Source: Halorussus rarus (GTDB lineage: Archaea; Halobacteriota; Halobacteria; Halobacteriales; Haladaptataceae). From it: a stretch of DNA of 64,000 nt. Shown here in pieces: positions 1 through 64,000 of the stretch. The position numbers were made by a program, and so were the translations under genes. The stretch is taken from NCBI RefSeq assembly GCF_003369835.1, contig NZ_QPMJ01000001.1:1111589-1175588 (forward strand). The letters are read 5' to 3'. The notes under the pieces were generated by a model. The model ran no database searches, was not told the DNA's origin, and saw only the letters and a list, made by a program, of their open reading frames with translations. The stretch's first letter is position 1; each line of letters begins with the position of its first letter.

Positions 1-408
1 ACTGAGCAGAAGTTCTTCGGGTATCAACCGACTGCGGTCGGGTCGAGCCAGGTGAATATATCGAGTATCGAAAAGACGCTGGTCGATTGCGCCGACCATC
101 CGGAGTTTTGCGGGGGTATCAGCGAGCTTGCGAAGGCAATGCAGAACGCTGTCGATACTCGCTGTTCGTGGGAACGCGTCGTCGAGTACCTGCGGCGGGT
201 TGGGAACGGTGCCGCAACGAAGCGACTCGTGTATCTCGCCGACCAGTTGGACATCGACCTTCCGGAGTATCAGGACCTCGTCGAGAACTTCACGACCGGG
301 TACCCGCTGCTCGACCCGACGAGAGAAGCGACGGGGACCCGGGACAGCAAGTACCAACTCCGTCTGAACGTCGGTCCCGAATCGTTCCTCCCTGGTGACT
401 TCTCATGA
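1..408 (+). CDS. AbiEi-like antitoxin / transcriptional regulator, 5' truncated by window edge
   Basis: The frame is open from base 1, so the gene begins upstream and only 135 C-terminal residues are visible. The stretch SSIEKTLVDCADHPEFCGG resembles the C-terminal domain of AbiEi-type antitoxins, where an E-K-T-L-x-D-C segment is typical. A GTG at position 52 could start translation but lies inside this conserved part. The stop overlaps the next gene by four bases (ATGA), which implies co-translation with the AbiEii-like toxin. In the known type IV system the antitoxin represses its own operon and counters the toxin without binding it. The N-terminal winged helix cannot be seen here. The family call rests on the visible motif and on the partner gene. 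Confidence 0.7.
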   Translation, partial: TEQKFFGYQPTAVGSSQVNISSIEKTLVDCADHPEFCGGISELAKAMQNAVDTRCSWERVVEYLRRVGNGAATKRLVYLADQLDIDLPEYQDLVENFTTGYPLLDPTREATGTRDSKYQLRLNVGPESFLPGDFS

Positions 409-1205
409 TCTCCGAAGCGCAACTCCGACGGCTGGCCAGAGAGCTGGATGTTCGACTTGGCTACGCGGAGAAGAACTACGTCAATTCGTGGATTCTGTGG
501 GCGATCTACACGAGTCCCTACGGTGACAACCTGCTGTTCAAGGGTGGCACTGCGCTCAGCAAGTTGTACTTCCCGGAGACGTGGCGCTACTCGGAAGACC
601 TTGATTTCGGTGTCGAGGGAGGGTATCACGGGAGCGAAGCGGAGTTGCAAAGCACATTGGAAGACGCGACCAGAGCCTCCGGTATCGACTTCGAGGTGAC
701 CAAACACCGTGAACTGCAGAAAGAAGCGTATCCGACGCACTACGTTGATATCGATATCCAGTACGACGCTGTGCTCGGTCACAAGAACACGACGAGTCTG
801 GACGTGATGATCGATGAACACGTGGCGTTCGCTTCGGTAAACCATCGCCACAGCTACGAGAATGTCCCCGAATTCGAGTTGACCGCGTACAGCTTGGAGG
901 AAATCTTCGCGGAGAAGTTACGAGCGCTCTATCAGCGGTCACAGGCGCGTGACTACTACGACCTGTATCGGATGCTTACGGAGGCTGACGTTGATGACTC
1001 GGTTATTCTTCCTGCATTCACGCGGAAGTGTGAACACGACGGCCTGGACATCGACCTTCGGGACGGGCTTCCCGGAGAGAAACGGGGAGAGATCCGTGAC
1101 GGCTGGCAGAACACGCTTCCCGATTTGGTTGCAGACCTCCCCGAGTTCGGCCCCGTGTATGACACACTCGAAGACTACGTCGATTCGCTGGTAAACGAGC
1201 AGTAA
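405..1205 (+). CDS. AbiEii/AbiGii-type nucleotidyltransferase toxin
   Basis: A 266-residue protein of the AbiEii toxin family. It carries the nucleotidyltransferase signature LLFKGGTALSKLY (about residues 43-55) followed by YSEDLDF (62-68), whose two aspartates would bind metal. A second conserved block, AEKLRALYQRSQARDYYDLY, lies near residue 180. Family members transfer nucleotides to an acceptor, reported to be tRNA for some homologues, and act as abortive-infection or toxin-antitoxin toxins. The length suits a compact family member. The start ATG overlaps the stop of the upstream AbiEi-like gene, the usual antitoxin-toxin order. No frameshift or missing motif is seen, so the toxin looks intact. 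Confidence 0.85.
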   Translation: MISEAQLRRLARELDVRLGYAEKNYVNSWILWAIYTSPYGDNLLFKGGTALSKLYFPETWRYSEDLDFGVEGGYHGSEAELQSTLEDATRASGIDFEVTKHRELQKEAYPTHYVDIDIQYDAVLGHKNTTSLDVMIDEHVAFASVNHRHSYENVPEFELTAYSLEEIFAEKLRALYQRSQARDYYDLYRMLTEADVDDSVILPAFTRKCEHDGLDIDLRDGLPGEKRGEIRDGWQNTLPDLVADLPEFGPVYDTLEDYVDSLVNEQ

Positions 1206-1281
1206 CGCTAGTTCTGGGGGTGGGCGATGACAGGATCGAGTGCCCGGGTGCGTTCGCTTTCGGTCACATCGTACCGCTCTT

Positions 1282-1416
1282 CTATGCTATTGCGCCGGTG
1301 TCTTCGGCGATAACCGTTCCAGCTTCACAGACAGAGCATTGGTCGTCGACGAGTTCATCAATAGTCTTGACCGCATTCGACCGGCACCCCGGACACGCTT
1401 TTTCATGTTGTTTGGT
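1282..1416 (-). pseudogene. Zinc-ribbon-like reading frame directly following the clamp-like gene stop codon
   Basis: After the TAA that ends the clamp-like gene (1417-1419), the same frame stays open for 44 codons, to a TAG at 1282. It encodes two cysteine pairs, ACPGC and CSVC, about 16 residues apart, as in a zinc ribbon. There is no ATG, GTG or TTG in this frame after the stop. The segment is therefore either a former C-terminal extension cut off by a nonsense change, reached by readthrough, or chance. An out-of-frame ATG at 1404-1406 opens only a 39-codon ORF without the cysteines. Confidence 0.35.
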
Positions 1417-2178
1417 TTACTCGCGGATTGTGCCAAGGTATTCGGCGATGTACACGGTCAAATTAGCGCCAGAGATTGGGTGTTCGGCACGGTACGTTAG
1501 ATGGTGAGGGGTCACTTCGAGCAACACGGTGTTGGTCGCTGGAACGAGAGATGCGATCTCTCGAAGGCGGTCAATTGTGATTGTGAGTTCTGAAGAAGAC
1601 GGTTGGGTGCTGCAGATCTGCTCGATGGGCTGTGTGTACGCGAATGCGTCGTTAATGGCGTTGCCCTCCGCGGAGAATTCGACGTGATGTGTCTCGTGGT
1701 TGAATCGTACCCGTAAGCTGGTGCCGAGGAGGTTTGCAGCGTCAACAGCTCGGGTGAGGACGCTATTTTGAAGCGAAAAGGTTGTTCGTAACTCTGCAGA
1801 GATACTGTCGAACACGCGGTGGGCGGTGTATTTCGTGATTGGTGTACGTCGATAGGTGAGGCCAGTTGACTGGAGCGTGAATGTTGAGTCAGGTGTCTCG
1901 GCCGGGGTTCGAATGGTAACTTCCGCGTCAGGGCTAGCGTTCAAGAATTTTTCGACGTGTTCAAATCGCAACCAGTAGTCACCGGTGACATCAGCAACGG
2001 GGAACTCTGGAGTCGATATCGGGAGTGAGTAATCTAAGTATGCCACGTGGTCCTCTGACCGGGCACGCAACCGGATCGTATCGGAGGTAATGTCGAGCCG
2101 GCACTCGCCGTCTTTCCGAACGGCTAACGCGAGGCGAGTGATTTGCTGGAGGGTGTTGAAGGCGATTCGAATGGGCAT
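1417..2178 (-). CDS. Divergent PCNA-like sliding clamp coupled to a transposase gene
   Basis: A 253-residue protein, close to the 245-250 of archaeal PCNA. Its pattern follows the two-domain clamp fold. An N-terminal half contains CRLDITSDTIRLRARSEDHV, which matches the haloarchaeal segment around RLNEDGLRIRAVD, then YLDYSL. The second half contains SVLTRAVDAANLLGTSLRV, resembling HLDRAVTAADMVSDHIAL, then TIDRLREIASLVP. It ends on LTVYIAEYL, like the terminal VTYMLAPRI strand. Many residues differ from the chromosomal clamp, so this is a paralogue and not the housekeeping gene. The start ATG shares one base with the stop of the transposase gene (TAATG), implying translational coupling. A role in directing transposition to replication forks is inference; TnsE of Tn7 is known to bind the bacterial clamp. 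Confidence 0.72.
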   Translation of the reverse strand: MPIRIAFNTLQQITRLALAVRKDGECRLDITSDTIRLRARSEDHVAYLDYSLPISTPEFPVADVTGDYWLRFEHVEKFLNASPDAEVTIRTPAETPDSTFTLQSTGLTYRRTPITKYTAHRVFDSISAELRTTFSLQNSVLTRAVDAANLLGTSLRVRFNHETHHVEFSAEGNAINDAFAYTQPIEQICSTQPSSSELTITIDRLREIASLVPATNTVLLEVTPHHLTYRAEHPISGANLTVYIAEYLGTIRE

Positions 2179-3959
2179 TAGTAGTGGTGCCGATGGTAGG
2201 TGAGTGCGTCGGGGAGCGCTGGTCCGTCGAGGGCCAGGTTGTGGAGAACTTCCAGCAATTCATTCTGCGTGGTGTCGAATTCGAGCCCGTGCTTCGGTGA
2301 CGGGACGGTGTTCACGATCTTGTAGAGATTGTAGAACAGCACGGATATATGGAAGTAGAAGGCTTTCCGCGGTGGTTTATCGGTGTCAGTAGCGACATCG
2401 AACCGGTTTTTCGCCATGCTGAACAGGATCTCTATTTTCGCACGCTGATTATACTGGAAATTGATATCCGTGATCAGCTCCTCTTCGTCATCCTTGTCTT
2501 CGGGGATCGAGATGTCAGTGTAGAACGCTCGAATGGGTGCAGGTGAGTCCGCTTCCGGATCGGCTCCCGAGTATCCAATTAGCTTGACTGGCGGATGCAA
2601 GTCGTTATATCCGGCACTCGGTAGAACTGTCGTTCGCCCAGGATCCAGTTCTGTGCGAAGACGTCCGTAATCGGACCGTTGGCCGCGCGGGTGACTGTCG
2701 TCTTGTGCGCAGATCACCCAGTGTCCCGGAACAAATGCCTGGCAGGCTTCGATGTCTTCTCGGCCGTCGAACCCGCGGTCAGCCATGAAGAGTTTCACAT
2801 CGACCATCGACTTTAGATTCCGGAGGAAGTTCTTCAGTACACGAGCCCGTTGGGCTTCTGACTTGAGGAGTCGTAACCCGAAGGCAAATTCGAGATCTGG
2901 GTCCGTGAAGGAGAGGGAGGCAAACCGCCAGCGGCCATCCTCCGTGAGAAAGGTCCCGTCGTACGCGTTCAAGCCGAGGCTCTGGATGTCTGTGAGATCA
3001 TACGAAACCATCACCGGTTTTGACACCACTCCAGATTCGATGACGTACTCAAGGAGCGCCTGATTGATATCGTCGAACATCTCTTCGATTTCCCACAGCG
3101 TCAACTCGTCAATGTGCTCGCGGAGGGTTGAGCCACCGAATGCGTCGGTGAGATCGAAGGTATGCTGAGCAGTCTGCATGTAGTTCTCAATGCTTTCTCC
3201 GTGATGTGCGGCATAGGCGAATACGCCGATCAGACTCCGGAGCTGCCGTGACTTATTCGTACTGCGCTGGAAACTCAGGTTCTGAACGACGGTTTGTAAG
3301 AGTGCTTCGACGAGATTGTAGAGTGCTAACTGCCTCGCTCCGGGCGAGAAATCAGTCGCTGCGGGCCCCGCATCGTAGGATAGCTCGTACTGTTCTCTCA
3401 CTGTCTCCGGGATCGGGATTCCGTTCCAGAACAGCGCATGAACCGCGATGAAACACGCCTCACGCAGCGCCTCGAACTGGTCGCTCTCTTTCAATTTCTT
3501 CGCCGTTTTCGTGTACGTTGACCCTCCGCGGGCAGGATGTAGCCCAAACTGCTTGAGTTCGGTAGTTGAGTACTGCGATACGTGCGTCGCTAAATCATCG
3601 AACGAGGCGAAACCGCGGGCGATCCGAATCACCAATGCACGTAGCTTGTACAGGTCAGCCTGAAGCCCATCCAGTCCAACGATCTGCAGCGCGAGTTCGG
3701 TAACCTCACAGATCGCTTCATCGAAAATGGCGTCCACGGAGCCGTTCGCATTAGAGGCATCACCGTAGGAGTCTAACCCGTTTTCCTGCGCCATCGCTAC
3801 GAGCAGTGGTTCCCGTAATTCAATCGTTCGCCGACCGCCAGCCGGGTGCGAAATGAAGACGTCGTCTGTGGCGTCAGAATTGAATGATTTAAACTCGTCT
3901 ACGCGTTCCTGCTTCGAATATCGTGTTTCACTAGCGAATGCATCTTGATGTGTGGCCAT
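2178..3959 (-). CDS. IS4-family-type DDE transposase
   Basis: Translation from ATG 3957-3959 gives 593 residues; an open extension to 4112 is unlikely to be coding. The C-terminal half has the IS4 hallmark Y-2-R-3-E-6-K, seen exactly as Y503, R506, E510 and K517 in YNQRAKIEILFSMAK. The likely partner aspartates are D321 or D324 (VSYDLTDIQSLG) and D394 (LFMADRGFDGRED). After E510 comes the expected aromatic helix AFYFHISVLFYNLYKI. The roughly 300-residue N-terminal region is longer than in common IS4 transposases and is not recognised. No canonical PCNA-interacting box is visible; the nearest match is Q17-ERV-DEF. The gene is followed, with a one-base overlap, by the clamp-like gene. The DDE triad looks intact, so the element may be active. 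Confidence 0.8.
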   Translation of the reverse strand: MATHQDAFASETRYSKQERVDEFKSFNSDATDDVFISHPAGGRRTIELREPLLVAMAQENGLDSYGDASNANGSVDAIFDEAICEVTELALQIVGLDGLQADLYKLRALVIRIARGFASFDDLATHVSQYSTTELKQFGLHPARGGSTYTKTAKKLKESDQFEALREACFIAVHALFWNGIPIPETVREQYELSYDAGPAATDFSPGARQLALYNLVEALLQTVVQNLSFQRSTNKSRQLRSLIGVFAYAAHHGESIENYMQTAQHTFDLTDAFGGSTLREHIDELTLWEIEEMFDDINQALLEYVIESGVVSKPVMVSYDLTDIQSLGLNAYDGTFLTEDGRWRFASLSFTDPDLEFAFGLRLLKSEAQRARVLKNFLRNLKSMVDVKLFMADRGFDGREDIEACQAFVPGHWVICAQDDSHPRGQRSDYGRLRTELDPGRTTVLPSAGYNDLHPPVKLIGYSGADPEADSPAPIRAFYTDISIPEDKDDEEELITDINFQYNQRAKIEILFSMAKNRFDVATDTDKPPRKAFYFHISVLFYNLYKIVNTVPSPKHGLEFDTTQNELLEVLHNLALDGPALPDALTYHRHHY

Positions 3960-4642
3960 TGCCCGTCTAGTCCTAATTATCTGCTCCAGCGACGGATAAA
4001 CCCTCGTCGGCAGGAACGCTATGGTCCTCTCCGATAATCCCCTTAGTGCGTCCGCGTGATTCCGCAGAAAGAGTAGAATACCGCGTAGAGGGCCTGTAGA
4101 TCCACCCCTCACCTGCTTAAATCGGGGGTGGTATTATTTGAAAGTGGACGATTCAGCAGTTACAAAGCTTGTAACGCAGCTTTCCGATTAATCCCATCTT
4201 GCGTGAGAAACGATTCGATCACAGTCGTGAAGTAAGCGAGGAGGACTGGCTGTGAGTTACTGCTCGGGGGGTGAATCGCGCGCGTAAACACCGGGAGTCT
4301 CTCCACGTCCTGGCATTACTAAGAAATCATTGAGGGTGCTGGAAGGCTGCCTTTGGTGGGGCAGATAGTCGTCCTACATGAGAAACTGATGAAGACCACA
4401 TTGCGGATGTTCCTGCCGTTTATTGATTCTCAAGATTCCAATGAGAATGGCCCGCTGGTGTCCGCTCTGAGTGGACAGTTGGGGTTCCGATTACTCCGGT
4501 TTTCGCTAACGGTTCAGTCCCCCGAAGACCCTTTCTTTGCCCCGAATACCGGGTTTCGGGCTGAACAGCGGTCGTCGTTGAGTGAGCGGGCACGAGGTTT
4601 TAAAAGTGGATACAGGTTACCCCGGATTACAGGATGATAACT
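3960..4642. other. Intergenic stretch upstream of the transposase gene
   Basis: About 680 bases without a convincing gene. It holds the possible right end of the IS element near 4109, and a TTTTAAAA TATA-like sequence near 4597 that could serve the rightward genes. A 94-codon plus-strand frame (4353-4637) has no recognisable composition or motif and is probably chance. Confidence 0.5.
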
Positions 4643-4708
4643 ATGAAGCTGAGAACTCGTAGGGAATCAAGTACAGGTAACGTCCTCTCCGCAGGTGAGT
4701 CCCGATGA
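4643..4708 (+). CDS. Possible 21-residue leader ORF overlapping the next start
   Basis: An ATG at 4643 opens a 21-codon frame (MKLRTRRESSTGNVLSAGES, then R) whose TGA overlaps the next gene's ATG as ATGA (4705-4708). Its position suggests translational coupling, with the TTTTAAAA box about 45 bases upstream. It is very short and may be chance. Confidence 0.25.
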   Translation: MKLRTRRESSTGNVLSAGESR

Positions 4709-4929
4709 CACGCCATATCGACACGTTCATCGATGATTCAGGAAACGCCGATCAGCTGCGGCGAGCAAAGGTTAATCGAACCGGTGAGCAAGGTGCTGTC
4801 GGGGTTCCAACCTTCCTGACCGCCGAAGAGCTTGAACAACAAGGCATAGATCCGGAAGAGACGGACGAAGTAGTGCTTCGGGTTGAGGACAGATTCTTAC
4901 TTCTGGATCACGCCGATCCCGACGAATAA
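4705..4929 (+). CDS. Small protein with AbrB-like hairpin pattern
   Basis: An acidic 74-residue protein. The segment VNRTGEQGAVGVPTFLTAEE, followed by GIDPEETDEVVLRVEDRFLLL, has the spacing of a swapped-hairpin AbrB/MazE DNA-binding domain: polar strand, G-x-V-x-V-P turn, a helix entering G-I-x-x-x-D, and a closing strand. This is a pattern match only. Proteins of this kind are common in haloarchaeal accessory DNA as small regulators or antitoxins, but no toxin partner is adjacent; the next gene is convergent. It could also be an unrelated orphan. Confidence 0.5.
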   Translation: MTRHIDTFIDDSGNADQLRRAKVNRTGEQGAVGVPTFLTAEELEQQGIDPEETDEVVLRVEDRFLLLDHADPDE

Positions 4930-4932
4930 CGC

Positions 4933-5667
4933 TCACCGCTCAGCCCACCTTCGACGAAGCCGCTTGATCGATAAGAGATTGAGTAGCTTCCCGAGAAGAC
5001 TGTCGGTGGGTTCTTCTGTCACGTCCCATCCTTCACCACGGAGATACGAGGCGATTCCGGGTCGGTGATTTCCACCACAGGAGATGAGAATTGATTCGTA
5101 CCCGTTTGCTTCTGCGATTTGTACGACTTCACGCGCCATCGCTTCATCTCGATCATACATCACTCGGCCTTCAATGAGGAGAAAGTACGCGAGCGCCCAC
5201 ACAAATCCGAAACACAAGAGCGTGAGCACGACACCAGCGAAAGTCAGTTCTTGGAGCAGGCCAGGTGCGACTCGGGACAGCACCCACTCGGCAGGCTGGG
5301 CAATGAACCCAAGCATGAGCCCGGCGAACAGTGGTGAGAGGAGGAAGAGTCCGCCCCGTTGCCATCGGGACACCATTTCGTAGGTTTCGTAGACAGCCGC
5401 GTCGATCCGGTCGTGGACTGGGAGCCCCTGCTGCTTCGCTTGTTGTTTGAACTCGTCGCTGGAGCGGTACAGTCGGCTATACGTCGCACCATAGACAATG
5501 TGCCCGATAGCGAATAAGGCGTACAGTGAGTCGATGTCCCGTTCGAAGTGGTCCTTATCGTGGCCCTCACGGAAGACCGCCTCGTACTCTGATAGGTCCA
5601 GGTCAAGTAGAGCCTGTTTGTCCTTCTTCGATGAGTGGGTTTCACCCTTGACCAGCGCCTCCGGCAT
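4933..5667 (-). CDS. TraB/TIKI-like membrane protein
   Basis: A 244-residue protein. An acidic N-terminal part with SLYALFAIGHIVYGATYSR is followed by two hydrophobic membrane segments (about residues 104-124 and 140-165). A soluble C-terminal part contains RDEAMAREVVQIAE, then ILISCGGNHRPGIASYL. The R-D-x-x-M-A plus G-x-H-x-x-G-I combination is typical of the TraB/TIKI superfamily, thought to be membrane-anchored metalloproteases or related proteins. The family usually has a GxxH near the N-terminus, which I do not see clearly; FREGHD is the closest match. Function in archaea is unknown. The gene stands alone between a convergent small gene and a divergent empty stretch. Confidence 0.5.
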   Translation of the reverse strand: MPEALVKGETHSSKKDKQALLDLDLSEYEAVFREGHDKDHFERDIDSLYALFAIGHIVYGATYSRLYRSSDEFKQQAKQQGLPVHDRIDAAVYETYEMVSRWQRGGLFLLSPLFAGLMLGFIAQPAEWVLSRVAPGLLQELTFAGVVLTLLCFGFVWALAYFLLIEGRVMYDRDEAMAREVVQIAEANGYESILISCGGNHRPGIASYLRGEGWDVTEEPTDSLLGKLLNLLSIKRLRRRWAER

Positions 5668-5755
5668 GACTCACGATTGCATTTCTACGAACCACACATG
5701 AATAAATTCGTATTTTTGCAACTAAGAGAGGGCACTGTGGAGCCCACCGACGGAG

Positions 5756-6328
5756 TCAGACGCAGAGCCGTCCCATCCACGACGGGATGGTAGGTGCGTA
5801 GAGACAGAAGCGGATGATGTCGGGGTCGTCTGGTTTGAAATCTTCAGGATAGTCTCCACCGCGTTTACCGAGGAATACGATAGCATCGAGGTCGCCTCTT
5901 GTGAAGCGGGCTTCGTACGACCAGTAGAATCCGTTCTCGATGCCGTCGTTCGACCCGTGGAACTCGAAGGAGCCGTGCATGTTGTGGTCGAGTCAGAATT
6001 CGTCAGCGACGGTCTGCTCGTCGGGTGTGCCGATCCCGAGTCCTCGATTGAGCAGCTTCTGTGGATCTGCGTCCTCACGGAACGAGACATAGTCGTCCCA
6101 CGAGTCGAAGCCGTGTTCTTCGGCCTCCGCTCGTTTTTCCTCAGCAGTTTTCTCCCGCAGATCCCGTTCCTTTCGAAGAAGCTGTCCTGACGCAGTCAAG
6201 TTGAACGTCCGCATGAAGGGATGGCCGATCTCCTTCGTCTGCCAATCGATTTCGGCTGGGCTTCGATCTCGTGGAAATTTCGGGAGTTCAACACCGTCCT
6301 CCACGACCAGCGTATCGTATACCACCAT
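5756..6328 (-). pseudogene. Conserved small protein gene interrupted by an in-frame TGA
   Basis: Two open pieces lie in the same frame: 5993-6328 (111 residues from ATG 6326-6328) and 5756-5980. They are separated only by a TGA at 5993-5995, giving ..VADEF-stop-LDHNMHGSFEF... The first piece has IDWQTKEIG and FNLTASGQLLRKE; the second has MHGSFEFHG and WSYEARFTRGDLDAI. In phage and bacterial small hypothetical proteins of this type, the F/W-Q-T-K-x-L, T-x-D-G-x-L and H-G-x-x-x-F parts occur in one chain. One base change (TGG to TGA, at a likely tryptophan) would explain the break. The second piece could also restart at ATG 5978-5980 and be made separately. Function is unknown. Confidence 0.55.
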
Positions 6329-6428
6329 TAGGATGGCATAGCATTTCCTGCCACATATACACCGTCCAGAAGTCACACAGCCTGAGCGTCCATCCGTACC
6401 TCCCATTTAAGTGGGCTACACCCTCGAC

Positions 6429-6436
6429 TTATATAC
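6429..6436 (+). promoter_or_regulatory. TATA box for a leaderless transcript
   Basis: TTATATAC lies centred about 24 bases upstream of the ATG at 6457. That is the spacing of a haloarchaeal TATA box for a transcript beginning at or next to the start codon. It supports the choice of 6457 over the longer upstream reading frame. Confidence 0.6.
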
Positions 6437-6456
6437 TTTACTGCGTTTGTCGACGT

Positions 6457-7404
6457 ATGACCGTCGACGAGTCTACCGATCCTCCGACGTTGAACGAGGA
6501 GACACCACCGCTTGATGCGGTCGTTGCTGTGGAATGGTGGCACAGGTTCAAAGACGACGGGGAACCGGAACTCGATACTCATCATGGCTTCCACGATGCT
6601 GAGCACGTTGTCGATGGTACCCCTCCAGCAGTTCAGGATGGCGAGTTCGTGACTGCATCCGGTGGACGTGTCACCGCTGACAGCCAACCCGAAGATATGC
6701 GGGAGTCGCGGTATCTCTATATCACACACCGGGAAGCGCTTACGCGTGATATTACACCGTGCGTCGAATGCTTCCCCAGGTACGCCACCGAGCGGCGACT
6801 CGATAAGGCAGGAGAAGAAGACGGAATCCTTACTGAAGCGGGCGTGGAGGGAGCAGTGTTTCCGGTGTGGATCCGACCCGACAAGGAGTCCGGATGGGAT
6901 CTCGACTCGGTCCATGACTCATACACGTCACTCCTCTACCGGACGTACGCAATACGAGAACACGCAGGATCGGTCGGGGAGCGGCTCCGGTACTCATTGC
7001 GGCCGATCCGGAGATGTGAGTACACGTCGTTCGAGGAAGCTGCTACAGTTGAACCGTCGATAGCGCACGTCTCCACTCTCAGGACGATTCAACCGGAGGA
7101 GCTTCCCGAGGTCAGGGACCGTCTCGGTGACGAGCCACTCTTGACCCCAGTTGAGCACGAGCATCGATTCACGGACACAGGAGAGAAACGTGCTCCTCTA
7201 GTACACCGCGCGGAAACCTCGCCATGTGGTTATGAGCGCGAGACGCGGCTCGGGCTGTTAGACGACGTTGACAATGACCTCCAGGAAGAGCTGGATGTAG
7301 AGCGACAAACAGTTGCCGACGTCATAGAACGCGGGAACGTTGTCGAGTTCTGCGAATCATGTTTCCCTGAATTCGCTGGATGGGACGCGGAATCCGATAA
7401 CTAA
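6457..7404 (+). CDS. Unknown protein with two CxxCFP motifs
   Basis: A 315-residue acidic protein of unknown function. It has an internal repeat of organisation: the first half contains VVAVEWWHRFKDDGEPELDT and CVECFPRY, the second contains VEHEHRFTDTGEKRAP and CESCFPEF. Each half thus pairs an H/W-rich strand with a Cys-x-x-Cys-Phe-Pro ending, suggesting a duplicated metal-binding domain. The frame is open 62 codons further upstream, but the TATA box at 6429 and the change to acidic composition support ATG 6457. No enzyme signature is seen. Neighbours are accessory genes without a clear functional link. Confidence 0.65.
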   Translation: MTVDESTDPPTLNEETPPLDAVVAVEWWHRFKDDGEPELDTHHGFHDAEHVVDGTPPAVQDGEFVTASGGRVTADSQPEDMRESRYLYITHREALTRDITPCVECFPRYATERRLDKAGEEDGILTEAGVEGAVFPVWIRPDKESGWDLDSVHDSYTSLLYRTYAIREHAGSVGERLRYSLRPIRRCEYTSFEEAATVEPSIAHVSTLRTIQPEELPEVRDRLGDEPLLTPVEHEHRFTDTGEKRAPLVHRAETSPCGYERETRLGLLDDVDNDLQEELDVERQTVADVIERGNVVEFCESCFPEFAGWDAESDN

Positions 7405-7484
7405 GGCTTTGCCACTGTCGATTTCCGCAGGAGTTGGTATGCTCGGAACGTTAAGACCTGGTACCACGTTGTGGGGAGTGGTTC

Positions 7485-7781
7485 ATGACTTATCCTCGAA
7501 CCCACGTTGATCACCGCGATGCCGACCACCACGAGGCAATCCATCCAACCCGGAATATCGGCAATGCACATGTTGTCGCCGGTGAGTTCCTCACATCACG
7601 GTATCATGAGGCGCTTCAGACAGTTCTCCACCCGCTGGGTGAGTCTCTCGACACACACGATCTGCATGCGCTCAACGACCTCGGGATCGTTCACGCTAAC
7701 GGCAGTCTCAACGAACTATCTCCTATCGTCCAGACCTACGTCAAGCCTCGTGCCAGGAGCCAAACTTCATCTCGCGGGTAG
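7485..7781 (+). CDS. Hypothetical small histidine-rich protein
   Basis: A 98-residue frame starting at an ATG in a plausible context. The first 20 residues contain seven histidines (YPRTHVDHRDADHHEAIH), a possible metal-binding tail. A helix-forming segment around RYHEALQTVLHPLGESLDTH follows. I recognise no family. Codon use looks coding through about residue 85, and the basic, serine-rich end may be non-native. It precedes a decayed region, so it may itself be a remnant. Confidence 0.4.
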   Translation: MTYPRTHVDHRDADHHEAIHPTRNIGNAHVVAGEFLTSRYHEALQTVLHPLGESLDTHDLHALNDLGIVHANGSLNELSPIVQTYVKPRARSQTSSRG

Positions 7782-7860
7782 TTCGCGCTAATCGATATCT
7801 CGTTGTCGGTCAGGGTTACTTCGGGACTTGCTTGACTCGGAACGTGACGAGCACGTATTC

Positions 7861-8268
7861 TCAGCACGGGTTGCACATGATCCGTTCGCCGTACCGGACG
7901 GGGTACTCACGGTCGATCTGGGATCGGTACTCTGGGCATCGGAGGCGGACGACGGGTGTCCCGTCGTCATTGTTGGTGTCAGCGATGATTTTGCGGAGCA
8001 TGCGCTGTCGACGGCTACTGGCTTCAACGCTCGGATAGTTACTGAGTCGGTGACCACACCGAGTGTCCAATGTAAATCCCGAGATTATATATGTCTAAAG
8101 CCGTCTCTTCTTGTTGCCGTTCAACTCGACAAGCGCGGTCGAAGTATTCTCACTACGTTCGGTGGTGTCACAGAGAACGGACAGGTGCTTGCCCGACAAA
8201 ATATTCGCGCTAGCGGCGTTTTCGGCGACCCGGTCTGTGCCGTCGGGATGTTCAACGGGAAAGAGTCC
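7861..8268 (-). pseudogene. Decayed zinc-finger-type gene, copy 1 (inverted relative to 17.3 kb copy)
   Basis: Read on the minus strand, this region gives NTSTALVELNGNKKRRL, a TAG, then TLDTRCGHRLSNYPSVEASS and MLRKIIADTNNDDGTPVVRL, ending on RCPEYR...CNPC and a TGA. The plus-strand region 17331-17645 gives the aligned pieces NTSTWLVELIGNTKRRCETC and MLREIIADTDNFDGTLVIRF. Both copies carry stops at different points and are dead or nearly so. The ancestor probably had three cysteine pairs (CETC, CPEC, CNPC). A TTG near 8070 could still drive a 69-residue C-terminal piece. A plus-strand frame over the same bases (7828-8295) is open, but I regard it as antisense. Confidence 0.5.
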
Positions 8269-8587
8269 GCGCTCTTCTTCAGATTACTGGAATAAATCTT
8301 ATGCTACCTCGAAATCGAACTCATGACAGTAAAGTCAGTAACCGTTTTTCCAAGTAACTCGTCTTCAGTCTGGTCGCAAAGGTCTCACGCTGTAGAATTC
8401 CTTTTCGGCAAGTACCGTTTGAGGATAATACGGTGAGTAGCACTTCCGCAGATCGAGTTACCCTGTTTTGGATTGTGGACACTGGTACGACATAAATACG
8501 GCCATAGAAAATTACTCATAGATATAACGATATCTCATAAATTTATTGCCCATAGGTTTGGGTTCCATGGTATGCGTTAAACCATAT
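8269..8587. other. AT-rich intergenic stretch
   Basis: No gene is seen. Base composition falls sharply here, marking entry into the AT-rich polysaccharide region. Confidence 0.5.
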
Positions 8588-8595
8588 CGTATATA
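8588..8595 (+). promoter_or_regulatory. TATA box before the sulfatase-like gene
   Basis: CGTATATA precedes three in-frame ATGs (8599, 8608, 8620). Only 8620 lies at the 25-30 base distance expected for a leaderless haloarchaeal transcript, so that start is preferred. Confidence 0.45.
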
Positions 8596-8619
8596 CCTAT
8601 GCAGGTGATGATTCAAAGT

Positions 8620-9573
8620 ATGACATTGCCCTCGAAACTCTCAACGGCGGTACGTCAGCCAGACCGGATTCCCTCTTACATTAAACATCGCGCGATTTAT
8701 GACTTATATACATTTTACCAACGAAAAATAAGATCAAAGGACGGAATTGAAGTTCTGAAAGAAGATTGGGATAATCTTATTATTCTCGATGCTTGTCGGT
8801 ACGACCTATACTTAAGGAGAAATAACTTCTCAGGAAAATGCCGGGCAGTAATTTCTAAAGGATCAAATACGATAGAATTTATTCAAAATAACTTTTTAGA
8901 TAATAAATATTTTGATACTGTATATGTGACGGCAAACCCACACGTTGATAGGTATGTGAGTGGTAATTTTCATTCTGTTATCAGCCCTTGGCGAACTCAC
9001 TGGAATGAACATTATCATACTGTGATGCCAGATGTTATGGCAGATGTTACTGCCGAGACGGCAAATAAATACTCAGAAAAAAGAATAATTTCGCATTTCA
9101 TTCAACCACATAGGCCATTCATCGGAGAAATAGGTGAAAGAATTGAGGAGTACGAAAGTGTTGATGGACACCGTGAGATGGCGTTAGGGGAAGATCCGGA
9201 CTGGAAAGGGGAAAACCCCTACAATAGGAGGAAACGTGGTGAAATATCTGAAACAATAATACGAGAAGCCTATGAGGAGAATCTTAAATTAGCTCTTGAC
9301 TCTATTACACGTCTTGTGTCCGGATTAAAAGGTCGAACAGTAATCACAGCAGACCACGGAAATCTCTTCTCAGACCGTTTCCCTCCGTTGCCTGATAAAG
9401 GCTTCCCACATCCTAGGGGAATTTTTCTTCGAGATCTTGTTAAAGTACCATGGCACGTTCTTCCATCGGAACAACGTCGGACAATAACAGCTGCTCCACC
9501 GAGAGGGGATACTGAAGATAATATTGAGGACGAAGGCGTGAAGGACAAACTTAATCACCTCGGATATTTATAA
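8620..9573 (+). CDS. Sulfatase-like (alkaline phosphatase superfamily) protein
   Basis: 317 residues from ATG 8620 (ATGs at 8599 and 8608 would add up to 7). The core matches the short sulfatase-like proteins found in haloarchaeal glycan loci: a first strand with WDNLIILDACRYDLY, where the aspartate would bind metal and the cysteine sits where sulfatases form formylglycine; ISHFIQPHRPFIG in the middle; and TVITADHGNLF near the end, with the D-H-G metal site. There is no signal peptide, so it probably acts in the cytoplasm or at the membrane. It may transfer or hydrolyse phosphate or sulfate esters on glycans. The gene is AT-rich, unlike the core genome, and opens the first glycan region. Confidence 0.7.
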   Translation: MTLPSKLSTAVRQPDRIPSYIKHRAIYDLYTFYQRKIRSKDGIEVLKEDWDNLIILDACRYDLYLRRNNFSGKCRAVISKGSNTIEFIQNNFLDNKYFDTVYVTANPHVDRYVSGNFHSVISPWRTHWNEHYHTVMPDVMADVTAETANKYSEKRIISHFIQPHRPFIGEIGERIEEYESVDGHREMALGEDPDWKGENPYNRRKRGEISETIIREAYEENLKLALDSITRLVSGLKGRTVITADHGNLFSDRFPPLPDKGFPHPRGIFLRDLVKVPWHVLPSEQRRTITAAPPRGDTEDNIEDEGVKDKLNHLGYL

Positions 9574-10194
9574 CTAGTCCCTTGGCGTCACGTATGAGAC
9601 TACAAGCAGGATAGATCGAGCTCTGAAAGAAAATGGTTTCAACGGGAAAGATAACGAATTTAGCGTTGGTATCCTCAACGTCGAAGGTATTGACCAAGTC
9701 AGTACTCCCGGAAAATGCATCCTCGCCAATGGGGGATTTAGCGTGTGTATCTGGGCCGCGTACAGAAATAACTACTCCTGGGAAAGCTTTTACGAAATGC
9801 AGAATACTGAGTGTAAGTATTCTTAGACCTTAATTAAGGAAATGACGTCATGATTCACGATAAGATTATTAACCATAACTCAAACACGATCCACTTGCCG
9901 ATCTCGAAGTCGACTTTTCCCAGACCGGCCTGGAAACTACGAAGGGTAAAGAGACGGGGTAACGAAGCCGTTCACATCAATCACGGGCTAGGAGAAGTGA
10001 AAAACTCGTCGCTAACGAGACGGTGTTGACGGCCCCTACCGACCCAGTCTGGATCGAAATTGAATTGGGTCATAGTAGAATGAGGTAGATGAATCCTATA
10101 CGATTACCTCGGACTTATAAAAGATATGATTTTCAAGTAATAACAGCGGTAGATTTTTTTGTGTCTCTGTAGTCCTACTCACCCAGATCAAAAT
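9574..10194. other. AT-rich intergenic stretch with a TATA-like box
   Basis: About 620 bases without a convincing gene. CTTATAAAAG near 10115 could be the promoter of the glycosyltransferase gene. A 59-codon frame at 9850-10029 (starting MIHDKIINHNSN, basic in its middle) and a 66-codon frame at 9633-9833 match nothing I know. Confidence 0.45.
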
Positions 10195-11379
10195 ATGGAT
10201 GGGGATCCCGAAAAACAGGTCGTTGTATTTCACAATGTTGTTTCTCCCTATCGCTTACCCCTCTTCTCTAGCTTAGCTGAAAAAACAGACTTAAAGGTGT
10301 TGTTTGCTAAGCGAAATGAACAAGGCAGAAAGTGGGATACCTCCATTGAAAGTCATAATACGGAGTTCAAATATGAGTTTCTCCCGGGCTTTCAAATAGG
10401 ACCCTTAACTGTCAACTATTCACTCCCGGTTAAATTACTTCAAGAAAAATCCGATGTGTATATTGTCAGTGATACTCGACAAATGCTCCTCTCCATGTTG
10501 ATAATCTCGTTCTATTCCCTCGTCTCCGAAACAGATATTTATTACTGGACTGGTTGGTTAGATTCAGACTACTCTAGTGAGACTCATCAAGAGCATATCC
10601 TCATGAAACTATTCGTTCGAATATATCGAAAGTTCAAAGATTATATACAAACATTTTCTTATATATTTGCTGATGGCTTCATCGCGTATTCGCCCGAGAG
10701 CGTGGAGTATCTTAAAGCTAGAGGGGCTGATACGCAAAATACGTTCGTCGGTGGACAGGTAATGCCAATCGAAACATTACCGGATTCATATGAGTCAGAT
10801 AAGAATAACGATGATGGACTAACAGTACTGTATCTGGGATATCTAAATAATAGAAAGGGTGTAGAGTATTTACTTAATGCATGGGGAAGATTAAAGCGAA
10901 ATAATGACTCTCCGGCTATCGCACAAGCTACTCTCATGATTGCAGGATCAGGTCCAATTGAGGAGTCTCTGCATGTTCAGGCAGAAAATATCCCTGATGT
11001 GTCCTTCCTTGGTTACGTTAGTGGCAACGAAAAAGCTAGGTGTTACAAACAAGCAGACTTGTTTGTGTTACCAACTAAACATGATCCTTGGGGTTTAGTT
11101 GTGAATGAGGCGATGCATTTTGGTCTTCCAATAATAGTTACAGAGGCAGCTGGATCTAAACATCTTATTCAAAAAGAAAATAACGGAATAATAATAGAAC
11201 CGAGGAACTCCTCTGATCTTCATCAGGCTATACAACAACTTCTTTTAGACGAAAAAGAGCGAGAGAAATTAGCTAGCCAATCAAACAACAATAGCTCTGC
11301 CTCTGATGTAGAAACAGGAATTCAACCCTTTATGAAAGCCATCAAGGGTGACAACCCTAGTGGAGACCTACTAATGTAG
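10195..11379 (+). CDS. GT4-type glycosyltransferase
   Basis: 394 residues from ATG 10195 (a TTG at 10159 would add 12). It has a GT-B fold: an N-terminal Rossmann half beginning VVVFHNVVSPYRLPLFSSL, a linker, and a C-terminal nucleotide-sugar half with VLYLGYLNNRKGVEYLL, then ADLFVLPTKHDPWGLVVNEA, where the E-x7-E-like motif of family GT4 sits, then GLPIIVTEAAG. The donor and acceptor sugars cannot be told. It is soluble or peripherally membrane-bound on the cytoplasmic side. AT-rich codon use matches its neighbours. The next gene on the same strand, 37 bases on, is the GT-C-like membrane protein, so the two are probably co-transcribed. Confidence 0.85.
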   Translation: MDGDPEKQVVVFHNVVSPYRLPLFSSLAEKTDLKVLFAKRNEQGRKWDTSIESHNTEFKYEFLPGFQIGPLTVNYSLPVKLLQEKSDVYIVSDTRQMLLSMLIISFYSLVSETDIYYWTGWLDSDYSSETHQEHILMKLFVRIYRKFKDYIQTFSYIFADGFIAYSPESVEYLKARGADTQNTFVGGQVMPIETLPDSYESDKNNDDGLTVLYLGYLNNRKGVEYLLNAWGRLKRNNDSPAIAQATLMIAGSGPIEESLHVQAENIPDVSFLGYVSGNEKARCYKQADLFVLPTKHDPWGLVVNEAMHFGLPIIVTEAAGSKHLIQKENNGIIIEPRNSSDLHQAIQQLLLDEKEREKLASQSNNNSSASDVETGIQPFMKAIKGDNPSGDLLM

Positions 11380-11416
11380 ATTACCGTAAAACCCATCACT
11401 TACTACAATATTACAG

Positions 11417-13375
11417 ATGAATTATGAATATATTAGTCTGGTGATATTACCTATAGCGGCTTTCGCTGTATTAGTAGGTTTAGCAGTTGTTGTTATAGTA
11501 GACAACATGGTAACGGCTATAAAAGGGACCTATGCACTAATTGGGATTCTCATTGCAATCTCTCTTCAATATCTTTCTTCGAGAGAACCCGCGTTTTCTG
11601 AAACAACACAACCAATTAAATTTGGCTACCTTACTCTCATTCTTGCTCTATCATCGGTACCACTGACTGTAATTACTAACTCCCGGCTCCCAGCACTCCT
11701 AACTATCGTACCCCTCTGCTACCTTTGTATCTGGCTTCAAATTAACAAAATCTCACCAATGTTTCTAATTACTCAACTGGTCGCAGTCTACTTTATCTCC
11801 CCAGTGACGAAGGTACTCACCACCGGTTTGTACTTCGAAAATGGCGATGTGTTCAAGCACGTCCACCATACAAATGAGTTAATCGCCAGTGGGCACCTCT
11901 GGGCACTTGGTCGGTACAGCGACTACCCCGGCTACCACCTTCTCACGGGAACCATTTCGCTCTTAACTGGATTCTCTCCTTATCATTCAATGGTGGTTCT
12001 CCAATTGGTATTGTTCACCGTTTTAATCCCCATCGTGTATTTCATTGCCCTCACAGTCTTTGAGGAATCCCGGCGCGCTCTCCTGACAGCTTTTGCACTT
12101 ACGATGATATACACCGTCTCACGGTACAGTAGCATTTACTTTCCCCAGTCGATCGCGGTCTTATTCTTAACCGCTCTACTTTACTTGGCATTCGTAATGA
12201 AGCGACGAGGAGACGAAACTTGGCGCTCGTGGAGTATCTTGGTAACGTTAGTTGGGGTAGCAACGATTATGACCCACCACCTTACAAGTTTTATTTTTCT
12301 TCCAGTAATCGCAGCAGTCTTAATCGGCCGATATTGCCTTCGGTATCTGGATAAAACCATTCGGGTAGGGCCCGAAACATTTCCGCTTGTAGCGTTCGGA
12401 TTCGGCACAGTCGTATATTGGGTGTATGAACAAAACTTCATATCAGAACTAATATATCATACATCTGAGGTTTTTCAACCGACCGCAACAAGTACTGAAT
12501 GGCGGACCGTTGTCACTCTCGGAAAGTCCCTAACGCCGTTGGGCTGGCGGGTCGCACTTCGAAGCCTTGTTAGCCCTGAAGGGATCTACTTTGCTCTTTT
12601 AGTCGCTGTGGTTGCTCTTGGCATTGTTCTCATACTACGTTCTCCGTCTGTTTATTTTCGGGCGGGGCACCTCGTCGTCGTCGGTATTCTCACGTCTCCT
12701 CTTCTACTTCGTACGCCGATCGCGCCAGATGTCTCTCGAATACGGTTCCCATTGGCCATTTTTTTCGCGTTTATCGTCGGTCCAGGTTTAGAATGGCTTT
12801 GGAGAACAGAATTTGACAGTCAAATGCTACGCGTGATTCCGGCAATACTAGTCATTACTCTGGGTATGACCGGTGTACTAGTAGCCAGTCACGATCTGTA
12901 CGCCTTCAATGCTGGTCCTGATCTCTACGAACTCCGACCCCTCCCCGAACCGGAGAAGGAACTTTCGCGGACTGAAGTACAGGAGCTTCAAGTAACAAGT
13001 GATTTCGTACGTAACTACGGCAATGGAGCTAGCACCCTATCGATGACGGGCAGGGCGTTGAAAATGCTCGAAGTGTCGTTTGAGGAGGCATCTGTAAGCG
13101 AACGTGGATTTAGGACGTCTCAGGAACTCTTCGTCTACCGTGAAGCATGGACTGACCATCGCGTCTCGTTTACCAGAGGTAATCGGATCGGCACCGTAGT
13201 GATTTCTGATGCTTGGTTTGATCGCATGGTCGCCACTGAAAACAAGGTCTATACAACCGGCGATACTGGCATACTCTGGACGCGGAGTGGAGGTAACCTT
13301 GGAACGTCTACTCCGGCCTCCAGCGTTCGAGGGTTTGATGTTCGGTTTAACCAAAGGGAAAATACTGGGATTTAA
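11417..13375 (+). CDS. Polytopic GT-C-like glycan membrane protein
   Basis: A 652-residue protein with about 12-13 hydrophobic membrane segments in the first 500 residues and a soluble C-terminal domain of about 140. The loop after the third or fourth segment has YFENGDVFKHVHH, with an acidic-plus-histidine pair as in GT-C glycosyltransferases that use lipid-linked sugars. HHLTSF follows in a later loop. The same layout recurs in the second glycan region (44986-47109: YFGNTDTLLHVD, then THHFTF), so the two are paralogues. A role in transferring or polymerising lipid-linked sugars on the outer membrane face is inference. The stop overlaps the convergent flippase gene by four bases. Confidence 0.6.
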   Translation: MNYEYISLVILPIAAFAVLVGLAVVVIVDNMVTAIKGTYALIGILIAISLQYLSSREPAFSETTQPIKFGYLTLILALSSVPLTVITNSRLPALLTIVPLCYLCIWLQINKISPMFLITQLVAVYFISPVTKVLTTGLYFENGDVFKHVHHTNELIASGHLWALGRYSDYPGYHLLTGTISLLTGFSPYHSMVVLQLVLFTVLIPIVYFIALTVFEESRRALLTAFALTMIYTVSRYSSIYFPQSIAVLFLTALLYLAFVMKRRGDETWRSWSILVTLVGVATIMTHHLTSFIFLPVIAAVLIGRYCLRYLDKTIRVGPETFPLVAFGFGTVVYWVYEQNFISELIYHTSEVFQPTATSTEWRTVVTLGKSLTPLGWRVALRSLVSPEGIYFALLVAVVALGIVLILRSPSVYFRAGHLVVVGILTSPLLLRTPIAPDVSRIRFPLAIFFAFIVGPGLEWLWRTEFDSQMLRVIPAILVITLGMTGVLVASHDLYAFNAGPDLYELRPLPEPEKELSRTEVQELQVTSDFVRNYGNGASTLSMTGRALKMLEVSFEEASVSERGFRTSQELFVYREAWTDHRVSFTRGNRIGTVVISDAWFDRMVATENKVYTTGDTGILWTRSGGNLGTSTPASSVRGFDVRFNQRENTGI

Positions 13376-14856
13376 CCGCGCTGGCTCACTGCTGGCAACT
13401 TTTCCAGGGATTCAACGACCTCTTCCCAGTCGAGAGCCCTCGTTTTGAGAGCGAGTCCGGAGTACACTATGAGGCCAAAAGGGGGAACGATTACGAGCGA
13501 GAGCAGCTCTGAGGAAATGAGTATCGTCGTTCCATAAATGAGAAATCCGCTCAGCGACGCTGTCAGCGCGACTCGCCCGAATCGAATGTTTGCCACCGGA
13601 TCGAATCCGAGGTTCCATGCCGTATAGACTTGGCATATCAACATCAAACTATATCCGATTGTTGTAGCAGTTGCCGCACCGATTATTTCGAATTCGGGGA
13701 CGAGAAGTAGGTTCAGTCCTCCATTGATGACGGCTGCGACACCGGTCGCATAGACGAGTGGGCGTAGGTTACCTTTCGCTTGTCCGATAGCGATAATGGG
13801 GCGGACGACAGCGAAACAGACAGTTCCAGGAATAAGCAATAACAGCGGTGTTACAGCGTTGTCGAACTCGGAGCCGAAATAGAGAGAGACGAACGGTTCA
13901 GCCAAGGCAGCGATACCAATAGCGAGGAGCAGCGTGAACAAAAGCGTGTATCTAGTGCCGCGAGCGGAAAGCAACGTAATTCGACTGGTTTCTCCTTGCG
14001 ACCAGAGCCGAGAGGCTGACTGGAGGAAGACCATCTGAACCGCCATCGGAGCAAACCAGAGAAGTTCGGTAACGACCAGCGCAGCCTTATAATATCCCGT
14101 AGCACTGCTTCCAACGTTTGCCTGTATTACTAAAATGTCTACCTGAAAAAGAGACAACATGAGGAAGTTGAGTAAGATACCGTATGTGTTGAATGATAAG
14201 AACTGCTTCCGAGGGAGGTAATCTGGGGACGGCTCGACAATCGTTCGAAGGGAAATACGACCTGCAACGAGCATGAATCCGACGAACGAGACGATGACCA
14301 CTCCGAGTACCTCCCCGGTAAAGACGCCGACTAGTCCGAAACCAGAGAACGCGAGAGTGAGACCAACTGCACCGGAAACGAGATTTCGAAGAACCCGAAG
14401 TGACTCAGAGTAGGACTCCAATTTGAAACCCATAAGTGTCGCTCTGACGACGCTAAATGATTGCTCCCCAAGAATCAAGAGGGCAATGAAGAGGACGTAT
14501 ACCGGGGATCGGCTACCAAACACTTTTTCTACTAACCCGGATACGACTGCAATTATCAAGAGCAACGCAATCGTGATACTCCATACTGCTGCAAGTTTAA
14601 AATAGAAGCCGAACACCTGAGAGCGCCAGTCGTGTTTGTCGTGAGACTCAGAGATATGCTTCCGAAGTCCGTCGAAGATACCCGCTTCAACAAAGACAAA
14701 GAGAAACGAGAATATGGACATTACGAACGCATAGTCGCCGTACTTCGAACTCCCGAGGATTCGTACAAGTATAGGGGTTACGCTCATCCCAATGATAAGT
14801 TCGCCGACCCGACCGAAGAAGACAGAAAGAAAACTCCGTAGGAGGCCCTTAGTCAT
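13372..14856 (-). CDS. Polysaccharide/oligosaccharide flippase (Wzx/MATE-like)
   Basis: A 494-residue protein with about 12-14 transmembrane helices. It begins RSFLSVFFGRVGELIIGMSV and PILVRILGSSKYGDYAFV, the standard start of polysaccharide-biosynthesis flippases (RfbX family). Family members move lipid-linked glycans across the membrane, as AglR is proposed to do in Haloferax. Its start overlaps the stop of the upstream DUF1616 gene by eight bases, so the two form an operon reading leftwards. A second flippase lies at 43174-44700, consistent with two separate glycan pathways. Confidence 0.88.
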   Translation of the reverse strand: MTKGLLRSFLSVFFGRVGELIIGMSVTPILVRILGSSKYGDYAFVMSIFSFLFVFVEAGIFDGLRKHISESHDKHDWRSQVFGFYFKLAAVWSITIALLLIIAVVSGLVEKVFGSRSPVYVLFIALLILGEQSFSVVRATLMGFKLESYSESLRVLRNLVSGAVGLTLAFSGFGLVGVFTGEVLGVVIVSFVGFMLVAGRISLRTIVEPSPDYLPRKQFLSFNTYGILLNFLMLSLFQVDILVIQANVGSSATGYYKAALVVTELLWFAPMAVQMVFLQSASRLWSQGETSRITLLSARGTRYTLLFTLLLAIGIAALAEPFVSLYFGSEFDNAVTPLLLLIPGTVCFAVVRPIIAIGQAKGNLRPLVYATGVAAVINGGLNLLLVPEFEIIGAATATTIGYSLMLICQVYTAWNLGFDPVANIRFGRVALTASLSGFLIYGTTILISSELLSLVIVPPFGLIVYSGLALKTRALDWEEVVESLEKLPAVSQRG

Positions 14857-15886
14857 CGCCCCTGTCGAAATATCGGGTCTGTGTTGGTGGTTTTTCTACG
14901 GTCACATTGATGAACAGATGGGCTTCCCGATACGCATTTGCCATCGTGGGGTTGCTCGGCGGGTCACCTTTGTACAATAAAAATGTGAGACGGAGTTCCT
15001 GACCGACCATCGACGGTTGAACCTCGTGGCTAATTAACTGCGTGTCGTCCGGAGTCACGGACACGGAAAATTTAGAAAGTTTCCGTTCCTGTAGAATAGC
15101 GATGCCACCACTGTAGACGTGGAGCCGTTGAAGTTTAACCACCACAGTGTAAGTGGTTTCTACACTCTCATTGTTCCCGATACCGATGACTATTGAACGG
15201 TTCTCGTTTTGCACGTACTCCGTAGGGTAATCAGTACCCCTCAATTCACCATTGTCATCCTCAGTAAGGAGATAGAACTCGGTCGATGGTGCCATATCAT
15301 TGGACGTGGTACCGTACACACTCCCGGCCGCAATGAGGGCTGTTATAACAAGTAGAAAATTCAATATAGTAGTAATCCGTGAACCTGTCCGAAACCCGGT
15401 CGTTCTGCGCTGGAGCCATTCATTAATGGGGCTCTGATACCGTCTGTCGACTGGTAACCGGTGTCTCCGGACGATAGCTATAAGCGATACTCCGATGGTG
15501 AACCCGGTCAGCAACAGTACTATTGGGTCGACTCGGAACCCGTACGGCGTGAGCGCCACAATAGCAGTGAGAAGCACGACGATAGTCGCACTCCCGATTA
15601 TAGAAAATACGAGTCGTTCCGCATTGGTGATTCCCTCACCCAGGATCGTTCGTTCCGTCCCCGAGCCATTCTCTACCACTTGCATTTGGTGAGGAAATAG
15701 GGCCGAGACGAACGCATATCCTGGGAGGAAGAGGGTGAGTAGAACTCCGAGAGGGACCTGCAGTACTGCAGGTGTCGAGTCAAAGAATAGAACAGAGATA
15801 ATAGTTGCTACTGCAAGTATCCCCCCTATCAGCAAGTCCACCGAGGACTTTCGTGATATATCGTCCCTTCCTCTTCCGGGCCTCAT
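14849..15886 (-). CDS. DUF1616 membrane protein
   Basis: 345 residues from ATG 15884-15886. A TTTAAG box at about 15912-15917 sits at leaderless spacing for this start; a TTG at 15907 is the alternative. Four N-terminal membrane helices include LQVPLGVLLTLFLPGYAFVS, a mark of DUF1616 proteins. A fifth helix precedes an extracellular domain containing EFYLLTEDDNGELRGTDYPT and ending NAYREAHLFINVTV. DUF1616 proteins accompany archaeal surface-glycan genes, but no reaction is assigned to them. A GC-rich paralogue occurs at 31044-32066 with the same FYLLTE/LYLLTE and NAYRETHL segments. Confidence 0.85.
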   Translation of the reverse strand: MRPGRGRDDISRKSSVDLLIGGILAVATIISVLFFDSTPAVLQVPLGVLLTLFLPGYAFVSALFPHQMQVVENGSGTERTILGEGITNAERLVFSIIGSATIVVLLTAIVALTPYGFRVDPIVLLLTGFTIGVSLIAIVRRHRLPVDRRYQSPINEWLQRRTTGFRTGSRITTILNFLLVITALIAAGSVYGTTSNDMAPSTEFYLLTEDDNGELRGTDYPTEYVQNENRSIVIGIGNNESVETTYTVVVKLQRLHVYSGGIAILQERKLSKFSVSVTPDDTQLISHEVQPSMVGQELRLTFLLYKGDPPSNPTMANAYREAHLFINVTVEKPPTQTRYFDRGDD

Positions 15887-16487
15887 TATGAGATGGTTGA
15901 CGAACAAACACTTAAAGGATACGGAGCAGGAGTTCCGTGAGCGACTACGAACCGGGGTCTTATAACCAAAAGTAGTTCATAGCCCCCGTTCTATTAGCAC
16001 CGCCATCATGTAAAATAGTTCTAATTTCTAATCGTTCCATCTATCTTGTAGACGATCCCGTAACTATTCGCTCTTTTTACCGAACTTGCTGTCCCTCCAC
16101 TACCACAAATTTTGGCAATAAAATAGATATTATAATCTACGAACATATTAGTTTACTAACTATTATGCCTCTTCAAGACCTGTTTCTGAACTCTCTTTGG
16201 ATTCCGTGTCTTCGTTACCAGCCTTGAAACGACGTAGACAACAGCGTGTCGCTCTTGATGAGAATATCACCCTTACGAAATGAAGCCAACGTCCTTCAGT
16301 ATCGGTTCTCGCGTACGGATTAGGGGTCTCCATTTAATGCGCGTGCAACCAAGTTGCTGGATCATTTTGATTGGCATATTCGGGGTGGAACTTCGTAACG
16401 TCAAATTTGTGAGCTATATGAAACCGAAGTACACGAGGTGCGAATCATAGTCTAGGAGTCTGAACATATCTTTGCCTGAGGAATCTA
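15887..16487. other. AT-rich intergenic stretch
   Basis: Apart from the promoter of the DUF1616 gene at its left end, I see no gene or repeat here. Confidence 0.45.
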
Positions 16488-16955
16488 CTATGATTCTGCT
16501 GACTGATTCCTAAGATAGAACCAGGCTGGCGACCCGTGTTGACGCGTTTGTACCGTGAAGAAGTTCCATCTACCGGCTTCCATTCCGCTTTGCGCCACTA
16601 ATTGTTCCGAGATAAAAACATGAAACTGAACTGTAGTAGAATTATCAGCAGAAATGGAGACCTGAATTCTTTCTACCACTTCGCTTTCGATTCCTGCTCG
16701 AAGAGTAACATTCTGAGTCAAGTTCACCGAGTTTGGATTTGTGATTTCTGCAGTAACCGTGGTCAATCCACCGACAGTAGTATTTTCTGCGTTTATCGAA
16801 CTTACGTTAAATGACAGAGGTTCTGACTGCACATTTGTTTCCTCGGATTGAAGCCCTTGGCCACCCCCTTTTTTTAGTGATATAAATGTCCCTCCACTTG
16901 CAATACTAACCAATAGAGTACACGCTACCGCTATTACGATCATCTTTCGTGTCAT
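16488..16955 (-). CDS. Secreted or membrane-anchored Ig-like (CARDB-type) protein
   Basis: 155 residues from ATG 16953-16955. The N-terminus has a basic start and a hydrophobic stretch (MTRKMIVIAVACTLLVSIAS), a Sec signal or single anchor. The rest is one beta-sandwich domain with TTVTAEITNPNSVNLTQNVT and VSISADNSTTVQFHVF, typical of CARDB-type Ig-like domains. It has several N-x-S/T sites, which may be glycosylated. Such small exported domains often sit near haloarchaeal surface-glycan genes. Function is otherwise unknown. Confidence 0.6.
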   Translation of the reverse strand: MTRKMIVIAVACTLLVSIASGGTFISLKKGGGQGLQSEETNVQSEPLSFNVSSINAENTTVGGLTTVTAEITNPNSVNLTQNVTLRAGIESEVVERIQVSISADNSTTVQFHVFISEQLVAQSGMEAGRWNFFTVQTRQHGSPAWFYLRNQSAES

Positions 16956-17330
16956 CTTATGACACCAAGAGTAGTAGAACATCCTCTAAAATAGTTATTT
17001 TGCGATATTTCTATAAAATATATCGCAGTAAAATGGTTAACCCGTGAATTACTGTATCAGAGCGTACTCCTTGGAACCGGGAGTCGGTTGAAGAAAACCG
17101 GCGTCCATCTTGACAACTGACCCAACGTACGTACCTACGAACGGTCGCAGGACTCTTGACACTCCCGTTCGTTTATGGCCGTCTCGATTCCGACCCCGGA
17201 GACTCCCTGCTGACGGACAGTTAACGTTCTAACACCATTTCCGGCAAGAAGTCGTCACCGACTAGGGGATGAGAACAGAGTGATCTCGAAAGACCGTCGT
17301 CGAGGACCTAAAGTTCACTCGATGCTCCTG
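16956..17330. other. Intergenic stretch
   Basis: No gene seen. An AT-rich segment (about 16980-17040) probably contains the promoter of the leftward secreted-protein gene. Confidence 0.4.
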
Positions 17331-17645
17331 CGACGAGGAAACGAGCGCTGGAACTTGCGCACAACGGGTACTACTCTTTCGACATAGTCCCCCAAGAAAG
17401 GGCGGGAATACTTCGACCTGGTTGGTCGAACTAATCGGCAACACGAAGAGACGGTGTGAGACGTGTAGAATCACGGTGTTTACTTGAAAACTCGGTATAG
17501 CCACTGACTCAGTAACTATCCGAGCGTTGAAGTCAGTCAATGGCCGTCGATAACGCATGCTCCGTGAAATCATCGCGGACACCGACAACTTCGACGGAAC
17601 ACTCGTCATTCGCTTCCGATATCCGGAGTGCCGATCACAATGACG
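17331..17645 (+). pseudogene. Decayed zinc-finger-type gene, copy 2
   Basis: The plus strand reads NTSTWLVELIGNTKRRCETC, then ITVFT and a TGA, then (after a shift) TIRALKSV, and finally MLREIIADTDNFDGTLVIRF...CRSQ and a TGA. These align with the minus-strand copy at 7861-8268. Frameshifts and stops differ between the copies, so each decayed on its own after duplication. The copies point away from each other and enclose 8.6-17 kb. Confidence 0.5.
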
Positions 17646-17701
17646 ATATCCCCATGACGACATCCCCATCATTCAAATGAGCGTGCATATCTCGCGCTAA
17701 C

Positions 17702-19111
17702 TTATAGCCGCGAATCGTCCGTACCGCCGTCATACCCCGTCCCAGTGCTTTTCTTCTTACTCATATCACCGAGACAGACTACTGGATTTGACAACGTAGA
17801 ACCCGTATTATTATCCACCTCATCTATCGTTCCTTCATAAATGACGTGGCTTTCAAGGTCGTCTTCAACAGCGATATAATTCTTGTCAATCGTTGCTGAA
17901 GTGGTTGTGGTGATGGTCCCGATGTAGACGTTTTCCGTGTTAAATTCACATTCTATTGGATAGTTCACGGTTACATCAAGGAGACGCATTTGACCGATGC
18001 GGATGTTTCCATTTCCGACAATATCTACCAACGTGCCTTTGTTCGTGCCGGTGAGGTCATTCCGATCATTATTTTCGTACCCAATCTGATTGACGTTCAA
18101 CATCCCACCACTCATCTTCAACTGCATCGCCTGTCCCATATCCCGTTCGAACTGAAGCGTTCCGATGTCCAAGTAAATCGCACCCCCATCAACATGGAAT
18201 CCGATAGACTGCGTGGTGTTAGCAATCGTTGCTTGGTCAAGCCGCATGTCAGTCATCCCTCCCGTGGTGAAGTGGAATGTCTTCCCCGTCCCACCCGTAC
18301 CGCCATAAATTGAGTGCCAATGCGACCCCCACGGGGCATCCGATGTTGTCTTCACCCCGGTTTGATAATACGAAAGCGTGATACGGCCGATATGCGATTT
18401 CGGCCCCGCGTCGTCATCCCAATGGATTGCGTTTGTCAACTCGTTCCCAGACTGGCCGGAGATATTCACGCCATCAATGAACGAATCCGACAGCCGATAT
18501 TGGGTTGACGAAGCAACCAGACCATCGCCGCCATGAGTGAACTCAATCTTGGTTTTTGCAGTCCCGTGGCCGAAAAGACGAACACGCTCGAAACTCACAT
18601 CTCCAGCTTCTTGGATAGTTGTCGGGGGGAGTAAGACAGTACCAGTAGATTGACTCCCACTCATCGCAATGTCACAGGCATCTTGTACTGGCGTTGTGGT
18701 GTCATTAGGATTGACTACCGTCCGCTCACCATCCGTTATAGCAACAAGTTTCCCATTCGAAAGTGCATGGCCGCCGCCTATTCCCCCGAAATCACCCACC
18801 GGACCATCCGAACCGATAGATAATTGGTCTGCATTGAATCTCTGAACGTGCTGCTCTGGGAGAGGTTTCGATGTTGTACCAGTCCCGCCGGCGACAATCC
18901 AACCAGATGCGCTGGAGTCCCAGCGCCACATAATGCGTTGATTTGTCGCGTAGTACAACTCGTCATCGTAGTCACCGGAGGACGGTCGATTAGCGATAGG
19001 GCCGCGTTCAATCGCTTGTTCGTCGACAGCATTGACGAGATCGCTGTGATCCCAGTTTGTATCGCCTTGTTCGTAGTCGTAGAGGTTAAGTCGGGGAGTC
19101 TTCTGTACCAT
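17702..19111 (-). CDS. Beta-helix / virus fibre-like protein
   Basis: A 469-residue protein rich in Gly, Thr, Asn and Asp without a signal peptide. The N-terminal 80 residues have a tail-fibre-like look, with GPIANRPSSGDYDDELYYAT and IMWRWDSSASGWIVAGG, a segment shape common in phage-type structural proteins. The middle runs through regular short strands (for example VRLFGHGTAKTKIEFTHGG, GMTDMRLDQATIANTTQS), typical of a right-handed beta-helix. The absence of a secretion signal and the fibre-like N-terminus suggest a provirus-derived or adhesin-like protein. A pectate-lyase-fold enzyme acting on glycan is the alternative. It stands alone behind its own TATA box. Confidence 0.55.
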   Translation of the reverse strand: MVQKTPRLNLYDYEQGDTNWDHSDLVNAVDEQAIERGPIANRPSSGDYDDELYYATNQRIMWRWDSSASGWIVAGGTGTTSKPLPEQHVQRFNADQLSIGSDGPVGDFGGIGGGHALSNGKLVAITDGERTVVNPNDTTTPVQDACDIAMSGSQSTGTVLLPPTTIQEAGDVSFERVRLFGHGTAKTKIEFTHGGDGLVASSTQYRLSDSFIDGVNISGQSGNELTNAIHWDDDAGPKSHIGRITLSYYQTGVKTTSDAPWGSHWHSIYGGTGGTGKTFHFTTGGMTDMRLDQATIANTTQSIGFHVDGGAIYLDIGTLQFERDMGQAMQLKMSGGMLNVNQIGYENNDRNDLTGTNKGTLVDIVGNGNIRIGQMRLLDVTVNYPIECEFNTENVYIGTITTTTSATIDKNYIAVEDDLESHVIYEGTIDEVDNNTGSTLSNPVVCLGDMSKKKSTGTGYDGGTDDSRL

Positions 19112-19132
19112 GAGATGGGTTTCTCTATCGGC

Positions 19133-19142
19133 CTTTATTAAA
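19133..19142 (-). promoter_or_regulatory. TATA box of the fibre-like gene
   Basis: On the minus strand TTTAATAAA lies about 25-30 bases upstream of the ATG at 19109-19111, fitting a leaderless transcript. Confidence 0.5.
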
Positions 19143-19391
19143 TTCTCCGCTATGCATTGATTGTAGGTGCAGATTGGATCACCTCCAATGCCACCGCTTT
19201 TACCGCTACTGTACTACAGTGGCTTATCGTCGCTATCACTACTTGAGCCATCGCAGAATCCGTCAATCTCTATCCGCAGTAAGTTGAGGTGGTGATATAT
19301 TTGCCATCCTTACCGCAATTCCCTCTCTTGGGCGTCTAACGGGGGTAGTCCACTATTTAGGGTCAATATTTGATTGACCTCTGATGAAATA

Positions 19392-20669
19392 TCAATTATT
19401 ATGTTCCCTATCTGACATTTCATTGTTCACCATATCTCTATCAGAGTTCGATTTATCCCAGCGAACCGAGTATCTTCCCAGAAGAAATTCAGCCCATGAT
19501 AGGAGAATCACGTATTCCATCAGTATAAGATACTTGACTAAGCTGACTCCTGTAGCCATGGAGACACTGGGGGAGGATTCAGTGGAAATGACCCGTGATT
19601 TAATGGTTTGAAGAGCCGAGGCGAGTCCGAGTGCACCAATGGTTGTTAAACCAAGATACCAACTGAAGGCTTGGTACGCTCTGACACTCAATAATATTGT
19701 GAGTGCTCCGCCAAGGCAAATAAAGAGAATTGGCGAAAGAAGTTGCAGCGTTTTCCGTGAAGGAAATATCAGGGCACGGTAGTAATCTGTCGGTGTTCCG
19801 AGGAACCGCCAGTGCCGCACTATCGCTTGCAGGACGCCGATTAATCGACGTTTGTTGACCTCCACCTGTTCGCTCGCTACATCAGGGTCAGGTTCGTAGA
19901 CGACTGCTTCTGGTTCATATCGGATTTCGTATCCCTCCTTCCGTATTTGAATCGACAAATCAAGATCCTCTGCAAGACTGGATGGGTTTGCAGTTGCGAT
20001 AGATTTCCGCCAAGCGCTTATCTCGCCCACGAACTGGGTCACGGAATCAAGACGGGATTCGCCCATTGATTTTATATGTTCGAGGTCGTGATAGACCTGA
20101 TTTGACGCAGTGAACTCGGCTGTCGTGGGAATGTTACCGTCACTACGTTTCAGGCGGCCAGCGACACCTCCAACGGCCGGATCGTTGAAGTGGGCACCTA
20201 TCATTTGAAGGACTTCGTCGTCGAACCATGTGTTCGCATCTGAAACGAGGACGATTTCACCGGTAGCCGCTTCGATCGCAGTATTGATTGCAGATGCTTT
20301 CCCTCGTCGCTCTGATTCTGTCAGTACGCGCATCTCGGGGTGCTTACCTTCGGTGATATGCTCCTTCAGTCGGGGAACCGTTCTATCTTTGGAGTTGGAA
20401 TCTACAAAGAGGACTTCATATGAGTGCTCTGGATAGGATAATTCCGAGATATTTGTCACTCGTTGTGCGACGACAGTTTCTTCGTTATAGGTGGGTACAA
20501 TGATCGTTATGAATGGTGTCGAAGTTAGGTCTTTGTTAGGAGACTCCGTTCTCAGTGCAGTAATTCCCATAAGAAGTGGATACCCGCCGAAATACCAAAG
20601 GAGGAGAAGGGTTGAAACTCCAGCGAAGAGAAGTGCGATGGACACTCGCGTCACATGGTCTGTGAACAT
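19392..20669 (-). CDS. Membrane GT2 glycosyltransferase (cellulose-synthase-like type)
   Basis: A 425-residue protein. One N-terminal membrane helix (about 8-28) is followed by a GT-A domain: ITIIVPTYNEETVVAQRV, VLFVDSNSKD, then VLVSDANTWFDDEV with the metal-binding D-x-N/D, then SSLAEDLDLSIQIRKEGY with the catalytic E-D. The helix VLQAIVRHWRF stands where processive GT2 enzymes have Q-x-x-R-W. Three or four membrane helices close the protein. It may be processive and partly export its product, but this cannot be proved from sequence. It lies downstream of a GT4 gene on the same strand, separated by 177 bases. Confidence 0.85.
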   Translation of the reverse strand: MFTDHVTRVSIALLFAGVSTLLLLWYFGGYPLLMGITALRTESPNKDLTSTPFITIIVPTYNEETVVAQRVTNISELSYPEHSYEVLFVDSNSKDRTVPRLKEHITEGKHPEMRVLTESERRGKASAINTAIEAATGEIVLVSDANTWFDDEVLQMIGAHFNDPAVGGVAGRLKRSDGNIPTTAEFTASNQVYHDLEHIKSMGESRLDSVTQFVGEISAWRKSIATANPSSLAEDLDLSIQIRKEGYEIRYEPEAVVYEPDPDVASEQVEVNKRRLIGVLQAIVRHWRFLGTPTDYYRALIFPSRKTLQLLSPILFICLGGALTILLSVRAYQAFSWYLGLTTIGALGLASALQTIKSRVISTESSPSVSMATGVSLVKYLILMEYVILLSWAEFLLGRYSVRWDKSNSDRDMVNNEMSDREHNN

Positions 20670-20846
20670 TGTATCCCTTACTCTATTCCACGAGGCTAAA
20701 AACCACCTCTAAAAATGTAAGCTATCTTGACGGCTATCGTGATATCAAAGTTCAGTTTATGTATGACAAGAACTACTGGACTCAGGCCGGTGAGCGGTAA
20801 TGTTGTTGCACCATGTTAGTTGATGTGATCCGTGGTTGGTCCTTCA

Positions 20847-22046
20847 TTATCGCTTCTGGGAGGATGGGAATTGATGTTCAACTTCGACTAACCGCTTGAG
20901 TAAGGTGTCATATCGACTCATGAGGGACTTCCAATCATACTGTTGACCGAGATCACACGCGTTCTCAGCAAGATAATCTTGGAGTTTAGGCGAATTAATA
21001 AGCATCTGGAGTGCAGTCACTATCTCTGCAGGATTATCCCGAACAATTGCGTGAACACCGTCTTCAATAGGAATCCCTTGAGTCCCAACAGTTGTCGTGA
21101 CGATTGGAAGACCCGCCGCAAGATAATCTAGCATTTTGAGCTTCGTTCCAGACCCCCGCGGTAACGGACAGAGTGCAATATCAGCTAAATATAATATATC
21201 CGATAGGTCGTTGACGTATCCTGGAGTGTATACGTTCTCAGGAGTGCTTCGTGGTGGGCGGCGACCCACGAGAAGGAATTCAACTTCGGGAAGCGCAGGA
21301 GCGAGATCTGTACTAATGATTTTGGCAGCACCCTGATTAGGATCATAGTCAAATGAACCGACGAAGACACAGACGGGCTTCGAGGTATCAATTCCGAGTT
21401 CCGCAATGAGAGACGCAGGATTATCTCCGCCTTGTATATGGCTTATATCAGTTCCATTCGGTATGATTTTTGATATGGTTGTTGTAGAGAGGCTAAACGC
21501 TTTTTGGTCATTTTCTGACATGAATACTACTGCGTCAGCATTGTCTATACCCTGCTGTTCATACTTTCGCATGTTCCTAACTGCCCGGTGGCGGACTGAG
21601 CGTGGGAATGATTTATCTTCAAGATACTGATCAAGATATCTATAATACGCATTGTGCTTATTATGAAGGACTGGTGCTGAGTGACCAGTTGCGATCTTCT
21701 TGGCGGCATCCATAAGTTGGGGTGATTCAGAGACAACAATATCAAACGACAGGTTTTGCCTTCTTATTGCAGCGACAATCCGATTTGTCATTATCGTCAC
21801 CAGTGGATGGTGGCGGAATAAGAAACCGCCGTACCAAAGGTCGTTTTGGAGGGTTTTCCAAGTCAATAGAGGTGAGTTCATCGGTAAAACATTGATATCC
21901 TCCGGTGGAACAACATCGCTGTCCCAAGGGGAGGCCAACCAAACCTTGCCGATTTGAGCAAGCTGTTTCGTAGTACGCCAGATCCGTGTTTCTTCCCCAC
22001 TTGTTGGTGGACACGGTTGGTTCTTACTGAGTTGAAGTATATTCAT
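20847..22046 (-). CDS. GT4-type glycosyltransferase
   Basis: A 399-residue GT-B protein. It starts MNILQLSKNQPCPPTSGEET, the usual first strand and glycine-poor loop of GT4 enzymes that recognise a lipid or sugar acceptor. The C-terminal half has VCVFVGSFDYDPNQGAAKII, VEFLLVGRRPP and ADIALCPLPRGSGTKLKMLD, with K-x-L-D-Y-L replacing the first glutamate position, then GLPIVTTTVGTQGI. Composition is intermediate in GC. Donor and acceptor are unknown. It is divergent from the glycosyltransferase at 22387. Confidence 0.85.
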   Translation of the reverse strand: MNILQLSKNQPCPPTSGEETRIWRTTKQLAQIGKVWLASPWDSDVVPPEDINVLPMNSPLLTWKTLQNDLWYGGFLFRHHPLVTIMTNRIVAAIRRQNLSFDIVVSESPQLMDAAKKIATGHSAPVLHNKHNAYYRYLDQYLEDKSFPRSVRHRAVRNMRKYEQQGIDNADAVVFMSENDQKAFSLSTTTISKIIPNGTDISHIQGGDNPASLIAELGIDTSKPVCVFVGSFDYDPNQGAAKIISTDLAPALPEVEFLLVGRRPPRSTPENVYTPGYVNDLSDILYLADIALCPLPRGSGTKLKMLDYLAAGLPIVTTTVGTQGIPIEDGVHAIVRDNPAEIVTALQMLINSPKLQDYLAENACDLGQQYDWKSLMSRYDTLLKRLVEVEHQFPSSQKR

Positions 22047-22386
22047 ATTTAATTCCCACTAAGAATTCCATTCTCGAAAGGTTGATTCTAGTTCTACTCT
22101 TGAAATGAAAGAGGGAAGGTCGGAACGATTCACTGCAAATCACCTTTCCTCATCCTAGAATGGGAGTTGTCTAGTCTTCCCATTTTCGCTATTACTCAAG
22201 AGCAGTATTCCAGTCTGGGCAATAAACCTAGGGCTATATCTCATCTAACAGATAGAAATAAGACTATCGGGGCGTCTTCCTTCTGCCACCAATCAGCAGA
22301 TATAGAGTATTCATCCACAAAAGAGCCACCCGGATATTAATATGCTCATCTATTAGTGTAGCGGTCTGCTAACTGCCGGGTGTGTT
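22047..22386. other. Divergent intergenic region between two glycosyltransferase genes
   Basis: About 340 AT-rich bases that must hold promoters for both directions. GATATTAATATGC at about 22331-22343 is a possible TATA element for the rightward gene. No small gene is seen. Confidence 0.45.
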
Positions 22387-23511
22387 ATGAGATCCCTTGC
22401 AGTAGTTCACCCCGATTTACAAATGCGAGGAGGAGCAGAAGGCGTCGCAATGAACGTCTTAGAAGTACTCCAAGACAAGTTCGATGTGACACTTCTTACC
22501 CTTACCCACCCTTCATTCAAGAAACTAAATACGTATTATAATACCTCTGTAGAATCCGAACTAATCACCGTCCAACAATTAGGGCCCCTAGTTCGGTTTT
22601 TACATGATCACTTTCATCCACGGTTGTATACACTCCGAATGTCTTTGTTTTCTAGGCGATTATGGCGACATTCGGGGAATTTTGACGCTGTCATTAGCAC
22701 ATATAATGAATTCCCCCTTGAAACCGATTCTGTTCAATATGTTCATATGCCTCAATTTGAACGCTTTATGTGTCGAGGTGAAAAGAAAGATTTTCTCGCA
22801 CAACATGATTTACTGTGCCGAAGACTCGCCCGTTTTTCTGCTGGTCGCGTTACGAGTAATACATTGTGTACTAATTCGAACTGGACCGCCTCAATTATCG
22901 AAAGAGCATATGACGTAAACCCAAGGATCATCTATCCCCCAGTAGATACAAAAGGATTTGTTAACCGATCCTGGGATACTCGTGAAAACGGTTTTATTAC
23001 CTTGGGTAGAATTAGCAGGGAAAAGAATGTATTGGAGATAATAGAAATTATTAGGGAAATACGTACAAAAGGACATGATGTACATCTTCATCTAGTGGGA
23101 CCGATTCCCGATACTAGCTACGCTATGTCTGTTCGTAAACAGGTTGCTCAGAATGACTTCGTTTTTCTAGAAGGGGCTCTCCCTCGGACTGAATTGGTTG
23201 ACTTCATTTGTCGGCATCGGTTTGGTCTACATGGTATGACTCAAGAGCACTATGGCATGGCCGTTGCTGAACTGGTTGCAGCCGGAACAATTCCGTTTGT
23301 ACCAAATGGCGGCGGTCAACGGGAGATCGTCAATAAGAACGAACTCCTATTATATGATACCCCTGATGAAGCTATAAGTAAAATTGACAATATCCTTTCG
23401 AACCCCGCTCAGTGCCAACGTGTAAGAGAAGAACTCGCTAAATCAGCCAACTATTTTAGTCCGGGTCAGTTTCAATCTGAATTCTTTTCTTTAGTAAATA
23501 ATTCAATTTAA
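22387..23511 (+). CDS. GT4-type glycosyltransferase (ALG11-like pattern)
   Basis: A 374-residue GT-B protein. It opens SLAVVHPDLQMRGGAEGVAM, with the G-G-A-E loop of GT4 enzymes. FDAVISTYNEFPLE and YVHMPQFERF in the acceptor half recall ALG11-like mannosyltransferases. The donor half has NGFITLGRISREKNVLEII and then GLHGMTQEHYGMAVAELVAA, which holds the E-x7-E motif. The very AT-rich codon use marks it as recently acquired relative to the core genes. It is flanked by genes on the other strand, so it is probably transcribed alone. Confidence 0.85.
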   Translation: MRSLAVVHPDLQMRGGAEGVAMNVLEVLQDKFDVTLLTLTHPSFKKLNTYYNTSVESELITVQQLGPLVRFLHDHFHPRLYTLRMSLFSRRLWRHSGNFDAVISTYNEFPLETDSVQYVHMPQFERFMCRGEKKDFLAQHDLLCRRLARFSAGRVTSNTLCTNSNWTASIIERAYDVNPRIIYPPVDTKGFVNRSWDTRENGFITLGRISREKNVLEIIEIIREIRTKGHDVHLHLVGPIPDTSYAMSVRKQVAQNDFVFLEGALPRTELVDFICRHRFGLHGMTQEHYGMAVAELVAAGTIPFVPNGGGQREIVNKNELLLYDTPDEAISKIDNILSNPAQCQRVREELAKSANYFSPGQFQSEFFSLVNNSI

Positions 23512-23535
23512 TAATTTATTATTTCCACCTCTAAA

Positions 23536-24312
23536 CTATACTTGTTGATCATTTATTGGTTCACATACCCACGGATATCCATAATCCTCAATCTTATAAT
23601 TGAAACTCTTTACTAATTTCTGTAATCCCTCAATTCCGTGATTTTCGGCGGTTTCATGGGGTTCTATGTAGAGCGTAGGACGATATTTTTCTATTGTCTG
23701 ACTAGCACCTTGTAGGACTTCCTTTTCGAATCCCTCTACATCCACCTTTAGATGATTCGGAGATGGTAAAGAATCTGACTCGATAATTCTATCTAACATA
23801 GTTACGTCAACGTCCTGAGTTCCAACTATATGGGAATTATCATATGTTGCGTTGAATTTATTGAATGATCCTCTACCTTGATGTGAGGACTGATAGAAAG
23901 TTAGAGTTGTTTCCTTATTTGCTAAACCAATATTATATGCAGTAACTAAATTGGTGTCATTAATGCCAATATTCTTTTGAAGTCTACAAAACATTTCAGG
24001 GTCTGGTTCAAAAGAGACCACCTCACGATCTGCTATGGCCGCTACTAATGTGTAGTTTCCAATATTTGCACCTACATCATATAGAACATCTCCAGGTGAT
24101 GAGCGAGAAAGAAACTCAGTTAACAATACTTCAGATGGTGATGGAGCAAGGCTATAAGTAAAATAAGAAATCCCATGTACCTGTTTCCGTAACCCTTTCA
24201 CTTCATGTTGATAATTGAGCGCCTCAATATTTCTAGCGGCTGTCAATATTTGATCAGGCAATTTAGCTAACCCCTCCCTCAAGTACGAACGTAGATGTGG
24301 CGAATTATTCAT
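23536..24312 (-). CDS. FkbM-family methyltransferase
   Basis: 258 residues from ATG 24310-24312; the frame is open 32 codons further but would overlap the upstream gene deeply. The S-adenosylmethionine fold shows as GDVLYDVGANIGNYTLVAA (about 74-92) and REVVSFEPDPEMF. LKVDVEGFEKEVLQGA is the other conserved FkbM block. FkbM proteins commonly O-methylate sugars or glycan-linked groups. The eight-base overlap with the polyprenyl-phosphate sugar synthase gene suggests the two are translated together, so methylation probably decorates the same glycan. Composition is more AT-rich than the upstream gene. Confidence 0.85.
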   Translation of the reverse strand: MNNSPHLRSYLREGLAKLPDQILTAARNIEALNYQHEVKGLRKQVHGISYFTYSLAPSPSEVLLTEFLSRSSPGDVLYDVGANIGNYTLVAAIADREVVSFEPDPEMFCRLQKNIGINDTNLVTAYNIGLANKETTLTFYQSSHQGRGSFNKFNATYDNSHIVGTQDVDVTMLDRIIESDSLPSPNHLKVDVEGFEKEVLQGASQTIEKYRPTLYIEPHETAENHGIEGLQKLVKSFNYKIEDYGYPWVCEPINDQQV

Positions 24313-25573
24313 AATTCCTAGATACCGGTATTGAACTCTGTTTGTTGAGGTCCCGACTCTCAACAAGGAGACTGAAGCAGAACGAACTAAAGATTGTCTG
24401 CACCCCAAGGATGATCAGCGTATACGCGATGAGACTTGGTACGACAAATGGTGTCGCCACGTTACCGGCTAGCCACTCAGCAGTCATGTATCCAGCCATA
24501 GCCGACCCAATTCCTAACAAGAATAGACCAAGGGTTGCACCATGCTCCAATTGGAATTCTTCTGCAATCCATGTCGTAACCCGATCACTTGGTGATTTAA
24601 TGGGATTTGCAGCAATTGAACTGACGACGGCTAAACTACCGACTTGCGTTCCGATGAGCAGGCAGAGGCTGGCAACAATCATCGTATGGACGCCAAACGA
24701 GATGCCGCCAAATTGGATCCCTAACAGGGAGACTATAGTAAGAAGTCCTCCTGCAAGTCCACAGAAGGTTGCGGGTCCGGTGAAGAGATAGCTGGGAGCG
24801 TTTTGGAGCATGAACTTCACGTGTCGCCACCCGTCACGGAAACTTTCGAGGGTGGCATCGCCCACCCTTTCGTGATAGGTGATAGGCACCTCGACAATCT
24901 CAAGGTCTTTCTCTGCCGCTTCCATTATCATTTCGCTTGCAAACTCCATACCCCCACTTTTGAGATCGAGTTTTTCTAGCGCATCACGACGAATGACACG
25001 GAAACCGCTGTGGGCATCAGTCACACCAGCATCATAAAATCTATTCAAGAACGTGGTAAGCAATGGATTGCCGACATACTGGTGTAAATTGGGCATTGCT
25101 CCTGGTTTTATCTCACCTGCGAAGCGACTCCCCAAGACGATGTCTGCCTCTTCGAGTACGAGCGGCGTCAGTAGTTTCGGGAGTTCCTCGAAGTCGTAGG
25201 TGGTGTCGGCATCACCGATAGCGACGTATTCCCCACGGATATGTTCGAATCCGTGCTTGTACGCGTTTCCGTAGCCCTCTTCGGGTGGCTTCACTACAGT
25301 TGCTCCGTATTCACGTGCAATCTCAGGGGTCTGATCGGTTGAGCTATCGCTAACAATGATCTGGATATCCATCCCGATTACGTCTTTAGCCCGGTGGATG
25401 CGCTCAAGACACTCTGCAATTCCGTCTTCCTCATTCATAGTTGGGAGAACAATACTCAGTGTTGGCGTAGCCCGTTCAACATCGGGATGGGACTGCCCTG
25501 TCGTCTCGGCATCAGTAGAAATGACTTCTGGTTCCTGTACCGTTGCTTCGTGCTGGTGGGATTCTGATGCCAT
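24305..25573 (-). CDS. Polyprenyl-phosphate sugar synthase-like GT2 (DPM1-like)
   Basis: A 422-residue protein. A 35-residue polar N-terminus precedes a GT-A domain: LSIVLPTMNEEDGIAECL, IQIIVSDSSTDQTPEIA, then GEYVAIGDADTTYDF with the D-x-D metal site, then AHSGFRVIRRDALEKL. Four C-terminal membrane helices follow. This is the layout of dolichyl-phosphate mannose/glucose synthases such as AglJ and AglD, which charge the lipid carrier on the cytoplasmic face. It is the second gene of a unit whose first member is a 52-residue zinc ribbon one base upstream and whose third is an FkbM methyltransferase. Confidence 0.85.
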   Translation of the reverse strand: MASESHQHEATVQEPEVISTDAETTGQSHPDVERATPTLSIVLPTMNEEDGIAECLERIHRAKDVIGMDIQIIVSDSSTDQTPEIAREYGATVVKPPEEGYGNAYKHGFEHIRGEYVAIGDADTTYDFEELPKLLTPLVLEEADIVLGSRFAGEIKPGAMPNLHQYVGNPLLTTFLNRFYDAGVTDAHSGFRVIRRDALEKLDLKSGGMEFASEMIMEAAEKDLEIVEVPITYHERVGDATLESFRDGWRHVKFMLQNAPSYLFTGPATFCGLAGGLLTIVSLLGIQFGGISFGVHTMIVASLCLLIGTQVGSLAVVSSIAANPIKSPSDRVTTWIAEEFQLEHGATLGLFLLGIGSAMAGYMTAEWLAGNVATPFVVPSLIAYTLIILGVQTIFSSFCFSLLVESRDLNKQSSIPVSRNYE

Positions 25574-25574
25574 G

Positions 25575-25733
25575 CTACTCAGTCACCTCCCTAGGCGATT
25601 TTCCTGAAATCATGGGTGAACCACAGCGGACGCAGACGTATTGTGATTCGACTGTCTCAACAGCGGGTGCGTTACAATCGATACACTTCACCGACGCTGC
25701 TCGGACTCGCTTCGGGAAGCGATCACTTCCCAT
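25575..25733 (-). CDS. 52-residue zinc-ribbon protein
   Basis: This small gene, from ATG 25731-25733 to TAG 25575, encodes 52 residues with two Cys-x-x-Cys knuckles: SVKCIDCNAPAVE and QYVCVRCGSPM, spaced 18 residues apart. That is a compact zinc ribbon. It ends one base before the ATG of the GT2 gene, so it is the first gene of that unit and translation is probably coupled. A polar, basic N-terminus (MGSDRFPKRVRAAS) could bind nucleic acid or partner protein. Such mini zinc ribbons are frequent in haloarchaea and mostly uncharacterised. A role as regulator or partner of the glycosyltransferase is inference. Confidence 0.7.
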   Translation of the reverse strand: MGSDRFPKRVRAASVKCIDCNAPAVETVESQYVCVRCGSPMISGKSPREVTE

Positions 25734-26007
25734 CGTAGAACCTCCGAACTAGTGGCTTTGAACTCAGCAACCCCGTTTTTATGGTCCGTGGCTTTTGTGA
25801 GTGAATCGATTGGCTACCTAGCAGCTGTCCCCCATCCATACTCGTCAGACCAACAATCAGTTAGATAGAGTCATCGCCTGAGGAGTTCCTCAAAAACTGG
25901 TTTTTCACTTAAAAGCGTTTCGAGTACATCAAGATCTTGGAAATAGACCTCATGTAAAAGATTGTGAAGAAAATGATTATCAGGAGTTTGCTTGTAATGA
26001 CCGGCAA

Positions 26008-26808
26008 ATGGGGGATGCACAACAGTCACCAACGAGTCTCTTTCAACTGGTGAATCAACGGTACTCCTTCCTAGCGGCGCTTGACGCACAGATCTTACAG
26101 AAGCGAGATCTCGTAACTGAACTTGACGTTTCCCGGTCAACCGTTGACCGTGCTATTCGAGAACTGGAAACTGCACAGTTAGTGAGGAACCATACATCCG
26201 GTTATCACGCTACACTCTATGGCCGTACCGTATTGGCTTGTTATGAGTCTGTTCTTGATACGATGTCACATATTCAGCGTGCAAAATCTCTCTTGGCGTT
26301 GTTACCGCCTGATGTAGCATTCGAATTTAGTATCTTAATTGATGCTGAAGTTCACACCACGTCACGTCCTGCTCCGCATACACCAACTACCCGAATAGCA
26401 GAACTCGTTGAGAACGCATCTCAACTGAAAGGCCTTGCGTATGCTCATACGTCACCTGAAGCGATGAGCCTCTTCGAAGAACAGATACTTGACGTTGGGA
26501 TGACAGCTGAGTTGGTATTCCAAAAAGAGATGTTCGTCGTCTTGGCGGATACCTATCCGGAAGCCGTCACAGATTTCACAGCCAGTAACAACTTCACTGG
26601 ATACATAGTTAGAGACTTGCCATATGGACTATTCATACTTTCATTAGAAGATCGAACTGTCGTATGCCTCATTATTTATGATCCAAATAAACAACTTCAG
26701 GGGATCATCGTCAATGATACGTCACAGGCTATCGCCTGGGGGAAAGACGTGTTTCAACAGCATCGGTCTGAAGCCGCCCCCCTTGATGGAGAAGAGTTCA
26801 ATATCTGA
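26008..26808 (+). CDS. Winged-helix transcriptional regulator (FilR1-type)
   Basis: A 266-residue protein. The N-terminal 75 residues form a winged helix, with KRDLVTELDVSRSTVDRAIR as turn and recognition helix, followed by the wing LVRNHTSGYHATLYGRTVL. The rest resembles the FilR1-type effector domain common in haloarchaeal regulators, with FEFSILIDAEVHTTSRPAPH and DRTVVCLIIYDP. Target genes are unknown. It is divergently placed from the zinc ribbon and polyprenyl-phosphate sugar synthase unit, with 274 bases between, so it may control that promoter. Confidence 0.8.
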   Translation: MGDAQQSPTSLFQLVNQRYSFLAALDAQILQKRDLVTELDVSRSTVDRAIRELETAQLVRNHTSGYHATLYGRTVLACYESVLDTMSHIQRAKSLLALLPPDVAFEFSILIDAEVHTTSRPAPHTPTTRIAELVENASQLKGLAYAHTSPEAMSLFEEQILDVGMTAELVFQKEMFVVLADTYPEAVTDFTASNNFTGYIVRDLPYGLFILSLEDRTVVCLIIYDPNKQLQGIIVNDTSQAIAWGKDVFQQHRSEAAPLDGEEFNI

Positions 26809-26887
26809 CCTAGAATCAGATTCCAATTGAGCCTATAGGACCGGTTAAAAACCCATTATAGCTGCCAAACGTCGGTGATTTTCGCCT

Positions 26888-28315
26888 TCAGTCCTTGTTT
26901 CCCTCGCTAGCTACGGAGGCACTTTGAATACGACGGTTAATGTCCTCAATCGTGCGCTCTTCTAACTCTCGTGTTGCTAAGCGACCTTGAACCAAGTCCA
27001 GTAGATCAAGCTCCTGAAGGAGATGGCGGGTTTCGTCTCGTTCTAAATCTAATCGTTGTTGGGCTTCGTAGAGCGTCTTTACTTCTTGGACAACCGTTTT
27101 TACTTCGGAGAGAGTCAGATCAGAGGGTAAATCAACAAAATCCGCGATATCGGATGTTCTGATTTCTAGATTGTCTGAGTTGGTAGGTATCTTCTCTTGT
27201 TTTGAATGTCCGTCTCCCTCATCACCTTCCTCTTCTGCGGATTCGATTGTTGTTTCAGTAGGTTCATTTTGACTTTCACTGGCTTTCAAGGAAGATTCTT
27301 GGCCAGACGCACTTTCTGACTCTATCTTGGCTCCATTGCCATCGGTAACCAGTAGCGTGTTTGTTGCTGCGTCTTGCGAGGAACCTGTCCGTGACTCCTG
27401 ATTATCAGTTTCTCGGCCGTCTTCCTGATCTCTCCCGCTGCCGTTGAGCGCAGGGATCTCGTCAGGATCCATCTCCAAGAGACTATCAGCTGATGTCGGC
27501 CCCGACCGCGATGCCGGCTCATGGATTCCGTGTTGAATCATGTACCGCCGCACCGTTTGCGACGTTACGTCTACTTCAAGTGCATCGGTCATCTCCGCAA
27601 ATGTATCGTATTTCTCGTAGACCGCTTCAAGTTGATCAGGATCCCGATACGGAGGGCGAGATGGCTCTTTATTTGTCGGCTCGACATTTATCTTTGAGGG
27701 CTTAGCGTTGTTGTCCCGGTTAGACGACCCGTGAGAGTCATTCTCTTCATCCGTTGAATTATTAAAATCTACAAGTTGCTTGTCTGTCTCACCATTGCCG
27801 GACTGTATTCCCTTTTCCGGGCTAGCAGTCCCTTGAGGTTCGCTAGACAGATCTGATTCTGAAGGCTCGACCGATTCATCTGACTCTGTATCTGTCTTAG
27901 GCTCTTTACCGTCAACTGCAGTTGGACAATCCTTACTCGGGGATATTTGATCCGGTTCGTTCGATATTTCGGTCTCCGTCTGGCCAAGTGAACTCTTTGA
28001 GCTTTCTTCTCCCTCCGATGGCCGGGCGTGGTTCGAAGTCTCTTGTTGCCTAATGGTAGCTTGGCATTCTACGTATAGAGATCCGTCATCTGCTATCTGA
28101 GTATCGCACGGAGTGATTGTCACGGGGTCGGTGATGGACTGAGTTTGAAGAAATGGGATTTGAATCCCAAACCTCACACTTAACTTCTTATCGTCAAGGT
28201 ACTCCTGACTTTCAGGTTGTATACTCGTAAGAGTTAATGACTCATCCGTTCCAACTGTTTCAATCGTTTCGAGGGCCTCCCCCATCTCTTGATATGCAGT
28301 CCCTACCCCCAACAT
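26888..28315 (-). CDS. HTH protein with long acidic linkers and C-terminal coiled coil
   Basis: A 475-residue, highly acidic protein. The N-terminal 90 residues form a beta-rich domain (SLTLTSIQPESQ, LSVRFGIQIPFLQ). A low-complexity linker rich in Glu, Ser, Asp and Thr runs to about residue 220. A helix-turn-helix domain follows, with TFAEMTDALEVDVTSQTVRR and HGIHEP. A second acidic linker leads to a C-terminal helical region (TLSEVKTVVQEVKTLYEAQQ onward), likely a coiled coil for oligomerisation. It looks like a haloarchaeal DNA-binding regulator of unknown target. It converges with the winged-helix gene upstream in the window. Confidence 0.6.
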   Translation of the reverse strand: MLGVGTAYQEMGEALETIETVGTDESLTLTSIQPESQEYLDDKKLSVRFGIQIPFLQTQSITDPVTITPCDTQIADDGSLYVECQATIRQQETSNHARPSEGEESSKSSLGQTETEISNEPDQISPSKDCPTAVDGKEPKTDTESDESVEPSESDLSSEPQGTASPEKGIQSGNGETDKQLVDFNNSTDEENDSHGSSNRDNNAKPSKINVEPTNKEPSRPPYRDPDQLEAVYEKYDTFAEMTDALEVDVTSQTVRRYMIQHGIHEPASRSGPTSADSLLEMDPDEIPALNGSGRDQEDGRETDNQESRTGSSQDAATNTLLVTDGNGAKIESESASGQESSLKASESQNEPTETTIESAEEEGDEGDGHSKQEKIPTNSDNLEIRTSDIADFVDLPSDLTLSEVKTVVQEVKTLYEAQQRLDLERDETRHLLQELDLLDLVQGRLATRELEERTIEDINRRIQSASVASEGNKD

Positions 28316-28638
28316 GGTTAGTGAACTGTGGACAGGTCCGATACTTATAAAGATAGATGGTAGTTCGGATAACTAACACCACCATAACACTTTTCCAGAA
28401 ACGGGAGGAACGGCGGTAATACAGGCCTATATTGTGGCCATGGCGATTACTTCATTCTAGAGACCGTGCTACTATCGATCTACCGGCTGGAGTTTCTGGT
28501 AATGAGGATTCTCGAAAAGTAACCGAAAGAAGCGTGGTCTTCGATGATTGCAACGAATCATATTTCAAGAGAAGTTGTTTCGTCCTGCTGTGCTTCCTCT
28601 CTTGGTGGTTTAACGTCGTTCAGTTAGCTATTAGGTGC
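28316..28638. other. Intergenic stretch
   Basis: No convincing gene. A plus-strand frame at 28432-28653 lacks acidic composition and is probably chance. The AT-rich region just above 28316 probably carries the promoter of the HTH gene. Confidence 0.4.
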
Positions 28639-29127
28639 CTACAACGTTACTGATTTGCTTTGCTGCGTCGTGTTCCCGGCAGTATCTGTTACCTTTAGAC
28701 TCACGTTTAACGAGGTCCCGATAGGGAATTGAAAGATATCCCAACCCGATGCACTTCCGCCGGTTACGTCGGTAACAGCGAAGTTTAGATTGTAGGAACC
28801 GTCACCGACAACGACCTCGACGACGTCAAGATCATTCCCGGAATCCGCGACCTCCCACTTGACAGTCACCATTCGATCATCTCCGAGTTCTTCACTCGTT
28901 GCCAACGAGAACGAGTTAATCGTCGGGACACCAGATTCGGTGTTACTTCCACCATAGGGAGATTCTCCGTATCCTGCCTCTCCGTATCCGGTTGCAGTTT
29001 GGGCTTGTACTGAATCAGTTCCGACGGCTGCTGCGATTGCTGACCCAGCAAGTGCCAAGTATGATCGCCGATTAAGAAGCAGAGATTCGTCTTTCTGTCG
29101 TTCAAGCTGCTGTTGCTCGCGTGCCAT
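28639..29127 (-). CDS. Tat-exported protein with Tyr-Gly repeats and Ig-like domain
   Basis: 162 residues from ATG 29125-29127 (a GTG- or ATG-type extension to 29145 is possible). The twin-arginine signal is NRRSYLALAGSAIAAAVG. The mature protein starts with a short Tyr-Gly repeat, GYGEAGYGESPYGG, a motif I know from haloarchaeal exported proteins. One beta-sandwich domain follows (MVTVKWEVADSGNDLDVVEV, LNVSLKVTDTAGNTTQ). It is probably cell-surface or secreted. Function is unknown, and it is the only gene on its transcript. Confidence 0.65.
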   Translation of the reverse strand: MAREQQQLERQKDESLLLNRRSYLALAGSAIAAAVGTDSVQAQTATGYGEAGYGESPYGGSNTESGVPTINSFSLATSEELGDDRMVTVKWEVADSGNDLDVVEVVVGDGSYNLNFAVTDVTGGSASGWDIFQFPIGTSLNVSLKVTDTAGNTTQQSKSVTL

Positions 29128-29394
29128 GCAATTTGACCCAACCAAGAATTACGCAAGTAGGTTCCGGTCTTGAAGGAACAGGCTATAGAGTCTCATCAGT
29201 GGAGGAGATAGTGATTCACCACTACTGGTTTGTATCGTAGACAGTACGCATAGGAGATTCGTCGTTGTACCATGGCATCTGATCTTCCAGATTGGTTGAG
29301 CTCAGAACTGTAGCATAGTGCGTCATTGTTTAGCAGTACACGTGAGTATGGAAGGAAAGCAGTGAGCGACGGCTAGCAGTTCTCTACCGCGTTT

Positions 29395-30768
29395 TTATAG
29401 TGATGAGAGGACGTTCGAGAGGTCGAAGAGGAGGACGTCATCGCGCGTGTCAGCGACGTGTTCGAGATCGTCGGTGTACCCGGAGCGGCTGAACAGGACG
29501 TACAGCGTCTTTGCGTCTGCTGGCTCCCCTGACCAGCGCACCTCCGTCGTCGTGCGTTCGAGATCGGTGAGAACGCCTTCACTAACGGGGCGGGAGGTGA
29601 ACTTACACTCGCCCGCGACGAGTCCGTCATCGGTGAGACCGAGGACATCTAGTTCGTGTTCTTTGAACCACCATTGCCCGACGTCACGGAATCGGCGGTC
29701 GATGAGTTTCGGGAGCGCTCGCTGGCAGAGGCGTTCGAACAACGGACTCACGTAATCCGCGAGTTCGGGCGCAACGAGTTCGTTGTAGGCGTCGTCGCCG
29801 AGCATCCGAAGTTGGTCCTGATTCCCGTACACGAACCGGAACCAAAACCGGAACAGCGGCGCGCCGATGCGATATCGGCCGCGCTTAGAGGCCGTCGGCG
29901 ATTCTGTCACGGGAATGTGGCGTTCGACGAGGCGGATCCGGCGAAGCTTCTGGAGGTACGTGCTGAGCGATCCCGACTCCATGCCGGCCATGCCTGCGAT
30001 CTCGTTCGGGGTCCGACGCCCGTGAGCAAGCGCGCGGAGAATGCTGAAGTACGTGTTCGGCTGCCGAAGTTCGGTCCGGAGTAAGAACTCCGGCTCTGAG
30101 TACAAGAGGCCGCGCTCCGAGAGGATCGATTGCTGAACGTTTGTCCCCAGCGGCTGTTCCGGATCGATAGTCTGGAGGTAGTACGGTGTGCCGCCGTAGA
30201 TCGACCACGCGGTGATGGCGGTCTCGGGGTCATACGCCGGGAAGAACTGGCGCGCATCAGCTGCGGAGAGGGGCTTGAGGTCAATCGTCGCCGTCCGACG
30301 ACCGTACAGCGGTGCGCTTCCGGAGAGTACCTTGTCCTCCATCACGCTGATCGAGGAGCCGACGAGAACGAGCGTCATCCCGGTCTCTTGGAGCTCCATG
30401 TCCCAGACGCGTTGAATCCGCGAGGGAAGCGACTCGTCCTCCTCAATGAGGAAGGGGAACTCGTCGATGACGACGATAGCGTCTTCCTCACCGAGTGCTT
30501 CAAGAAGGGCCTCCCAATCACGGCGGACGTTCCGCAATGAGGAGAACTGTGCGGTGGTGGTATCGACGAACTGTTCGAGCTGGTTCTGCGCCGTTGACTC
30601 GACCGCTTGGTAGTAGACGGCGTCGTCCCGGTCAGCGATGGACTGACGAACGAGCTCACTCTTCCCGAGACGACGCCGTCCGTAAATCACGACCAGATCT
30701 GCGGTCTCGGACTCGTAGCAGTCTGTGAGTTGATCGAGTTCGACGTCTCGATCAACGAATTGAGCCAT
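29395..30768 (-). CDS. Archaeal ATPase with C-terminal DUF234 nuclease-like domain
   Basis: A 457-residue intact protein. The P-loop is YGRRRLGKSELVR (about residues 29-41). Walker B is AIVVIDEFPFLIEEDE. A sensor segment MTLVLVGSSISVME follows, then a winged-helix part (NEIAGMAGMESGSLSTYLQK). The C-terminal DUF234 domain contains QWWFKEHELDVLGL and GECKFTSRPVS, which carries an E-x-K pair of PD-(D/E)XK nuclease type. Members are common in archaeal accessory DNA; their role is unproven. Tandem inverted repeats precede the gene. A broken relative lies at 56410-57834 and a fragment close to this gene at 56205-56415. Confidence 0.85.
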   Translation of the reverse strand: MAQFVDRDVELDQLTDCYESETADLVVIYGRRRLGKSELVRQSIADRDDAVYYQAVESTAQNQLEQFVDTTTAQFSSLRNVRRDWEALLEALGEEDAIVVIDEFPFLIEEDESLPSRIQRVWDMELQETGMTLVLVGSSISVMEDKVLSGSAPLYGRRTATIDLKPLSAADARQFFPAYDPETAITAWSIYGGTPYYLQTIDPEQPLGTNVQQSILSERGLLYSEPEFLLRTELRQPNTYFSILRALAHGRRTPNEIAGMAGMESGSLSTYLQKLRRIRLVERHIPVTESPTASKRGRYRIGAPLFRFWFRFVYGNQDQLRMLGDDAYNELVAPELADYVSPLFERLCQRALPKLIDRRFRDVGQWWFKEHELDVLGLTDDGLVAGECKFTSRPVSEGVLTDLERTTTEVRWSGEPADAKTLYVLFSRSGYTDDLEHVADTRDDVLLFDLSNVLSSL

Positions 30769-30799
30769 ACAGCTAGTTGTATCTCTTCCTAATTGGAAC

Positions 30800-30831
30800 T
30801 TCCGATTTCGGAAACTACGATTTCAGAAATC
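30800..30831 (-). promoter_or_regulatory. Tandem inverted repeats upstream of the ATPase gene
   Basis: TTCCGA-TT-TCGGAA (30800-30813) is a perfect inverted repeat. Five bases on, GATTTC-A-GAAATC (30819-30831) is another. Both lie 32-63 bases before the ATPase start codon, where a repressor would overlap the promoter. Operator function is inferred. Confidence 0.5.
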
Positions 30832-31043
30832 ACGATTTCTTCCAGATGAAGAGCGATAGTGTGTTCTCTAGAACAACGATGAGGCTATCTTAACAACATT
30901 TGATACAACCGTCCTTTTAGGTATTTTTATTTTTCTGCTGTCTTCATGGTAGTATGTTGCCTCAGAATTAAAGTATAGTGGTTATTATAGATAAAATGTT
31001 CCAATAGAGTAGTCTATTCCGGTTCCCCGCCGCTCTCGTTAAC

Positions 31044-32066
31044 CTATCGGCTGGCAGACTGATTATCGGCGGTGACGTTCACCCACAGGTGGGTCTCCCG
31101 GTAGGCATTCTCGACGGAGGGATTCTCCGGCGGTGGCCCCGCGTAGGCGAGGACCGCAAGTCGGAGGTTCGGTCCCGTGAGGGTCGGCGTGAGCGACACC
31201 GCTTCGACCCACGACTCGCCGGGCGAGACCGACTGGTGGGTCCGATACAGGACCTCCTCGCGCGTGACCGACGACTCGGCAGACCCGTCTGCCGGGTCGA
31301 CCCGCTGTAACTCCACGACGATGGCGTAGGAAATCTGCCGCCCCTCGCGGTTGGTGAGGCCGACGTGCATCCGTTTGGTCTCGCCCGCGGCGAACTCGGT
31401 GGGATAGTCGTCGGCGACGAGTCGTCCGCTCTCGTTCTCGGTCAGCAGGTAGAGTTCGGTGAAGTCCGCGTCGCCGGAGGGAGTCGTCACCTCGTCGGCG
31501 ACGCTCGCACCCGCGGCGGCGAGGCTTACGACCAGCAACACGCTCAAAAGGAGGTCCACCCGCTCGCCGCGGGCGAACGAACCGACGTGGACGCTGGCCG
31601 TCCAGTCGCCGAGCGGAACCGTCAGGCGCTCCTCGGCCGGGACCGCCAGTCGTCGGACGGCCGCGATTCCCACTAGTGCGAGCGTCACGCCGCTGATGGC
31701 GACGAAGACGGGGAGTAGCCGGATGCGCCACGGCGTGAGGCCGAGACCGAGACCGACCAACGGCGACACCGCGAGGCTCGTCCCGAACGAGAGGACGGTG
31801 CGCTCGGTCCACGTCACCGACCTGCCGAAGTCGGCCGCCCTCGGGAAGAGAACGGCCACGACGGCGTAGCCCGGCGCGAAGAGGACGAGTGGAACGCCGA
31901 ACGTTGCCCGGAGCAGATCGGATTCGACTTGCTGGCCGACGACGAGCGCGTAACATAGTGCCACGAGAACCAGAAGGGCCCCGAGGTCCGCGGGTATCTC
32001 GCTCGACACCCATCGGAGAACAGAGAGCCAGCGACGCCGCCACTTCCTGTCGGAACCCGAGCTCAC
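31044..32066 (-). CDS. DUF1616 membrane protein, second copy
   Basis: 340 residues from GTG 32064-32066. The frame is open 39 codons further but would overlap the upstream deacetylase gene. Layout matches the copy at 14849: LRATFGVPLVLFAPGYAVVA in the second helix, further helices, then an outer domain with ELYLLTENESGRLVADDYPT and NAYRETHLWVNVTA. The gene is GC-rich like the core genome, while its paralogue is AT-rich, so the two were not produced by a recent local duplication. It lies last in a leftward group with a polysaccharide deacetylase and a FemAB-like transferase. Confidence 0.85.
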   Translation of the reverse strand: MSSGSDRKWRRRWLSVLRWVSSEIPADLGALLVLVALCYALVVGQQVESDLLRATFGVPLVLFAPGYAVVAVLFPRAADFGRSVTWTERTVLSFGTSLAVSPLVGLGLGLTPWRIRLLPVFVAISGVTLALVGIAAVRRLAVPAEERLTVPLGDWTASVHVGSFARGERVDLLLSVLLVVSLAAAGASVADEVTTPSGDADFTELYLLTENESGRLVADDYPTEFAAGETKRMHVGLTNREGRQISYAIVVELQRVDPADGSAESSVTREEVLYRTHQSVSPGESWVEAVSLTPTLTGPNLRLAVLAYAGPPPENPSVENAYRETHLWVNVTADNQSASR

Positions 32067-32146
32067 GGGTCGAATCTCGACCCGAACTGACAAAAGTCGA
32101 ACGGCTTTAAACAGTAGCCTGATAGTTTCCGGCGCGCACACGGCTC

Positions 32147-33091
32147 TCAGTGGAACTCGTTCGACGGCCGGCCCGCTTGCCACTTCTCGGCGACGGTCGC
32201 CATCGTCTTCACGACCACCTGTCCGTCCCGTTCGCGCTCTGCGACGTATTCGAGGATTTCGGCGACTCGTTCGTAACAGGCGTCAGTCACGAGGTCGTTG
32301 GGGTGAAACCAGAGGTGGAAAAGTTCGTTGTTCTCGGCCGCCGCGTCGACGCCGCGCTTTGCCCGCTGGACGACCGGACTCTCGTGGAACAGTTTGACGA
32401 ACTGTCGTGGGAGTCCCTCGAAGGTGAAGCAGTAGACGGAGGAGGGGATGGCGACCAGTCCGTACTCGTCGACGAAGGGGGTTACCGTCGGCGGTTCGTT
32501 CCGGCCGACTGAGAAGGAGGCTAACTTTCCGAGCGCGGTGGGGACGAGGCTATCGTCGTACCAGTTAGGTTCAGGCGTCGCACGGTAGCAGTCAAAGCCG
32601 TGTTCGGCGAGGAGGTCGCGGTGGCCGATTCTGTTTCGCGGGAAGACAAACGAGGAAAGTGACAGGCCGCGAGCGCTCGCCGCTTCGACGCTCGCTGCGA
32701 GTTCCGCGTCGGCCATCTGTCGGGAGACAGCGGCGTTCCCGAATATCTGGTGGGAGAACGAGTGGCACGCGATTTCGTGGTCGACCGACGATTTGACGAT
32801 AGCGGAGACCAGCCCGTCGTCGAACCAGTAGCGGCGGTCTGGAGAGTTTCCGCCGGGGTCGCTGGCGAACCAGTCGGGCGGGGACGGATGGTCGGCGTGT
32901 CGGCCGTCACAGTGGTCGAGGAACAGGTGGCCGACCACCGCCCACGTCGCCGGAAGTTCGAGCCTGTCGAGTAGCGATAGGGTGCGTTGCCACCCACGGC
33001 GGGCGCTCGTCACGTTCTTCCAGGGGAGCGATGGCAGATCGTGAAACCCCCATGCGAGCTCCGCGTCGAGTGAGACGACGACCGTTCCCAT
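32147..33091 (-). CDS. Polysaccharide deacetylase (NodB homology) family protein
   Basis: A 314-residue protein. The family metal site appears as VVSLDAELAWG near the N-terminus (catalytic Asp) and HEIACHSFSHQIFG in the middle (His-x3-His). FVFPRNRIGHRDLLAEHGF follows where the family has its arginine and proline motif. NELFHLWFHPNDL near the end provides the last histidine. There is no signal peptide, so it may act in the cytoplasm on a precursor, as some archaeal members do. Gene order suggests action on the glycan made by this region, removing N-acetyl or similar groups. It is 21 bases downstream of the FemAB-like gene. Confidence 0.8.
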   Translation of the reverse strand: MGTVVVSLDAELAWGFHDLPSLPWKNVTSARRGWQRTLSLLDRLELPATWAVVGHLFLDHCDGRHADHPSPPDWFASDPGGNSPDRRYWFDDGLVSAIVKSSVDHEIACHSFSHQIFGNAAVSRQMADAELAASVEAASARGLSLSSFVFPRNRIGHRDLLAEHGFDCYRATPEPNWYDDSLVPTALGKLASFSVGRNEPPTVTPFVDEYGLVAIPSSVYCFTFEGLPRQFVKLFHESPVVQRAKRGVDAAAENNELFHLWFHPNDLVTDACYERVAEILEYVAERERDGQVVVKTMATVAEKWQAGRPSNEFH

Positions 33092-33112
33092 GTCTTCTGA
33101 CCGTGAGTGAAT

Positions 33113-34189
33113 TCAGTAGGCGTACTTCCGATAGACGTCACGCAACTGCTTGAATACCGGCCATCCCACCGACGAATACCCCTTTTGCCACATCAGCGAC
33201 GGGACCGCCTTCGCACCGAACCGCGACTTGAATCGGAAGACGCCGTCCGTGAAGTCCGACCCCGACCCGCCGAAATCGTAGTAGTCGTAATTGCGGTCCT
33301 GCGCCCACTGGATAGCCGCGGCGTGGAGCGCCTCCGAAGGGTAGAACTTGAGCACATCCTCGGTCGGAATCCCAGCGAAGTAGTAGTGGACCGCCGACCG
33401 CTCGTCGTCTAGCAAACAGAGGTAGCGCCCGAGTTCCATCCCATCGCGCTCGGCGACGAAGACCGCGAGGCGGTTTGGCATTGACTCGTAGAGTCCGTCG
33501 AAGAACTCGTAGGGCAGTACCTCACCGTCGATGCGTTCCATGTTCGAGACGTAAGCCTTGTAGGTTTCGCGCACGACGCTCTGGTCGAGTTCCGGCGTCC
33601 GCACTTCCACGTCGGCGTCCTCGGCCCGGCGGAGTCCCTGTCGTCGGCTTTTGTGCATGTTCGCCTTGATTGTCTCCCAGTCGGGACGCAGGTCGAGGAG
33701 TAGTCGGCAGTTGACCAGATTCGACTCGTACCCCTCGCGCGCGAAGTGCTTGCCGTATCGGACGTAGCCTGGGTCGCTCGTGATGACGGAGTGATAGAGC
33801 ACTGACGAGTCGGCGGCCGACGGGAGCGCCTCGAACATCCGCCGGAGCGACTCCTTTTCGTCGGTCATAGTGATAGGGCCACCGGTACCCGGTTCGGTCG
33901 AGACGAGGCGTCTGAACAGGACTCGGCCGGCCACGTCCGGCAGTCGCTCCGGGATGGCCGGCGGGTCAGTGAGAACTGGGGCCGTGACGTTCGGGAACAC
34001 CGCAATCGGGTTTTGACCCTTCGAGACGACGACGTGGTTCGGAGAGACGTCGAGGGCCTCCTCGACGGTCTGAACCCACCCGTATCGGTGGAACAGGCAA
34101 CCGAGGTCCGACTGCTCAACGACGTGGTTCCACTGGTTCTCGTTCATTTCCGTGACGGTGTCTATCAGTCGCGTCTCAAGCTCGCTCAT
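33113..34189 (-). CDS. FemAB/BioF2-like GNAT-fold transferase
   Basis: 358 residues from ATG 34187-34189; the longer open frame to 34369 lacks coding character. Two GNAT-like halves are visible. The C-terminal one has YLCLLDDERSAVHYYFAGIP, then AIQWAQDRNYDYYDFGGSGS and FKSRFGAKAV, the pattern of FemAB-like acyl or aminoacyl transferases. In glycan loci such proteins are thought to attach acyl or aminoacyl groups to sugars. The donor is not known here. A paralogue, more distant, is at 52398-53426. It probably begins the unit that continues with the deacetylase and DUF1616 genes. Confidence 0.75.
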   Translation of the reverse strand: MSELETRLIDTVTEMNENQWNHVVEQSDLGCLFHRYGWVQTVEEALDVSPNHVVVSKGQNPIAVFPNVTAPVLTDPPAIPERLPDVAGRVLFRRLVSTEPGTGGPITMTDEKESLRRMFEALPSAADSSVLYHSVITSDPGYVRYGKHFAREGYESNLVNCRLLLDLRPDWETIKANMHKSRRQGLRRAEDADVEVRTPELDQSVVRETYKAYVSNMERIDGEVLPYEFFDGLYESMPNRLAVFVAERDGMELGRYLCLLDDERSAVHYYFAGIPTEDVLKFYPSEALHAAAIQWAQDRNYDYYDFGGSGSDFTDGVFRFKSRFGAKAVPSLMWQKGYSSVGWPVFKQLRDVYRKYAY

Positions 34190-34547
34190 GATGGGTATTC
34201 CGACGGCTCTCGTCGGTTCGTCTCTCCAACGAAGGGTCGGTGGTGTTTTTGTTATTTGCCACTGTCTACGGGCAACGCGACCCGGTTCTTTCAGAAATAC
34301 AATCGTTAAGCCGTCCCTCACATGCTTCGACCCCGATTTTCGCTGGCGTTGTCGGTGGACGACCGACACGTCCTTAGCGGCTTCAGTCGGCGAACCTAGT
34401 TTCTGACGGCAGAGCCGATCGAAGCGTCGGATTTGTGTATATCCGGAACTGCATCGAGGGGGTGAGGTAATGATTCGTTGATAAAGTTAGGTTACCGTTT
34501 ACGCGTTCCGATAGATATTTAAGATGTCTTCAGAGCATTGAAGATGC
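34190..34547. other. Divergent intergenic region
   Basis: About 360 bases separating the leftward FemAB-like unit from the rightward beta-helix gene. It must hold both promoters. GATATTTAAGATG at 34513-34525 is a TATA-like element about 25-30 bases before the ATG at 34548. Confidence 0.45.
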
Positions 34548-36620
34548 ATGGCACGCAAAGACGAGAAGCATGGAGCCAGTGGCAACTGTGGCAGTGAGAG
34601 ATCGACGTTCGACCGGCGGTCGTATTTGAAGATGGCAGGTGTTGCTGGCGCGGCGGCGATAACTGCGAACACTGCGCTCGGTGCGTCCGAGTCGAGCACT
34701 CCCAGTCCCACCTACGACCGAACCGTCAACGTCGTCGAGGACCTCGGTGTGGACTCGATGGGAAGCCAACCGGTCGAAGACGCTATCGCGGAGGCCGCCG
34801 AGCCGGGCACCAAGCTAGTGTTCCCCGACGGCGAGTACCTGTTCTCGATGAACAAGGCTATCGGCTCGTGGGACGACTACCAGAACGCCGCTGGCGGTCC
34901 AGTTGGCCTCGTCGGTCAGGGGGACGCGACGTTCACCGTCCCAGAGGGGTTCTGTGACTACTTCCTCCGCGTCTACGGGAACACCATCGAGTTCCGGGAC
35001 ATAGACGTGAACCTGGAGAAGCCCAACACCTCCGCTGGGTTCAAGGCCTACTCTGCCAATGGCGTGCGCATCGAGAACGTCACCTACCACGGACGGGGAG
35101 CCCACACCGACAGTCAGGTTCCCTTCGCCTGCATGCCGGTAGTCAGCAATTCGGACGCGACCGGTCTCGTTCGAAATCTGGTGGCCCACGAGGGGAGTCA
35201 GGGCGGAACGTACAAGAACGGGCAGGGACGCGGCGGTATCTGGGTCGGGTTCGAGACCCACGGGACCGTCCGCATCAAGGACGTGGATCTGCGGGAGTTC
35301 GGCAACAACGCCATCTACGCTAGTCGGACCCCCGGCGCTGTACAGGTCGAAGGCGGCTACTTCCTCAACAACAACGCGTCGAGCATCCGGATCAGCGGCG
35401 AGGGCAGTTACGTCGACGGCGCGACCATCGAGATCGACCCCGACAAGTACACCGGCCCGACCATCGCGTCGGACGACGAGTGGTACTACACGCCCATCCG
35501 AATCGAACAGGGCGAACTCGGCCCCGACTACAAGCCCGCTGGCGTCGAGATCCGGAACGTCGACATCGTGGCCCGGAGCGTCGGCACCACAGTCAAGCCG
35601 ATAGCCATCTGGGAAACTGGCCGGACCGTCTCCATCCGGAACACCACTATCAAGATGGACGACGGGGGCTACGCCATCCACCGACGTCCGAAGCGCGCCC
35701 AGTCCGGCACCTACCAACCCCCGGACGGTCCCCGCTGGGTCCGCATGGACAACGTCACCATCGAGGGTGCCGCCTCAGGCGGAACCACAGTCCGGATTGA
35801 GGACGCGCCCGGCACGGAGATCACCGGATGTTGCATCTCGGGAACCGGACAGGACCGCGACGGCGTCCATCTCATCAACTCCGATTCGAGTGTCATCGCA
35901 GACACGACGGTGGACGTGACTGGACGGGCCGTCTCGCTGACGGACACGCAGGCCGAGACCACGAACGTCTCCAAAGACGGTGGCTGTTCGACCTCGGACA
36001 AGTCCACGACGACCGAGTCCACGACGACCGAACCGACGACCACCGAATCCACGACTACTGAGACGACGACCACTGAGACGACGACTACCGAACCCACGAC
36101 GCGAACACTCGTCCTCGACGGGCAGGGGAACAGCCAGTTCAGTCGGTATGAGTTCTCGGTCACCGGGAGCGTCGGGAAGGCCTCGGACCTCGGTTCGGTC
36201 AACGACGCCGACGACATCTCCGGCAGTACGGTGAACGGGTTCGTGAAGGGCGGTCAGGACGGCTACCGCATCACCGGCGACGTCTCCGCCTTCGAGATGG
36301 TGGGCGACGCGACGGTGCTCATCGACGGCAAGGAGGTCGACCCGGCCTCGCTCGGGTCGTCGGACAGCGGGTCTTCGCTCCCCAACACGCTCGTCATCGA
36401 CGGACAGACCGGGGACAGGACCGAGTACGAGTTCGACGTTGACGGTCAGGTCGAGAAGAGTTCGCTGTTCGGTTCGGTCAACGACGCCGACACCATCTCG
36501 AACGGCACGGTGAGCGGGTTCGTCGTGAACGGCGTGGACGGCTACCGGTTCTCGGGCGACGTCACCCGACTCGACGTGAACGGAACTGCCTCCGTCGAGT
36601 TCGAGGACAACGACGGCTAA
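34548..36620 (+). CDS. Tat-exported right-handed beta-helix protein with Thr-rich linker and duplicated C-terminal domain
   Basis: A 690-residue protein. The Tat signal contains DRRSYLKMAGVAGAAAI. Residues about 55-480 form a parallel beta-helix of pectate-lyase type, with repeated strands such as TIEFRDIDVNLEKPN and VRIENVTYHGRGAH. Residues 484-519 are a linker of Thr-Thr-Thr-Glu-type repeats, likely O-glycosylated or flexible. Two copies of an 80-residue beta domain follow (starts LVLDGQGNSQFSRYEF at 520 and LVIDGQTGDRTEYEFDV at 614), each with GSVNDAD. It should be outside the cell, perhaps binding or cleaving the polysaccharide. A lipoprotein paralogue without the C-terminal domains follows at 37841. 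Confidence 0.75.
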   Translation: MARKDEKHGASGNCGSERSTFDRRSYLKMAGVAGAAAITANTALGASESSTPSPTYDRTVNVVEDLGVDSMGSQPVEDAIAEAAEPGTKLVFPDGEYLFSMNKAIGSWDDYQNAAGGPVGLVGQGDATFTVPEGFCDYFLRVYGNTIEFRDIDVNLEKPNTSAGFKAYSANGVRIENVTYHGRGAHTDSQVPFACMPVVSNSDATGLVRNLVAHEGSQGGTYKNGQGRGGIWVGFETHGTVRIKDVDLREFGNNAIYASRTPGAVQVEGGYFLNNNASSIRISGEGSYVDGATIEIDPDKYTGPTIASDDEWYYTPIRIEQGELGPDYKPAGVEIRNVDIVARSVGTTVKPIAIWETGRTVSIRNTTIKMDDGGYAIHRRPKRAQSGTYQPPDGPRWVRMDNVTIEGAASGGTTVRIEDAPGTEITGCCISGTGQDRDGVHLINSDSSVIADTTVDVTGRAVSLTDTQAETTNVSKDGGCSTSDKSTTTESTTTEPTTTESTTTETTTTETTTTEPTTRTLVLDGQGNSQFSRYEFSVTGSVGKASDLGSVNDADDISGSTVNGFVKGGQDGYRITGDVSAFEMVGDATVLIDGKEVDPASLGSSDSGSSLPNTLVIDGQTGDRTEYEFDVDGQVEKSSLFGSVNDADTISNGTVSGFVVNGVDGYRFSGDVTRLDVNGTASVEFEDNDG
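35283..35459 (+). repeat. 177-bp near-identical tract shared with 38501-38677 (copy A)
   Basis: Only about four of 177 bases differ from the tract in the second beta-helix gene, all at synonymous positions. The flanking parts of the two genes are far more diverged. Sharp edges suggest gene conversion. Confidence 0.85.
36001..36105 (+). repeat. Low-complexity Thr/Glu codon repeat
   Basis: An irregular tandem array of ACGACGACCGAG/A-type units encodes the Thr-rich linker of the beta-helix protein. Unit number could vary by slippage. Confidence 0.8.
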
Positions 36621-36788
36621 AGTTCCGTGTCTCCGGCCCTCCGCCGTTCACCATATTTATATTCTCAGCCGACGTTTCAGATGTGACCGGGTGAGTTATC
36701 TATCACCAGGAACGTCTCATGTCTCCTCGTCGGTGACTTCTCGTCGAATCCGGAGAAGATCGTCCGACACGTCCATCCGCTGACCGAG

Positions 36789-37841
36789 GTGGCCGAAGTC
36801 ACCATGGTGTGCATCGAGGCCGGCGAGAGCGCCGAGAACCTCGATTACCGGACGGTTCCCTCGTTCGGCGTCCGGCCAATCGGCCTCCTACTGATGTTTC
36901 TAGTCGGCCTCGTGGAGTGTCGCCGCGACCGATACGACGCCGTCGTCTCGTTCTCGCTAATCCCGCACGGGACGTTCGCGCTCGCTATCGGCAGGGCGTG
37001 GAACCTGCCGGTCCACCTCGGCGTCATCGGTCAGGACCTCGACGTTCACGCTCGCGCCAGTTACGGGCCGGTGATACAACTCCTCCTCAAGCGGTTCGAT
37101 GCCGTCTCGGTCCCGGGGACGACCCACCGTCGTCAGCTTCTGAACCTCGGAGTGGCCGACGACCGGATAGCCATCCTCCGGAACCCCGTGGACGTGGACA
37201 GGTATCGGCCAGCGCCAGACCGGGACGAGGCGTTCGACTTCGTGTGGGTCGGCCGGTTCCAGACGGAGAAGCGACCCCGTCTGTTCCTGCAGGCGCTCGC
37301 CGAGTTGCACCGTCGGGGCGCGGAGTTCCGCGGGGTGATGATCGGCGACGGCCCGCTCCGGTCGGCGGTGACGGCCGAGCGCGCTCGACTCGGACTGGAA
37401 GACGCCGTCGAACTCACCGGATGGGTCGAGGACCCGCTCGACTACTACCACCGGTCTCGGATCTTCGTCCTCACCTCCAGCAGGGACGCGCTACCGCTGA
37501 CGCTGGTCGAAGCGATGGCGACCGGCACGGCCTGCATCGTCCCCGACGTGGGTAACGTGACGGACGTGGCCGAGCACGGCCACAACGCGCTCGTCCTCGA
37601 CCGGATGAGCCGGTCGTCGCTGGCCACTGCGCTCGAACGACTGCTCGGGGATGAGCGCCTCTGCAGTCGATTCGCGGCGAACGCGCCCGAGGTCCGCCGT
37701 CGGTACTCCTACGAGGCGGCGTCCGCAGACTGGGCCGAGATTCTCGGCGTCCTCCGCCCGACCGAGGACCACGAGAAACTGGCGGCAGAACCCGCCTCGA
37801 CATCCCCGAGTGCGGACCGCAGTCGGCGGGGTGACGGGTAA
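36789..37841 (+). CDS. GT4-type glycosyltransferase with no clear start codon
   Basis: The earliest in-frame start is GTG 36789, giving 350 residues. Upstream, the same frame still reads like the missing GT4 N-terminus: CLLVGDFSSNPEKIVRHV, back to a stop at 36684-36686, with no ATG, GTG or TTG. An ATG at 36719 is one frame off. A small indel or an unusual start (ATC at 36702) is possible. The rest is a normal GT-B protein: DAVVSFSLIPHGTFALAIG, FDFVWVGRFQTEKRPRLFLQ, and FVLTSSRDALPLTLVEAMAT at the donor site. The stop TAATG overlaps the next start by one base. Confidence 0.75.
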   Translation: MAEVTMVCIEAGESAENLDYRTVPSFGVRPIGLLLMFLVGLVECRRDRYDAVVSFSLIPHGTFALAIGRAWNLPVHLGVIGQDLDVHARASYGPVIQLLLKRFDAVSVPGTTHRRQLLNLGVADDRIAILRNPVDVDRYRPAPDRDEAFDFVWVGRFQTEKRPRLFLQALAELHRRGAEFRGVMIGDGPLRSAVTAERARLGLEDAVELTGWVEDPLDYYHRSRIFVLTSSRDALPLTLVEAMATGTACIVPDVGNVTDVAEHGHNALVLDRMSRSSLATALERLLGDERLCSRFAANAPEVRRRYSYEAASADWAEILGVLRPTEDHEKLAAEPASTSPSADRSRRGDG

Positions 37842-39406
37842 TGAGGGACTCGGCGTTCGACCGTCGGACCTGTCTGCGAGCGCTCGGAGCCGCGATGACC
37901 CCGCTCTCGGGTTGTCAGTCGTCGGGCGACGAGAACCAGATTCGTGAGTTCGAGTTCGGTCGGGTCATCGACGCCGTCGAAGACGCGGGTTGCGACCCCT
38001 CCGCCGACGACCCCTGCGGACAGCAGATACGTCAGGCAATCGAGGACGGAGTGCGAATCGACTTTCCACCGGGGACGTACCGCGTGACCGAACCAGTGGA
38101 AGTCACGGACGTGGACCGAATCGGGTTCTCGGGAACCGGCGAGGCGACGTTTCGACCGGACGAAAAGTACAACGACGTCGTCTTCAGGTTCGACGTGGGT
38201 GAACTGCTGTTCAAGAACTTCGATATCGACATCCGGGCACCGGAGACCACTACTGGCGTCGAGGTGTTCGCCAGTCGTCGGTTGCAGGTCGAGAACGTCC
38301 GGTACGTGGGCCGGGGCGCTCACCCCGACCCGAACGTCACTAACGCGCTGTCGGTAGCCTGCACCGCGCCCGACGCCACCGGCGTAGTCAAGAACGTCGT
38401 CGCCAAGAAGGGGAGCGTCTGGAGCACCTACAAGGACGGTGATGGCCGGGTCGGTATCTGGGTCGGATTCGAGAACGAGGGCCTGATCGACGTGGAGGGC
38501 GTGGACCTGCGAGAGTTCGGCAACAACGCCATCTACGCCAGTCGGACCCCCGGCGCGGTACAGGTCGAAGGCGGCTACTTCCTCAACAACAACGCGTCGA
38601 GCATCCGGATCAGCGGCGAGGGCAGTTACGTCGACGGCGCGACCATCGAGATCGACCCCGACAAGTACACCGGCCCGGAGGCCGACGCCTCGGAGAGCTA
38701 CTTCAACGGCGTACGCATCGAACAAGGCGAACTGGGGCCGGACTACAAACCGCCGGGCGTCCGGATACTGAACTGCGACATCACGTTCCGGCGCGTCGGG
38801 ACGGGCGCGGTCCCCATCGCCGTCTGGGAAACTGGCCGGACCGCCACCATCCGGAACACCACCATTGAGATGGACGACAGCAACCGCGCCGTCCACCGCC
38901 TCCCGAAGCGCGCTCAGTCGGGCATCTATCAGCCCCCGGACGGTCCCCGCTGGGTCCGCATGGACAACGTCACCGTCACGGGGACTGCGACCGAGTCGAG
39001 CGCGGTGACGCTGACGGACGCACCGAAGTCGGTCCTGCGGAACTGCGACGTCTCGCAGCGCGGGCAGAATCGCGACGGGGTGACGTTCGTCCGATCAGAA
39101 CGGAGCGAGATCGCCGGGGGTTCCATCGCCGCGTCACGGTTCCCCGTCAGCGTCCGGTCGGCGGGAGGGCTATCGCCGTCGACCTGCCTGATTCGGTTCT
39201 CCGAAGCGCCCACGCTACGGGCGGTCGGCAGGCTACCGGCGGCCTACTCCGGTCAGTTGAACGCCGACCCGGTGAAGATACGGGAGGGCGACTCGCGGTG
39301 CATTACCGTCGAAAGCCTCCCGAAAACGGACGGCGACGCCCCGAAGTGGGTCACGTTCACGGAACTCGACGGCGCGATTGCTTCGGGGTACGTCCTCGAA
39401 CAGTGA
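37841..39406 (+). CDS. Tat lipoprotein with right-handed beta-helix
   Basis: A 521-residue protein. The N-terminus has FDRRTCLRALGAAMTPLSGC, a Tat signal ending in a lipobox whose Cys25 should carry the lipid. The beta-helix that follows parallels the protein at 34548 strand by strand: FPPGTYRVTEPVEV, LLFKNFDIDIRAPETTTG, VENVRYVGRGAHPD, and an identical run of 59 residues encoded by the 177-bp tract. It lacks the Thr-rich linker and duplicated C-terminal domain. As a surface-anchored protein it may hold or process the polysaccharide. It is translated after the GT4 gene through a one-base stop/start overlap. Confidence 0.75.
   Translation: MRDSAFDRRTCLRALGAAMTPLSGCQSSGDENQIREFEFGRVIDAVEDAGCDPSADDPCGQQIRQAIEDGVRIDFPPGTYRVTEPVEVTDVDRIGFSGTGEATFRPDEKYNDVVFRFDVGELLFKNFDIDIRAPETTTGVEVFASRRLQVENVRYVGRGAHPDPNVTNALSVACTAPDATGVVKNVVAKKGSVWSTYKDGDGRVGIWVGFENEGLIDVEGVDLREFGNNAIYASRTPGAVQVEGGYFLNNNASSIRISGEGSYVDGATIEIDPDKYTGPEADASESYFNGVRIEQGELGPDYKPPGVRILNCDITFRRVGTGAVPIAVWETGRTATIRNTTIEMDDSNRAVHRLPKRAQSGIYQPPDGPRWVRMDNVTVTGTATESSAVTLTDAPKSVLRNCDVSQRGQNRDGVTFVRSERSEIAGGSIAASRFPVSVRSAGGLSPSTCLIRFSEAPTLRAVGRLPAAYSGQLNADPVKIREGDSRCITVESLPKTDGDAPKWVTFTELDGAIASGYVLEQ
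38501..38677 (+). repeat. 177-bp near-identical tract shared with 35283-35459 (copy B)
   Basis: This is the partner of copy A. The protein translation is identical over the tract, while surrounding sequence is clearly diverged. Confidence 0.85.
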
Positions 39407-39408
39407 AA

Positions 39409-40614
39409 CTATCTGCCAGCGTCGGCACTACCCGCGGCGAGGTACTTCGAGAGCGCGTAGCTCATCCACGCCTGTGACCAGCGGATGTACGGGGTCCTGT
39501 CGGTGAGCAGTCGGCCGACCCGCCGGTAGAAGTAGCCCGAGTCGTCGTAGAGATTGTCGTTCGTCCACTCGACCACGTCCGCCGCGAGGGCCATCGACTC
39601 CGGCGACCCATCCTCGACGAAGGTGACGACCGCCTGCGCTGCGGCGTGGACATCGCGGGGGTAGGGAGCGTCGTGTTCGAATCTGGGGGCGCCGTCCGGG
39701 TCGAACAGGTGGTTCCGGTAGAACCGGAGTCCCCGCTGGTACGTCGCGGTGACGCGTTCGCCGTCGATTCCGGCCCGCCGACACCGTTCGAGCGACTCCA
39801 GCACGAACCCCGTGTGGAAGTTGTCGTGCGAGAGATGCGAGTCGGTCGCCGGGACCGCGTAGTACCACGCGCCGTCGTCGGCCTGCATCGCGCAGACGAA
39901 CTCGACTAGCTTCCGGGCCCGCTCGAACCAAGCTCGGTCGCCGGTACGGTCCGCGGTCTCGGCGAACAAGGCCGAGGCCAGCGCGTTGGCGTTGACGACG
40001 ACGAACGAGTCCAGCGGCGAGTAGGCGTACACCCCGTGGCCGTCCACCGTCTCGACGTTGACCTCCTCCGCCACGAACCGACAGACGTCCTCGACGACTG
40101 ACAGCGACCGCGAGTCGCCTGTCACGTCGTAGTGGCGGAGGAACGTTCGGGCGCAGAAGGTACTCACCACGAGCGACGGGTAGTACGCTGGAAGGAAGAA
40201 CTTTCGACCGTTCTGCCAGTCGAAGTTGTAGCCCCAGCAGTATCGGTCGAAGTACGGGGACGGGTTCTCCCGAAGCCAGTCGAGGAGTCGCTCTGCCTCC
40301 AAGCGGTGTCCGTCGTCTCCGGTCGTCTCGTAGCGATTCAGGTAGGCCGTGGCGAACAGCGCGACGCCCTTCGGGTTCCGTTCGCGGGGGACACCGAGTA
40401 GCCGACGCAGGTTGACCGGCGACTTCTGGACGCCGTGGAGCGCGAGCAACCTGCTCAGCCAGTGCATCTCCTCGGCGTCGAACAGCGGACTGTTGAGGCC
40501 GTCGTAAGGGTCCCATCCGGCGTAGCCCTCGTTTCGCGCCCATTCGAGGGCCGAGGAACACATCTCGCGGGCGGTTCGGTGCTCGGTCCGCCCGGTGGTC
40601 GTTAGTCCAGACAT
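39409..40614 (-). CDS. Alpha/alpha-barrel (six-hairpin glycosidase-like) protein
   Basis: A 401-residue protein made of repeated helical hairpins with aromatic-rich turns: RYCWGYNFDWQNGRKFFLPA, AYSPLDSFVVVNANALASAL, CAMQADDGAWYYAVPATDSH and DRTPYIRWSQAWMSYALSKY. This pattern fits (alpha/alpha)6 barrels, as in glycoside hydrolases, unsaturated glucuronyl hydrolases and lyases. No catalytic pair can be assigned. There is no signal, so it is probably cytoplasmic. It overlaps the end of the upstream DUF354 gene by 13 bases and is the last gene of the leftward operon with UDP-ManNAc dehydrogenase. It could trim or epimerise uronic-acid-containing glycan; that is inference. Confidence 0.6.
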   Translation of the reverse strand: MSGLTTTGRTEHRTAREMCSSALEWARNEGYAGWDPYDGLNSPLFDAEEMHWLSRLLALHGVQKSPVNLRRLLGVPRERNPKGVALFATAYLNRYETTGDDGHRLEAERLLDWLRENPSPYFDRYCWGYNFDWQNGRKFFLPAYYPSLVVSTFCARTFLRHYDVTGDSRSLSVVEDVCRFVAEEVNVETVDGHGVYAYSPLDSFVVVNANALASALFAETADRTGDRAWFERARKLVEFVCAMQADDGAWYYAVPATDSHLSHDNFHTGFVLESLERCRRAGIDGERVTATYQRGLRFYRNHLFDPDGAPRFEHDAPYPRDVHAAAQAVVTFVEDGSPESMALAADVVEWTNDNLYDDSGYFYRRVGRLLTDRTPYIRWSQAWMSYALSKYLAAGSADAGR

Positions 40615-41723
40615 CTTCGAATCAGATCTTCGGTCAGGTCGGCGACATCCTCGTAGGTGTCTTTCGAGCGCGACCGGTCGGGTTCAATCCTGCGCGGGGT
40701 GAGCGACACCACGTAGTCGAGGATGGCGTCGGGGTCCCGAGAGTGGTAGACGCGACCCTCCTCGACCATCTTGCGGTCCACCGATAGCAGCGAGTGGGGG
40801 AAAAAGGAGACGGCCGGTTTGCCCATGCAGGCCGCCTCGCGGGCCATCGTGCCCGAACCGGTCAGCACACAGGTGGCGTGCCACGCCAACTGGAGTCCGT
40901 CGAGCGGGTCGTCGGGGACGAACACAGCGTCGCCGTACTCGTCGGCGTAGCTCTCGTCGCCCCGGCCTCTCGGTAGGTAGACGACGTTGACGCCCGCGCT
41001 GGCGAACCCGGCCAGCAGGTCGGGGATGAGCGAGTCCGTCTCGGCGACGTAGGAGGCGGTCAGCGCCTCCGGGCGGACGACGACGAACTCCTCGAACGGA
41101 AGCCGGTCGGTGAACGTCGGGTCCGGGTCGAACGCCGCGACAGACACGTCCTCCTTGTAGCCGTCGTAGGTGAACACCTGTGACGACGGAAGGACCTCCG
41201 AGGCGAGGGTCGCTTGCCGGAAGGATTCGGGCACGACGTTGTACGTGGCGGTCCCTTCGAGTCGATGGTAGAGTTCCTCTTGAGTGAGGCCGTCGATGTA
41301 CGCCGTGACGTCGTTGTCCGTGAAGTGGATGGAGGGGACGCCGCGGGCCTTCGAGGCGAGAATGCACATCACGTTCCGGGACGACAGCGACACGTCGCAC
41401 TTCGGCGCTCGAGCTGCGAGTTGGGCGGTCCGGAGCGGAATCCCGAACGGCCGGAGTGCCGGGTGCTGGAGGTCCTGACCGACCACGCGCGGTCGGATGC
41501 CCAGCGAGTTCGCTATCGTCACGGTCTCGGTCTTCTGCCGTGCCGTCGCCGTGACGTCCACGTCGGGGAGTCGCTTCAACAGCGCGTCGAAGAAGAAGGG
41601 GTGTGAGGGGCTTACGAGATCGACCCACACGGACGGCCGTCTGCGGCCGGTCCGCGTCTCGGTCTCCCCGGCCGCGCCGGTCTGCGTCCTCCTCCTGTCC
41701 GCTTCGTTTCGCATCCCGTTCAT
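40602..41723 (-). CDS. DUF354 GT-B-like protein
   Basis: 373 residues from ATG 41721-41723, which overlaps the upstream stop as ATGA; the frame extends 11 codons further. It matches DUF354 proteins, which have the fold of UDP-GlcNAc 2-epimerases and GT-B transferases: VWVDLVSPSHPFFFDALLKR at the start, SLSSRNVMCILASKARGVPS with the nearby FTDNDV, then CVLTGSGTMAREAACMGKPA at the donor-type site. DUF354 genes are usual in archaeal glycan loci. Whether it is a transferase or epimerase is not established. It follows UDP-ManNAc dehydrogenase, so it may use or handle the uronic sugar. Confidence 0.75.
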   Translation of the reverse strand: MNGMRNEADRRRTQTGAAGETETRTGRRRPSVWVDLVSPSHPFFFDALLKRLPDVDVTATARQKTETVTIANSLGIRPRVVGQDLQHPALRPFGIPLRTAQLAARAPKCDVSLSSRNVMCILASKARGVPSIHFTDNDVTAYIDGLTQEELYHRLEGTATYNVVPESFRQATLASEVLPSSQVFTYDGYKEDVSVAAFDPDPTFTDRLPFEEFVVVRPEALTASYVAETDSLIPDLLAGFASAGVNVVYLPRGRGDESYADEYGDAVFVPDDPLDGLQLAWHATCVLTGSGTMAREAACMGKPAVSFFPHSLLSVDRKMVEEGRVYHSRDPDAILDYVVSLTPRRIEPDRSRSKDTYEDVADLTEDLIRRCLD

Positions 41724-42982
41724 AGACGGGTCACCGTACACTCTTCGGCAGCCCACGCGTCCGCGTCGAGGACTCCCTTCACGTCGAGAACGAACGGTCG
41801 GTCCATCGCTTCCCGGACCGTCGCGGGGTCAAGCCTCTCGTAATGGGAGTGGTCGGTCGTGACGACCGCGGCGTCCGCATCCGATAGCGCCTCGTCCAGC
41901 GGTCGGAGGTCGAGCGTGTGGTCGTCCACCATCGGGTCGTGCAACCTGACCGAGGGCGACCGACCGTCACCGCTCGTCCGCGACTGGAGTTCCCGGGCCA
42001 CCGAGAGACCGGGGCTGTGTCGAACGTCGTTCACATCGCCCTTGTACGCGATTCCGAGGACGGCGACGGCGGCCTCCGAGAGGCGACTCATTTCCTCGGC
42101 GAGAACGTCCACGACGTACTCGGCCATGCCGTCGTTGACGGCTCTCGCTCGTTCGACGAGGTCGAGTCGGTCCGACCCCTCCCCGAAGAAGTGGGGGTCT
42201 ACCGGGAGGCAGTGGCCACCGACGCCGGGACCGGGGTCGAGGATATCGACCCTCGGGTGGTGGTTCGCCAACTCGATGGCGGTCCGGGAATCGACGCCGT
42301 AGTCGCGTGCGACCTTCGCCATCTCGTTGGCGAAGGCGATGTTCGCGTCCCGGTAGGCGTTCTGGGCGAGTTTGACGAACTCCGCGGTCGTCGGGTCCGG
42401 TGCGAGCCAGACGTCGCCGTCGACGGCCGAGGTGTAGAGTTCGGCCACGGCGTTCCGCGAGTCCTCGTCGATGCCCCCGACGATGCGGTCGTTCTCGTAG
42501 AGTTCGTCGAGTATCGCGCCGGGAAGTACCGTCTCGGGCACGTAGGCCAGACCGAAGTCGTCCCCGGCCCGAAGCCCCTCGCGTTCGAGGCGTCGCCTGA
42601 AGACGCCCGAGGTCGTGCCGGGCGGCACCGTGGACTGTAGGACGACGAAGTCGTCGGGCCGGAGGACTTCGCCGACGGCGTCCGCGGCCTGCTCGACCAT
42701 CGAGAGGTCGGCGGCGTTCGATTCACCCAGCGGCGTCGGCACGCAGACGATGTGGCACTCGGCGGGGCCGACTGCGCTGCTCGGCGTGAGCGACCCCGAA
42801 TCGATGGCGCTCCGGACGAACTCCCGGAGTTGCTCGCTTTCGACCGGAACGTTCCCCTCCCGGAGATCCCGAATCCGTTTCTCGTCGATGTCGTATCCCG
42901 CCACGTCGTGGCCCTCGTTTGCGAGCAGTGCGGCGACCGGCAAACCGACGTATCCCAGCCCGTGTACACGTATCGTTACCAT
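41720..42982 (-). CDS. wecC: UDP-N-acetyl-D-mannosamine dehydrogenase
   Basis: A 420-residue nucleotide-sugar dehydrogenase. It oxidises UDP-ManNAc twice with NAD+ to UDP-ManNAcA. The NAD fold opens VHGLGYVGLPVAALLA. VLQSTVPPGTT is the conserved linker to the sugar domain. YVPETVLPGAILDEL favours the ManNAc type over UDP-glucose dehydrogenases. The catalytic cysteine is C258 in GPGVGGHCLPVDP, followed by GIAYKGDVNDVRHSP. Its substrate would come from the 2-epimerase encoded at 54679-55803. It leads a tight leftward operon with DUF354 and alpha/alpha-barrel genes, behind a leader with a 7-bp hairpin. Confidence 0.88.
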   Translation of the reverse strand: MVTIRVHGLGYVGLPVAALLANEGHDVAGYDIDEKRIRDLREGNVPVESEQLREFVRSAIDSGSLTPSSAVGPAECHIVCVPTPLGESNAADLSMVEQAADAVGEVLRPDDFVVLQSTVPPGTTSGVFRRRLEREGLRAGDDFGLAYVPETVLPGAILDELYENDRIVGGIDEDSRNAVAELYTSAVDGDVWLAPDPTTAEFVKLAQNAYRDANIAFANEMAKVARDYGVDSRTAIELANHHPRVDILDPGPGVGGHCLPVDPHFFGEGSDRLDLVERARAVNDGMAEYVVDVLAEEMSRLSEAAVAVLGIAYKGDVNDVRHSPGLSVARELQSRTSGDGRSPSVRLHDPMVDDHTLDLRPLDEALSDADAAVVTTDHSHYERLDPATVREAMDRPFVLDVKGVLDADAWAAEECTVTRL

Positions 42983-42998
42983 GTTTCTCCTCGGCGCT

Positions 42999-43019
42999 CC
43001 CCTCGACTCATCCGAGGGG
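42999..43019 (-). promoter_or_regulatory. Hairpin in the leader of the UDP-ManNAc dehydrogenase gene
   Basis: CCCCTCG and CGAGGGG form a perfect 7-bp inverted repeat with a 7-base loop. It ends 17 bases before the start codon. A TATA-like AT-rich stretch lies beyond it near 43035-43055. It could be an operator or an RNA hairpin affecting translation. Confidence 0.4.
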
Positions 43020-43173
43020 ATACACGTTCGAGTGCCCCTATAATTGTTATTTACTCGTCACTGCATGGTAACGCGACCTGAACGTCTCCGGCAGTCGGTC
43101 GTCGACGTGCGCAAGCGGGGTAGGGGGCTCGTAACCTCGATTACAGACCGGTTTGGACGGTTTACTGTGACTG

Positions 43174-44700
43174 TTATCCGAGGTACTTCGTGAGTTCGAC
43201 GCCCGTCTGCTCTTCGACCTTTTCGAGCAGGAGGCGCTCCTCGCGCTGAATGCCTCCGAAGTGGACGATGACGCCGACGTAGAGGACCAACAGGGCGGGA
43301 GCGAGCGCCAGAAGGGTCGTCTTTGCCATCCCCAACGTGTTCACCACGAGGAGGTAGGTCACCCCGACCGACCCGGAGAAGACGGTGGTCGGCACGAGCC
43401 AGTCCCGAGCGAACGGGTGGATGCCCACGTCGACGTAGAGTCGCCACAGGTAGAGTGCGTTGAGCAAGAGGTACGACGCGGTGGTCGCCGCGGCGGCCCC
43501 GTAGATGGAGAACTCGGGAATCAGCGCGACGTTGATGACGACGTTCGCGGTCGCGGCCACGACGTTGACTATCATGACCGTTTTGGTCCGCCCGATGGCG
43601 GTGAGCGTCTCCCACCCGAGTCCCAGTATCGAGTGGACGAAAAAGCCGACGGCGAGGACGGAGAGCGCGAACGCGCCGTCGACGTACTGCGCACCAAACG
43701 CGATCTCGACGATGAGGCCAGGAAACAGCAGGAACACCAGCAGGATGGGCAACGTGACGAAGGTGATCCACTTGGTGACAGTACGATAAACGGTCGCCAA
43801 CCGCTCGTCGTGATCCTCCTGATGGAGCGTGGAGATGAACGGGAGGAAGACGAACCCGAACGAACTCAGGAACACGGTCATCAGGTTCGCCAGCGGGTAG
43901 ACGACGTTGTACACCCCGACCTCGCTCATCGACCAGTAGTAGCCGACGAGGAACGTGTCCAGATTCACGAGCAGCATCGAGAACATCGCCGTGATGATGA
44001 GCGGCGACGAGAACGCCAGCAGTTCCCGGTGCCTCGACCGCTCGCCGTACCACGAGAACAGTCGGGTTCGGGTCCGCAGGTAGTAGAACCCGACCAGCGC
44101 GGTGATGGCGAACGAGGCCGCGTAGGCGACGGCGATGGCGACCGACCGAAGTCCGAACCACAGCGCGACCGCGACGAGCGCGAACCGAGCGACCGGGAGT
44201 GTAACGTTGTCGAGGTACACCTTCGGGAGCGACAGCTTCAGCCCCCGAATCGAGCTGTTCGTCAACTTGACGAACGAGGCGAACGGGATGGAGACGCTGA
44301 AGACCTGCAGTACGGGGGTCAACTCGGCGTTCCCGAAGACGGTCGTCGCCAGCCACGGCGAGGCTACGAAGAGGGCAACACCGGCCGACATCGACGTGAC
44401 CAGCACTATCTGGAGCGCCGACGCGAAGACCGCCCGCTTGTCGTCGGCCGAGTCGTACCGCGGGAGGTAACGGGCGACCCCGGCGTGGAGTCCGATGAGC
44501 GTGACCCACGACGCGATGTTCAGCAGAGCGAACCCGGTCGCCACCATCCCGTAGTCCACGCTCCCGAGGAACCGGGCGATGAGAATCTTTGAGACGAACG
44601 TCAGGCCGAGTTCGAGGATCAGACCGAGGAAGATGACACTTCCGCCCCGAAAGAGCGTGCCGAACGTTGAGGCGGCATCTGTGTCGGTTCCGTCATCCAT
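43174..44700 (-). CDS. Polysaccharide/oligosaccharide flippase (Wzx/MATE-like), second copy
   Basis: A 508-residue protein with about 14 membrane helices. It begins GTLFRGGSVIFLGLILELGL and ILIARFLGSVDYGMVATGFA, the standard N-terminus of flippases that export lipid-linked glycans. Helix pattern and length match the copy at 13372-14856, but sequence and base composition differ strongly. Long frames on the other strand and in a second minus frame are shadows caused by high GC. It stands between the small membrane protein gene and the dehydrogenase operon, probably serving the GC-rich glycan pathway. Confidence 0.88.
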   Translation of the reverse strand: MDDGTDTDAASTFGTLFRGGSVIFLGLILELGLTFVSKILIARFLGSVDYGMVATGFALLNIASWVTLIGLHAGVARYLPRYDSADDKRAVFASALQIVLVTSMSAGVALFVASPWLATTVFGNAELTPVLQVFSVSIPFASFVKLTNSSIRGLKLSLPKVYLDNVTLPVARFALVAVALWFGLRSVAIAVAYAASFAITALVGFYYLRTRTRLFSWYGERSRHRELLAFSSPLIITAMFSMLLVNLDTFLVGYYWSMSEVGVYNVVYPLANLMTVFLSSFGFVFLPFISTLHQEDHDERLATVYRTVTKWITFVTLPILLVFLLFPGLIVEIAFGAQYVDGAFALSVLAVGFFVHSILGLGWETLTAIGRTKTVMIVNVVAATANVVINVALIPEFSIYGAAAATTASYLLLNALYLWRLYVDVGIHPFARDWLVPTTVFSGSVGVTYLLVVNTLGMAKTTLLALAPALLVLYVGVIVHFGGIQREERLLLEKVEEQTGVELTKYLG

Positions 44701-44801
44701 GTTTCCCGTCCTTCACCCTGCTCTCCCGTGCTTCGGCCTGCTCGCGCAGTTCGACGCGCAAGTACGTTCGGTGACACGATACGCTACGGTCGAGGGGCCC
44801 A

Positions 44802-45086
44802 TTACGTCGGCCCCCGAGCCAGTAGAGTGAGGGCCTCGCGGCCGATGAGATAGCTGGTGACGCCGAACCCGACGACCATGAGCGCCTGCATCCAGTCGTC
44901 GATGGGCGACTCACTGACGACCACCTCCAGCGCCTCCCACTCAAAGAGGAGGATGACGTACGTGACCACGAAGAACAGGTCCGGCTCAAAGGTATCGAAC
45001 GCGAATAGCAGCGCCAGCGCCGCCAGTATGAGCGACGTGTGGAAGCCGACGATGGCGCTGGAGACGGTTCGTCGTTTCACCGACAC
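44802..45086 (-). CDS. Small three-helix membrane protein
   Basis: A 94-residue protein from GTG 45084-45086. Three hydrophobic helices are clear: TSLILAALALLFAF, LFFVVTYVILLFEW and MQALMVVGFGVTSYLIG. No family is recognised. It overlaps the 3' end of the GT-C-like gene by 101 bases in another frame, which is unusual and may mean the upstream protein's end was extended by a lost stop codon. Its place between a GT-C-like protein and a flippase suggests a helper in the same membrane process, but this is inference. Confidence 0.6.
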   Translation of the reverse strand: MSVKRRTVSSAIVGFHTSLILAALALLFAFDTFEPDLFFVVTYVILLFEWEALEVVVSESPIDDWMQALMVVGFGVTSYLIGREALTLLARGPT

Positions 45087-47109
45087 GTCTTACCACCGAG
45101 TCCGTCTTAACAGCTACGGCGGAGGTCGGTCGACGTCGCGGACCGAAGAACTGCGATTCCGACCAGAGGATGCCGATCCCGCCGGACGTATACACCTTCC
45201 CGCTCGACGCCACCGTCTCGCCAACCCACTGCTCGGAGACGAAGACGACGCCGCTTCCGGGTCGGTCGCGTATCCTGACTGCGAGTCGTCTTTGGCCCCA
45301 GTTCGACCGATACAGCAGTAGCTCTCGGTCCACTCGGACACCGTCCGTGATCTCGAGGGCGTACCCGTCGACCGCCACGTCGAAGTGCGAGAGCGTCCGG
45401 CGCGTCAGCCAGAGCGTCGCCGGGTCGAGTCCATGCTCCTCGACCTGCGCCCCGGCGGCCCGGAGCTGTGCATACTCCTGACTGGTGTACTGGACCTGAC
45501 CGGGCGGAGCGTCGTCCCGAGAGAACACACCCGACGCGTCGTCGGCGACCATGATGCTGGCGGTACTCCCGAGGACGACCAGCACGGCCACCACCAACCC
45601 CACGTGGACCCGGGACGGAGTTCGCTCGGCGAACAGCCTCGTGAGTCCGAGTCCCGTGACGAACGCGAAGAAGAACGTCATTGGGAACCGGATGCGCTTG
45701 ATGCCGCCTTGCAGCACGAGCGGCGTCTGGAAGATGAATATAGCGGTGAATAGGCCGGTGACCACCAGATGAGCGTAGCGCTTGTGACGGTCCGGACGCC
45801 GGAGGACGGCGGCGAGTGCGACCGCGAACACCGCGATGTGAAGCGCGTAGTAAATTCCCACCGGTCCGAAGAGGCTACGAACCGCGTCCGCGACCGTCGG
45901 TTCCGAAACCGTCAGACCGAGTGCGTAGATGGAGATACCTTCCGAGACACCGCTCCCCCGAGCGAGGACGTTGCTGACGAACTCTGAAGTGAGCAGGTGG
46001 AAGAATTCGGTGAGGAACTCCTTCTCCACCCACGAGAGGTAGGCCAGACCCGCGAGGAACGTCCCGAGTATCGGCTTGAACCGTGGAAGTGGGACCTCGA
46101 CGTCGAGGACCCGCCGGAAGAACAGTCCCGAGACGAAAAAGACCGTGAGGAGTACGCCCATTAGCACGAACGTGAAGTGATGCGTGAAATTGATGGCGAG
46201 GACGAGTGCGCCCGAAGAGAAGAGGAACTTCACTGCAACCGACCCCTCGAAAGACTCGACGTTGAGGAGGAGGTACAGCAGGAATATCCAGAAGGTGATG
46301 GCCATCGCCTGCGGGATGAAGTACGTCGAGTAGTAGAGGAACGGGTGGAGGGCGATCAGGCCGAACGTCGTGTTTGTCGCTAGACGCCGACTCCCGACCG
46401 TCACCTCGACAAATAGGAACCAGACCACGAGCAGGAACGCGAAACTAGCGATACCGGCGATCATGACCGCGTCATACGCCGATAGACCGCCGACGAGATC
46501 GATCATCGCCCCCAGAACGTGGAGCAGCGGTACGTTCTCGTAGTTCATCACGTCGATGGCCGAGACGTGGCCAACCGAGACGACCGATCGGACCGCGTCA
46601 ACGTGCAGGAGTGTGTCGGTGTTCCCGAAGTAGAAGTCGGTGTTCAGGTACTTGGTGAGCGGTGTGACCAGAAACAGCGCGACCAACTGTGCGAGTAGTC
46701 TCTGGCCGCCGTAGACGAGTTGGACCCCGACGACAAGGTACAGCGCCGGAAAGACGGTCAGGAGGAGCGGCCAGCGAGCGTCGAGTGTCCCCGCAGCGGC
46801 GATAGCCAGCCCGAACAAGATGAACGTCACCTTCGGCAATCGGCGAGCAGTCCGCTCGTTGAGGGTCGCGAGACTCTGCTCGCGCCCGCCAAACAAACGA
46901 GGCAGGGTGACGAGCAGGAGGGCGATGACCAGTCCGACGAGCGCGTAGGTCCCACGGACGGCGACGTACAGTCCGAAAAGTCTCGTGACGGCCAGTAGCG
47001 TGACGAGACAGAGGACGATGGCCACTCCGAGGAACTGCTCCCTCAGGAAGTCACTGAGTCGGGCGAGCGCTCCAGCCAAATCCTCGATGAGTGAACGGTA
47101 GTTCGACAT
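44986..47109 (-). CDS. Polytopic GT-C-like glycan membrane protein, second copy
   Basis: A 707-residue protein with about 13 membrane helices followed by a soluble outer domain. Landmarks match the paralogue at 11417: KYLNTDFYFGNTDTLLHVDA with its acidic pair, FTHHFTFVLMG, GIKRIRFPMTFFFAFVTGLG, and ILWSES just before the end. The paralogue stops about 25 residues after that point. Here the last 40 residues are Arg/His-rich, overlap the next gene and look non-native. It probably acts on lipid-linked sugars outside the membrane, as transferase or polymerase; this is inferred from fold and context. Confidence 0.6.
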   Translation of the reverse strand: MSNYRSLIEDLAGALARLSDFLREQFLGVAIVLCLVTLLAVTRLFGLYVAVRGTYALVGLVIALLLVTLPRLFGGREQSLATLNERTARRLPKVTFILFGLAIAAAGTLDARWPLLLTVFPALYLVVGVQLVYGGQRLLAQLVALFLVTPLTKYLNTDFYFGNTDTLLHVDAVRSVVSVGHVSAIDVMNYENVPLLHVLGAMIDLVGGLSAYDAVMIAGIASFAFLLVVWFLFVEVTVGSRRLATNTTFGLIALHPFLYYSTYFIPQAMAITFWIFLLYLLLNVESFEGSVAVKFLFSSGALVLAINFTHHFTFVLMGVLLTVFFVSGLFFRRVLDVEVPLPRFKPILGTFLAGLAYLSWVEKEFLTEFFHLLTSEFVSNVLARGSGVSEGISIYALGLTVSEPTVADAVRSLFGPVGIYYALHIAVFAVALAAVLRRPDRHKRYAHLVVTGLFTAIFIFQTPLVLQGGIKRIRFPMTFFFAFVTGLGLTRLFAERTPSRVHVGLVVAVLVVLGSTASIMVADDASGVFSRDDAPPGQVQYTSQEYAQLRAAGAQVEEHGLDPATLWLTRRTLSHFDVAVDGYALEITDGVRVDRELLLYRSNWGQRRLAVRIRDRPGSGVVFVSEQWVGETVASSGKVYTSGGIGILWSESQFFGPRRRPTSAVAVKTDSVVRRVGETTNRLQRHRRLPHVAHTGGAGAAIRVRYL

Positions 47110-47154
47110 AAATGATTTGGGTGTCAGACCGGCGGTCGCGACGACTGGTCCCGA

Positions 47155-48933
47155 TCAGAGGTCGTAGGCATCACACCAGAGTTCCACCGACGCGATTGCC
47201 GCCGCCGTCCCGAACTCGCCTTCGCCCTCCAATACGTCCGCGGCGACGCTATCGATAGCGTCCGTCGACCACTCTGGGCGACGGCGACTCTGTTCGAGGC
47301 GCGACACCGTCCACTCCCGGAAGGGCGGATACTCTCGAAGCCACCGATGGAACGGCGGTTCGGACAGCGTCCGATTGACCGACTCCTGAACCACGAACCC
47401 GACGCCGTGGAGGCGGTTGGGCATCGACGGAGGTATTCCGGTGCGCTCGTAGGGCAGTCGAGCCATCGCGGGTCCGAGACGACGAGCGAGGTCGAGCTTC
47501 AGCGGGGAGTACCCCCACGGAATCTTGCCGCCCGTTAGCGGGACTGTCGCCATCGAGCGGTCGGCTGGCAGACGACAGAGGACCGCCAGCAGGTCACCGC
47601 TAGCGAACGGGTGGCGCGTCCCGAACAGGCTCCGGGGTACCTTGTTGCTCAGAAGTTGGAACCGCGAGAAGAGGTTGCGAACGTTCACGTCAGTGACCGT
47701 CGCGGCGAACGTGTCCTGTTCGCTCCGAGTGACCTCCTCGGTGAGCGTCTCGACGGGGTTCACGTCGGCAGTCAAGTAGGTCTCTGCCTCGTCGGGGTCT
47801 AAGTTGCCGTGGCGGGCTAGAATCGCAGACTCGGGGCGAGAGTAGTTTCCCGGGTTGAGGTGGTAGCGCCACAACCCCTCGCCGAGGAACTCGCTGTGAC
47901 CAGACCCTTCGAACACCACGTCGAGGTCCGACCGTGGGAGTTCGAACGACGCTGCGAGTCCCAGAAGAGACGGCCACGCGATCATCCCGTCCACCAGTTT
48001 CACGGCCCGCGTCAGGAACTCCGGCACCTCGCTCGGCGGGTGAGCCACCGTCTCGTGGTCGAGCGATAGCCGTTTAGCGACCTTTGGCGCGAGGTCCACG
48101 TCGCTGTACCCGACCACCTTCCGGTAATCCAACGGCCGGTCGTAGGTGAACGCGGTCGGGAAGACGCCGTACTCGGCGAGGACGGTCCCCATCATACGGC
48201 TGTCGAGTCCTCCCGAGAGCCAGAGACCGATGTCGCCGGTGACGGTGTCGGTCACGTTCGTCACCGCGTTCCGGTACTCCCGGAACACCCGCTGGCCGTA
48301 GAACCGTGTTTCGGAGGTGTCGCAGGTCGGATGCCAGTAGCGGGTAACGGTGGTCTTGCCGCCTTCGTACTGCAGGAAGTGACCCGGGCGGAGACCGCGG
48401 ACGCCCGCCAGCAGGGTCCGCTCGCCCCAGACGCTTCCGAGCATCAGCATGTCCGACAGGGCCTGCGGGTCGAGTTCCGGGTCCACAAGTTCCGACAGCG
48501 GACCGACGTGTGAGCAGAAGGCGAACTCCTCGTCAGTCGTGCCAATTCCGGCGTTCGCATAGTAGAGTGGACGACTACCGATTTTGTCGGTCCCAAGCAG
48601 TAGGATCTCCCGGTCGACGTCCACTCCCGCCAGTGAGAACGGACCGTCAAGCTTTGAGAAGGTAGTCTCGGGCGATTCGAACAGTTCGTCCACGAGTTCC
48701 GTGGTCGAGTACCCCAGTTCGTCGCGGTTCGGGACGATGCCGAAGACCAGCACGTGCCGGGACCCCGACTGCCAGCAGGTCGTTCCGCCGGGGTCACTGT
48801 CGCCGTGATACGCAAGACCCACCTCTACGTCATCGCCGCTAACATCCTTCCAGTTTGACCACGATTCGGTCGGCATCGCCGCTCGAACTGCTTCGACGCC
48901 GCTCCCCCGTACTCCGCCCACCAACCCGGTCAT
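47155..48933 (-). CDS. Asparagine-synthetase-like protein without N-terminal cysteine
   Basis: 592 residues from ATG 48931-48933; an open frame reaching 49755 runs through the promoter and antisense to another gene. The C-terminal half has the ATP-pyrophosphatase signature LWLSGGLDSRMMG (SGGLDS at 240-245) and GSGHSEFLGEGLW. The N-terminal half has the glutaminase-like fold, with GTDKIGSRPLYYA. However, it begins M-T-G-L, so the catalytic Cys2 of glutamine-using enzymes is missing. Relatives in bacterial O-antigen loci (WbpS type) are thought to amidate sugar acids. With a ManNAcA pathway nearby, amidation of a uronic acid, using ammonia from another source, is plausible. Confidence 0.75.
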   Translation of the reverse strand: MTGLVGGVRGSGVEAVRAAMPTESWSNWKDVSGDDVEVGLAYHGDSDPGGTTCWQSGSRHVLVFGIVPNRDELGYSTTELVDELFESPETTFSKLDGPFSLAGVDVDREILLLGTDKIGSRPLYYANAGIGTTDEEFAFCSHVGPLSELVDPELDPQALSDMLMLGSVWGERTLLAGVRGLRPGHFLQYEGGKTTVTRYWHPTCDTSETRFYGQRVFREYRNAVTNVTDTVTGDIGLWLSGGLDSRMMGTVLAEYGVFPTAFTYDRPLDYRKVVGYSDVDLAPKVAKRLSLDHETVAHPPSEVPEFLTRAVKLVDGMIAWPSLLGLAASFELPRSDLDVVFEGSGHSEFLGEGLWRYHLNPGNYSRPESAILARHGNLDPDEAETYLTADVNPVETLTEEVTRSEQDTFAATVTDVNVRNLFSRFQLLSNKVPRSLFGTRHPFASGDLLAVLCRLPADRSMATVPLTGGKIPWGYSPLKLDLARRLGPAMARLPYERTGIPPSMPNRLHGVGFVVQESVNRTLSEPPFHRWLREYPPFREWTVSRLEQSRRRPEWSTDAIDSVAADVLEGEGEFGTAAAIASVELWCDAYDL

Positions 48934-49035
48934 ACTCCCTATACATTCTTTTGATAATAGAATATTTCGGTGAGATAGCGGGTAGTACGGTCGAACCGAC
49001 GATATTTTTATTACGATGGTCGGCGTCGATGCTCC
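48934..49035. promoter_or_regulatory. Bidirectional promoter region
   Basis: An AT-rich 100-base gap separates two divergent starts. GATATTTTTATTACG (about 49002-49016) is placed to serve the rightward GTG at 49036. CTATTATCAAAAG, read on the minus strand near 48950-48965, may serve the leftward gene. Confidence 0.5.
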
Positions 49036-50169
49036 GTGGATATCCGATACCTCGCACTCCATACGCCGGAGTCTGTCGGCTACGACTCCTGTGAGGAGTT
49101 CCTTGAGTTCGCGGAGTACCACCACGAGTACTGTCGGCTGATGGACGAGCGGGGACACGACGTGGAGTTCTGGCACCTCGGACGGTCCGAACGGAGCGTC
49201 CGACACGAGTATGGCCACCTCGTCAGGCAGTTTCCTGCGATCAACCCCGGAGAGTTCGGCAAAGAGCTCTCGCCGTCGCTGTACGTGGCCACGGTTCGGG
49301 CCTCGCCCGACGTGGTGCACGTCCACGGCTTCCACCAGTTGAACAACGTCCCGCTGTTGGTCTCCCAGTGGTTCACCGATAGCCTCGTGGTCCAGAATCA
49401 CGGGCCGTCGCGTGACGCTTCGGAGTTCGGGACCGCGCTCTGGTACCGCGGCCTCCGGGCGGCGTTCGCTGGAACCGACGCCACCGTCCTGTCGGTCAAC
49501 CGCAAGGAGGTCCGGAACGTCCGCCGCTTCAGCATCGGAAGCGACGTGGAGTACATCCCAAACGCTGTGGACACTGAGAAGTACCGTCCGCGCGATAAAT
49601 CGGAAGCCCGCGAGCGACTCGGCCTCGGCGACGGACGGTACGTTCTCTTCGTGGGCCGGATGGAGGAACCGAAAGGGGTATCGTACCTCGTCGATGCGAT
49701 GGCGGACGTGCCGGCCACGCTTCTGCTGGTTTACGGCGGCGGCGACGACGATCACGTCGCGGAGTTGCGCCGTCGCGCCACCGACTGGGGGACGAACGTG
49801 GAGTTTGTGGGTCGGGTCTCGGACGACGAACTGGTCGATTACTACAACGCCGCCGACGTTTGTGCGTTCCCGTCCCTCACGGAGGGTTTTGGCGTGGTCT
49901 GCCTAGAGGCGATGGCCTGCGAGACCCCGGTCGTAGGTACAACGGCTCACACGAGCGGCGAACAGGGCCACCTCGACCACGGTGAGACAGCGCTCGTCGC
50001 AGAACGGGCGGACGCTTCGAGTCTCCGCGACGAGATTCGTCGACTCCTTGACGACGACGAACTCCGGAACGCCATCGCCACCGCCGGTCGGGAGTCGGTG
50101 GTAGATGAGTTCAGCTGGCCCGCCATCGCCGACCAGCTCGAAGCCACGTATCGTCGGGGCGCGGTATGA
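49036..50169 (+). CDS. GT4-type glycosyltransferase
   Basis: A 377-residue protein from GTG 49036. The N-terminal half has GHDVEFWHLGRSERSVRHEY and PDVVHVHGFHQLNNVPLLVS. The C-terminal half has RYVLFVGRMEEPKGVSYLVD and VCAFPSLTEGFGVVCLEAMA, with an intact E-x7-E motif, then ETPVVGTTAHTSGEQGHL. It is GC-rich and acidic like the core genome. The next glycosyltransferase gene begins 154 bases downstream on the same strand, so both may be in one transcript. The sugar specificity is not readable. Confidence 0.88.
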   Translation: MDIRYLALHTPESVGYDSCEEFLEFAEYHHEYCRLMDERGHDVEFWHLGRSERSVRHEYGHLVRQFPAINPGEFGKELSPSLYVATVRASPDVVHVHGFHQLNNVPLLVSQWFTDSLVVQNHGPSRDASEFGTALWYRGLRAAFAGTDATVLSVNRKEVRNVRRFSIGSDVEYIPNAVDTEKYRPRDKSEARERLGLGDGRYVLFVGRMEEPKGVSYLVDAMADVPATLLLVYGGGDDDHVAELRRRATDWGTNVEFVGRVSDDELVDYYNAADVCAFPSLTEGFGVVCLEAMACETPVVGTTAHTSGEQGHLDHGETALVAERADASSLRDEIRRLLDDDELRNAIATAGRESVVDEFSWPAIADQLEATYRRGAV

Positions 50170-50323
50170 GGGTTTCCGAACCCATCGTCGGAACAGCAAA
50201 GCGAGACTGGGCGGCGAGAGGGCCAGAACGTTCAAAAGCGTCGGACCGGTCCCTGGCGGGAACAGTACCAAACGTGGGGCGTCGAACGGAAAACGAACGG
50301 GACGCGAACACAGGGGACTGAAC

Positions 50324-51397
50324 GTGAACGTCACACTCGTAACGCCGCACAGACACGGCGGTATGCTCCACTATACCTCGCAGTTAGCCAACGCTATGGC
50401 CGAACGAGCGGACGTGACCCAGTTCGTCGTATCGGGGGCCGACTCCAAGGTCTTCTCCGACCGCGTGGACCTGCGCGAACTCCCGTTGCCGGTCGAGGTC
50501 TCGGAACTCGGCCCATCTACCGTCTCGGGCCTCCGGACGGTGTACCGCCGGTTGAAGCGCGTCGAGAGCGACGTCGTCCACGTCACTTCCGGTCAGGAAC
50601 TGATACCGTTCGTCCTCCCGGCCGTCCGCGACCGGCCGTTCGTCTACACCTCCCACGATATCTACTATCACAGCGGCGAGTTCTCACTACGAGGGAGTGT
50701 GGTCCAGCAGTTGCTCGTCCGGTACGCCGACAGGGTCGTCGTCCACGGCGAGTACAACGTCGAGCAGTTCGCCCGGAAGTTCGGGAGTGCCGAAAAGGCC
50801 TTCGAGATAACGCACGGCGACTACGGGATGTTCGACTCCTACTGTGACGACCCGACGACCTACGAGCCCGAACTGCTGTTCTTCGGTCGGATAGCACCGT
50901 ACAAGGGACTGGACGTGCTTTTAGAGGCCGAGCGGTTACTCGCCGACCGGGTAGACGACTTCCGGATCGTCGTCGCCGGCGAGGGCGAACTCGACGAGTT
51001 CTGCCGCGAGCGCATCGCCGAGAGCGACCACGTCCGACTGCTCAACGAGTACGTCGCCGACGAGACGGTCTGCGAACTGTTCAGCAGGTGTCGCGCGGTC
51101 GTCCTCCCGTACCGTGACGCCTCCCAATCGGGCGTTCTTCCCATCGCCTACTCGTTCGAGAAACCGGTCGTCGCCACCGACGTCGGGACGAACCCCGAAC
51201 TCGTCGCCCACGAGGAGACGGGCCTGCTGGTCGACCCGGAGAACCCCCGCCAGTTGGCCGCGGCCTGTGAGCGACTCCTCACCGACCGGGAGTGGGCGCG
51301 AGAACTCGGTGCAGTGGCCCACCGGTTCGGGGAACGCGAGATGAGTTGGGACGACACCGCCGGACGACTGCTCGGAATGTACGACTCGCTCCGGTAG
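50324..51397 (+). CDS. GT4-type glycosyltransferase
   Basis: 357 residues from GTG 50324. The open frame reaches 50105, but the extra part is basic and overlaps the previous gene. The N-terminus NVTLVTPHRHGGMLHYTSQL has the acceptor-side glycine loop. DVVHVTSGQELIPFVLPAV follows. The donor half has ELLFFGRIAPYKGLDVLLEA and CRAVVLPYRDASQSGVLPIA, then EKPVVATDVGTNPELVAHEE. In the S-Q-S-G-V segment, glycine-rich loop and proline replace the first glutamate of E-x7-E, as in some GT4 subgroups. It closes the GC-rich part of the region. Confidence 0.85.
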   Translation: MNVTLVTPHRHGGMLHYTSQLANAMAERADVTQFVVSGADSKVFSDRVDLRELPLPVEVSELGPSTVSGLRTVYRRLKRVESDVVHVTSGQELIPFVLPAVRDRPFVYTSHDIYYHSGEFSLRGSVVQQLLVRYADRVVVHGEYNVEQFARKFGSAEKAFEITHGDYGMFDSYCDDPTTYEPELLFFGRIAPYKGLDVLLEAERLLADRVDDFRIVVAGEGELDEFCRERIAESDHVRLLNEYVADETVCELFSRCRAVVLPYRDASQSGVLPIAYSFEKPVVATDVGTNPELVAHEETGLLVDPENPRQLAAACERLLTDREWARELGAVAHRFGEREMSWDDTAGRLLGMYDSLR

Positions 51398-51753
51398 AGA
51401 CACCCGAAAGCGTGTCAACGTCCCATCACTCGCCACGCCCCTACCAAGCGAACCAGACGCACAGAAAAGACGATGTCTGGCCGACGGAACTGTTCAGGAT
51501 AGCTACTGTTCGTACGAGTCGACCCCGCACTCCAGAAGATTCACGAGTCGTTCGACGAGAACATGAGCAATTTCTGGTACGAACGTACAGTTCTTGTTTG
51601 AATTATTAATTTGGTACAATCGGGGTCGAATATGTGAAATCAGTGAAAAGAATGTATAGTTTACACGTTTGTACATGTCCCTTCGCACGTGGTTCACATA
51701 CTCCACTACGAACAGTAGGTCGGCGAACCGGCGTCGAACCGATTGTCGGCCGG
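51398..51753. other. Intergenic stretch
   Basis: No gene seen. Composition changes from GC-rich to mixed, with an AT-rich patch at about 51590-51670. Confidence 0.4.
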
Positions 51754-51948
51754 GTGTACGCTCAAGCCAAACACAAGTTCGGCCCTGATACCGTCACTAT
51801 TGACGTAGGTAGTTAAACAGTAGTGTTCCGGCCGGAATCGGGCTACGAACGCGGACTGATCGAAACCACGCTTTCCGAAGAAAACGTCCGGACCGAATTC
51901 GTATCTGAAATCAAGCCTAACGATGTCGTGTACGACCTCGGCGTGGCC
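51754..51948 (+). pseudogene. FkbM methyltransferase remnant
   Basis: The plus-strand frame reads VYAQAKHKFGPDTVTIDVGS, a TAA at 51814-51816, then TVVFRPESGYERGLIETTLS and EFVSEIKPNDVVYDLGVA. The last part is the entry to the SAM-binding fold of FkbM methyltransferases (compare GDVLYDVGANIG in the intact gene at 23536-24312). After it the match is lost. It is therefore a 5' fragment with a nonsense codon and a missing catalytic half. Confidence 0.6.
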
Positions 51949-52397
51949 CGTATTCGCAGTATAGACTTCCTGATAGGTTGGATCATCCGTGTCCACCGGC
52001 GTAGCCGGACGTGACAGATTCAATTCCGTCAAGTTCCTTGAACGCCGCTTCCTCGCACCAGAAACACCGTCGCCAAACGGTGCTTTGGCGGATTCGGTTA
52101 CCACCTGTTCGTTAGCTTCCGGGGTCTATGTATGTGACGTACAGTAAATCACGGGCGGCTGACGGTCTCGGATCTCGACCCTGTTTTTATCGGACAGATG
52201 CAGAAGAAGAGGACGAGAACGGAGTGTCCAGAAGACGTTGGGGCGGCACAGGAAGTTGCCTCACGCGGCTATCCGTGTTGGACGTCGTGCTATCGCCGAC
52301 CGCGCCCACACGATTACCTTTCATCATATCCCGATTCCGTAGCAGGGAGTCCACCATACGAAGATTGATACAGTAGTGTGTTCTCCATGTAACTCCG
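51949..52397. other. Intergenic stretch after the FkbM remnant
   Basis: About 450 bases with only short frames of no recognisable kind. A minus-strand frame (51706-52104) is mostly antisense to the remnant. Confidence 0.4.
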
Positions 52398-53426
52398 ATG
52401 GGACTTGATATCGAACTCATTCGCGAAACCGAAAGAGACGAGTGGGACTCGTGCGTGGTGAAGTCTCCACAGACGACCTTCTTCCACAGATACGATGCTC
52501 TACAATCGGTTGCCGACTACTTCGACGCGGCGCTTTATCCGCTAATCGGCTATCGAGGTCAAGAACCCGTCGGAATCCTTCCGCTATTCGAACTCGGAAA
52601 GGGTCCGTTCACGATTATCGCATCGCCACCCCCGCACCTCGAAGTGAACATTGGGCCTGCATTGCTGAACTACGACAAGGTAAAACAGCGAAAGAAGGAG
52701 AAACGCCACCGCGAATTCGTTGATGGATGTCTGGACTTCATCGAAGGTAACTTCGATACGAATTACGTAGACCTAAAGACAGCGACCCGTTATAACGACG
52801 TTCGACAGTTCATTCGACGAGGGTACGACGTGGGTGTCTCCTACACGTATGTTCTAGATCTAACGCCATCCGAAGAGGAACTGCTCGGCCGGTTCAGTCG
52901 GGACGCCCGGAGCAATATTACGAACGTCAACGCCGACGAGTACGTCACCGAACGAGGGAGTGCTGAAGAGATACCAGCTATCGTCAATCTCGTACAGCGT
53001 CGTTTCGACGAGCAAGACTTGTACTACTGGCTCAATTCGGAGTTGGCGGTCGACCTCTATACCACGTCGTCCTCCGAGTACGTCCGACCGTACGTCTGTC
53101 GTGTCGACGGCAAGATAGTCGGCGGAATCCTTGCGCTGGAACACGGCGATACCATGTACCGTTGGCAGAGCGGTTCACGATTGGACGTCGACATTCCAGT
53201 TACTGAACTTCTCGACTGGCACGTCATCCAGGACGCTCGTGAGCGCGACCTGAAATGCTACGACCTCGTCGGCGCGATGGAGCAGAGTCTCTGTGATTAC
53301 AAGTCCAAGTTTGCCCCGGACCCGGTGCCAGTGTACACGATGGAACGAAAAGGAATCGTAGCCTCGGTGGCAGAACAGGCGTACAGCCGTATGTCGAACA
53401 TGTTTCGGGATATCGTAGGTCTCTGA
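52398..53426 (+). CDS. FemAB/BioF2-like GNAT-fold transferase, second copy
   Basis: A 342-residue protein. ETERDEWDSCVVKSPQTTFF near the start parallels the N-terminal block of the protein at 33113 (NQWNHVVEQSDLGCLFHRYG). RPYVCRVDGKIVGGILALEH, MYRWQSGSRLDVDIPVTELL and CYDLVGAMEQSLCDYKSKFA form the C-terminal GNAT half. Proteins of this type move acyl or aminoacyl groups, perhaps onto a glycan. Four bases after its stop comes the GTG of a small gene, then a GT2 gene and UDP-GlcNAc 2-epimerase, all rightward and tightly packed, so this is the first gene of a four-gene unit. Confidence 0.75.
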   Translation: MGLDIELIRETERDEWDSCVVKSPQTTFFHRYDALQSVADYFDAALYPLIGYRGQEPVGILPLFELGKGPFTIIASPPPHLEVNIGPALLNYDKVKQRKKEKRHREFVDGCLDFIEGNFDTNYVDLKTATRYNDVRQFIRRGYDVGVSYTYVLDLTPSEEELLGRFSRDARSNITNVNADEYVTERGSAEEIPAIVNLVQRRFDEQDLYYWLNSELAVDLYTTSSSEYVRPYVCRVDGKIVGGILALEHGDTMYRWQSGSRLDVDIPVTELLDWHVIQDARERDLKCYDLVGAMEQSLCDYKSKFAPDPVPVYTMERKGIVASVAEQAYSRMSNMFRDIVGL

Positions 53427-53430
53427 CAAC

Positions 53431-53718
53431 GTGAACCGCCTTGGGGTTGAGTCCCAAGGCACTCAGCCTGCTCCGCCTGCAGAAAAAATGGTGTCAGAAA
53501 CGGGGGATGGAACGAATACAACGGTAAGTTACGATTCGTTAGGTCTTGTCGGTGAAAACGGTACTCAGTACGTTATCTTTGGTCATAGAAAATATCCCCT
53601 TGAACAATTAGCGGGGTATTTTGAATACGGTGTCCCTGTATTCAGAGCAGTGCTGGGCGGAAGCCGGAACGGACACCGTACAACGCAGTTTCTACGGAAG
53701 GAGTGGTTGTATGAGTAA
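53431..53718 (+). CDS. Small protein of unknown function in glycan operon
   Basis: 95 residues from GTG 53431, or 76 from ATG 53488. A disordered N-terminus is followed by a compact part: VSYDSLGLVGENGTQYVIFG, KYPLEQLAGYFEYGVPVFRA and TTQFLRKEWLYE. I do not recognise the family. Its stop overlaps the start of the GT2 gene by eight bases, so expression is coupled. It could be a regulatory subunit or a remnant of an upstream domain of the GT2 enzyme. Confidence 0.55.
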   Translation: MNRLGVESQGTQPAPPAEKMVSETGDGTNTTVSYDSLGLVGENGTQYVIFGHRKYPLEQLAGYFEYGVPVFRAVLGGSRNGHRTTQFLRKEWLYE

Positions 53719-54682
53719 AACGATAGACACCGCAAAGACACTCGACGGCCCCATTCGAGAGAGTTCCACGAAATCCGTCTCTCACGTTGTAGTCGGGATT
53801 CCCGCCTACAACGAAGAACACGCTATTGCAAGTACAGTCCTCGGAGCGAAGAAATACGTCGATCGAGTCATCGTTGTCGATGATGGAAGTACCGATAAAA
53901 CTGCCGAACGAGCACGGCAAGCAGGCGCAACGGTCATCCAACACGAAACGAACAAAGGCAAGGGATCTGCGATTAAAACCCTCTTCACGTACATCGACAG
54001 TTTGGAGTGGGACGTCCTCGTCGTTTTAGACGGGGATGGGCAACATCTTCCAAGTGACATCCCGACCGTCACAGAACCGATCCTCAAGAACGACGCGGAT
54101 ATCAGTATCGGAAGTCGGTATCTGGAACAGGATCCGGAGAACGAAACACCGCGCTATCGACGGTTCGGCCAGCGTGTCTTAGATCTGTTAACGACCGGCT
54201 CCACTGGCGTTAAACTCACCGATACCCAGAGCGGATTCCGTGCCTTCTCTCCCGCTACAGTCAAGAACCTCCCGCTGAGATCGAATGGAATCTGCGTCGA
54301 GAGCGAGATGATCGACGCTGCGGTCCAACAGGGTTTAAGGATAAAGGAGACGCCCATCGACATCAGATACGACGGAGTCGAGGGACAAACGTATAATCCA
54401 CTTCGCCACGGCCTTTCTGTAGTCGCTTTCTTTCTTCGTCTCGTCCGGGACAGACATCCGCTACTCTTTTTCGGCGTTCCGGGAGCGCTGCTGACGCTTG
54501 CTGGAACGATGTATGGTATCGACGCGATCCTCGTCTACCAGCAAACGGGCGAATTCTATCCCGCGAAGGTTCTCGTCAGTGGTTTCGTCACGATAATTGG
54601 CATCCTCGGTGTTTTCTGTGGGCTAATTCTGAATCAGATTTCGGCCATCATCGCTGAATTGACTGAGGTGATCGAGGAATGA
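53711..54682 (+). CDS. GT2 polyprenyl-phosphate sugar synthase-like protein
   Basis: 323 residues from ATG 53711. The GT-A domain has HVVVGIPAYNEEHAIASTVL, RVIVVDDGSTDKTAERAR, and WDVLVVLDGDGQHLPSDIPT with the D-x-D metal site. TDTQSGFRAFSPATVKNLPL follows. Two C-terminal membrane helices (LLFFGVPGALLTLAG, VSGFVTIIGILGVFCGLI) resemble DPM1-like enzymes such as AglJ-type synthases that load a sugar on the lipid carrier. Its stop overlaps the 2-epimerase start as ATGA. Together with that gene it may start glycan assembly in this region. Confidence 0.85.
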   Translation: MSKTIDTAKTLDGPIRESSTKSVSHVVVGIPAYNEEHAIASTVLGAKKYVDRVIVVDDGSTDKTAERARQAGATVIQHETNKGKGSAIKTLFTYIDSLEWDVLVVLDGDGQHLPSDIPTVTEPILKNDADISIGSRYLEQDPENETPRYRRFGQRVLDLLTTGSTGVKLTDTQSGFRAFSPATVKNLPLRSNGICVESEMIDAAVQQGLRIKETPIDIRYDGVEGQTYNPLRHGLSVVAFFLRLVRDRHPLLFFGVPGALLTLAGTMYGIDAILVYQQTGEFYPAKVLVSGFVTIIGILGVFCGLILNQISAIIAELTEVIEE

Positions 54683-55803
54683 CCCAACAGGTCGCTATCG
54701 TCCTCGGCACTCGCCCCGAAATTATCAAACTCTCTCCCGTTATCCGTGAGTGTGACCGCCGAGACGTTGAGTACACGCTTATTCATACCGGGCAACACTA
54801 TTCCGACTCGCTAGACGGCGTATTTTTCGAGCAGTTAGAACTCCCGACCCCAGAGTACAACTTAGCTATCGGTTCCCAGCCACATGGCCAGCAGACGGGA
54901 AAGATGATCGCCGAGATTGAGAAGATTCTGTTGGAGATAGACCCCGATACAGTTCTCGTCCAAGGTGATACGAATTCGGTGTTGGCTGGTACGATCGCGA
55001 CAGATAAGTTGGACATGGAATTAGGTCACGTTGAGGCCGGTTTGCGGAGTTTCAACCGGTCGATGCCCGAGGAGTCGAACCGGAGGGCAACCGACCATTT
55101 AGCGGATTACTTGTTCGCGCCGACAGACGATGCACACGACCTCCTCCGTCAAGAGGGGATTTCAAACGAGCGAATCTTCGTGACGGGGAACACTGTCGTT
55201 GACGCTGTTACCCAGAACAAGGGGTTAGCGCACGAGAAAAGCGACGTGCTCGCCGATTTTAATCTCACTAACCAAGAGTACGGTTTGATGACGGCCCACC
55301 GAGCAGAGAATGTCGATGATCGAACGTGTTTTCAAAGCTTACTCGACGGTGTACAGCGAGTTGCGACAGAGTTCGGAATCGAGGTAATCTACCCTGTTCA
55401 TCCTCGTGCGAGAACCAAAGCGAACAAGTTCGGTTTGCGCATCCCACCGCGAATACGCTTGACGGAACCCAAAGACTATCTCGATTTTCTTGAGTTGGAA
55501 AGCAACGCCGAGATCATCCTAACCGACTCCGGGGGTATCCAAGAGGAGGCCTGCATCCTCGGGGTACCCTGCGTGACGATGCGCGACCACACGGAACGAC
55601 CAGAGACTATCGCCGTCGGTGCAAACACGTTGGTCGGAACTGACCCATCCGATATCGTTGCCGGGGCAAAACAGATGTACGGTGCGTCTGATAACTGGGA
55701 GAGTCCGTTCGGTGATGGTACCGCAGGAACGCAAATTCTGGATATATTAGAATCTGTGACTCCGCCTCAAGACATGACCTCGATTCGGGAGGTTTCGAAG
55801 TAA
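54679..55803 (+). CDS. wecB: UDP-N-acetylglucosamine 2-epimerase (non-hydrolysing)
   Basis: A 374-residue protein that converts UDP-GlcNAc to UDP-ManNAc. All family landmarks are present: IVLGTRPEIIKLSPVI at the start, HTGQHYSDSLDGVFF, LVQGDTNSVLAG, GHVEAGLRSFNRSMPEESNR with the catalytic Asp/Glu neighbourhood, LMTAHRAENVDD, and LTDSGGIQEEACILGVPC near the UDP site. Length is typical. Its product is the substrate of the dehydrogenase encoded at 41720-42982. It is the last gene of the FemAB-small-GT2-epimerase unit, and its start is coupled to the GT2 stop. Confidence 0.93.
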   Translation: MTQQVAIVLGTRPEIIKLSPVIRECDRRDVEYTLIHTGQHYSDSLDGVFFEQLELPTPEYNLAIGSQPHGQQTGKMIAEIEKILLEIDPDTVLVQGDTNSVLAGTIATDKLDMELGHVEAGLRSFNRSMPEESNRRATDHLADYLFAPTDDAHDLLRQEGISNERIFVTGNTVVDAVTQNKGLAHEKSDVLADFNLTNQEYGLMTAHRAENVDDRTCFQSLLDGVQRVATEFGIEVIYPVHPRARTKANKFGLRIPPRIRLTEPKDYLDFLELESNAEIILTDSGGIQEEACILGVPCVTMRDHTERPETIAVGANTLVGTDPSDIVAGAKQMYGASDNWESPFGDGTAGTQILDILESVTPPQDMTSIREVSK

Positions 55804-56071
55804 GTACAGTTGTATCTCTAGGTCGGACTGTGTCGGCTTACCGATAGCTGCGATGTTTGCGAACCACACGGTTCTATCGAACCCACCAACGGCATCGGTG
55901 TACGTCGTCTCGATCACTCGCCCGACTTCCGCGAAGATAACGGATATCCTATAGGACCCGCGGGGTCGCCCTTGCTACATTATCTGCGAAAATCGACTGA
56001 TTGCGCTACGGCCGCCAAAGTTGTCTCAATGCAAATAAATGACCTACTTTGAAGAAGAGATTGGTTCTCAG
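55804..56071. other. Intergenic stretch
   Basis: About 270 bases with no gene or motif that I can recognise. Confidence 0.4.
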
Positions 56072-56166
56072 GTTAATTCCCGATGTTCGTCTTTAAGATA
56101 GCCACTTTCGGTGGTGCGCTGTGAAGAATCGTTGTTATCTGGAATAGGAGGTAGCGAAATACGGCC
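56072..56166. repeat. Imperfect direct repeat, copy A
   Basis: The segment containing GATGTTCGTCTTTAAGATAG, then AAGAATCG..GTTATC.GGAATAGGA, matches 57941-58034 in the same orientation with scattered differences. The two copies bracket the broken ATPase genes. Confidence 0.65.
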
Positions 56167-56204
56167 GAATGACCGGTTCGCGTATTGACCCCATGACCGC
56201 AGAT

Positions 56205-56415
56205 TCTTGCTGTCGTAGATCAACCACGCAGTGATGGCGGTCTCGGGGTCGTACGTCGTGAAGAACTAACGTGCATCAGTTACTGAGAGGGGCTTGAGAT
56301 CAGCGTCGCCGTCCGGCGACCGTAAACCGGTCCGCTTCCGGAGAGTACCTTGTCCTCCATGACGTTAATCGAGGAGCCGACGAGAACGAGCGTCATCCTG
56401 GTCTCTTGAAACTCT
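56205..56415 (-). pseudogene. Fragment of a DUF234-type ATPase gene
   Basis: About 200 bases match the intact ATPase gene at about 30190-30405 closely at nucleotide level (for example GAGAGTACCTTGTCCTCCAT and GAGGAGCCGACGAGAACGAG). The part corresponds to the sensor region around LVLVGSS and the following linker. It has stops and indels. Both ends of the gene are missing. It abuts the end of the neighbouring broken ATPase gene, so two different copies were joined here by recombination or deletion. Confidence 0.75.
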
Positions 56416-57834
56416 ATGGTCCAATCTCGCGCTCACTGCTTCGACGATATCAGCGACCGTAAATATGCGTAGATCGTCTCGTTCTGCCGCTGATTCTTCG
56501 ACGGATGATTTGAATCCGCTGCGTGAGAAGAGCGCGTACTGCTCAATACGCTCACTGCCGTCGTCGGACGCCCAGCGGAGTTCGTCAGCGTGACTCCGGA
56601 GTTTCGAAAAGGCGTCAGCTCCGAGTGGGGACTCTTGGAATTTGTATTCACCGAGGATGAGGGTGTCGCTTGTTGCGAGACCAACGACGTCGATTTCGTG
56701 TTTCCCGTACCACCACTGCCCGGTTTCTCGAACCGTGTAGTCCGAATAGAGTGCTCGGAGTGCCGAACAACATAACTCCTCGAAGTATCGGCTTACGAAA
56801 TCCACCAGTTCCGGTTCGACGAGCACGCTGTACGCGTTGTCACCGAGTTCGTCGTACTGATCTCCCGTCCCGTAGACGAAGTGGAACTAGAACCGAAAGA
56901 ACGAGTCCCGGATGCGGTAGCGGCTTCGTTTGCTTCGCTCTTTTTGGTCGGTGATAGGGACGTGTTGGTCAACGAGGCGAAGGCGGGAGAGTCGGTTGAG
57001 ATACTTCGAGAGTTGATTGTAGTCGATTCCCGTCGCTCCCGCAATCTCGTTCCGACTGGTGTGTCCACCGACAATGGCCTCCAAGATGGAGAAGTACCGT
57101 GTCGGTTCTCTGAGTGACATGCGGAGGACGTAGTGGGGTTCGTGGTGGAGTATGCCATGCCGGGAGAGGATGGTTTGCTGGATGTATTCCGCGAGCGTGG
57201 TGTTGGGCGAGACTTCTTCCAAGTAGTACGCGACAACGCCGAACACGCCCCAGGTGAGCACTTGCTCGTCCGGAGTATACGGCTCGTCGAAGAACTCCAT
57301 CGCGGCAACAAACGGGAGCTGCCGGATGTCGACTTTGAGTGAGACACAACCGTATAAAGGACTGTTCCCCAGTAACGCGGCCTCTTCCATCATGATGATT
57401 GACGACCCAACAAGTACGAACGTCGCGGCTGAGTCGTCCAGTTCGTGGTCGAACATCGCCTACAACACGGACAGGAGACACTCGTCCTGTTCGACGAGGT
57501 AGGGGAACTTATCGAGAACAACGACTGCGTCTTGATCGGCGAGATATCCAAGGACGGCCTCCCAGTCCTCTAGGATCCGCGTGATACCCGGATTGGAGTC
57601 CGCCGCGGTCTCGATGAACTGTTGGAGTTGAAGTGCACTCGTTTTCTGCTTCGCCTGATAGACAACGCAGTCGTCGCGCTGTTTGAGCGAGTGTTTGACG
57701 AGCGCGGTTTTCCCGAGCCGTCGTCGCCCGAAAATCACCGCGAGCTCGGCATCACCGGACTCGTAGAGCTCGTGGAGACAGAGAGTTCCTCCGTCCGATT
57801 CACGAACGCAGTCATGATTGACGTACTTCACCAC
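56410..57834 (-). pseudogene. DUF234-type ATPase gene broken by two in-frame TAG codons
   Basis: One continuous frame encodes a diverged relative of the ATPase at 29395. The P-loop FGRRRLGKTALVK and VVVLDKFPYLVEQDE (Lys replaces the Glu of Walker B) are in the first part. A TAG at 57460-57462 interrupts LLSVL-stop-AMFDHELDD, then comes FVLVGSSIIMMEE. A second TAG at 56887-56889 interrupts FFRF-stop-FHFVYG. The last part has QWWYGKHEIDVVGL and GEYKFQESPLG. Each TAG fits a single change, CAG to TAG and TGG to TAG. No frameshift is seen. After about 56425 the frame runs into the neighbouring fragment. The parts could still be made as separate peptides, but a working protein is unlikely. Confidence 0.75.
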
Positions 57835-57858
57835 TCTAGATGATATTTGCTATTACCG

Positions 57859-57885
57859 TACTCCAGAGTATGATACTCCAGAGTA
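57859..57885 (-). promoter_or_regulatory. Tandem inverted repeats upstream of the broken ATPase gene
   Basis: Two copies of TACTC-CA-GAGTA (57859-57870 and 57874-57885) are separated by three bases and lie 25-51 bases before the ATPase start. Position parallels the inverted repeats before the intact ATPase gene, though the sequence differs. Operator function is inferred. Confidence 0.5.
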
Positions 57886-57940
57886 CGGAAATTGCGATTT
57901 CCTATTTGAAGCGGCTAGAGAGGCCAGGGGTTTACCTCAG

Positions 57941-58034
57941 GTAAATCTCGATGTTCGTCTTTAGGATAGCTACTTTCGGAGATTCCTTATAAAGAATCGC
58001 GGTTATCCGGAATAGGATGTATCGAAATAATGGC
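57941..58034. repeat. Imperfect direct repeat, copy B
   Basis: Partner of 56072-56166, located upstream of the broken ATPase promoter. Confidence 0.65.
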
Positions 58035-58271
58035 TGACCCCCCGGCTCACATATAAAGTATCGAGAAATCCGCGACCCCAGGTCCTTGCCGCTCTTTGAC
58101 CCACGTTGGGCATGGACCTGGGTGAATTCCACTGAACTTCCATTGTCTTTCCGGCAATTCCACCGTGTTATATAAAGCCAGGACCCGTTAGAGACGCCTA
58201 CACGGACGAAAACAGGCGACGCGGGATAAGGGATCGAGGGCTAGCCATCAAGTATTTATAAGAGGCTTGAG

Positions 58272-58316
58272 GCGCCCTCTCACGGCAAGGACTAGGGTTC
58301 AAATCCCTAACGGAGC
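58272..58316 (+). other. 3' tRNA-Glu-like remnant, possible attachment site
   Basis: The sequence has the anticodon loop CTCTCAC (anticodon CTC, Glu), a perfect T arm (TAGGG TTCAAAT CCCTA) and a 3' acceptor strand ACGGAGC plus A, very like haloarchaeal tRNA-Glu. The anticodon stem has mismatches, and no 5' acceptor strand (GCTCCGT) or normal D arm lies upstream. It is therefore not a working tRNA gene. Integrases often use the 3' half of tRNA genes, so this may be an att remnant at the island edge. Core genes begin 110 bases later. Confidence 0.6.
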
Positions 58317-58429
58317 ACTTCTGTCCGGACCCCGAAACCAATATATCTATCTGACATTTTTCGTAGTTCGCTCTCGCGCTCGTCCAGTCATTTCCTCTTG
58401 AAGAAGCTGACATAGCATGCAGCCTCCGA

Positions 58430-59776
58430 TTACTCCAACTTCCCACCGAGGACCTTCGCGGCCGTCAGAACCGGATCCCAGGTCGGGCTGAACGGCGGCG
58501 CGTACGCCAGGTCCAGTTCCTCGAGTTCGGTCGCCGTCAGTCCGGCGTGGAGCGCAGTCGCGACCGTGTCGATGCGCTTGGCCCCCTCTCGGCCGACTAC
58601 ACTGCCCCCGATAACTCGATTAGTCTCGCGGTCGGCCAGCAGCGTCACCGTGAGGTCCTCGGCGTCGGGGTAGTACTCCGCTCGAGTGGAGTCCGTAATC
58701 GTCACCGAGACGGGGTCGAATCCGGCCTCGCGCGCCGCCTCCTCGCGGACGATGCCCGTCCGGGCGGCGCCGAGGTCGAACGCCTTCACGATGGCCGTGC
58801 CCGCGATCTCGCCGACTCGCGTCGGCGTCCCGGTGACGGTCTGGCCGATGGCCCGGCCCGCCCGATTCGCCGTCAGCGCCAGCGGAACGTGGTCCGGGGT
58901 GCCCGTGACGACGTCGGTCGACTCGGCGCAGTCGCCGGCGACGTAGACGCGCTCGACGTTCGTCAGGCCGAACTCGTCGGTCGCGACGGCGCCGGTCGGC
59001 CCGAGTTCGATGCCGGCGTCCTCGGCCAGTTCGACGTTCGGTTCGACGCCAACGCCGACGATAGCCAGATCGACCTGCACCGACTCGTCGTCGAACGCGA
59101 CGCCCTCCACGGCGTCCTCGCCGGCGAACCCCGAGACGGGCGTGTCGAGGTGGAGCTCCACCCCCTGTTCGCGGAGATGGTCCTCGACCGCCACGGCGAC
59201 GGGATCGCCGAACGGTCGGAGGACGTGGGGGAGCATCTCGAAGAGGTGGACCGTCGCGCCGCGTTCGGTCAGCGCCTCGGCCATCTCGACGCCGACGTAC
59301 CCGCCGCCGACGACGGCCGCCGTCTCGGGCGCGTTCTCGGTGACGTACTGCTCGATGGCCTCGGCCTCGTCCATGTCGTGGATTGTGAACACCCCGTCGA
59401 GGTCCACCCCGTCGAACGGGGGTTCGATCGCCCGGGCACCGGTGGCAACGAGCAGGTCGTCGTAGGGTTGCTCGAACCGTTCGCCGTCGGCGGACACCGT
59501 GACCGTCCGCGCCTCCGGACTGATTCCGACCACCTCGTGGCCGGTCCGGAGGTCGATGTCCCGCTCCTCCCGGACCTGCTCGGGCGTCAGCGTGACCAGG
59601 TCGTCCAGTTCCGGGACGTCTCCCTTGACGTAGTACGGCATCCCGCAGGCAGCGTAGGAGACCCACTGCCCCCGCTCGAAGACGATCACGTCCCGGTCGG
59701 GATCCTCGCGCTTGGCCTTGCTCGCGGCGCTCAACCCGGCTGCGTCGCCGCCGATCACGACGAAGGTCTCACCCAT
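58430..59776 (-). CDS. CoA-disulfide reductase / NADH oxidase-type flavoprotein
   Basis: 448 residues from ATG 59774-59776; the upstream extension is not coding. The FAD fold starts FVVIGGDAAGLSAASKAKRE. Cys44 in WVSYAACGMPYYVKGD is the single redox cysteine of CoA-disulfide reductases and NADH oxidases. The NAD(P)H fold is AAVVGGGYVGVEMAEALTER, and YVAGDCAESTDVVTG binds FAD. A dimerisation domain ends the protein. It probably reduces CoA or other low-molecular disulfides with NAD(P)H in the cytoplasm; exact substrate is uncertain. High GC and normal codon use mark the start of core chromosome. It diverges from the PurD-like gene. Confidence 0.85.
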   Translation of the reverse strand: MGETFVVIGGDAAGLSAASKAKREDPDRDVIVFERGQWVSYAACGMPYYVKGDVPELDDLVTLTPEQVREERDIDLRTGHEVVGISPEARTVTVSADGERFEQPYDDLLVATGARAIEPPFDGVDLDGVFTIHDMDEAEAIEQYVTENAPETAAVVGGGYVGVEMAEALTERGATVHLFEMLPHVLRPFGDPVAVAVEDHLREQGVELHLDTPVSGFAGEDAVEGVAFDDESVQVDLAIVGVGVEPNVELAEDAGIELGPTGAVATDEFGLTNVERVYVAGDCAESTDVVTGTPDHVPLALTANRAGRAIGQTVTGTPTRVGEIAGTAIVKAFDLGAARTGIVREEAAREAGFDPVSVTITDSTRAEYYPDAEDLTVTLLADRETNRVIGGSVVGREGAKRIDTVATALHAGLTATELEELDLAYAPPFSPTWDPVLTAAKVLGGKLE

Positions 59777-59928
59777 GAGTGAAGATACGCGGGCGTCGCT
59801 ATAAAGAATTTCGAGGGTCAAACAATACTGATGACGGGACCGCCATCCGACTGAGAGAGCGACGCTACGGACCACTCGGTGACGCGCTCGTCGCGGTTCT
59901 TTTGAGGGTGGCGCTCGTCGGAAGGGCC

Positions 59929-61269
59929 ATGGATTCCAAGCGCTTCCTCTTCGTCTCGGCGGACGCCGCGCTCATCGGCGACCTCGCGTGGCAGATCCAC
60001 GGCGAGGGCCACGACGTGAAGTACTACATCGAGGCCGAGAGCGACCGGGAGATCGCCGACGGGTTCGTGCCCAAGACCGACGACTGGGAGGCCGAACTCG
60101 GGTGGGCCGACGTCGTCATCTTCGACGACATCTGGCGCGGTTCGGAGCTCGGAACCGGCGAACTCGCAGCGGAGCTCCGGGACGAGGGCAAAGCCGTCGT
60201 CGGCGGGACGCCGAACACCGACCGACTGGAGGACGACCGGGGGTACGCGATGGACGTCCTCGAGGAGCACGGCATCGACACCGTCGACCACCACGAGTTC
60301 TCGGACTTCTCGGCGGGCATCCGCCACGTCGAGGAGAATCCCGGCCCGTACGTCGTCAAGCCGCTCGGCGAGGTCCAGAACGTCAAGCGACTCCTGTACG
60401 TCGGGACCGAGGACGACGGCAGCGACGTGGTCGAGGTGCTCCGGGCCTACGAGAAGGCGTGGGGCCACCGGATGAAGGGGTTCCAGCTCCAGCGGAAGGT
60501 CGAGGGCGTCGAGATCGCGGTCTGCGGCCTCTTCGACGGCTCCCGGTTCGTCGAGCCGGTCAACTTCAACTTCGAGCACAAGAAGCTGTTCCCCGGCAAC
60601 ATCGGGCCGTCGACCGGGGAGATGGGGACCTCGATGTTCTGGAGCCGCCGAAACGAGCTGTTCGAGCGGACCCTCGGGAAGCTGGAGGGCTGGCTCGCCG
60701 ACGAGGGGTACGTCGGGAGCATCGACCTCAACTGCATCGTCAACGCGACCGGAATCTACCCGCTGGAGTTCACGCCCCGATTCGGCTATCCGACCATCGC
60801 GCTCCAGGCGGAGGCGATGGAGTCGCCGACCGGCGAGTTCTTCCACGACCTCGCCCACGGCCGCGACCCCGACCTCCGGGTCCACCGTGGGTACCAGGTC
60901 TGCGTCCGCGTCGTGCTGCCGCCGTTCCCGTTCGACGACGAGAAGACCTACGACGAGAACTCCCGGAACGCCGCCATCGTCTTTGAGAACGGCGACAGGG
61001 AGGGCGTCCACATCGAGGACGCGAAGAACGTCGACGGCCAGTGGCGCGCCGCCGGCGAGTCCGGGATGCCCCTGGTCGTGACCGGGAAGGGCGAGACCAT
61101 GCAGGAGGCTCAGGCCGAGTGCTACGAGCGCGTCGACAACGTCATCATCCCGAACCTCTACTACCGCGACGACGTCGGCGACCGCTGGGTGGAGGGCGAC
61201 GGCGACAGGCTCCACGCGTGGGGGTACCTGGGTCCGCGGGACTCGGTCGGTCCGCGGAGCGCGGACTGA
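59929..61269 (+). CDS. PurD-like ATP-grasp protein
   Basis: 446 residues from ATG 59929. It begins RFLFVSADAALIGDLAWQIH, continues as ADVVIFDDIWRGSELGTGEL and YVVKPLGEVQNVKRLLYVGT (ATP-binding lysine strand), and has GSIDLNCIVNATGIYPLEFT then PRFGYPTIALQAEAM, the ATP-grasp metal site and glycine-rich end of glycinamide ribonucleotide synthetases. Compared with typical PurD, the conserved N-terminal substrate motifs are changed. It may be a second ligase with another acceptor and not the purine enzyme. The gene is not in a purine cluster here. Confidence 0.7.
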   Translation: MDSKRFLFVSADAALIGDLAWQIHGEGHDVKYYIEAESDREIADGFVPKTDDWEAELGWADVVIFDDIWRGSELGTGELAAELRDEGKAVVGGTPNTDRLEDDRGYAMDVLEEHGIDTVDHHEFSDFSAGIRHVEENPGPYVVKPLGEVQNVKRLLYVGTEDDGSDVVEVLRAYEKAWGHRMKGFQLQRKVEGVEIAVCGLFDGSRFVEPVNFNFEHKKLFPGNIGPSTGEMGTSMFWSRRNELFERTLGKLEGWLADEGYVGSIDLNCIVNATGIYPLEFTPRFGYPTIALQAEAMESPTGEFFHDLAHGRDPDLRVHRGYQVCVRVVLPPFPFDDEKTYDENSRNAAIVFENGDREGVHIEDAKNVDGQWRAAGESGMPLVVTGKGETMQEAQAECYERVDNVIIPNLYYRDDVGDRWVEGDGDRLHAWGYLGPRDSVGPRSAD

Positions 61270-61282
61270 AGCCGGGAAGCGT

Positions 61283-61816
61283 CTACCGAACGCTCGGATA
61301 CCGGCGGACGCCGAGATAGGCCCGCTGTGGCGCGTACTCGCCGTCGCGGAGGAGTCGGAGGGCGGTCGCGGTCGCGTAGTGGTTGCCGTCGGCGACGTAC
61401 GGCGCGGCGGTGCCCCGCCGGAAGCAGACGATTCGCTCGGACTCGGGCGTCCTGCCGGCGAGTCGGCGGACGTGGTCCACGTCGATATCTTCGAATCGCC
61501 CGCGGAGGTCGGCCCCGCGGATGCGCCGGGCCGCGCCGAGGATGGTGCCGTCGGGCGAGAGTTCTCGCCACGACTCGTCGCGCGGTCCCTCGATGACCTC
61601 GAGCCGCCGGAACGCGGTCTCGTCGAGTTCGGTCCGGTACCACGTCACCGGGTGGCGCCAGACGAACGCGGCCTGGAACGGGCGGTGGGCGAACAGCGCG
61701 CCGACGAGTTGCCAGTCGGCCTCGTCGCCCGAGAGCGAAATCTCGGCCTCCCCCTTCCGCCGTTCGCGGTCGAGCCAGCTCCGGACCACTTCCAACTGCG
61801 AGACGCGTTCTCTCAT
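61283..61816 (-). CDS. Conserved haloarchaeal protein with ParB-like DGNH motif
   Basis: 177 residues from ATG 61814-61816. Near the end, APYVADGNHYATATALRLLR resembles the D-G-x-H-R-x-x-A strand-turn-helix of ParB/sulfiredoxin-like domains, with tyrosine in place of arginine. The N-terminal half (SQLEVVRSWLDRERRKGEAE) is helical and charged. No other motif is clear. Function is unknown. It converges with the PurD-like gene, 13 bases apart. Confidence 0.6.
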   Translation of the reverse strand: MRERVSQLEVVRSWLDRERRKGEAEISLSGDEADWQLVGALFAHRPFQAAFVWRHPVTWYRTELDETAFRRLEVIEGPRDESWRELSPDGTILGAARRIRGADLRGRFEDIDVDHVRRLAGRTPESERIVCFRRGTAAPYVADGNHYATATALRLLRDGEYAPQRAYLGVRRYPSVR

Positions 61817-61936
61817 GAGTACCAGACGACCGATTCTTCGTCCGCCCCGGCTAAAAGGTTGCAAACACCCGAGCAGGGACCAGAGGGGGACCGAGGAACG
61901 TCAGCAGTCCATCGCTTGCCGCGCCCGAGACGAATC

Positions 61937-62899
61937 CTACTGGTGGAGCCCCATCGCCTCGATCTGCTCCTGATAGCGGTTCCGGATGGTGACCTCGGTG
62001 ACCTGGGCGGCGTCGGCGACCTCGCGCTGGGTCTTCTTCTCGTTGCAGAGCAGCGACGCCGCGTAGATCGCCGCGGCCGCGTAGCCCGTTGGGGACTTGC
62101 CCGACAGCAACCCCTGCTCGACGGTGACGTCGATGATCTCGTTGGTCTTGGCCTCGACCTCCTCGGACAGGCCGATCTCCGAGCAGAACCGCGGGACGTA
62201 CTGCTTGGGGTCGACGGGACGCATCTCCAGGCCGAGCTCCTGGGAGAGGTACCGGTAGGTCCGGCCGATCTCCTTGCGTTCGACCCGGGACACCTCCGCG
62301 ACCTCCGCGAGCGAGCGGGGGATGCCCTCCTTCCGACAGGCCGCGTAGAGCGCGGCGGTCGACGTCCCCTCGATGGAGCGCCCGCGGATCATGTCCTCCT
62401 TCAAGGCCCGGCGGTAGATGACGCACGCGACCTCGCGGACCGACCGCGGAACGCCCATCCCGGAGGCCATCCTGTCGATCTCGCCCAGCGCGAACTGGAG
62501 GTTGCGCTCGCCCGCGTCCTTGGTCCGGAGTCGCTGCTGCCACTTGCGCAGGCGATGCATCTGGTTGCGCTTCTCCGAGGAGAGCGAGTTGCCGTAGGCG
62601 TCCTTGTTCTTCCAGTCGATGGTGGTCGTCAGCCCCTTGTCGTGCATCGTCTGGGTGGTCGGGGCCCCGACGCGGGACTTGCTCTCGCGCTCCTGAGTGT
62701 TGAACGCCCGCCACTCGGGCCCGCGGTCGATGGTCTCCTCCTCCAGGATGACGCCGCAGTCCTCGCAGGTGAGCTCCGTCTCGTCGGCGCTCTTGACGAG
62801 TCCGGCGGAGTCGCACTCCGGGCACCGCCGCCGCCCTCCGGTTTCCTCGCTCTCCTCCTCGCGTTCGTCGCGCTCGTCTTGCCGACGGAGCCTCTCCAT
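61937..62899 (-). CDS. tfb: Transcription initiation factor IIB (TFB)
   Basis: A 320-residue TFB. The N-terminal zinc ribbon has CPEC and CEDC. The B-reader region RGPEWRAFNTQERESKSRVG and TIDWKNKDAYGNSLSS follows. Two cyclin-like repeats (SVREVACVIYRRALKEDMIR and SIEGTSTAALYAACRKEGIP; second repeat ending SPTGYAAAAIYAASLL) complete it. It binds the TBP-TATA complex and recruits RNA polymerase. Haloarchaea encode several TFBs; which one this is cannot be told. Length and motifs are complete. Confidence 0.95.
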   Translation of the reverse strand: MERLRRQDERDEREEESEETGGRRRCPECDSAGLVKSADETELTCEDCGVILEEETIDRGPEWRAFNTQERESKSRVGAPTTQTMHDKGLTTTIDWKNKDAYGNSLSSEKRNQMHRLRKWQQRLRTKDAGERNLQFALGEIDRMASGMGVPRSVREVACVIYRRALKEDMIRGRSIEGTSTAALYAACRKEGIPRSLAEVAEVSRVERKEIGRTYRYLSQELGLEMRPVDPKQYVPRFCSEIGLSEEVEAKTNEIIDVTVEQGLLSGKSPTGYAAAAIYAASLLCNEKKTQREVADAAQVTEVTIRNRYQEQIEAMGLHQ

Positions 62900-63050
62900 A
62901 CCACGGAGTTCGGTGCGTGCACGGGTAACAGTTGTGCAGGCGCGGACGTTCGTACACCGGAAGGCAAGTTTCCCGGTTGCCGTCCGAGTCCGACCTGTCC
63001 CATCGCCACCCGGACAAGATTAATCACGGGAGACCGTGGTATTGGGCCCC

Positions 63051-63815
63051 ATGCCAGATCGATTGGCTTCGAAAGTCGCCGTGGTCGTCGGCGCGTCCTC
63101 GGGCATCGGCCGCGGCGTCGCCACCCGGTTCGCCGACGCGGGCGCGACCGTCGCGGTCGGCGGCCTCCACCGGTCGCCGGAGGGCGGCGGTACCGCGACG
63201 CACGAAGCGATCTCTGAGCGCGGCGGCGACGCCGTCTTCGTCGAGTGCGACCTCACCGACCAGCGGTCCGTCGACAACGCCGTGGAAGCGACCGTCTCGG
63301 AGTTCGGCCGCGTCGACGTCGCGGTCAACTGCGCGGGGGCGATGACCCGCGGCCCGGTCACCGAGACCGCGGAGGAGGACATCCGGCAGGTCCTCGACGT
63401 GAACCTGACCGGCGCGATCCGCTTCGCGAAGGGGGTCCTGCCCGAACTGGTCGAGACCGACGGGACGCTGATCACCGTCTCCTCGGAGGCGGCCGAGCGC
63501 GGCATCGAGAGCCTGCCGGTGTACTGCGCGAGCAAGGGCGGCGTGAACGCGCTCACCCGGCAGCTCGCGGTCGAGTACGGCCCGCAGGGGGTCAACGTGA
63601 ACGCCATCGCGCCCGGCACGACGAAGACCGCCATCAACGAGGAGGTCCGCCGGGAGGACCCCGACTGGGTCGACGAGCGCGTCGCCGACATCCCCGTCGG
63701 CATGCTGAACGAACCGGAGGACGTCGCGGAGCTCGGCGTCTACCTCGCCTCGGACGCCGCGAAGAAGGTCAACGGGGAGATCGTGAACATCGACGGCGGG
63801 ACGACCGCGAAGTAG
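63051..63815 (+). CDS. Short-chain dehydrogenase/reductase
   Basis: 254 residues from ATG 63051 (a GTG at 63036 is possible). The cofactor site is VAVVVGASSGIGRGVATRFA. NCAG in VDVAVNCAGAMTRG, the catalytic Ser in LITVSSEAAERG, and Y-x3-K in LPVYCASKGGVNALTR are all present. NAIAPGTTKTAINEEVRRED is the substrate-loop start. Ketoacyl reductases and glucose 1-dehydrogenase-like enzymes share this pattern, so the substrate is open. It is next to the start of a probable malate/lactate dehydrogenase-family gene on the same strand. Confidence 0.9.
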   Translation: MPDRLASKVAVVVGASSGIGRGVATRFADAGATVAVGGLHRSPEGGGTATHEAISERGGDAVFVECDLTDQRSVDNAVEATVSEFGRVDVAVNCAGAMTRGPVTETAEEDIRQVLDVNLTGAIRFAKGVLPELVETDGTLITVSSEAAERGIESLPVYCASKGGVNALTRQLAVEYGPQGVNVNAIAPGTTKTAINEEVRREDPDWVDERVADIPVGMLNEPEDVAELGVYLASDAAKKVNGEIVNIDGGTTAK

Positions 63816-63915
63816 CCGGCAGGAGACCGGGAGGACCGACGCAGACGGTCCGAACCGTGACGAGGAGGGCCGACCGTCACGAACGCATATGGTGGTTCCG
63901 GCCGAGAGGGGTACC

Positions 63916-64000
63916 ATGGGTGGGGACGACAGCGGTTCGACAGTTCGCATCGACGACGGCGACCTCCGGCGGTTCGTCGGTCAGGTGCTCCGCGAGAGCG
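63916..64000 (+). CDS. Probable malate/L-lactate dehydrogenase-family protein, 3' truncated by window edge
   Basis: Only the first 28 residues are visible from ATG 63916. STVRIDDGDLRRFVGQVLRE matches the first strand and helix of Ldh-family (YlbC/YbiC-type) malate/L-lactate dehydrogenases, where V-x-x-x-x-L-x-x-F-V-x-x-V-L is usual. The call is tentative because the rest is missing. Confidence 0.5.
   Translation, partial: MGGDDSGSTVRIDDGDLRRFVGQVLRES

Follow-up and report, generated by a model that had tools for sequence, protein, structure and literature searches.

A truncated tRNA-Glu gene in Halorussus as the probable attR of a 134.6-kb integrative element with defence and glycan genes

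The stretch of Halorussus DNA analysed here (the window; 64 kb, G000 C1:1111589-1175588) contains part of a tRNA-Glu(CTC) gene at a break in base composition, and this raises the question of how half a tRNA gene came to lie there and what the DNA to its left represents. An earlier note, made from the sequence alone, had described an anticodon loop, T arm and 3' acceptor strand without the 5' half at 58272-58316. Such a piece is indeed present; it is 48 nt long, 45 of them identical to the 3' part of an intact gene, and its limits are now refined to 58274-58321. It comprises the end of the 5' anticodon stem, the anticodon loop (CTCTCAC), the T arm, the 3' strand of the acceptor stem and a few trailer bases, while the 5' half of the tRNA is missing. 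The next-best 48-nt match to this core within the window reaches 27/48 identities, and 100 mononucleotide shuffles gave at most 29/48. No complete tRNA was detected in the window by ARAGORN, and a search of Rfam over 57900-58500 (E ≤ 1) returned no match, as expected for half a molecule. Two of the three mismatches lie opposite each other at the base of the T stem, where a C-G pair has become T-A, as would be expected of an allele that once worked as a tRNA, and the T-A allele also occurs in the intact tRNA-Glu(CTC) genes of two other genomes (G007 and G008). A scan of 57900-58500 with bacterial-type promoter and terminator models, which are of little use in archaea, found neither. An 82-aa ORF runs antisense through the fragment (58198-58446, minus strand) and is probably a chance ORF.

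The earlier note had proposed looking for a complete tRNA-Glu(CTC) and an integrase gene beyond the left edge of the window, and aligning the common 3' ends to define the att core. Both genes were found, 76.3 kb beyond that edge, and the alignment yields a core of 48 nt. The complete tRNA gene (G000 C1:1035219-1035294) lies on the same contig and strand, 134.6 kb to the left of the fragment, and directly behind it is an uninterrupted ORF for a 391-aa tyrosine integrase with a Phage_integrase domain and a SAM-like N-terminal domain (29.2 bits, cut-off 27). A second integrase gene follows on the opposite strand. The 3' part of the tRNA is a direct repeat at both ends, the left copy completing the intact gene, and the DNA between the copies has a GC content of 55.4%, with 68.8% in the left flank and 69.3% in the right flank. 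When the flanks were joined in silico, ARAGORN detected a rebuilt, intact tRNA-Glu in all five elements tested. Very probably, the fragment is the attR of a 134.6-kb integrative element that entered by site-specific recombination in tRNA-Glu(CTC), a mobile unit with its integrase at the left end and a cargo of defence and glycan genes. The suggestion that part of the first 58 kb of the window arrived by tRNA-targeted integration is supported, and most of the window (58 of 64 kb) is explained at once as the right part of one element (Table 1). For a large archaeal integrative element, the two ends can now be given exactly. No relative of the integrase with a solved structure was retrieved at E ≤ 1e-5. 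Searches for a free form of the element returned only more distant integrases from plasmid records (6 records, best 64%), integrase matches of at most 50% from phage records (49 records) and one locus among viral contigs (51%).

Table 1. Features of the 64-kb window, with positions counted from its first nucleotide
Feature	Position	Strand	Basis
Right 58.3 kb of the probable 134.6-kb element	1..58321		Pairing of attR with the left-end tRNA and integrase
AbiEii-type nucleotidyltransferase	405..1205	+	Pfam
Low-GC cluster, putative glycan/surface-polysaccharide genes	8599..25573		GC 47–49% steps; glycosyltransferase-like and flippase-like ORFs by sequence reading
Intact ATPase_2/DUF234 gene	29395..30768	-	96% identical to the gene beside the right arm in G014/G010
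Second glycan block	32147..55803		Pfam scan for 7 proteins; others by ORF reading
Partial second right-arm copy	56068..56164	+	80–82% identity
Broken DUF234 copy	56365..57834	-	Three ORFs: 56365-56826, 56887-57456, 57460-57834
Right arm adjoining attR	57930..58273	+	96% over 341 bp in G010 and G014; 72% in Halobellus rarus
Proposed arm-type integrase site, GGCANNNACCT type, reverse	58077..58090	-	Motif chosen after inspection; putative function
Proposed arm-type integrase site, GGCANNNACCT type	58109..58122	+	Motif chosen after inspection; putative function
Probable attR, 48-nt att core	58274..58321	+	45/48 identical to G000 C1:1035250-1035297 inside the intact tRNA gene
Right flank: FAD oxidoreductase, ATP-grasp protein, TFB, SDR	58430..64000		High GC; not conserved here in relatives

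The right arm adjoining the fragment was found at its full length of 341 bp in only three of the 293 genomes of the order, namely G000 and two further Halorussus genomes, G010 and G014, with one more genome giving a weaker partial match. According to the earlier note, related genomes with the same fragment at this place and no variable region beside it would speak against integration; the two other full-length carriers both have an element of 107–139 kb there. A short motif, GGCANNNACCT, is present in G000 as three direct copies in the left arm and an inverted pair in the right arm, and these account for five of the eight copies in the whole element, all five within the 570 bp of the arms. Because the motif was picked post hoc, is absent from G295, and has lost both copies from the right arm of G010, a role as arm-type integrase site is offered as a proposal.

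In the proposed mechanism, strand exchange would occur within or beside the 7-nt anticodon loop, the element's own tRNA 3' half would complete the gene on the left, and the original 3' half of the host gene would be displaced to the right end, to give the truncated tRNA seen today. The integrase would bind arm-type repeats at the two ends. With an intact reading frame it could also excise the element, which would travel from species to species as one piece, with defence systems and surface-glycan genes as its cargo. For archaeal integrases, att sites in the anticodon loop and the rebuilding of the tRNA gene are established in the available text of PMC8371274. In the right ends examined here, identity with the intact gene begins at CTCTCAC or no more than three bases before it. 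G010 and G014 agree in the T arm and trailer behind the intact tRNA, whereas their right-hand fragments differ and run into briefly alignable host sequence, which supports a crossover upstream of the T arm; its exact point in tRNA-Glu is one that we infer.

The elements of G010 and G014 (the latter genome a 100% match to a Halorussus limi record) have the layout seen in G000, with 138,974 and 106,704 bp between the tRNA copies. Their left flanks are about 85% identical, and from the tRNA on the two genomes align over 39.6 kb with two mismatches. A 32.3-kb stretch present in G010 alone comes next, followed by a second common block of 67.2 kb with 152 differing columns. A single patch of about 2.5 kb holds 121 of these, and another 28 are found in the rightmost 1.7 kb. 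Outside these two patches there are five differences in both blocks combined. To the right of the fragment, some 60 recognisable bp align before the sequences diverge. A near-identical element between flanks of such lower identity indicates that one element has recently integrated at this tRNA in both species; vertical inheritance is rejected on the same contrast. This suggests that such islands may move whole between species, and the pair can be regarded as a natural experiment (a 139/107-kb element, ~85% flanks, five differing positions outside the patches in the common part) in the recent transfer of a whole unit. The right-end patch, where the two species differ in their tRNA 3' ends as well, could have come from recombination with an end already resident there, or could be DNA of the host side. 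The 2.5-kb patch (G014 C1, 79209-81686 of the reversed 2950001-3090000; 121 of 154 differences) lies beside an Eco57I-type methylase gene and looks like a gene-conversion or replacement tract.

The cargo is rich in defence genes, as seen from a Pfam scan that took in 49 of the 75 called proteins of the G000 element. To the left of the window are genes for an Eco57I-type methylase, UvrD/PD-(D/E)XK proteins, a full-length pAgo, an AAA_5 (McrB-like) protein, an OLD-like nuclease, Mrr and an SMC-like/metallophosphatase pair, along with a BREX set in one cluster (BrxA, BrxB, BrxC, PglX, PglZ and BrxL), where PglX was named from Eco57I/N6-methylase matches and its position. The AbiEi partner of the nucleotidyltransferase in Table 1 spans the left edge of the window (C1:1111163-1111996), and a marginal match to a DDE transposase was obtained at window 2178-3959. 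The second glycan block codes for a polysaccharide deacetylase, a FemAB-like protein, glycosyltransferases, a UDP-sugar dehydrogenase and a flippase, among others. The elements of G010 and G014 carry genes for HerA, NurA and helicases, and the stretch specific to G010 adds the DISARM proteins DrmE, DrmA, DrmB and DrmMII, all four with full-length matches to the PADLOC profiles of those names. By their coordinates, the BREX set of G000 and the DISARM set of G010 sit between the same common backbone blocks. Also to the left of the window is a block of five genes (L007; G000 C1:1098453-1103414) specifying proteins of 321, 286, 310, 221 and 355 aa; the first three have no Pfam match, the fourth is exonuclease-like and the fifth is an HNH protein. 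It is common to all three Halorussus elements (66–93% protein identity) despite the differing cargo around it, and is possibly part of the element backbone or an undescribed defence system. Relatives of housekeeping genes are also carried by the G010 and G014 elements (L051, L054 and neighbours), which include genes related to those for Cdc48, an FttA-type nuclease and Na+/H+ antiporters, as well as a tRNA-Met(CAT) gene.

To the right of the fragment, the earlier note had placed a change from accessory DNA to core genes. The composition break is real (55.4 to 69.3% GC), but the genes that follow it are not core genes: 18.8 kb of lineage-specific DNA precede the conserved right neighbour of this locus in the genus, a ComEC-like/QueD/QueE/QueC block (genes named by ORF reading). 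This que block, which corresponds to a start at about 1188.8 kb of G000 C1, begins 1.3 kb from the tRNA in G003 and could be placed in 14 neighbourhoods of the genus (G001, G007 and G012 were left out of the comparison), being collinear in 13 and inverted in one (G006). Across these 14 neighbourhoods, the intervening DNA recurs only as the oxidoreductase gene (G006) and as 415 bp (G013); when 9 kb of the 19-kb stretch were compared with ten genomes of the genus, only two short, scattered pieces matched. The DNA to the right looks like ordinary chromosome by its GC content and gene families, yet it is lineage-specific. In G006 (C1:366347-383136), the inverted que block has the tRNA-Glu fragments on one side and, on the other, an oxidoreductase gene resembling the one at window 58430-59875.

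Relatives of the integrase were found at 47 loci of the genome collection, nearly all in Halobacteria. At 31 of these the gene follows a complete tRNA-Glu on the same strand (29 CTC, 2 TTC); the remaining 16 have no complete tRNA-Glu directly upstream, six having another tRNA (one reversed) and ten no complete tRNA, a set that includes contig ends and two cases with only a tRNA 3' half. In these last two, Halomicroarcula sp. SYNS111 (L122) and Halorubrum vacuolatum (L148), both at about 1.75–1.8 kb, only the 3' half precedes the integrase, and each may be an element stacked behind the attR of another, or a displaced copy. Halovenus salina has two integrases of the family (L150 and L159), each behind tRNA-Gly(GCC), and so the family appears to have switched its target tRNA. 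Weaker relatives of the right arm precede a tRNA fragment in four of 15 further genomes tested: Halobellus rarus (72%), Halomicrobium katesii, Halorubrum alkaliphilum and Salinibaculum KK48. With just 5,081 bp, the element in Halobellus consists of the integrase, a small ORF, an ATPase_2/DUF234 gene, an HhH-GPD repair-like gene and a further small ORF. This 5.1-kb form shares its ends, integrase and DUF234 gene with the 107–139 kb elements, whose ends the latter two genes mark, and distances from tRNA to fragment, taken from match positions alone, are about 46 (G304), 73 (G306), 76 (G302), 92 (G295) and 143 kb (G307). Both element ends recur in other genera around cargo of widely differing size, down to 5.1 kb. 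At the tRNA-Glu(CTC) locus, intact integrases of the family are present in G000, G010, G014, G006 and G008, and in G007 and G013 decayed ones occur at it or close by; the locus is a multilayered hotspot. Immediately to the right of the G014 attR (G014 C1:2965396-2965659) lies a decayed integrase piece (55%, one stop), apparently what is left of an earlier element stacked at this tRNA.

Such stacking at tRNA-Glu bears on another way of reading the G000 element, in which at least two elements of the family entered the same tRNA in turn and the inner att site was later lost, so that attL and attR come from different elements. The left element would have ended behind the intact DUF234 gene (29.4–30.8 kb), and the 27-kb glycan block would have come with the right one, as would the broken DUF234 copy. 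A right end of 2 kb that is contiguous in G014 is split in G000 by 27 kb (window 30.87-57.93 kb), and the broken DUF234 gene and partial arm at 56.07-57.83 kb are further traces that such a history could have left, but no third tRNA-Glu fragment occurs within the 134.6 kb, and a plain insertion of 27 kb beside the right arm accounts for the split equally well. As a history of the G000 element this is unlikely on balance, and for the right 27 kb the fusion of two related elements is a serious alternative that leaves the attR reading unaffected.

That the element encodes its own means of transfer, as a provirus or a conjugative element would, is improbable. Most haloarchaeal tailed proviruses are located in tRNA genes, according to the available text of PMC8651126, and the integrase has about 50% identity, across 93% of its length, with the integrases of halovirus HSTV-2 and relatives, but none of the 49 element proteins (of 75) scanned with Pfam belongs to a capsid, terminase or tail family. 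AAA_10 (VirB4 type) gave no match in G000 or G010 and a single weak one in G014, outside the element, and no Cdc6_C match was found inside any of the three elements. An old tRNA duplication or a pseudogene, unrelated to mobile DNA, is hardly a credible origin for the fragment: truncated tRNA copies can come from duplication, and the fragment by itself is only 48 nt, but its left neighbour of 341 bp is 96% conserved in two other elements, ends at the fragment, and has as its counterpart a left end with an integrase, located at the intact copy of this tRNA gene.

Returning to the single integrative element, a broader idea can be put forward tentatively, with the odds somewhat against it. These elements may be an archaeal family of mobile defence platforms, built on a small unit of integrase and DUF234 genes whose recombination ends are fixed. 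Such a unit would take up and swap defence and surface-glycan genes by the tens of kb (BREX in one element, DISARM in another); it would pass from species to species in pieces of more than 100 kb, have neither mating nor virion genes, and replace the 3' half of the host tRNA-Glu at each insertion. To our knowledge, the route by which such large islands travel in haloarchaea is not settled. With defined ends, an integrase and a target, excision, transfer and the protective value of interchangeable BREX and DISARM cargo become testable in these organisms.

By its gene content and ends, the element would be a classical tRNA-targeted integrative element of archaea, its notable aspects being its size, its defence load and the direct evidence of interspecies transfer. 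An SSV-type (suicidal) element is ruled out, since the integrase gene is whole and uninterrupted at the left end. Under the threshold for HSTV2-like integrases quoted in PMC8371274 (at least 30% identity over at least 60% of the protein), the match to HSTV-2 given above places the integrase in that family by identity and coverage alone, and we would regard the element as a new, large member of the known classical group. The available text of PMC8371274 lists only Phage_integrase for this family, whereas the integrase described here adds the SAM-like N-terminal domain, and no virion gene was seen among the element proteins scanned. Judged by titles and the beginnings of abstracts, the literature search found no report of this element family, nothing joining Halorussus with a genomic island and an integrase, and nothing on Halorussus limi or Halorussus gelatinilyticus. 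In bacteria, the defence hotspots of P2/P4 phages and the Pseudomonas islands likewise have, in the descriptions available, fixed ends and exchangeable defence cargo; here the host and integrase are archaeal, and neither helper virus nor mating genes were identified. Elements of the pNOB8 type, such as PYG1 of Pyrococcus yayanosii, are similarly described as having a whole integrase by attL, a restored tRNA and a 3' fragment at attR, but PYG1 is 21.4 kb long compared with 134.6 kb, the cargo here is defence-rich, and the integrase families differ. The islands of Halorubrum ezzemoulense (PMC11078007) are likewise reported in the available text as low in GC, with integrases near tRNA genes and some restriction-modification genes; for the Halorussus elements, by comparison, the att ends are known exactly and the arms are conserved, the defence load is much larger, and two species hold a near-identical pair.
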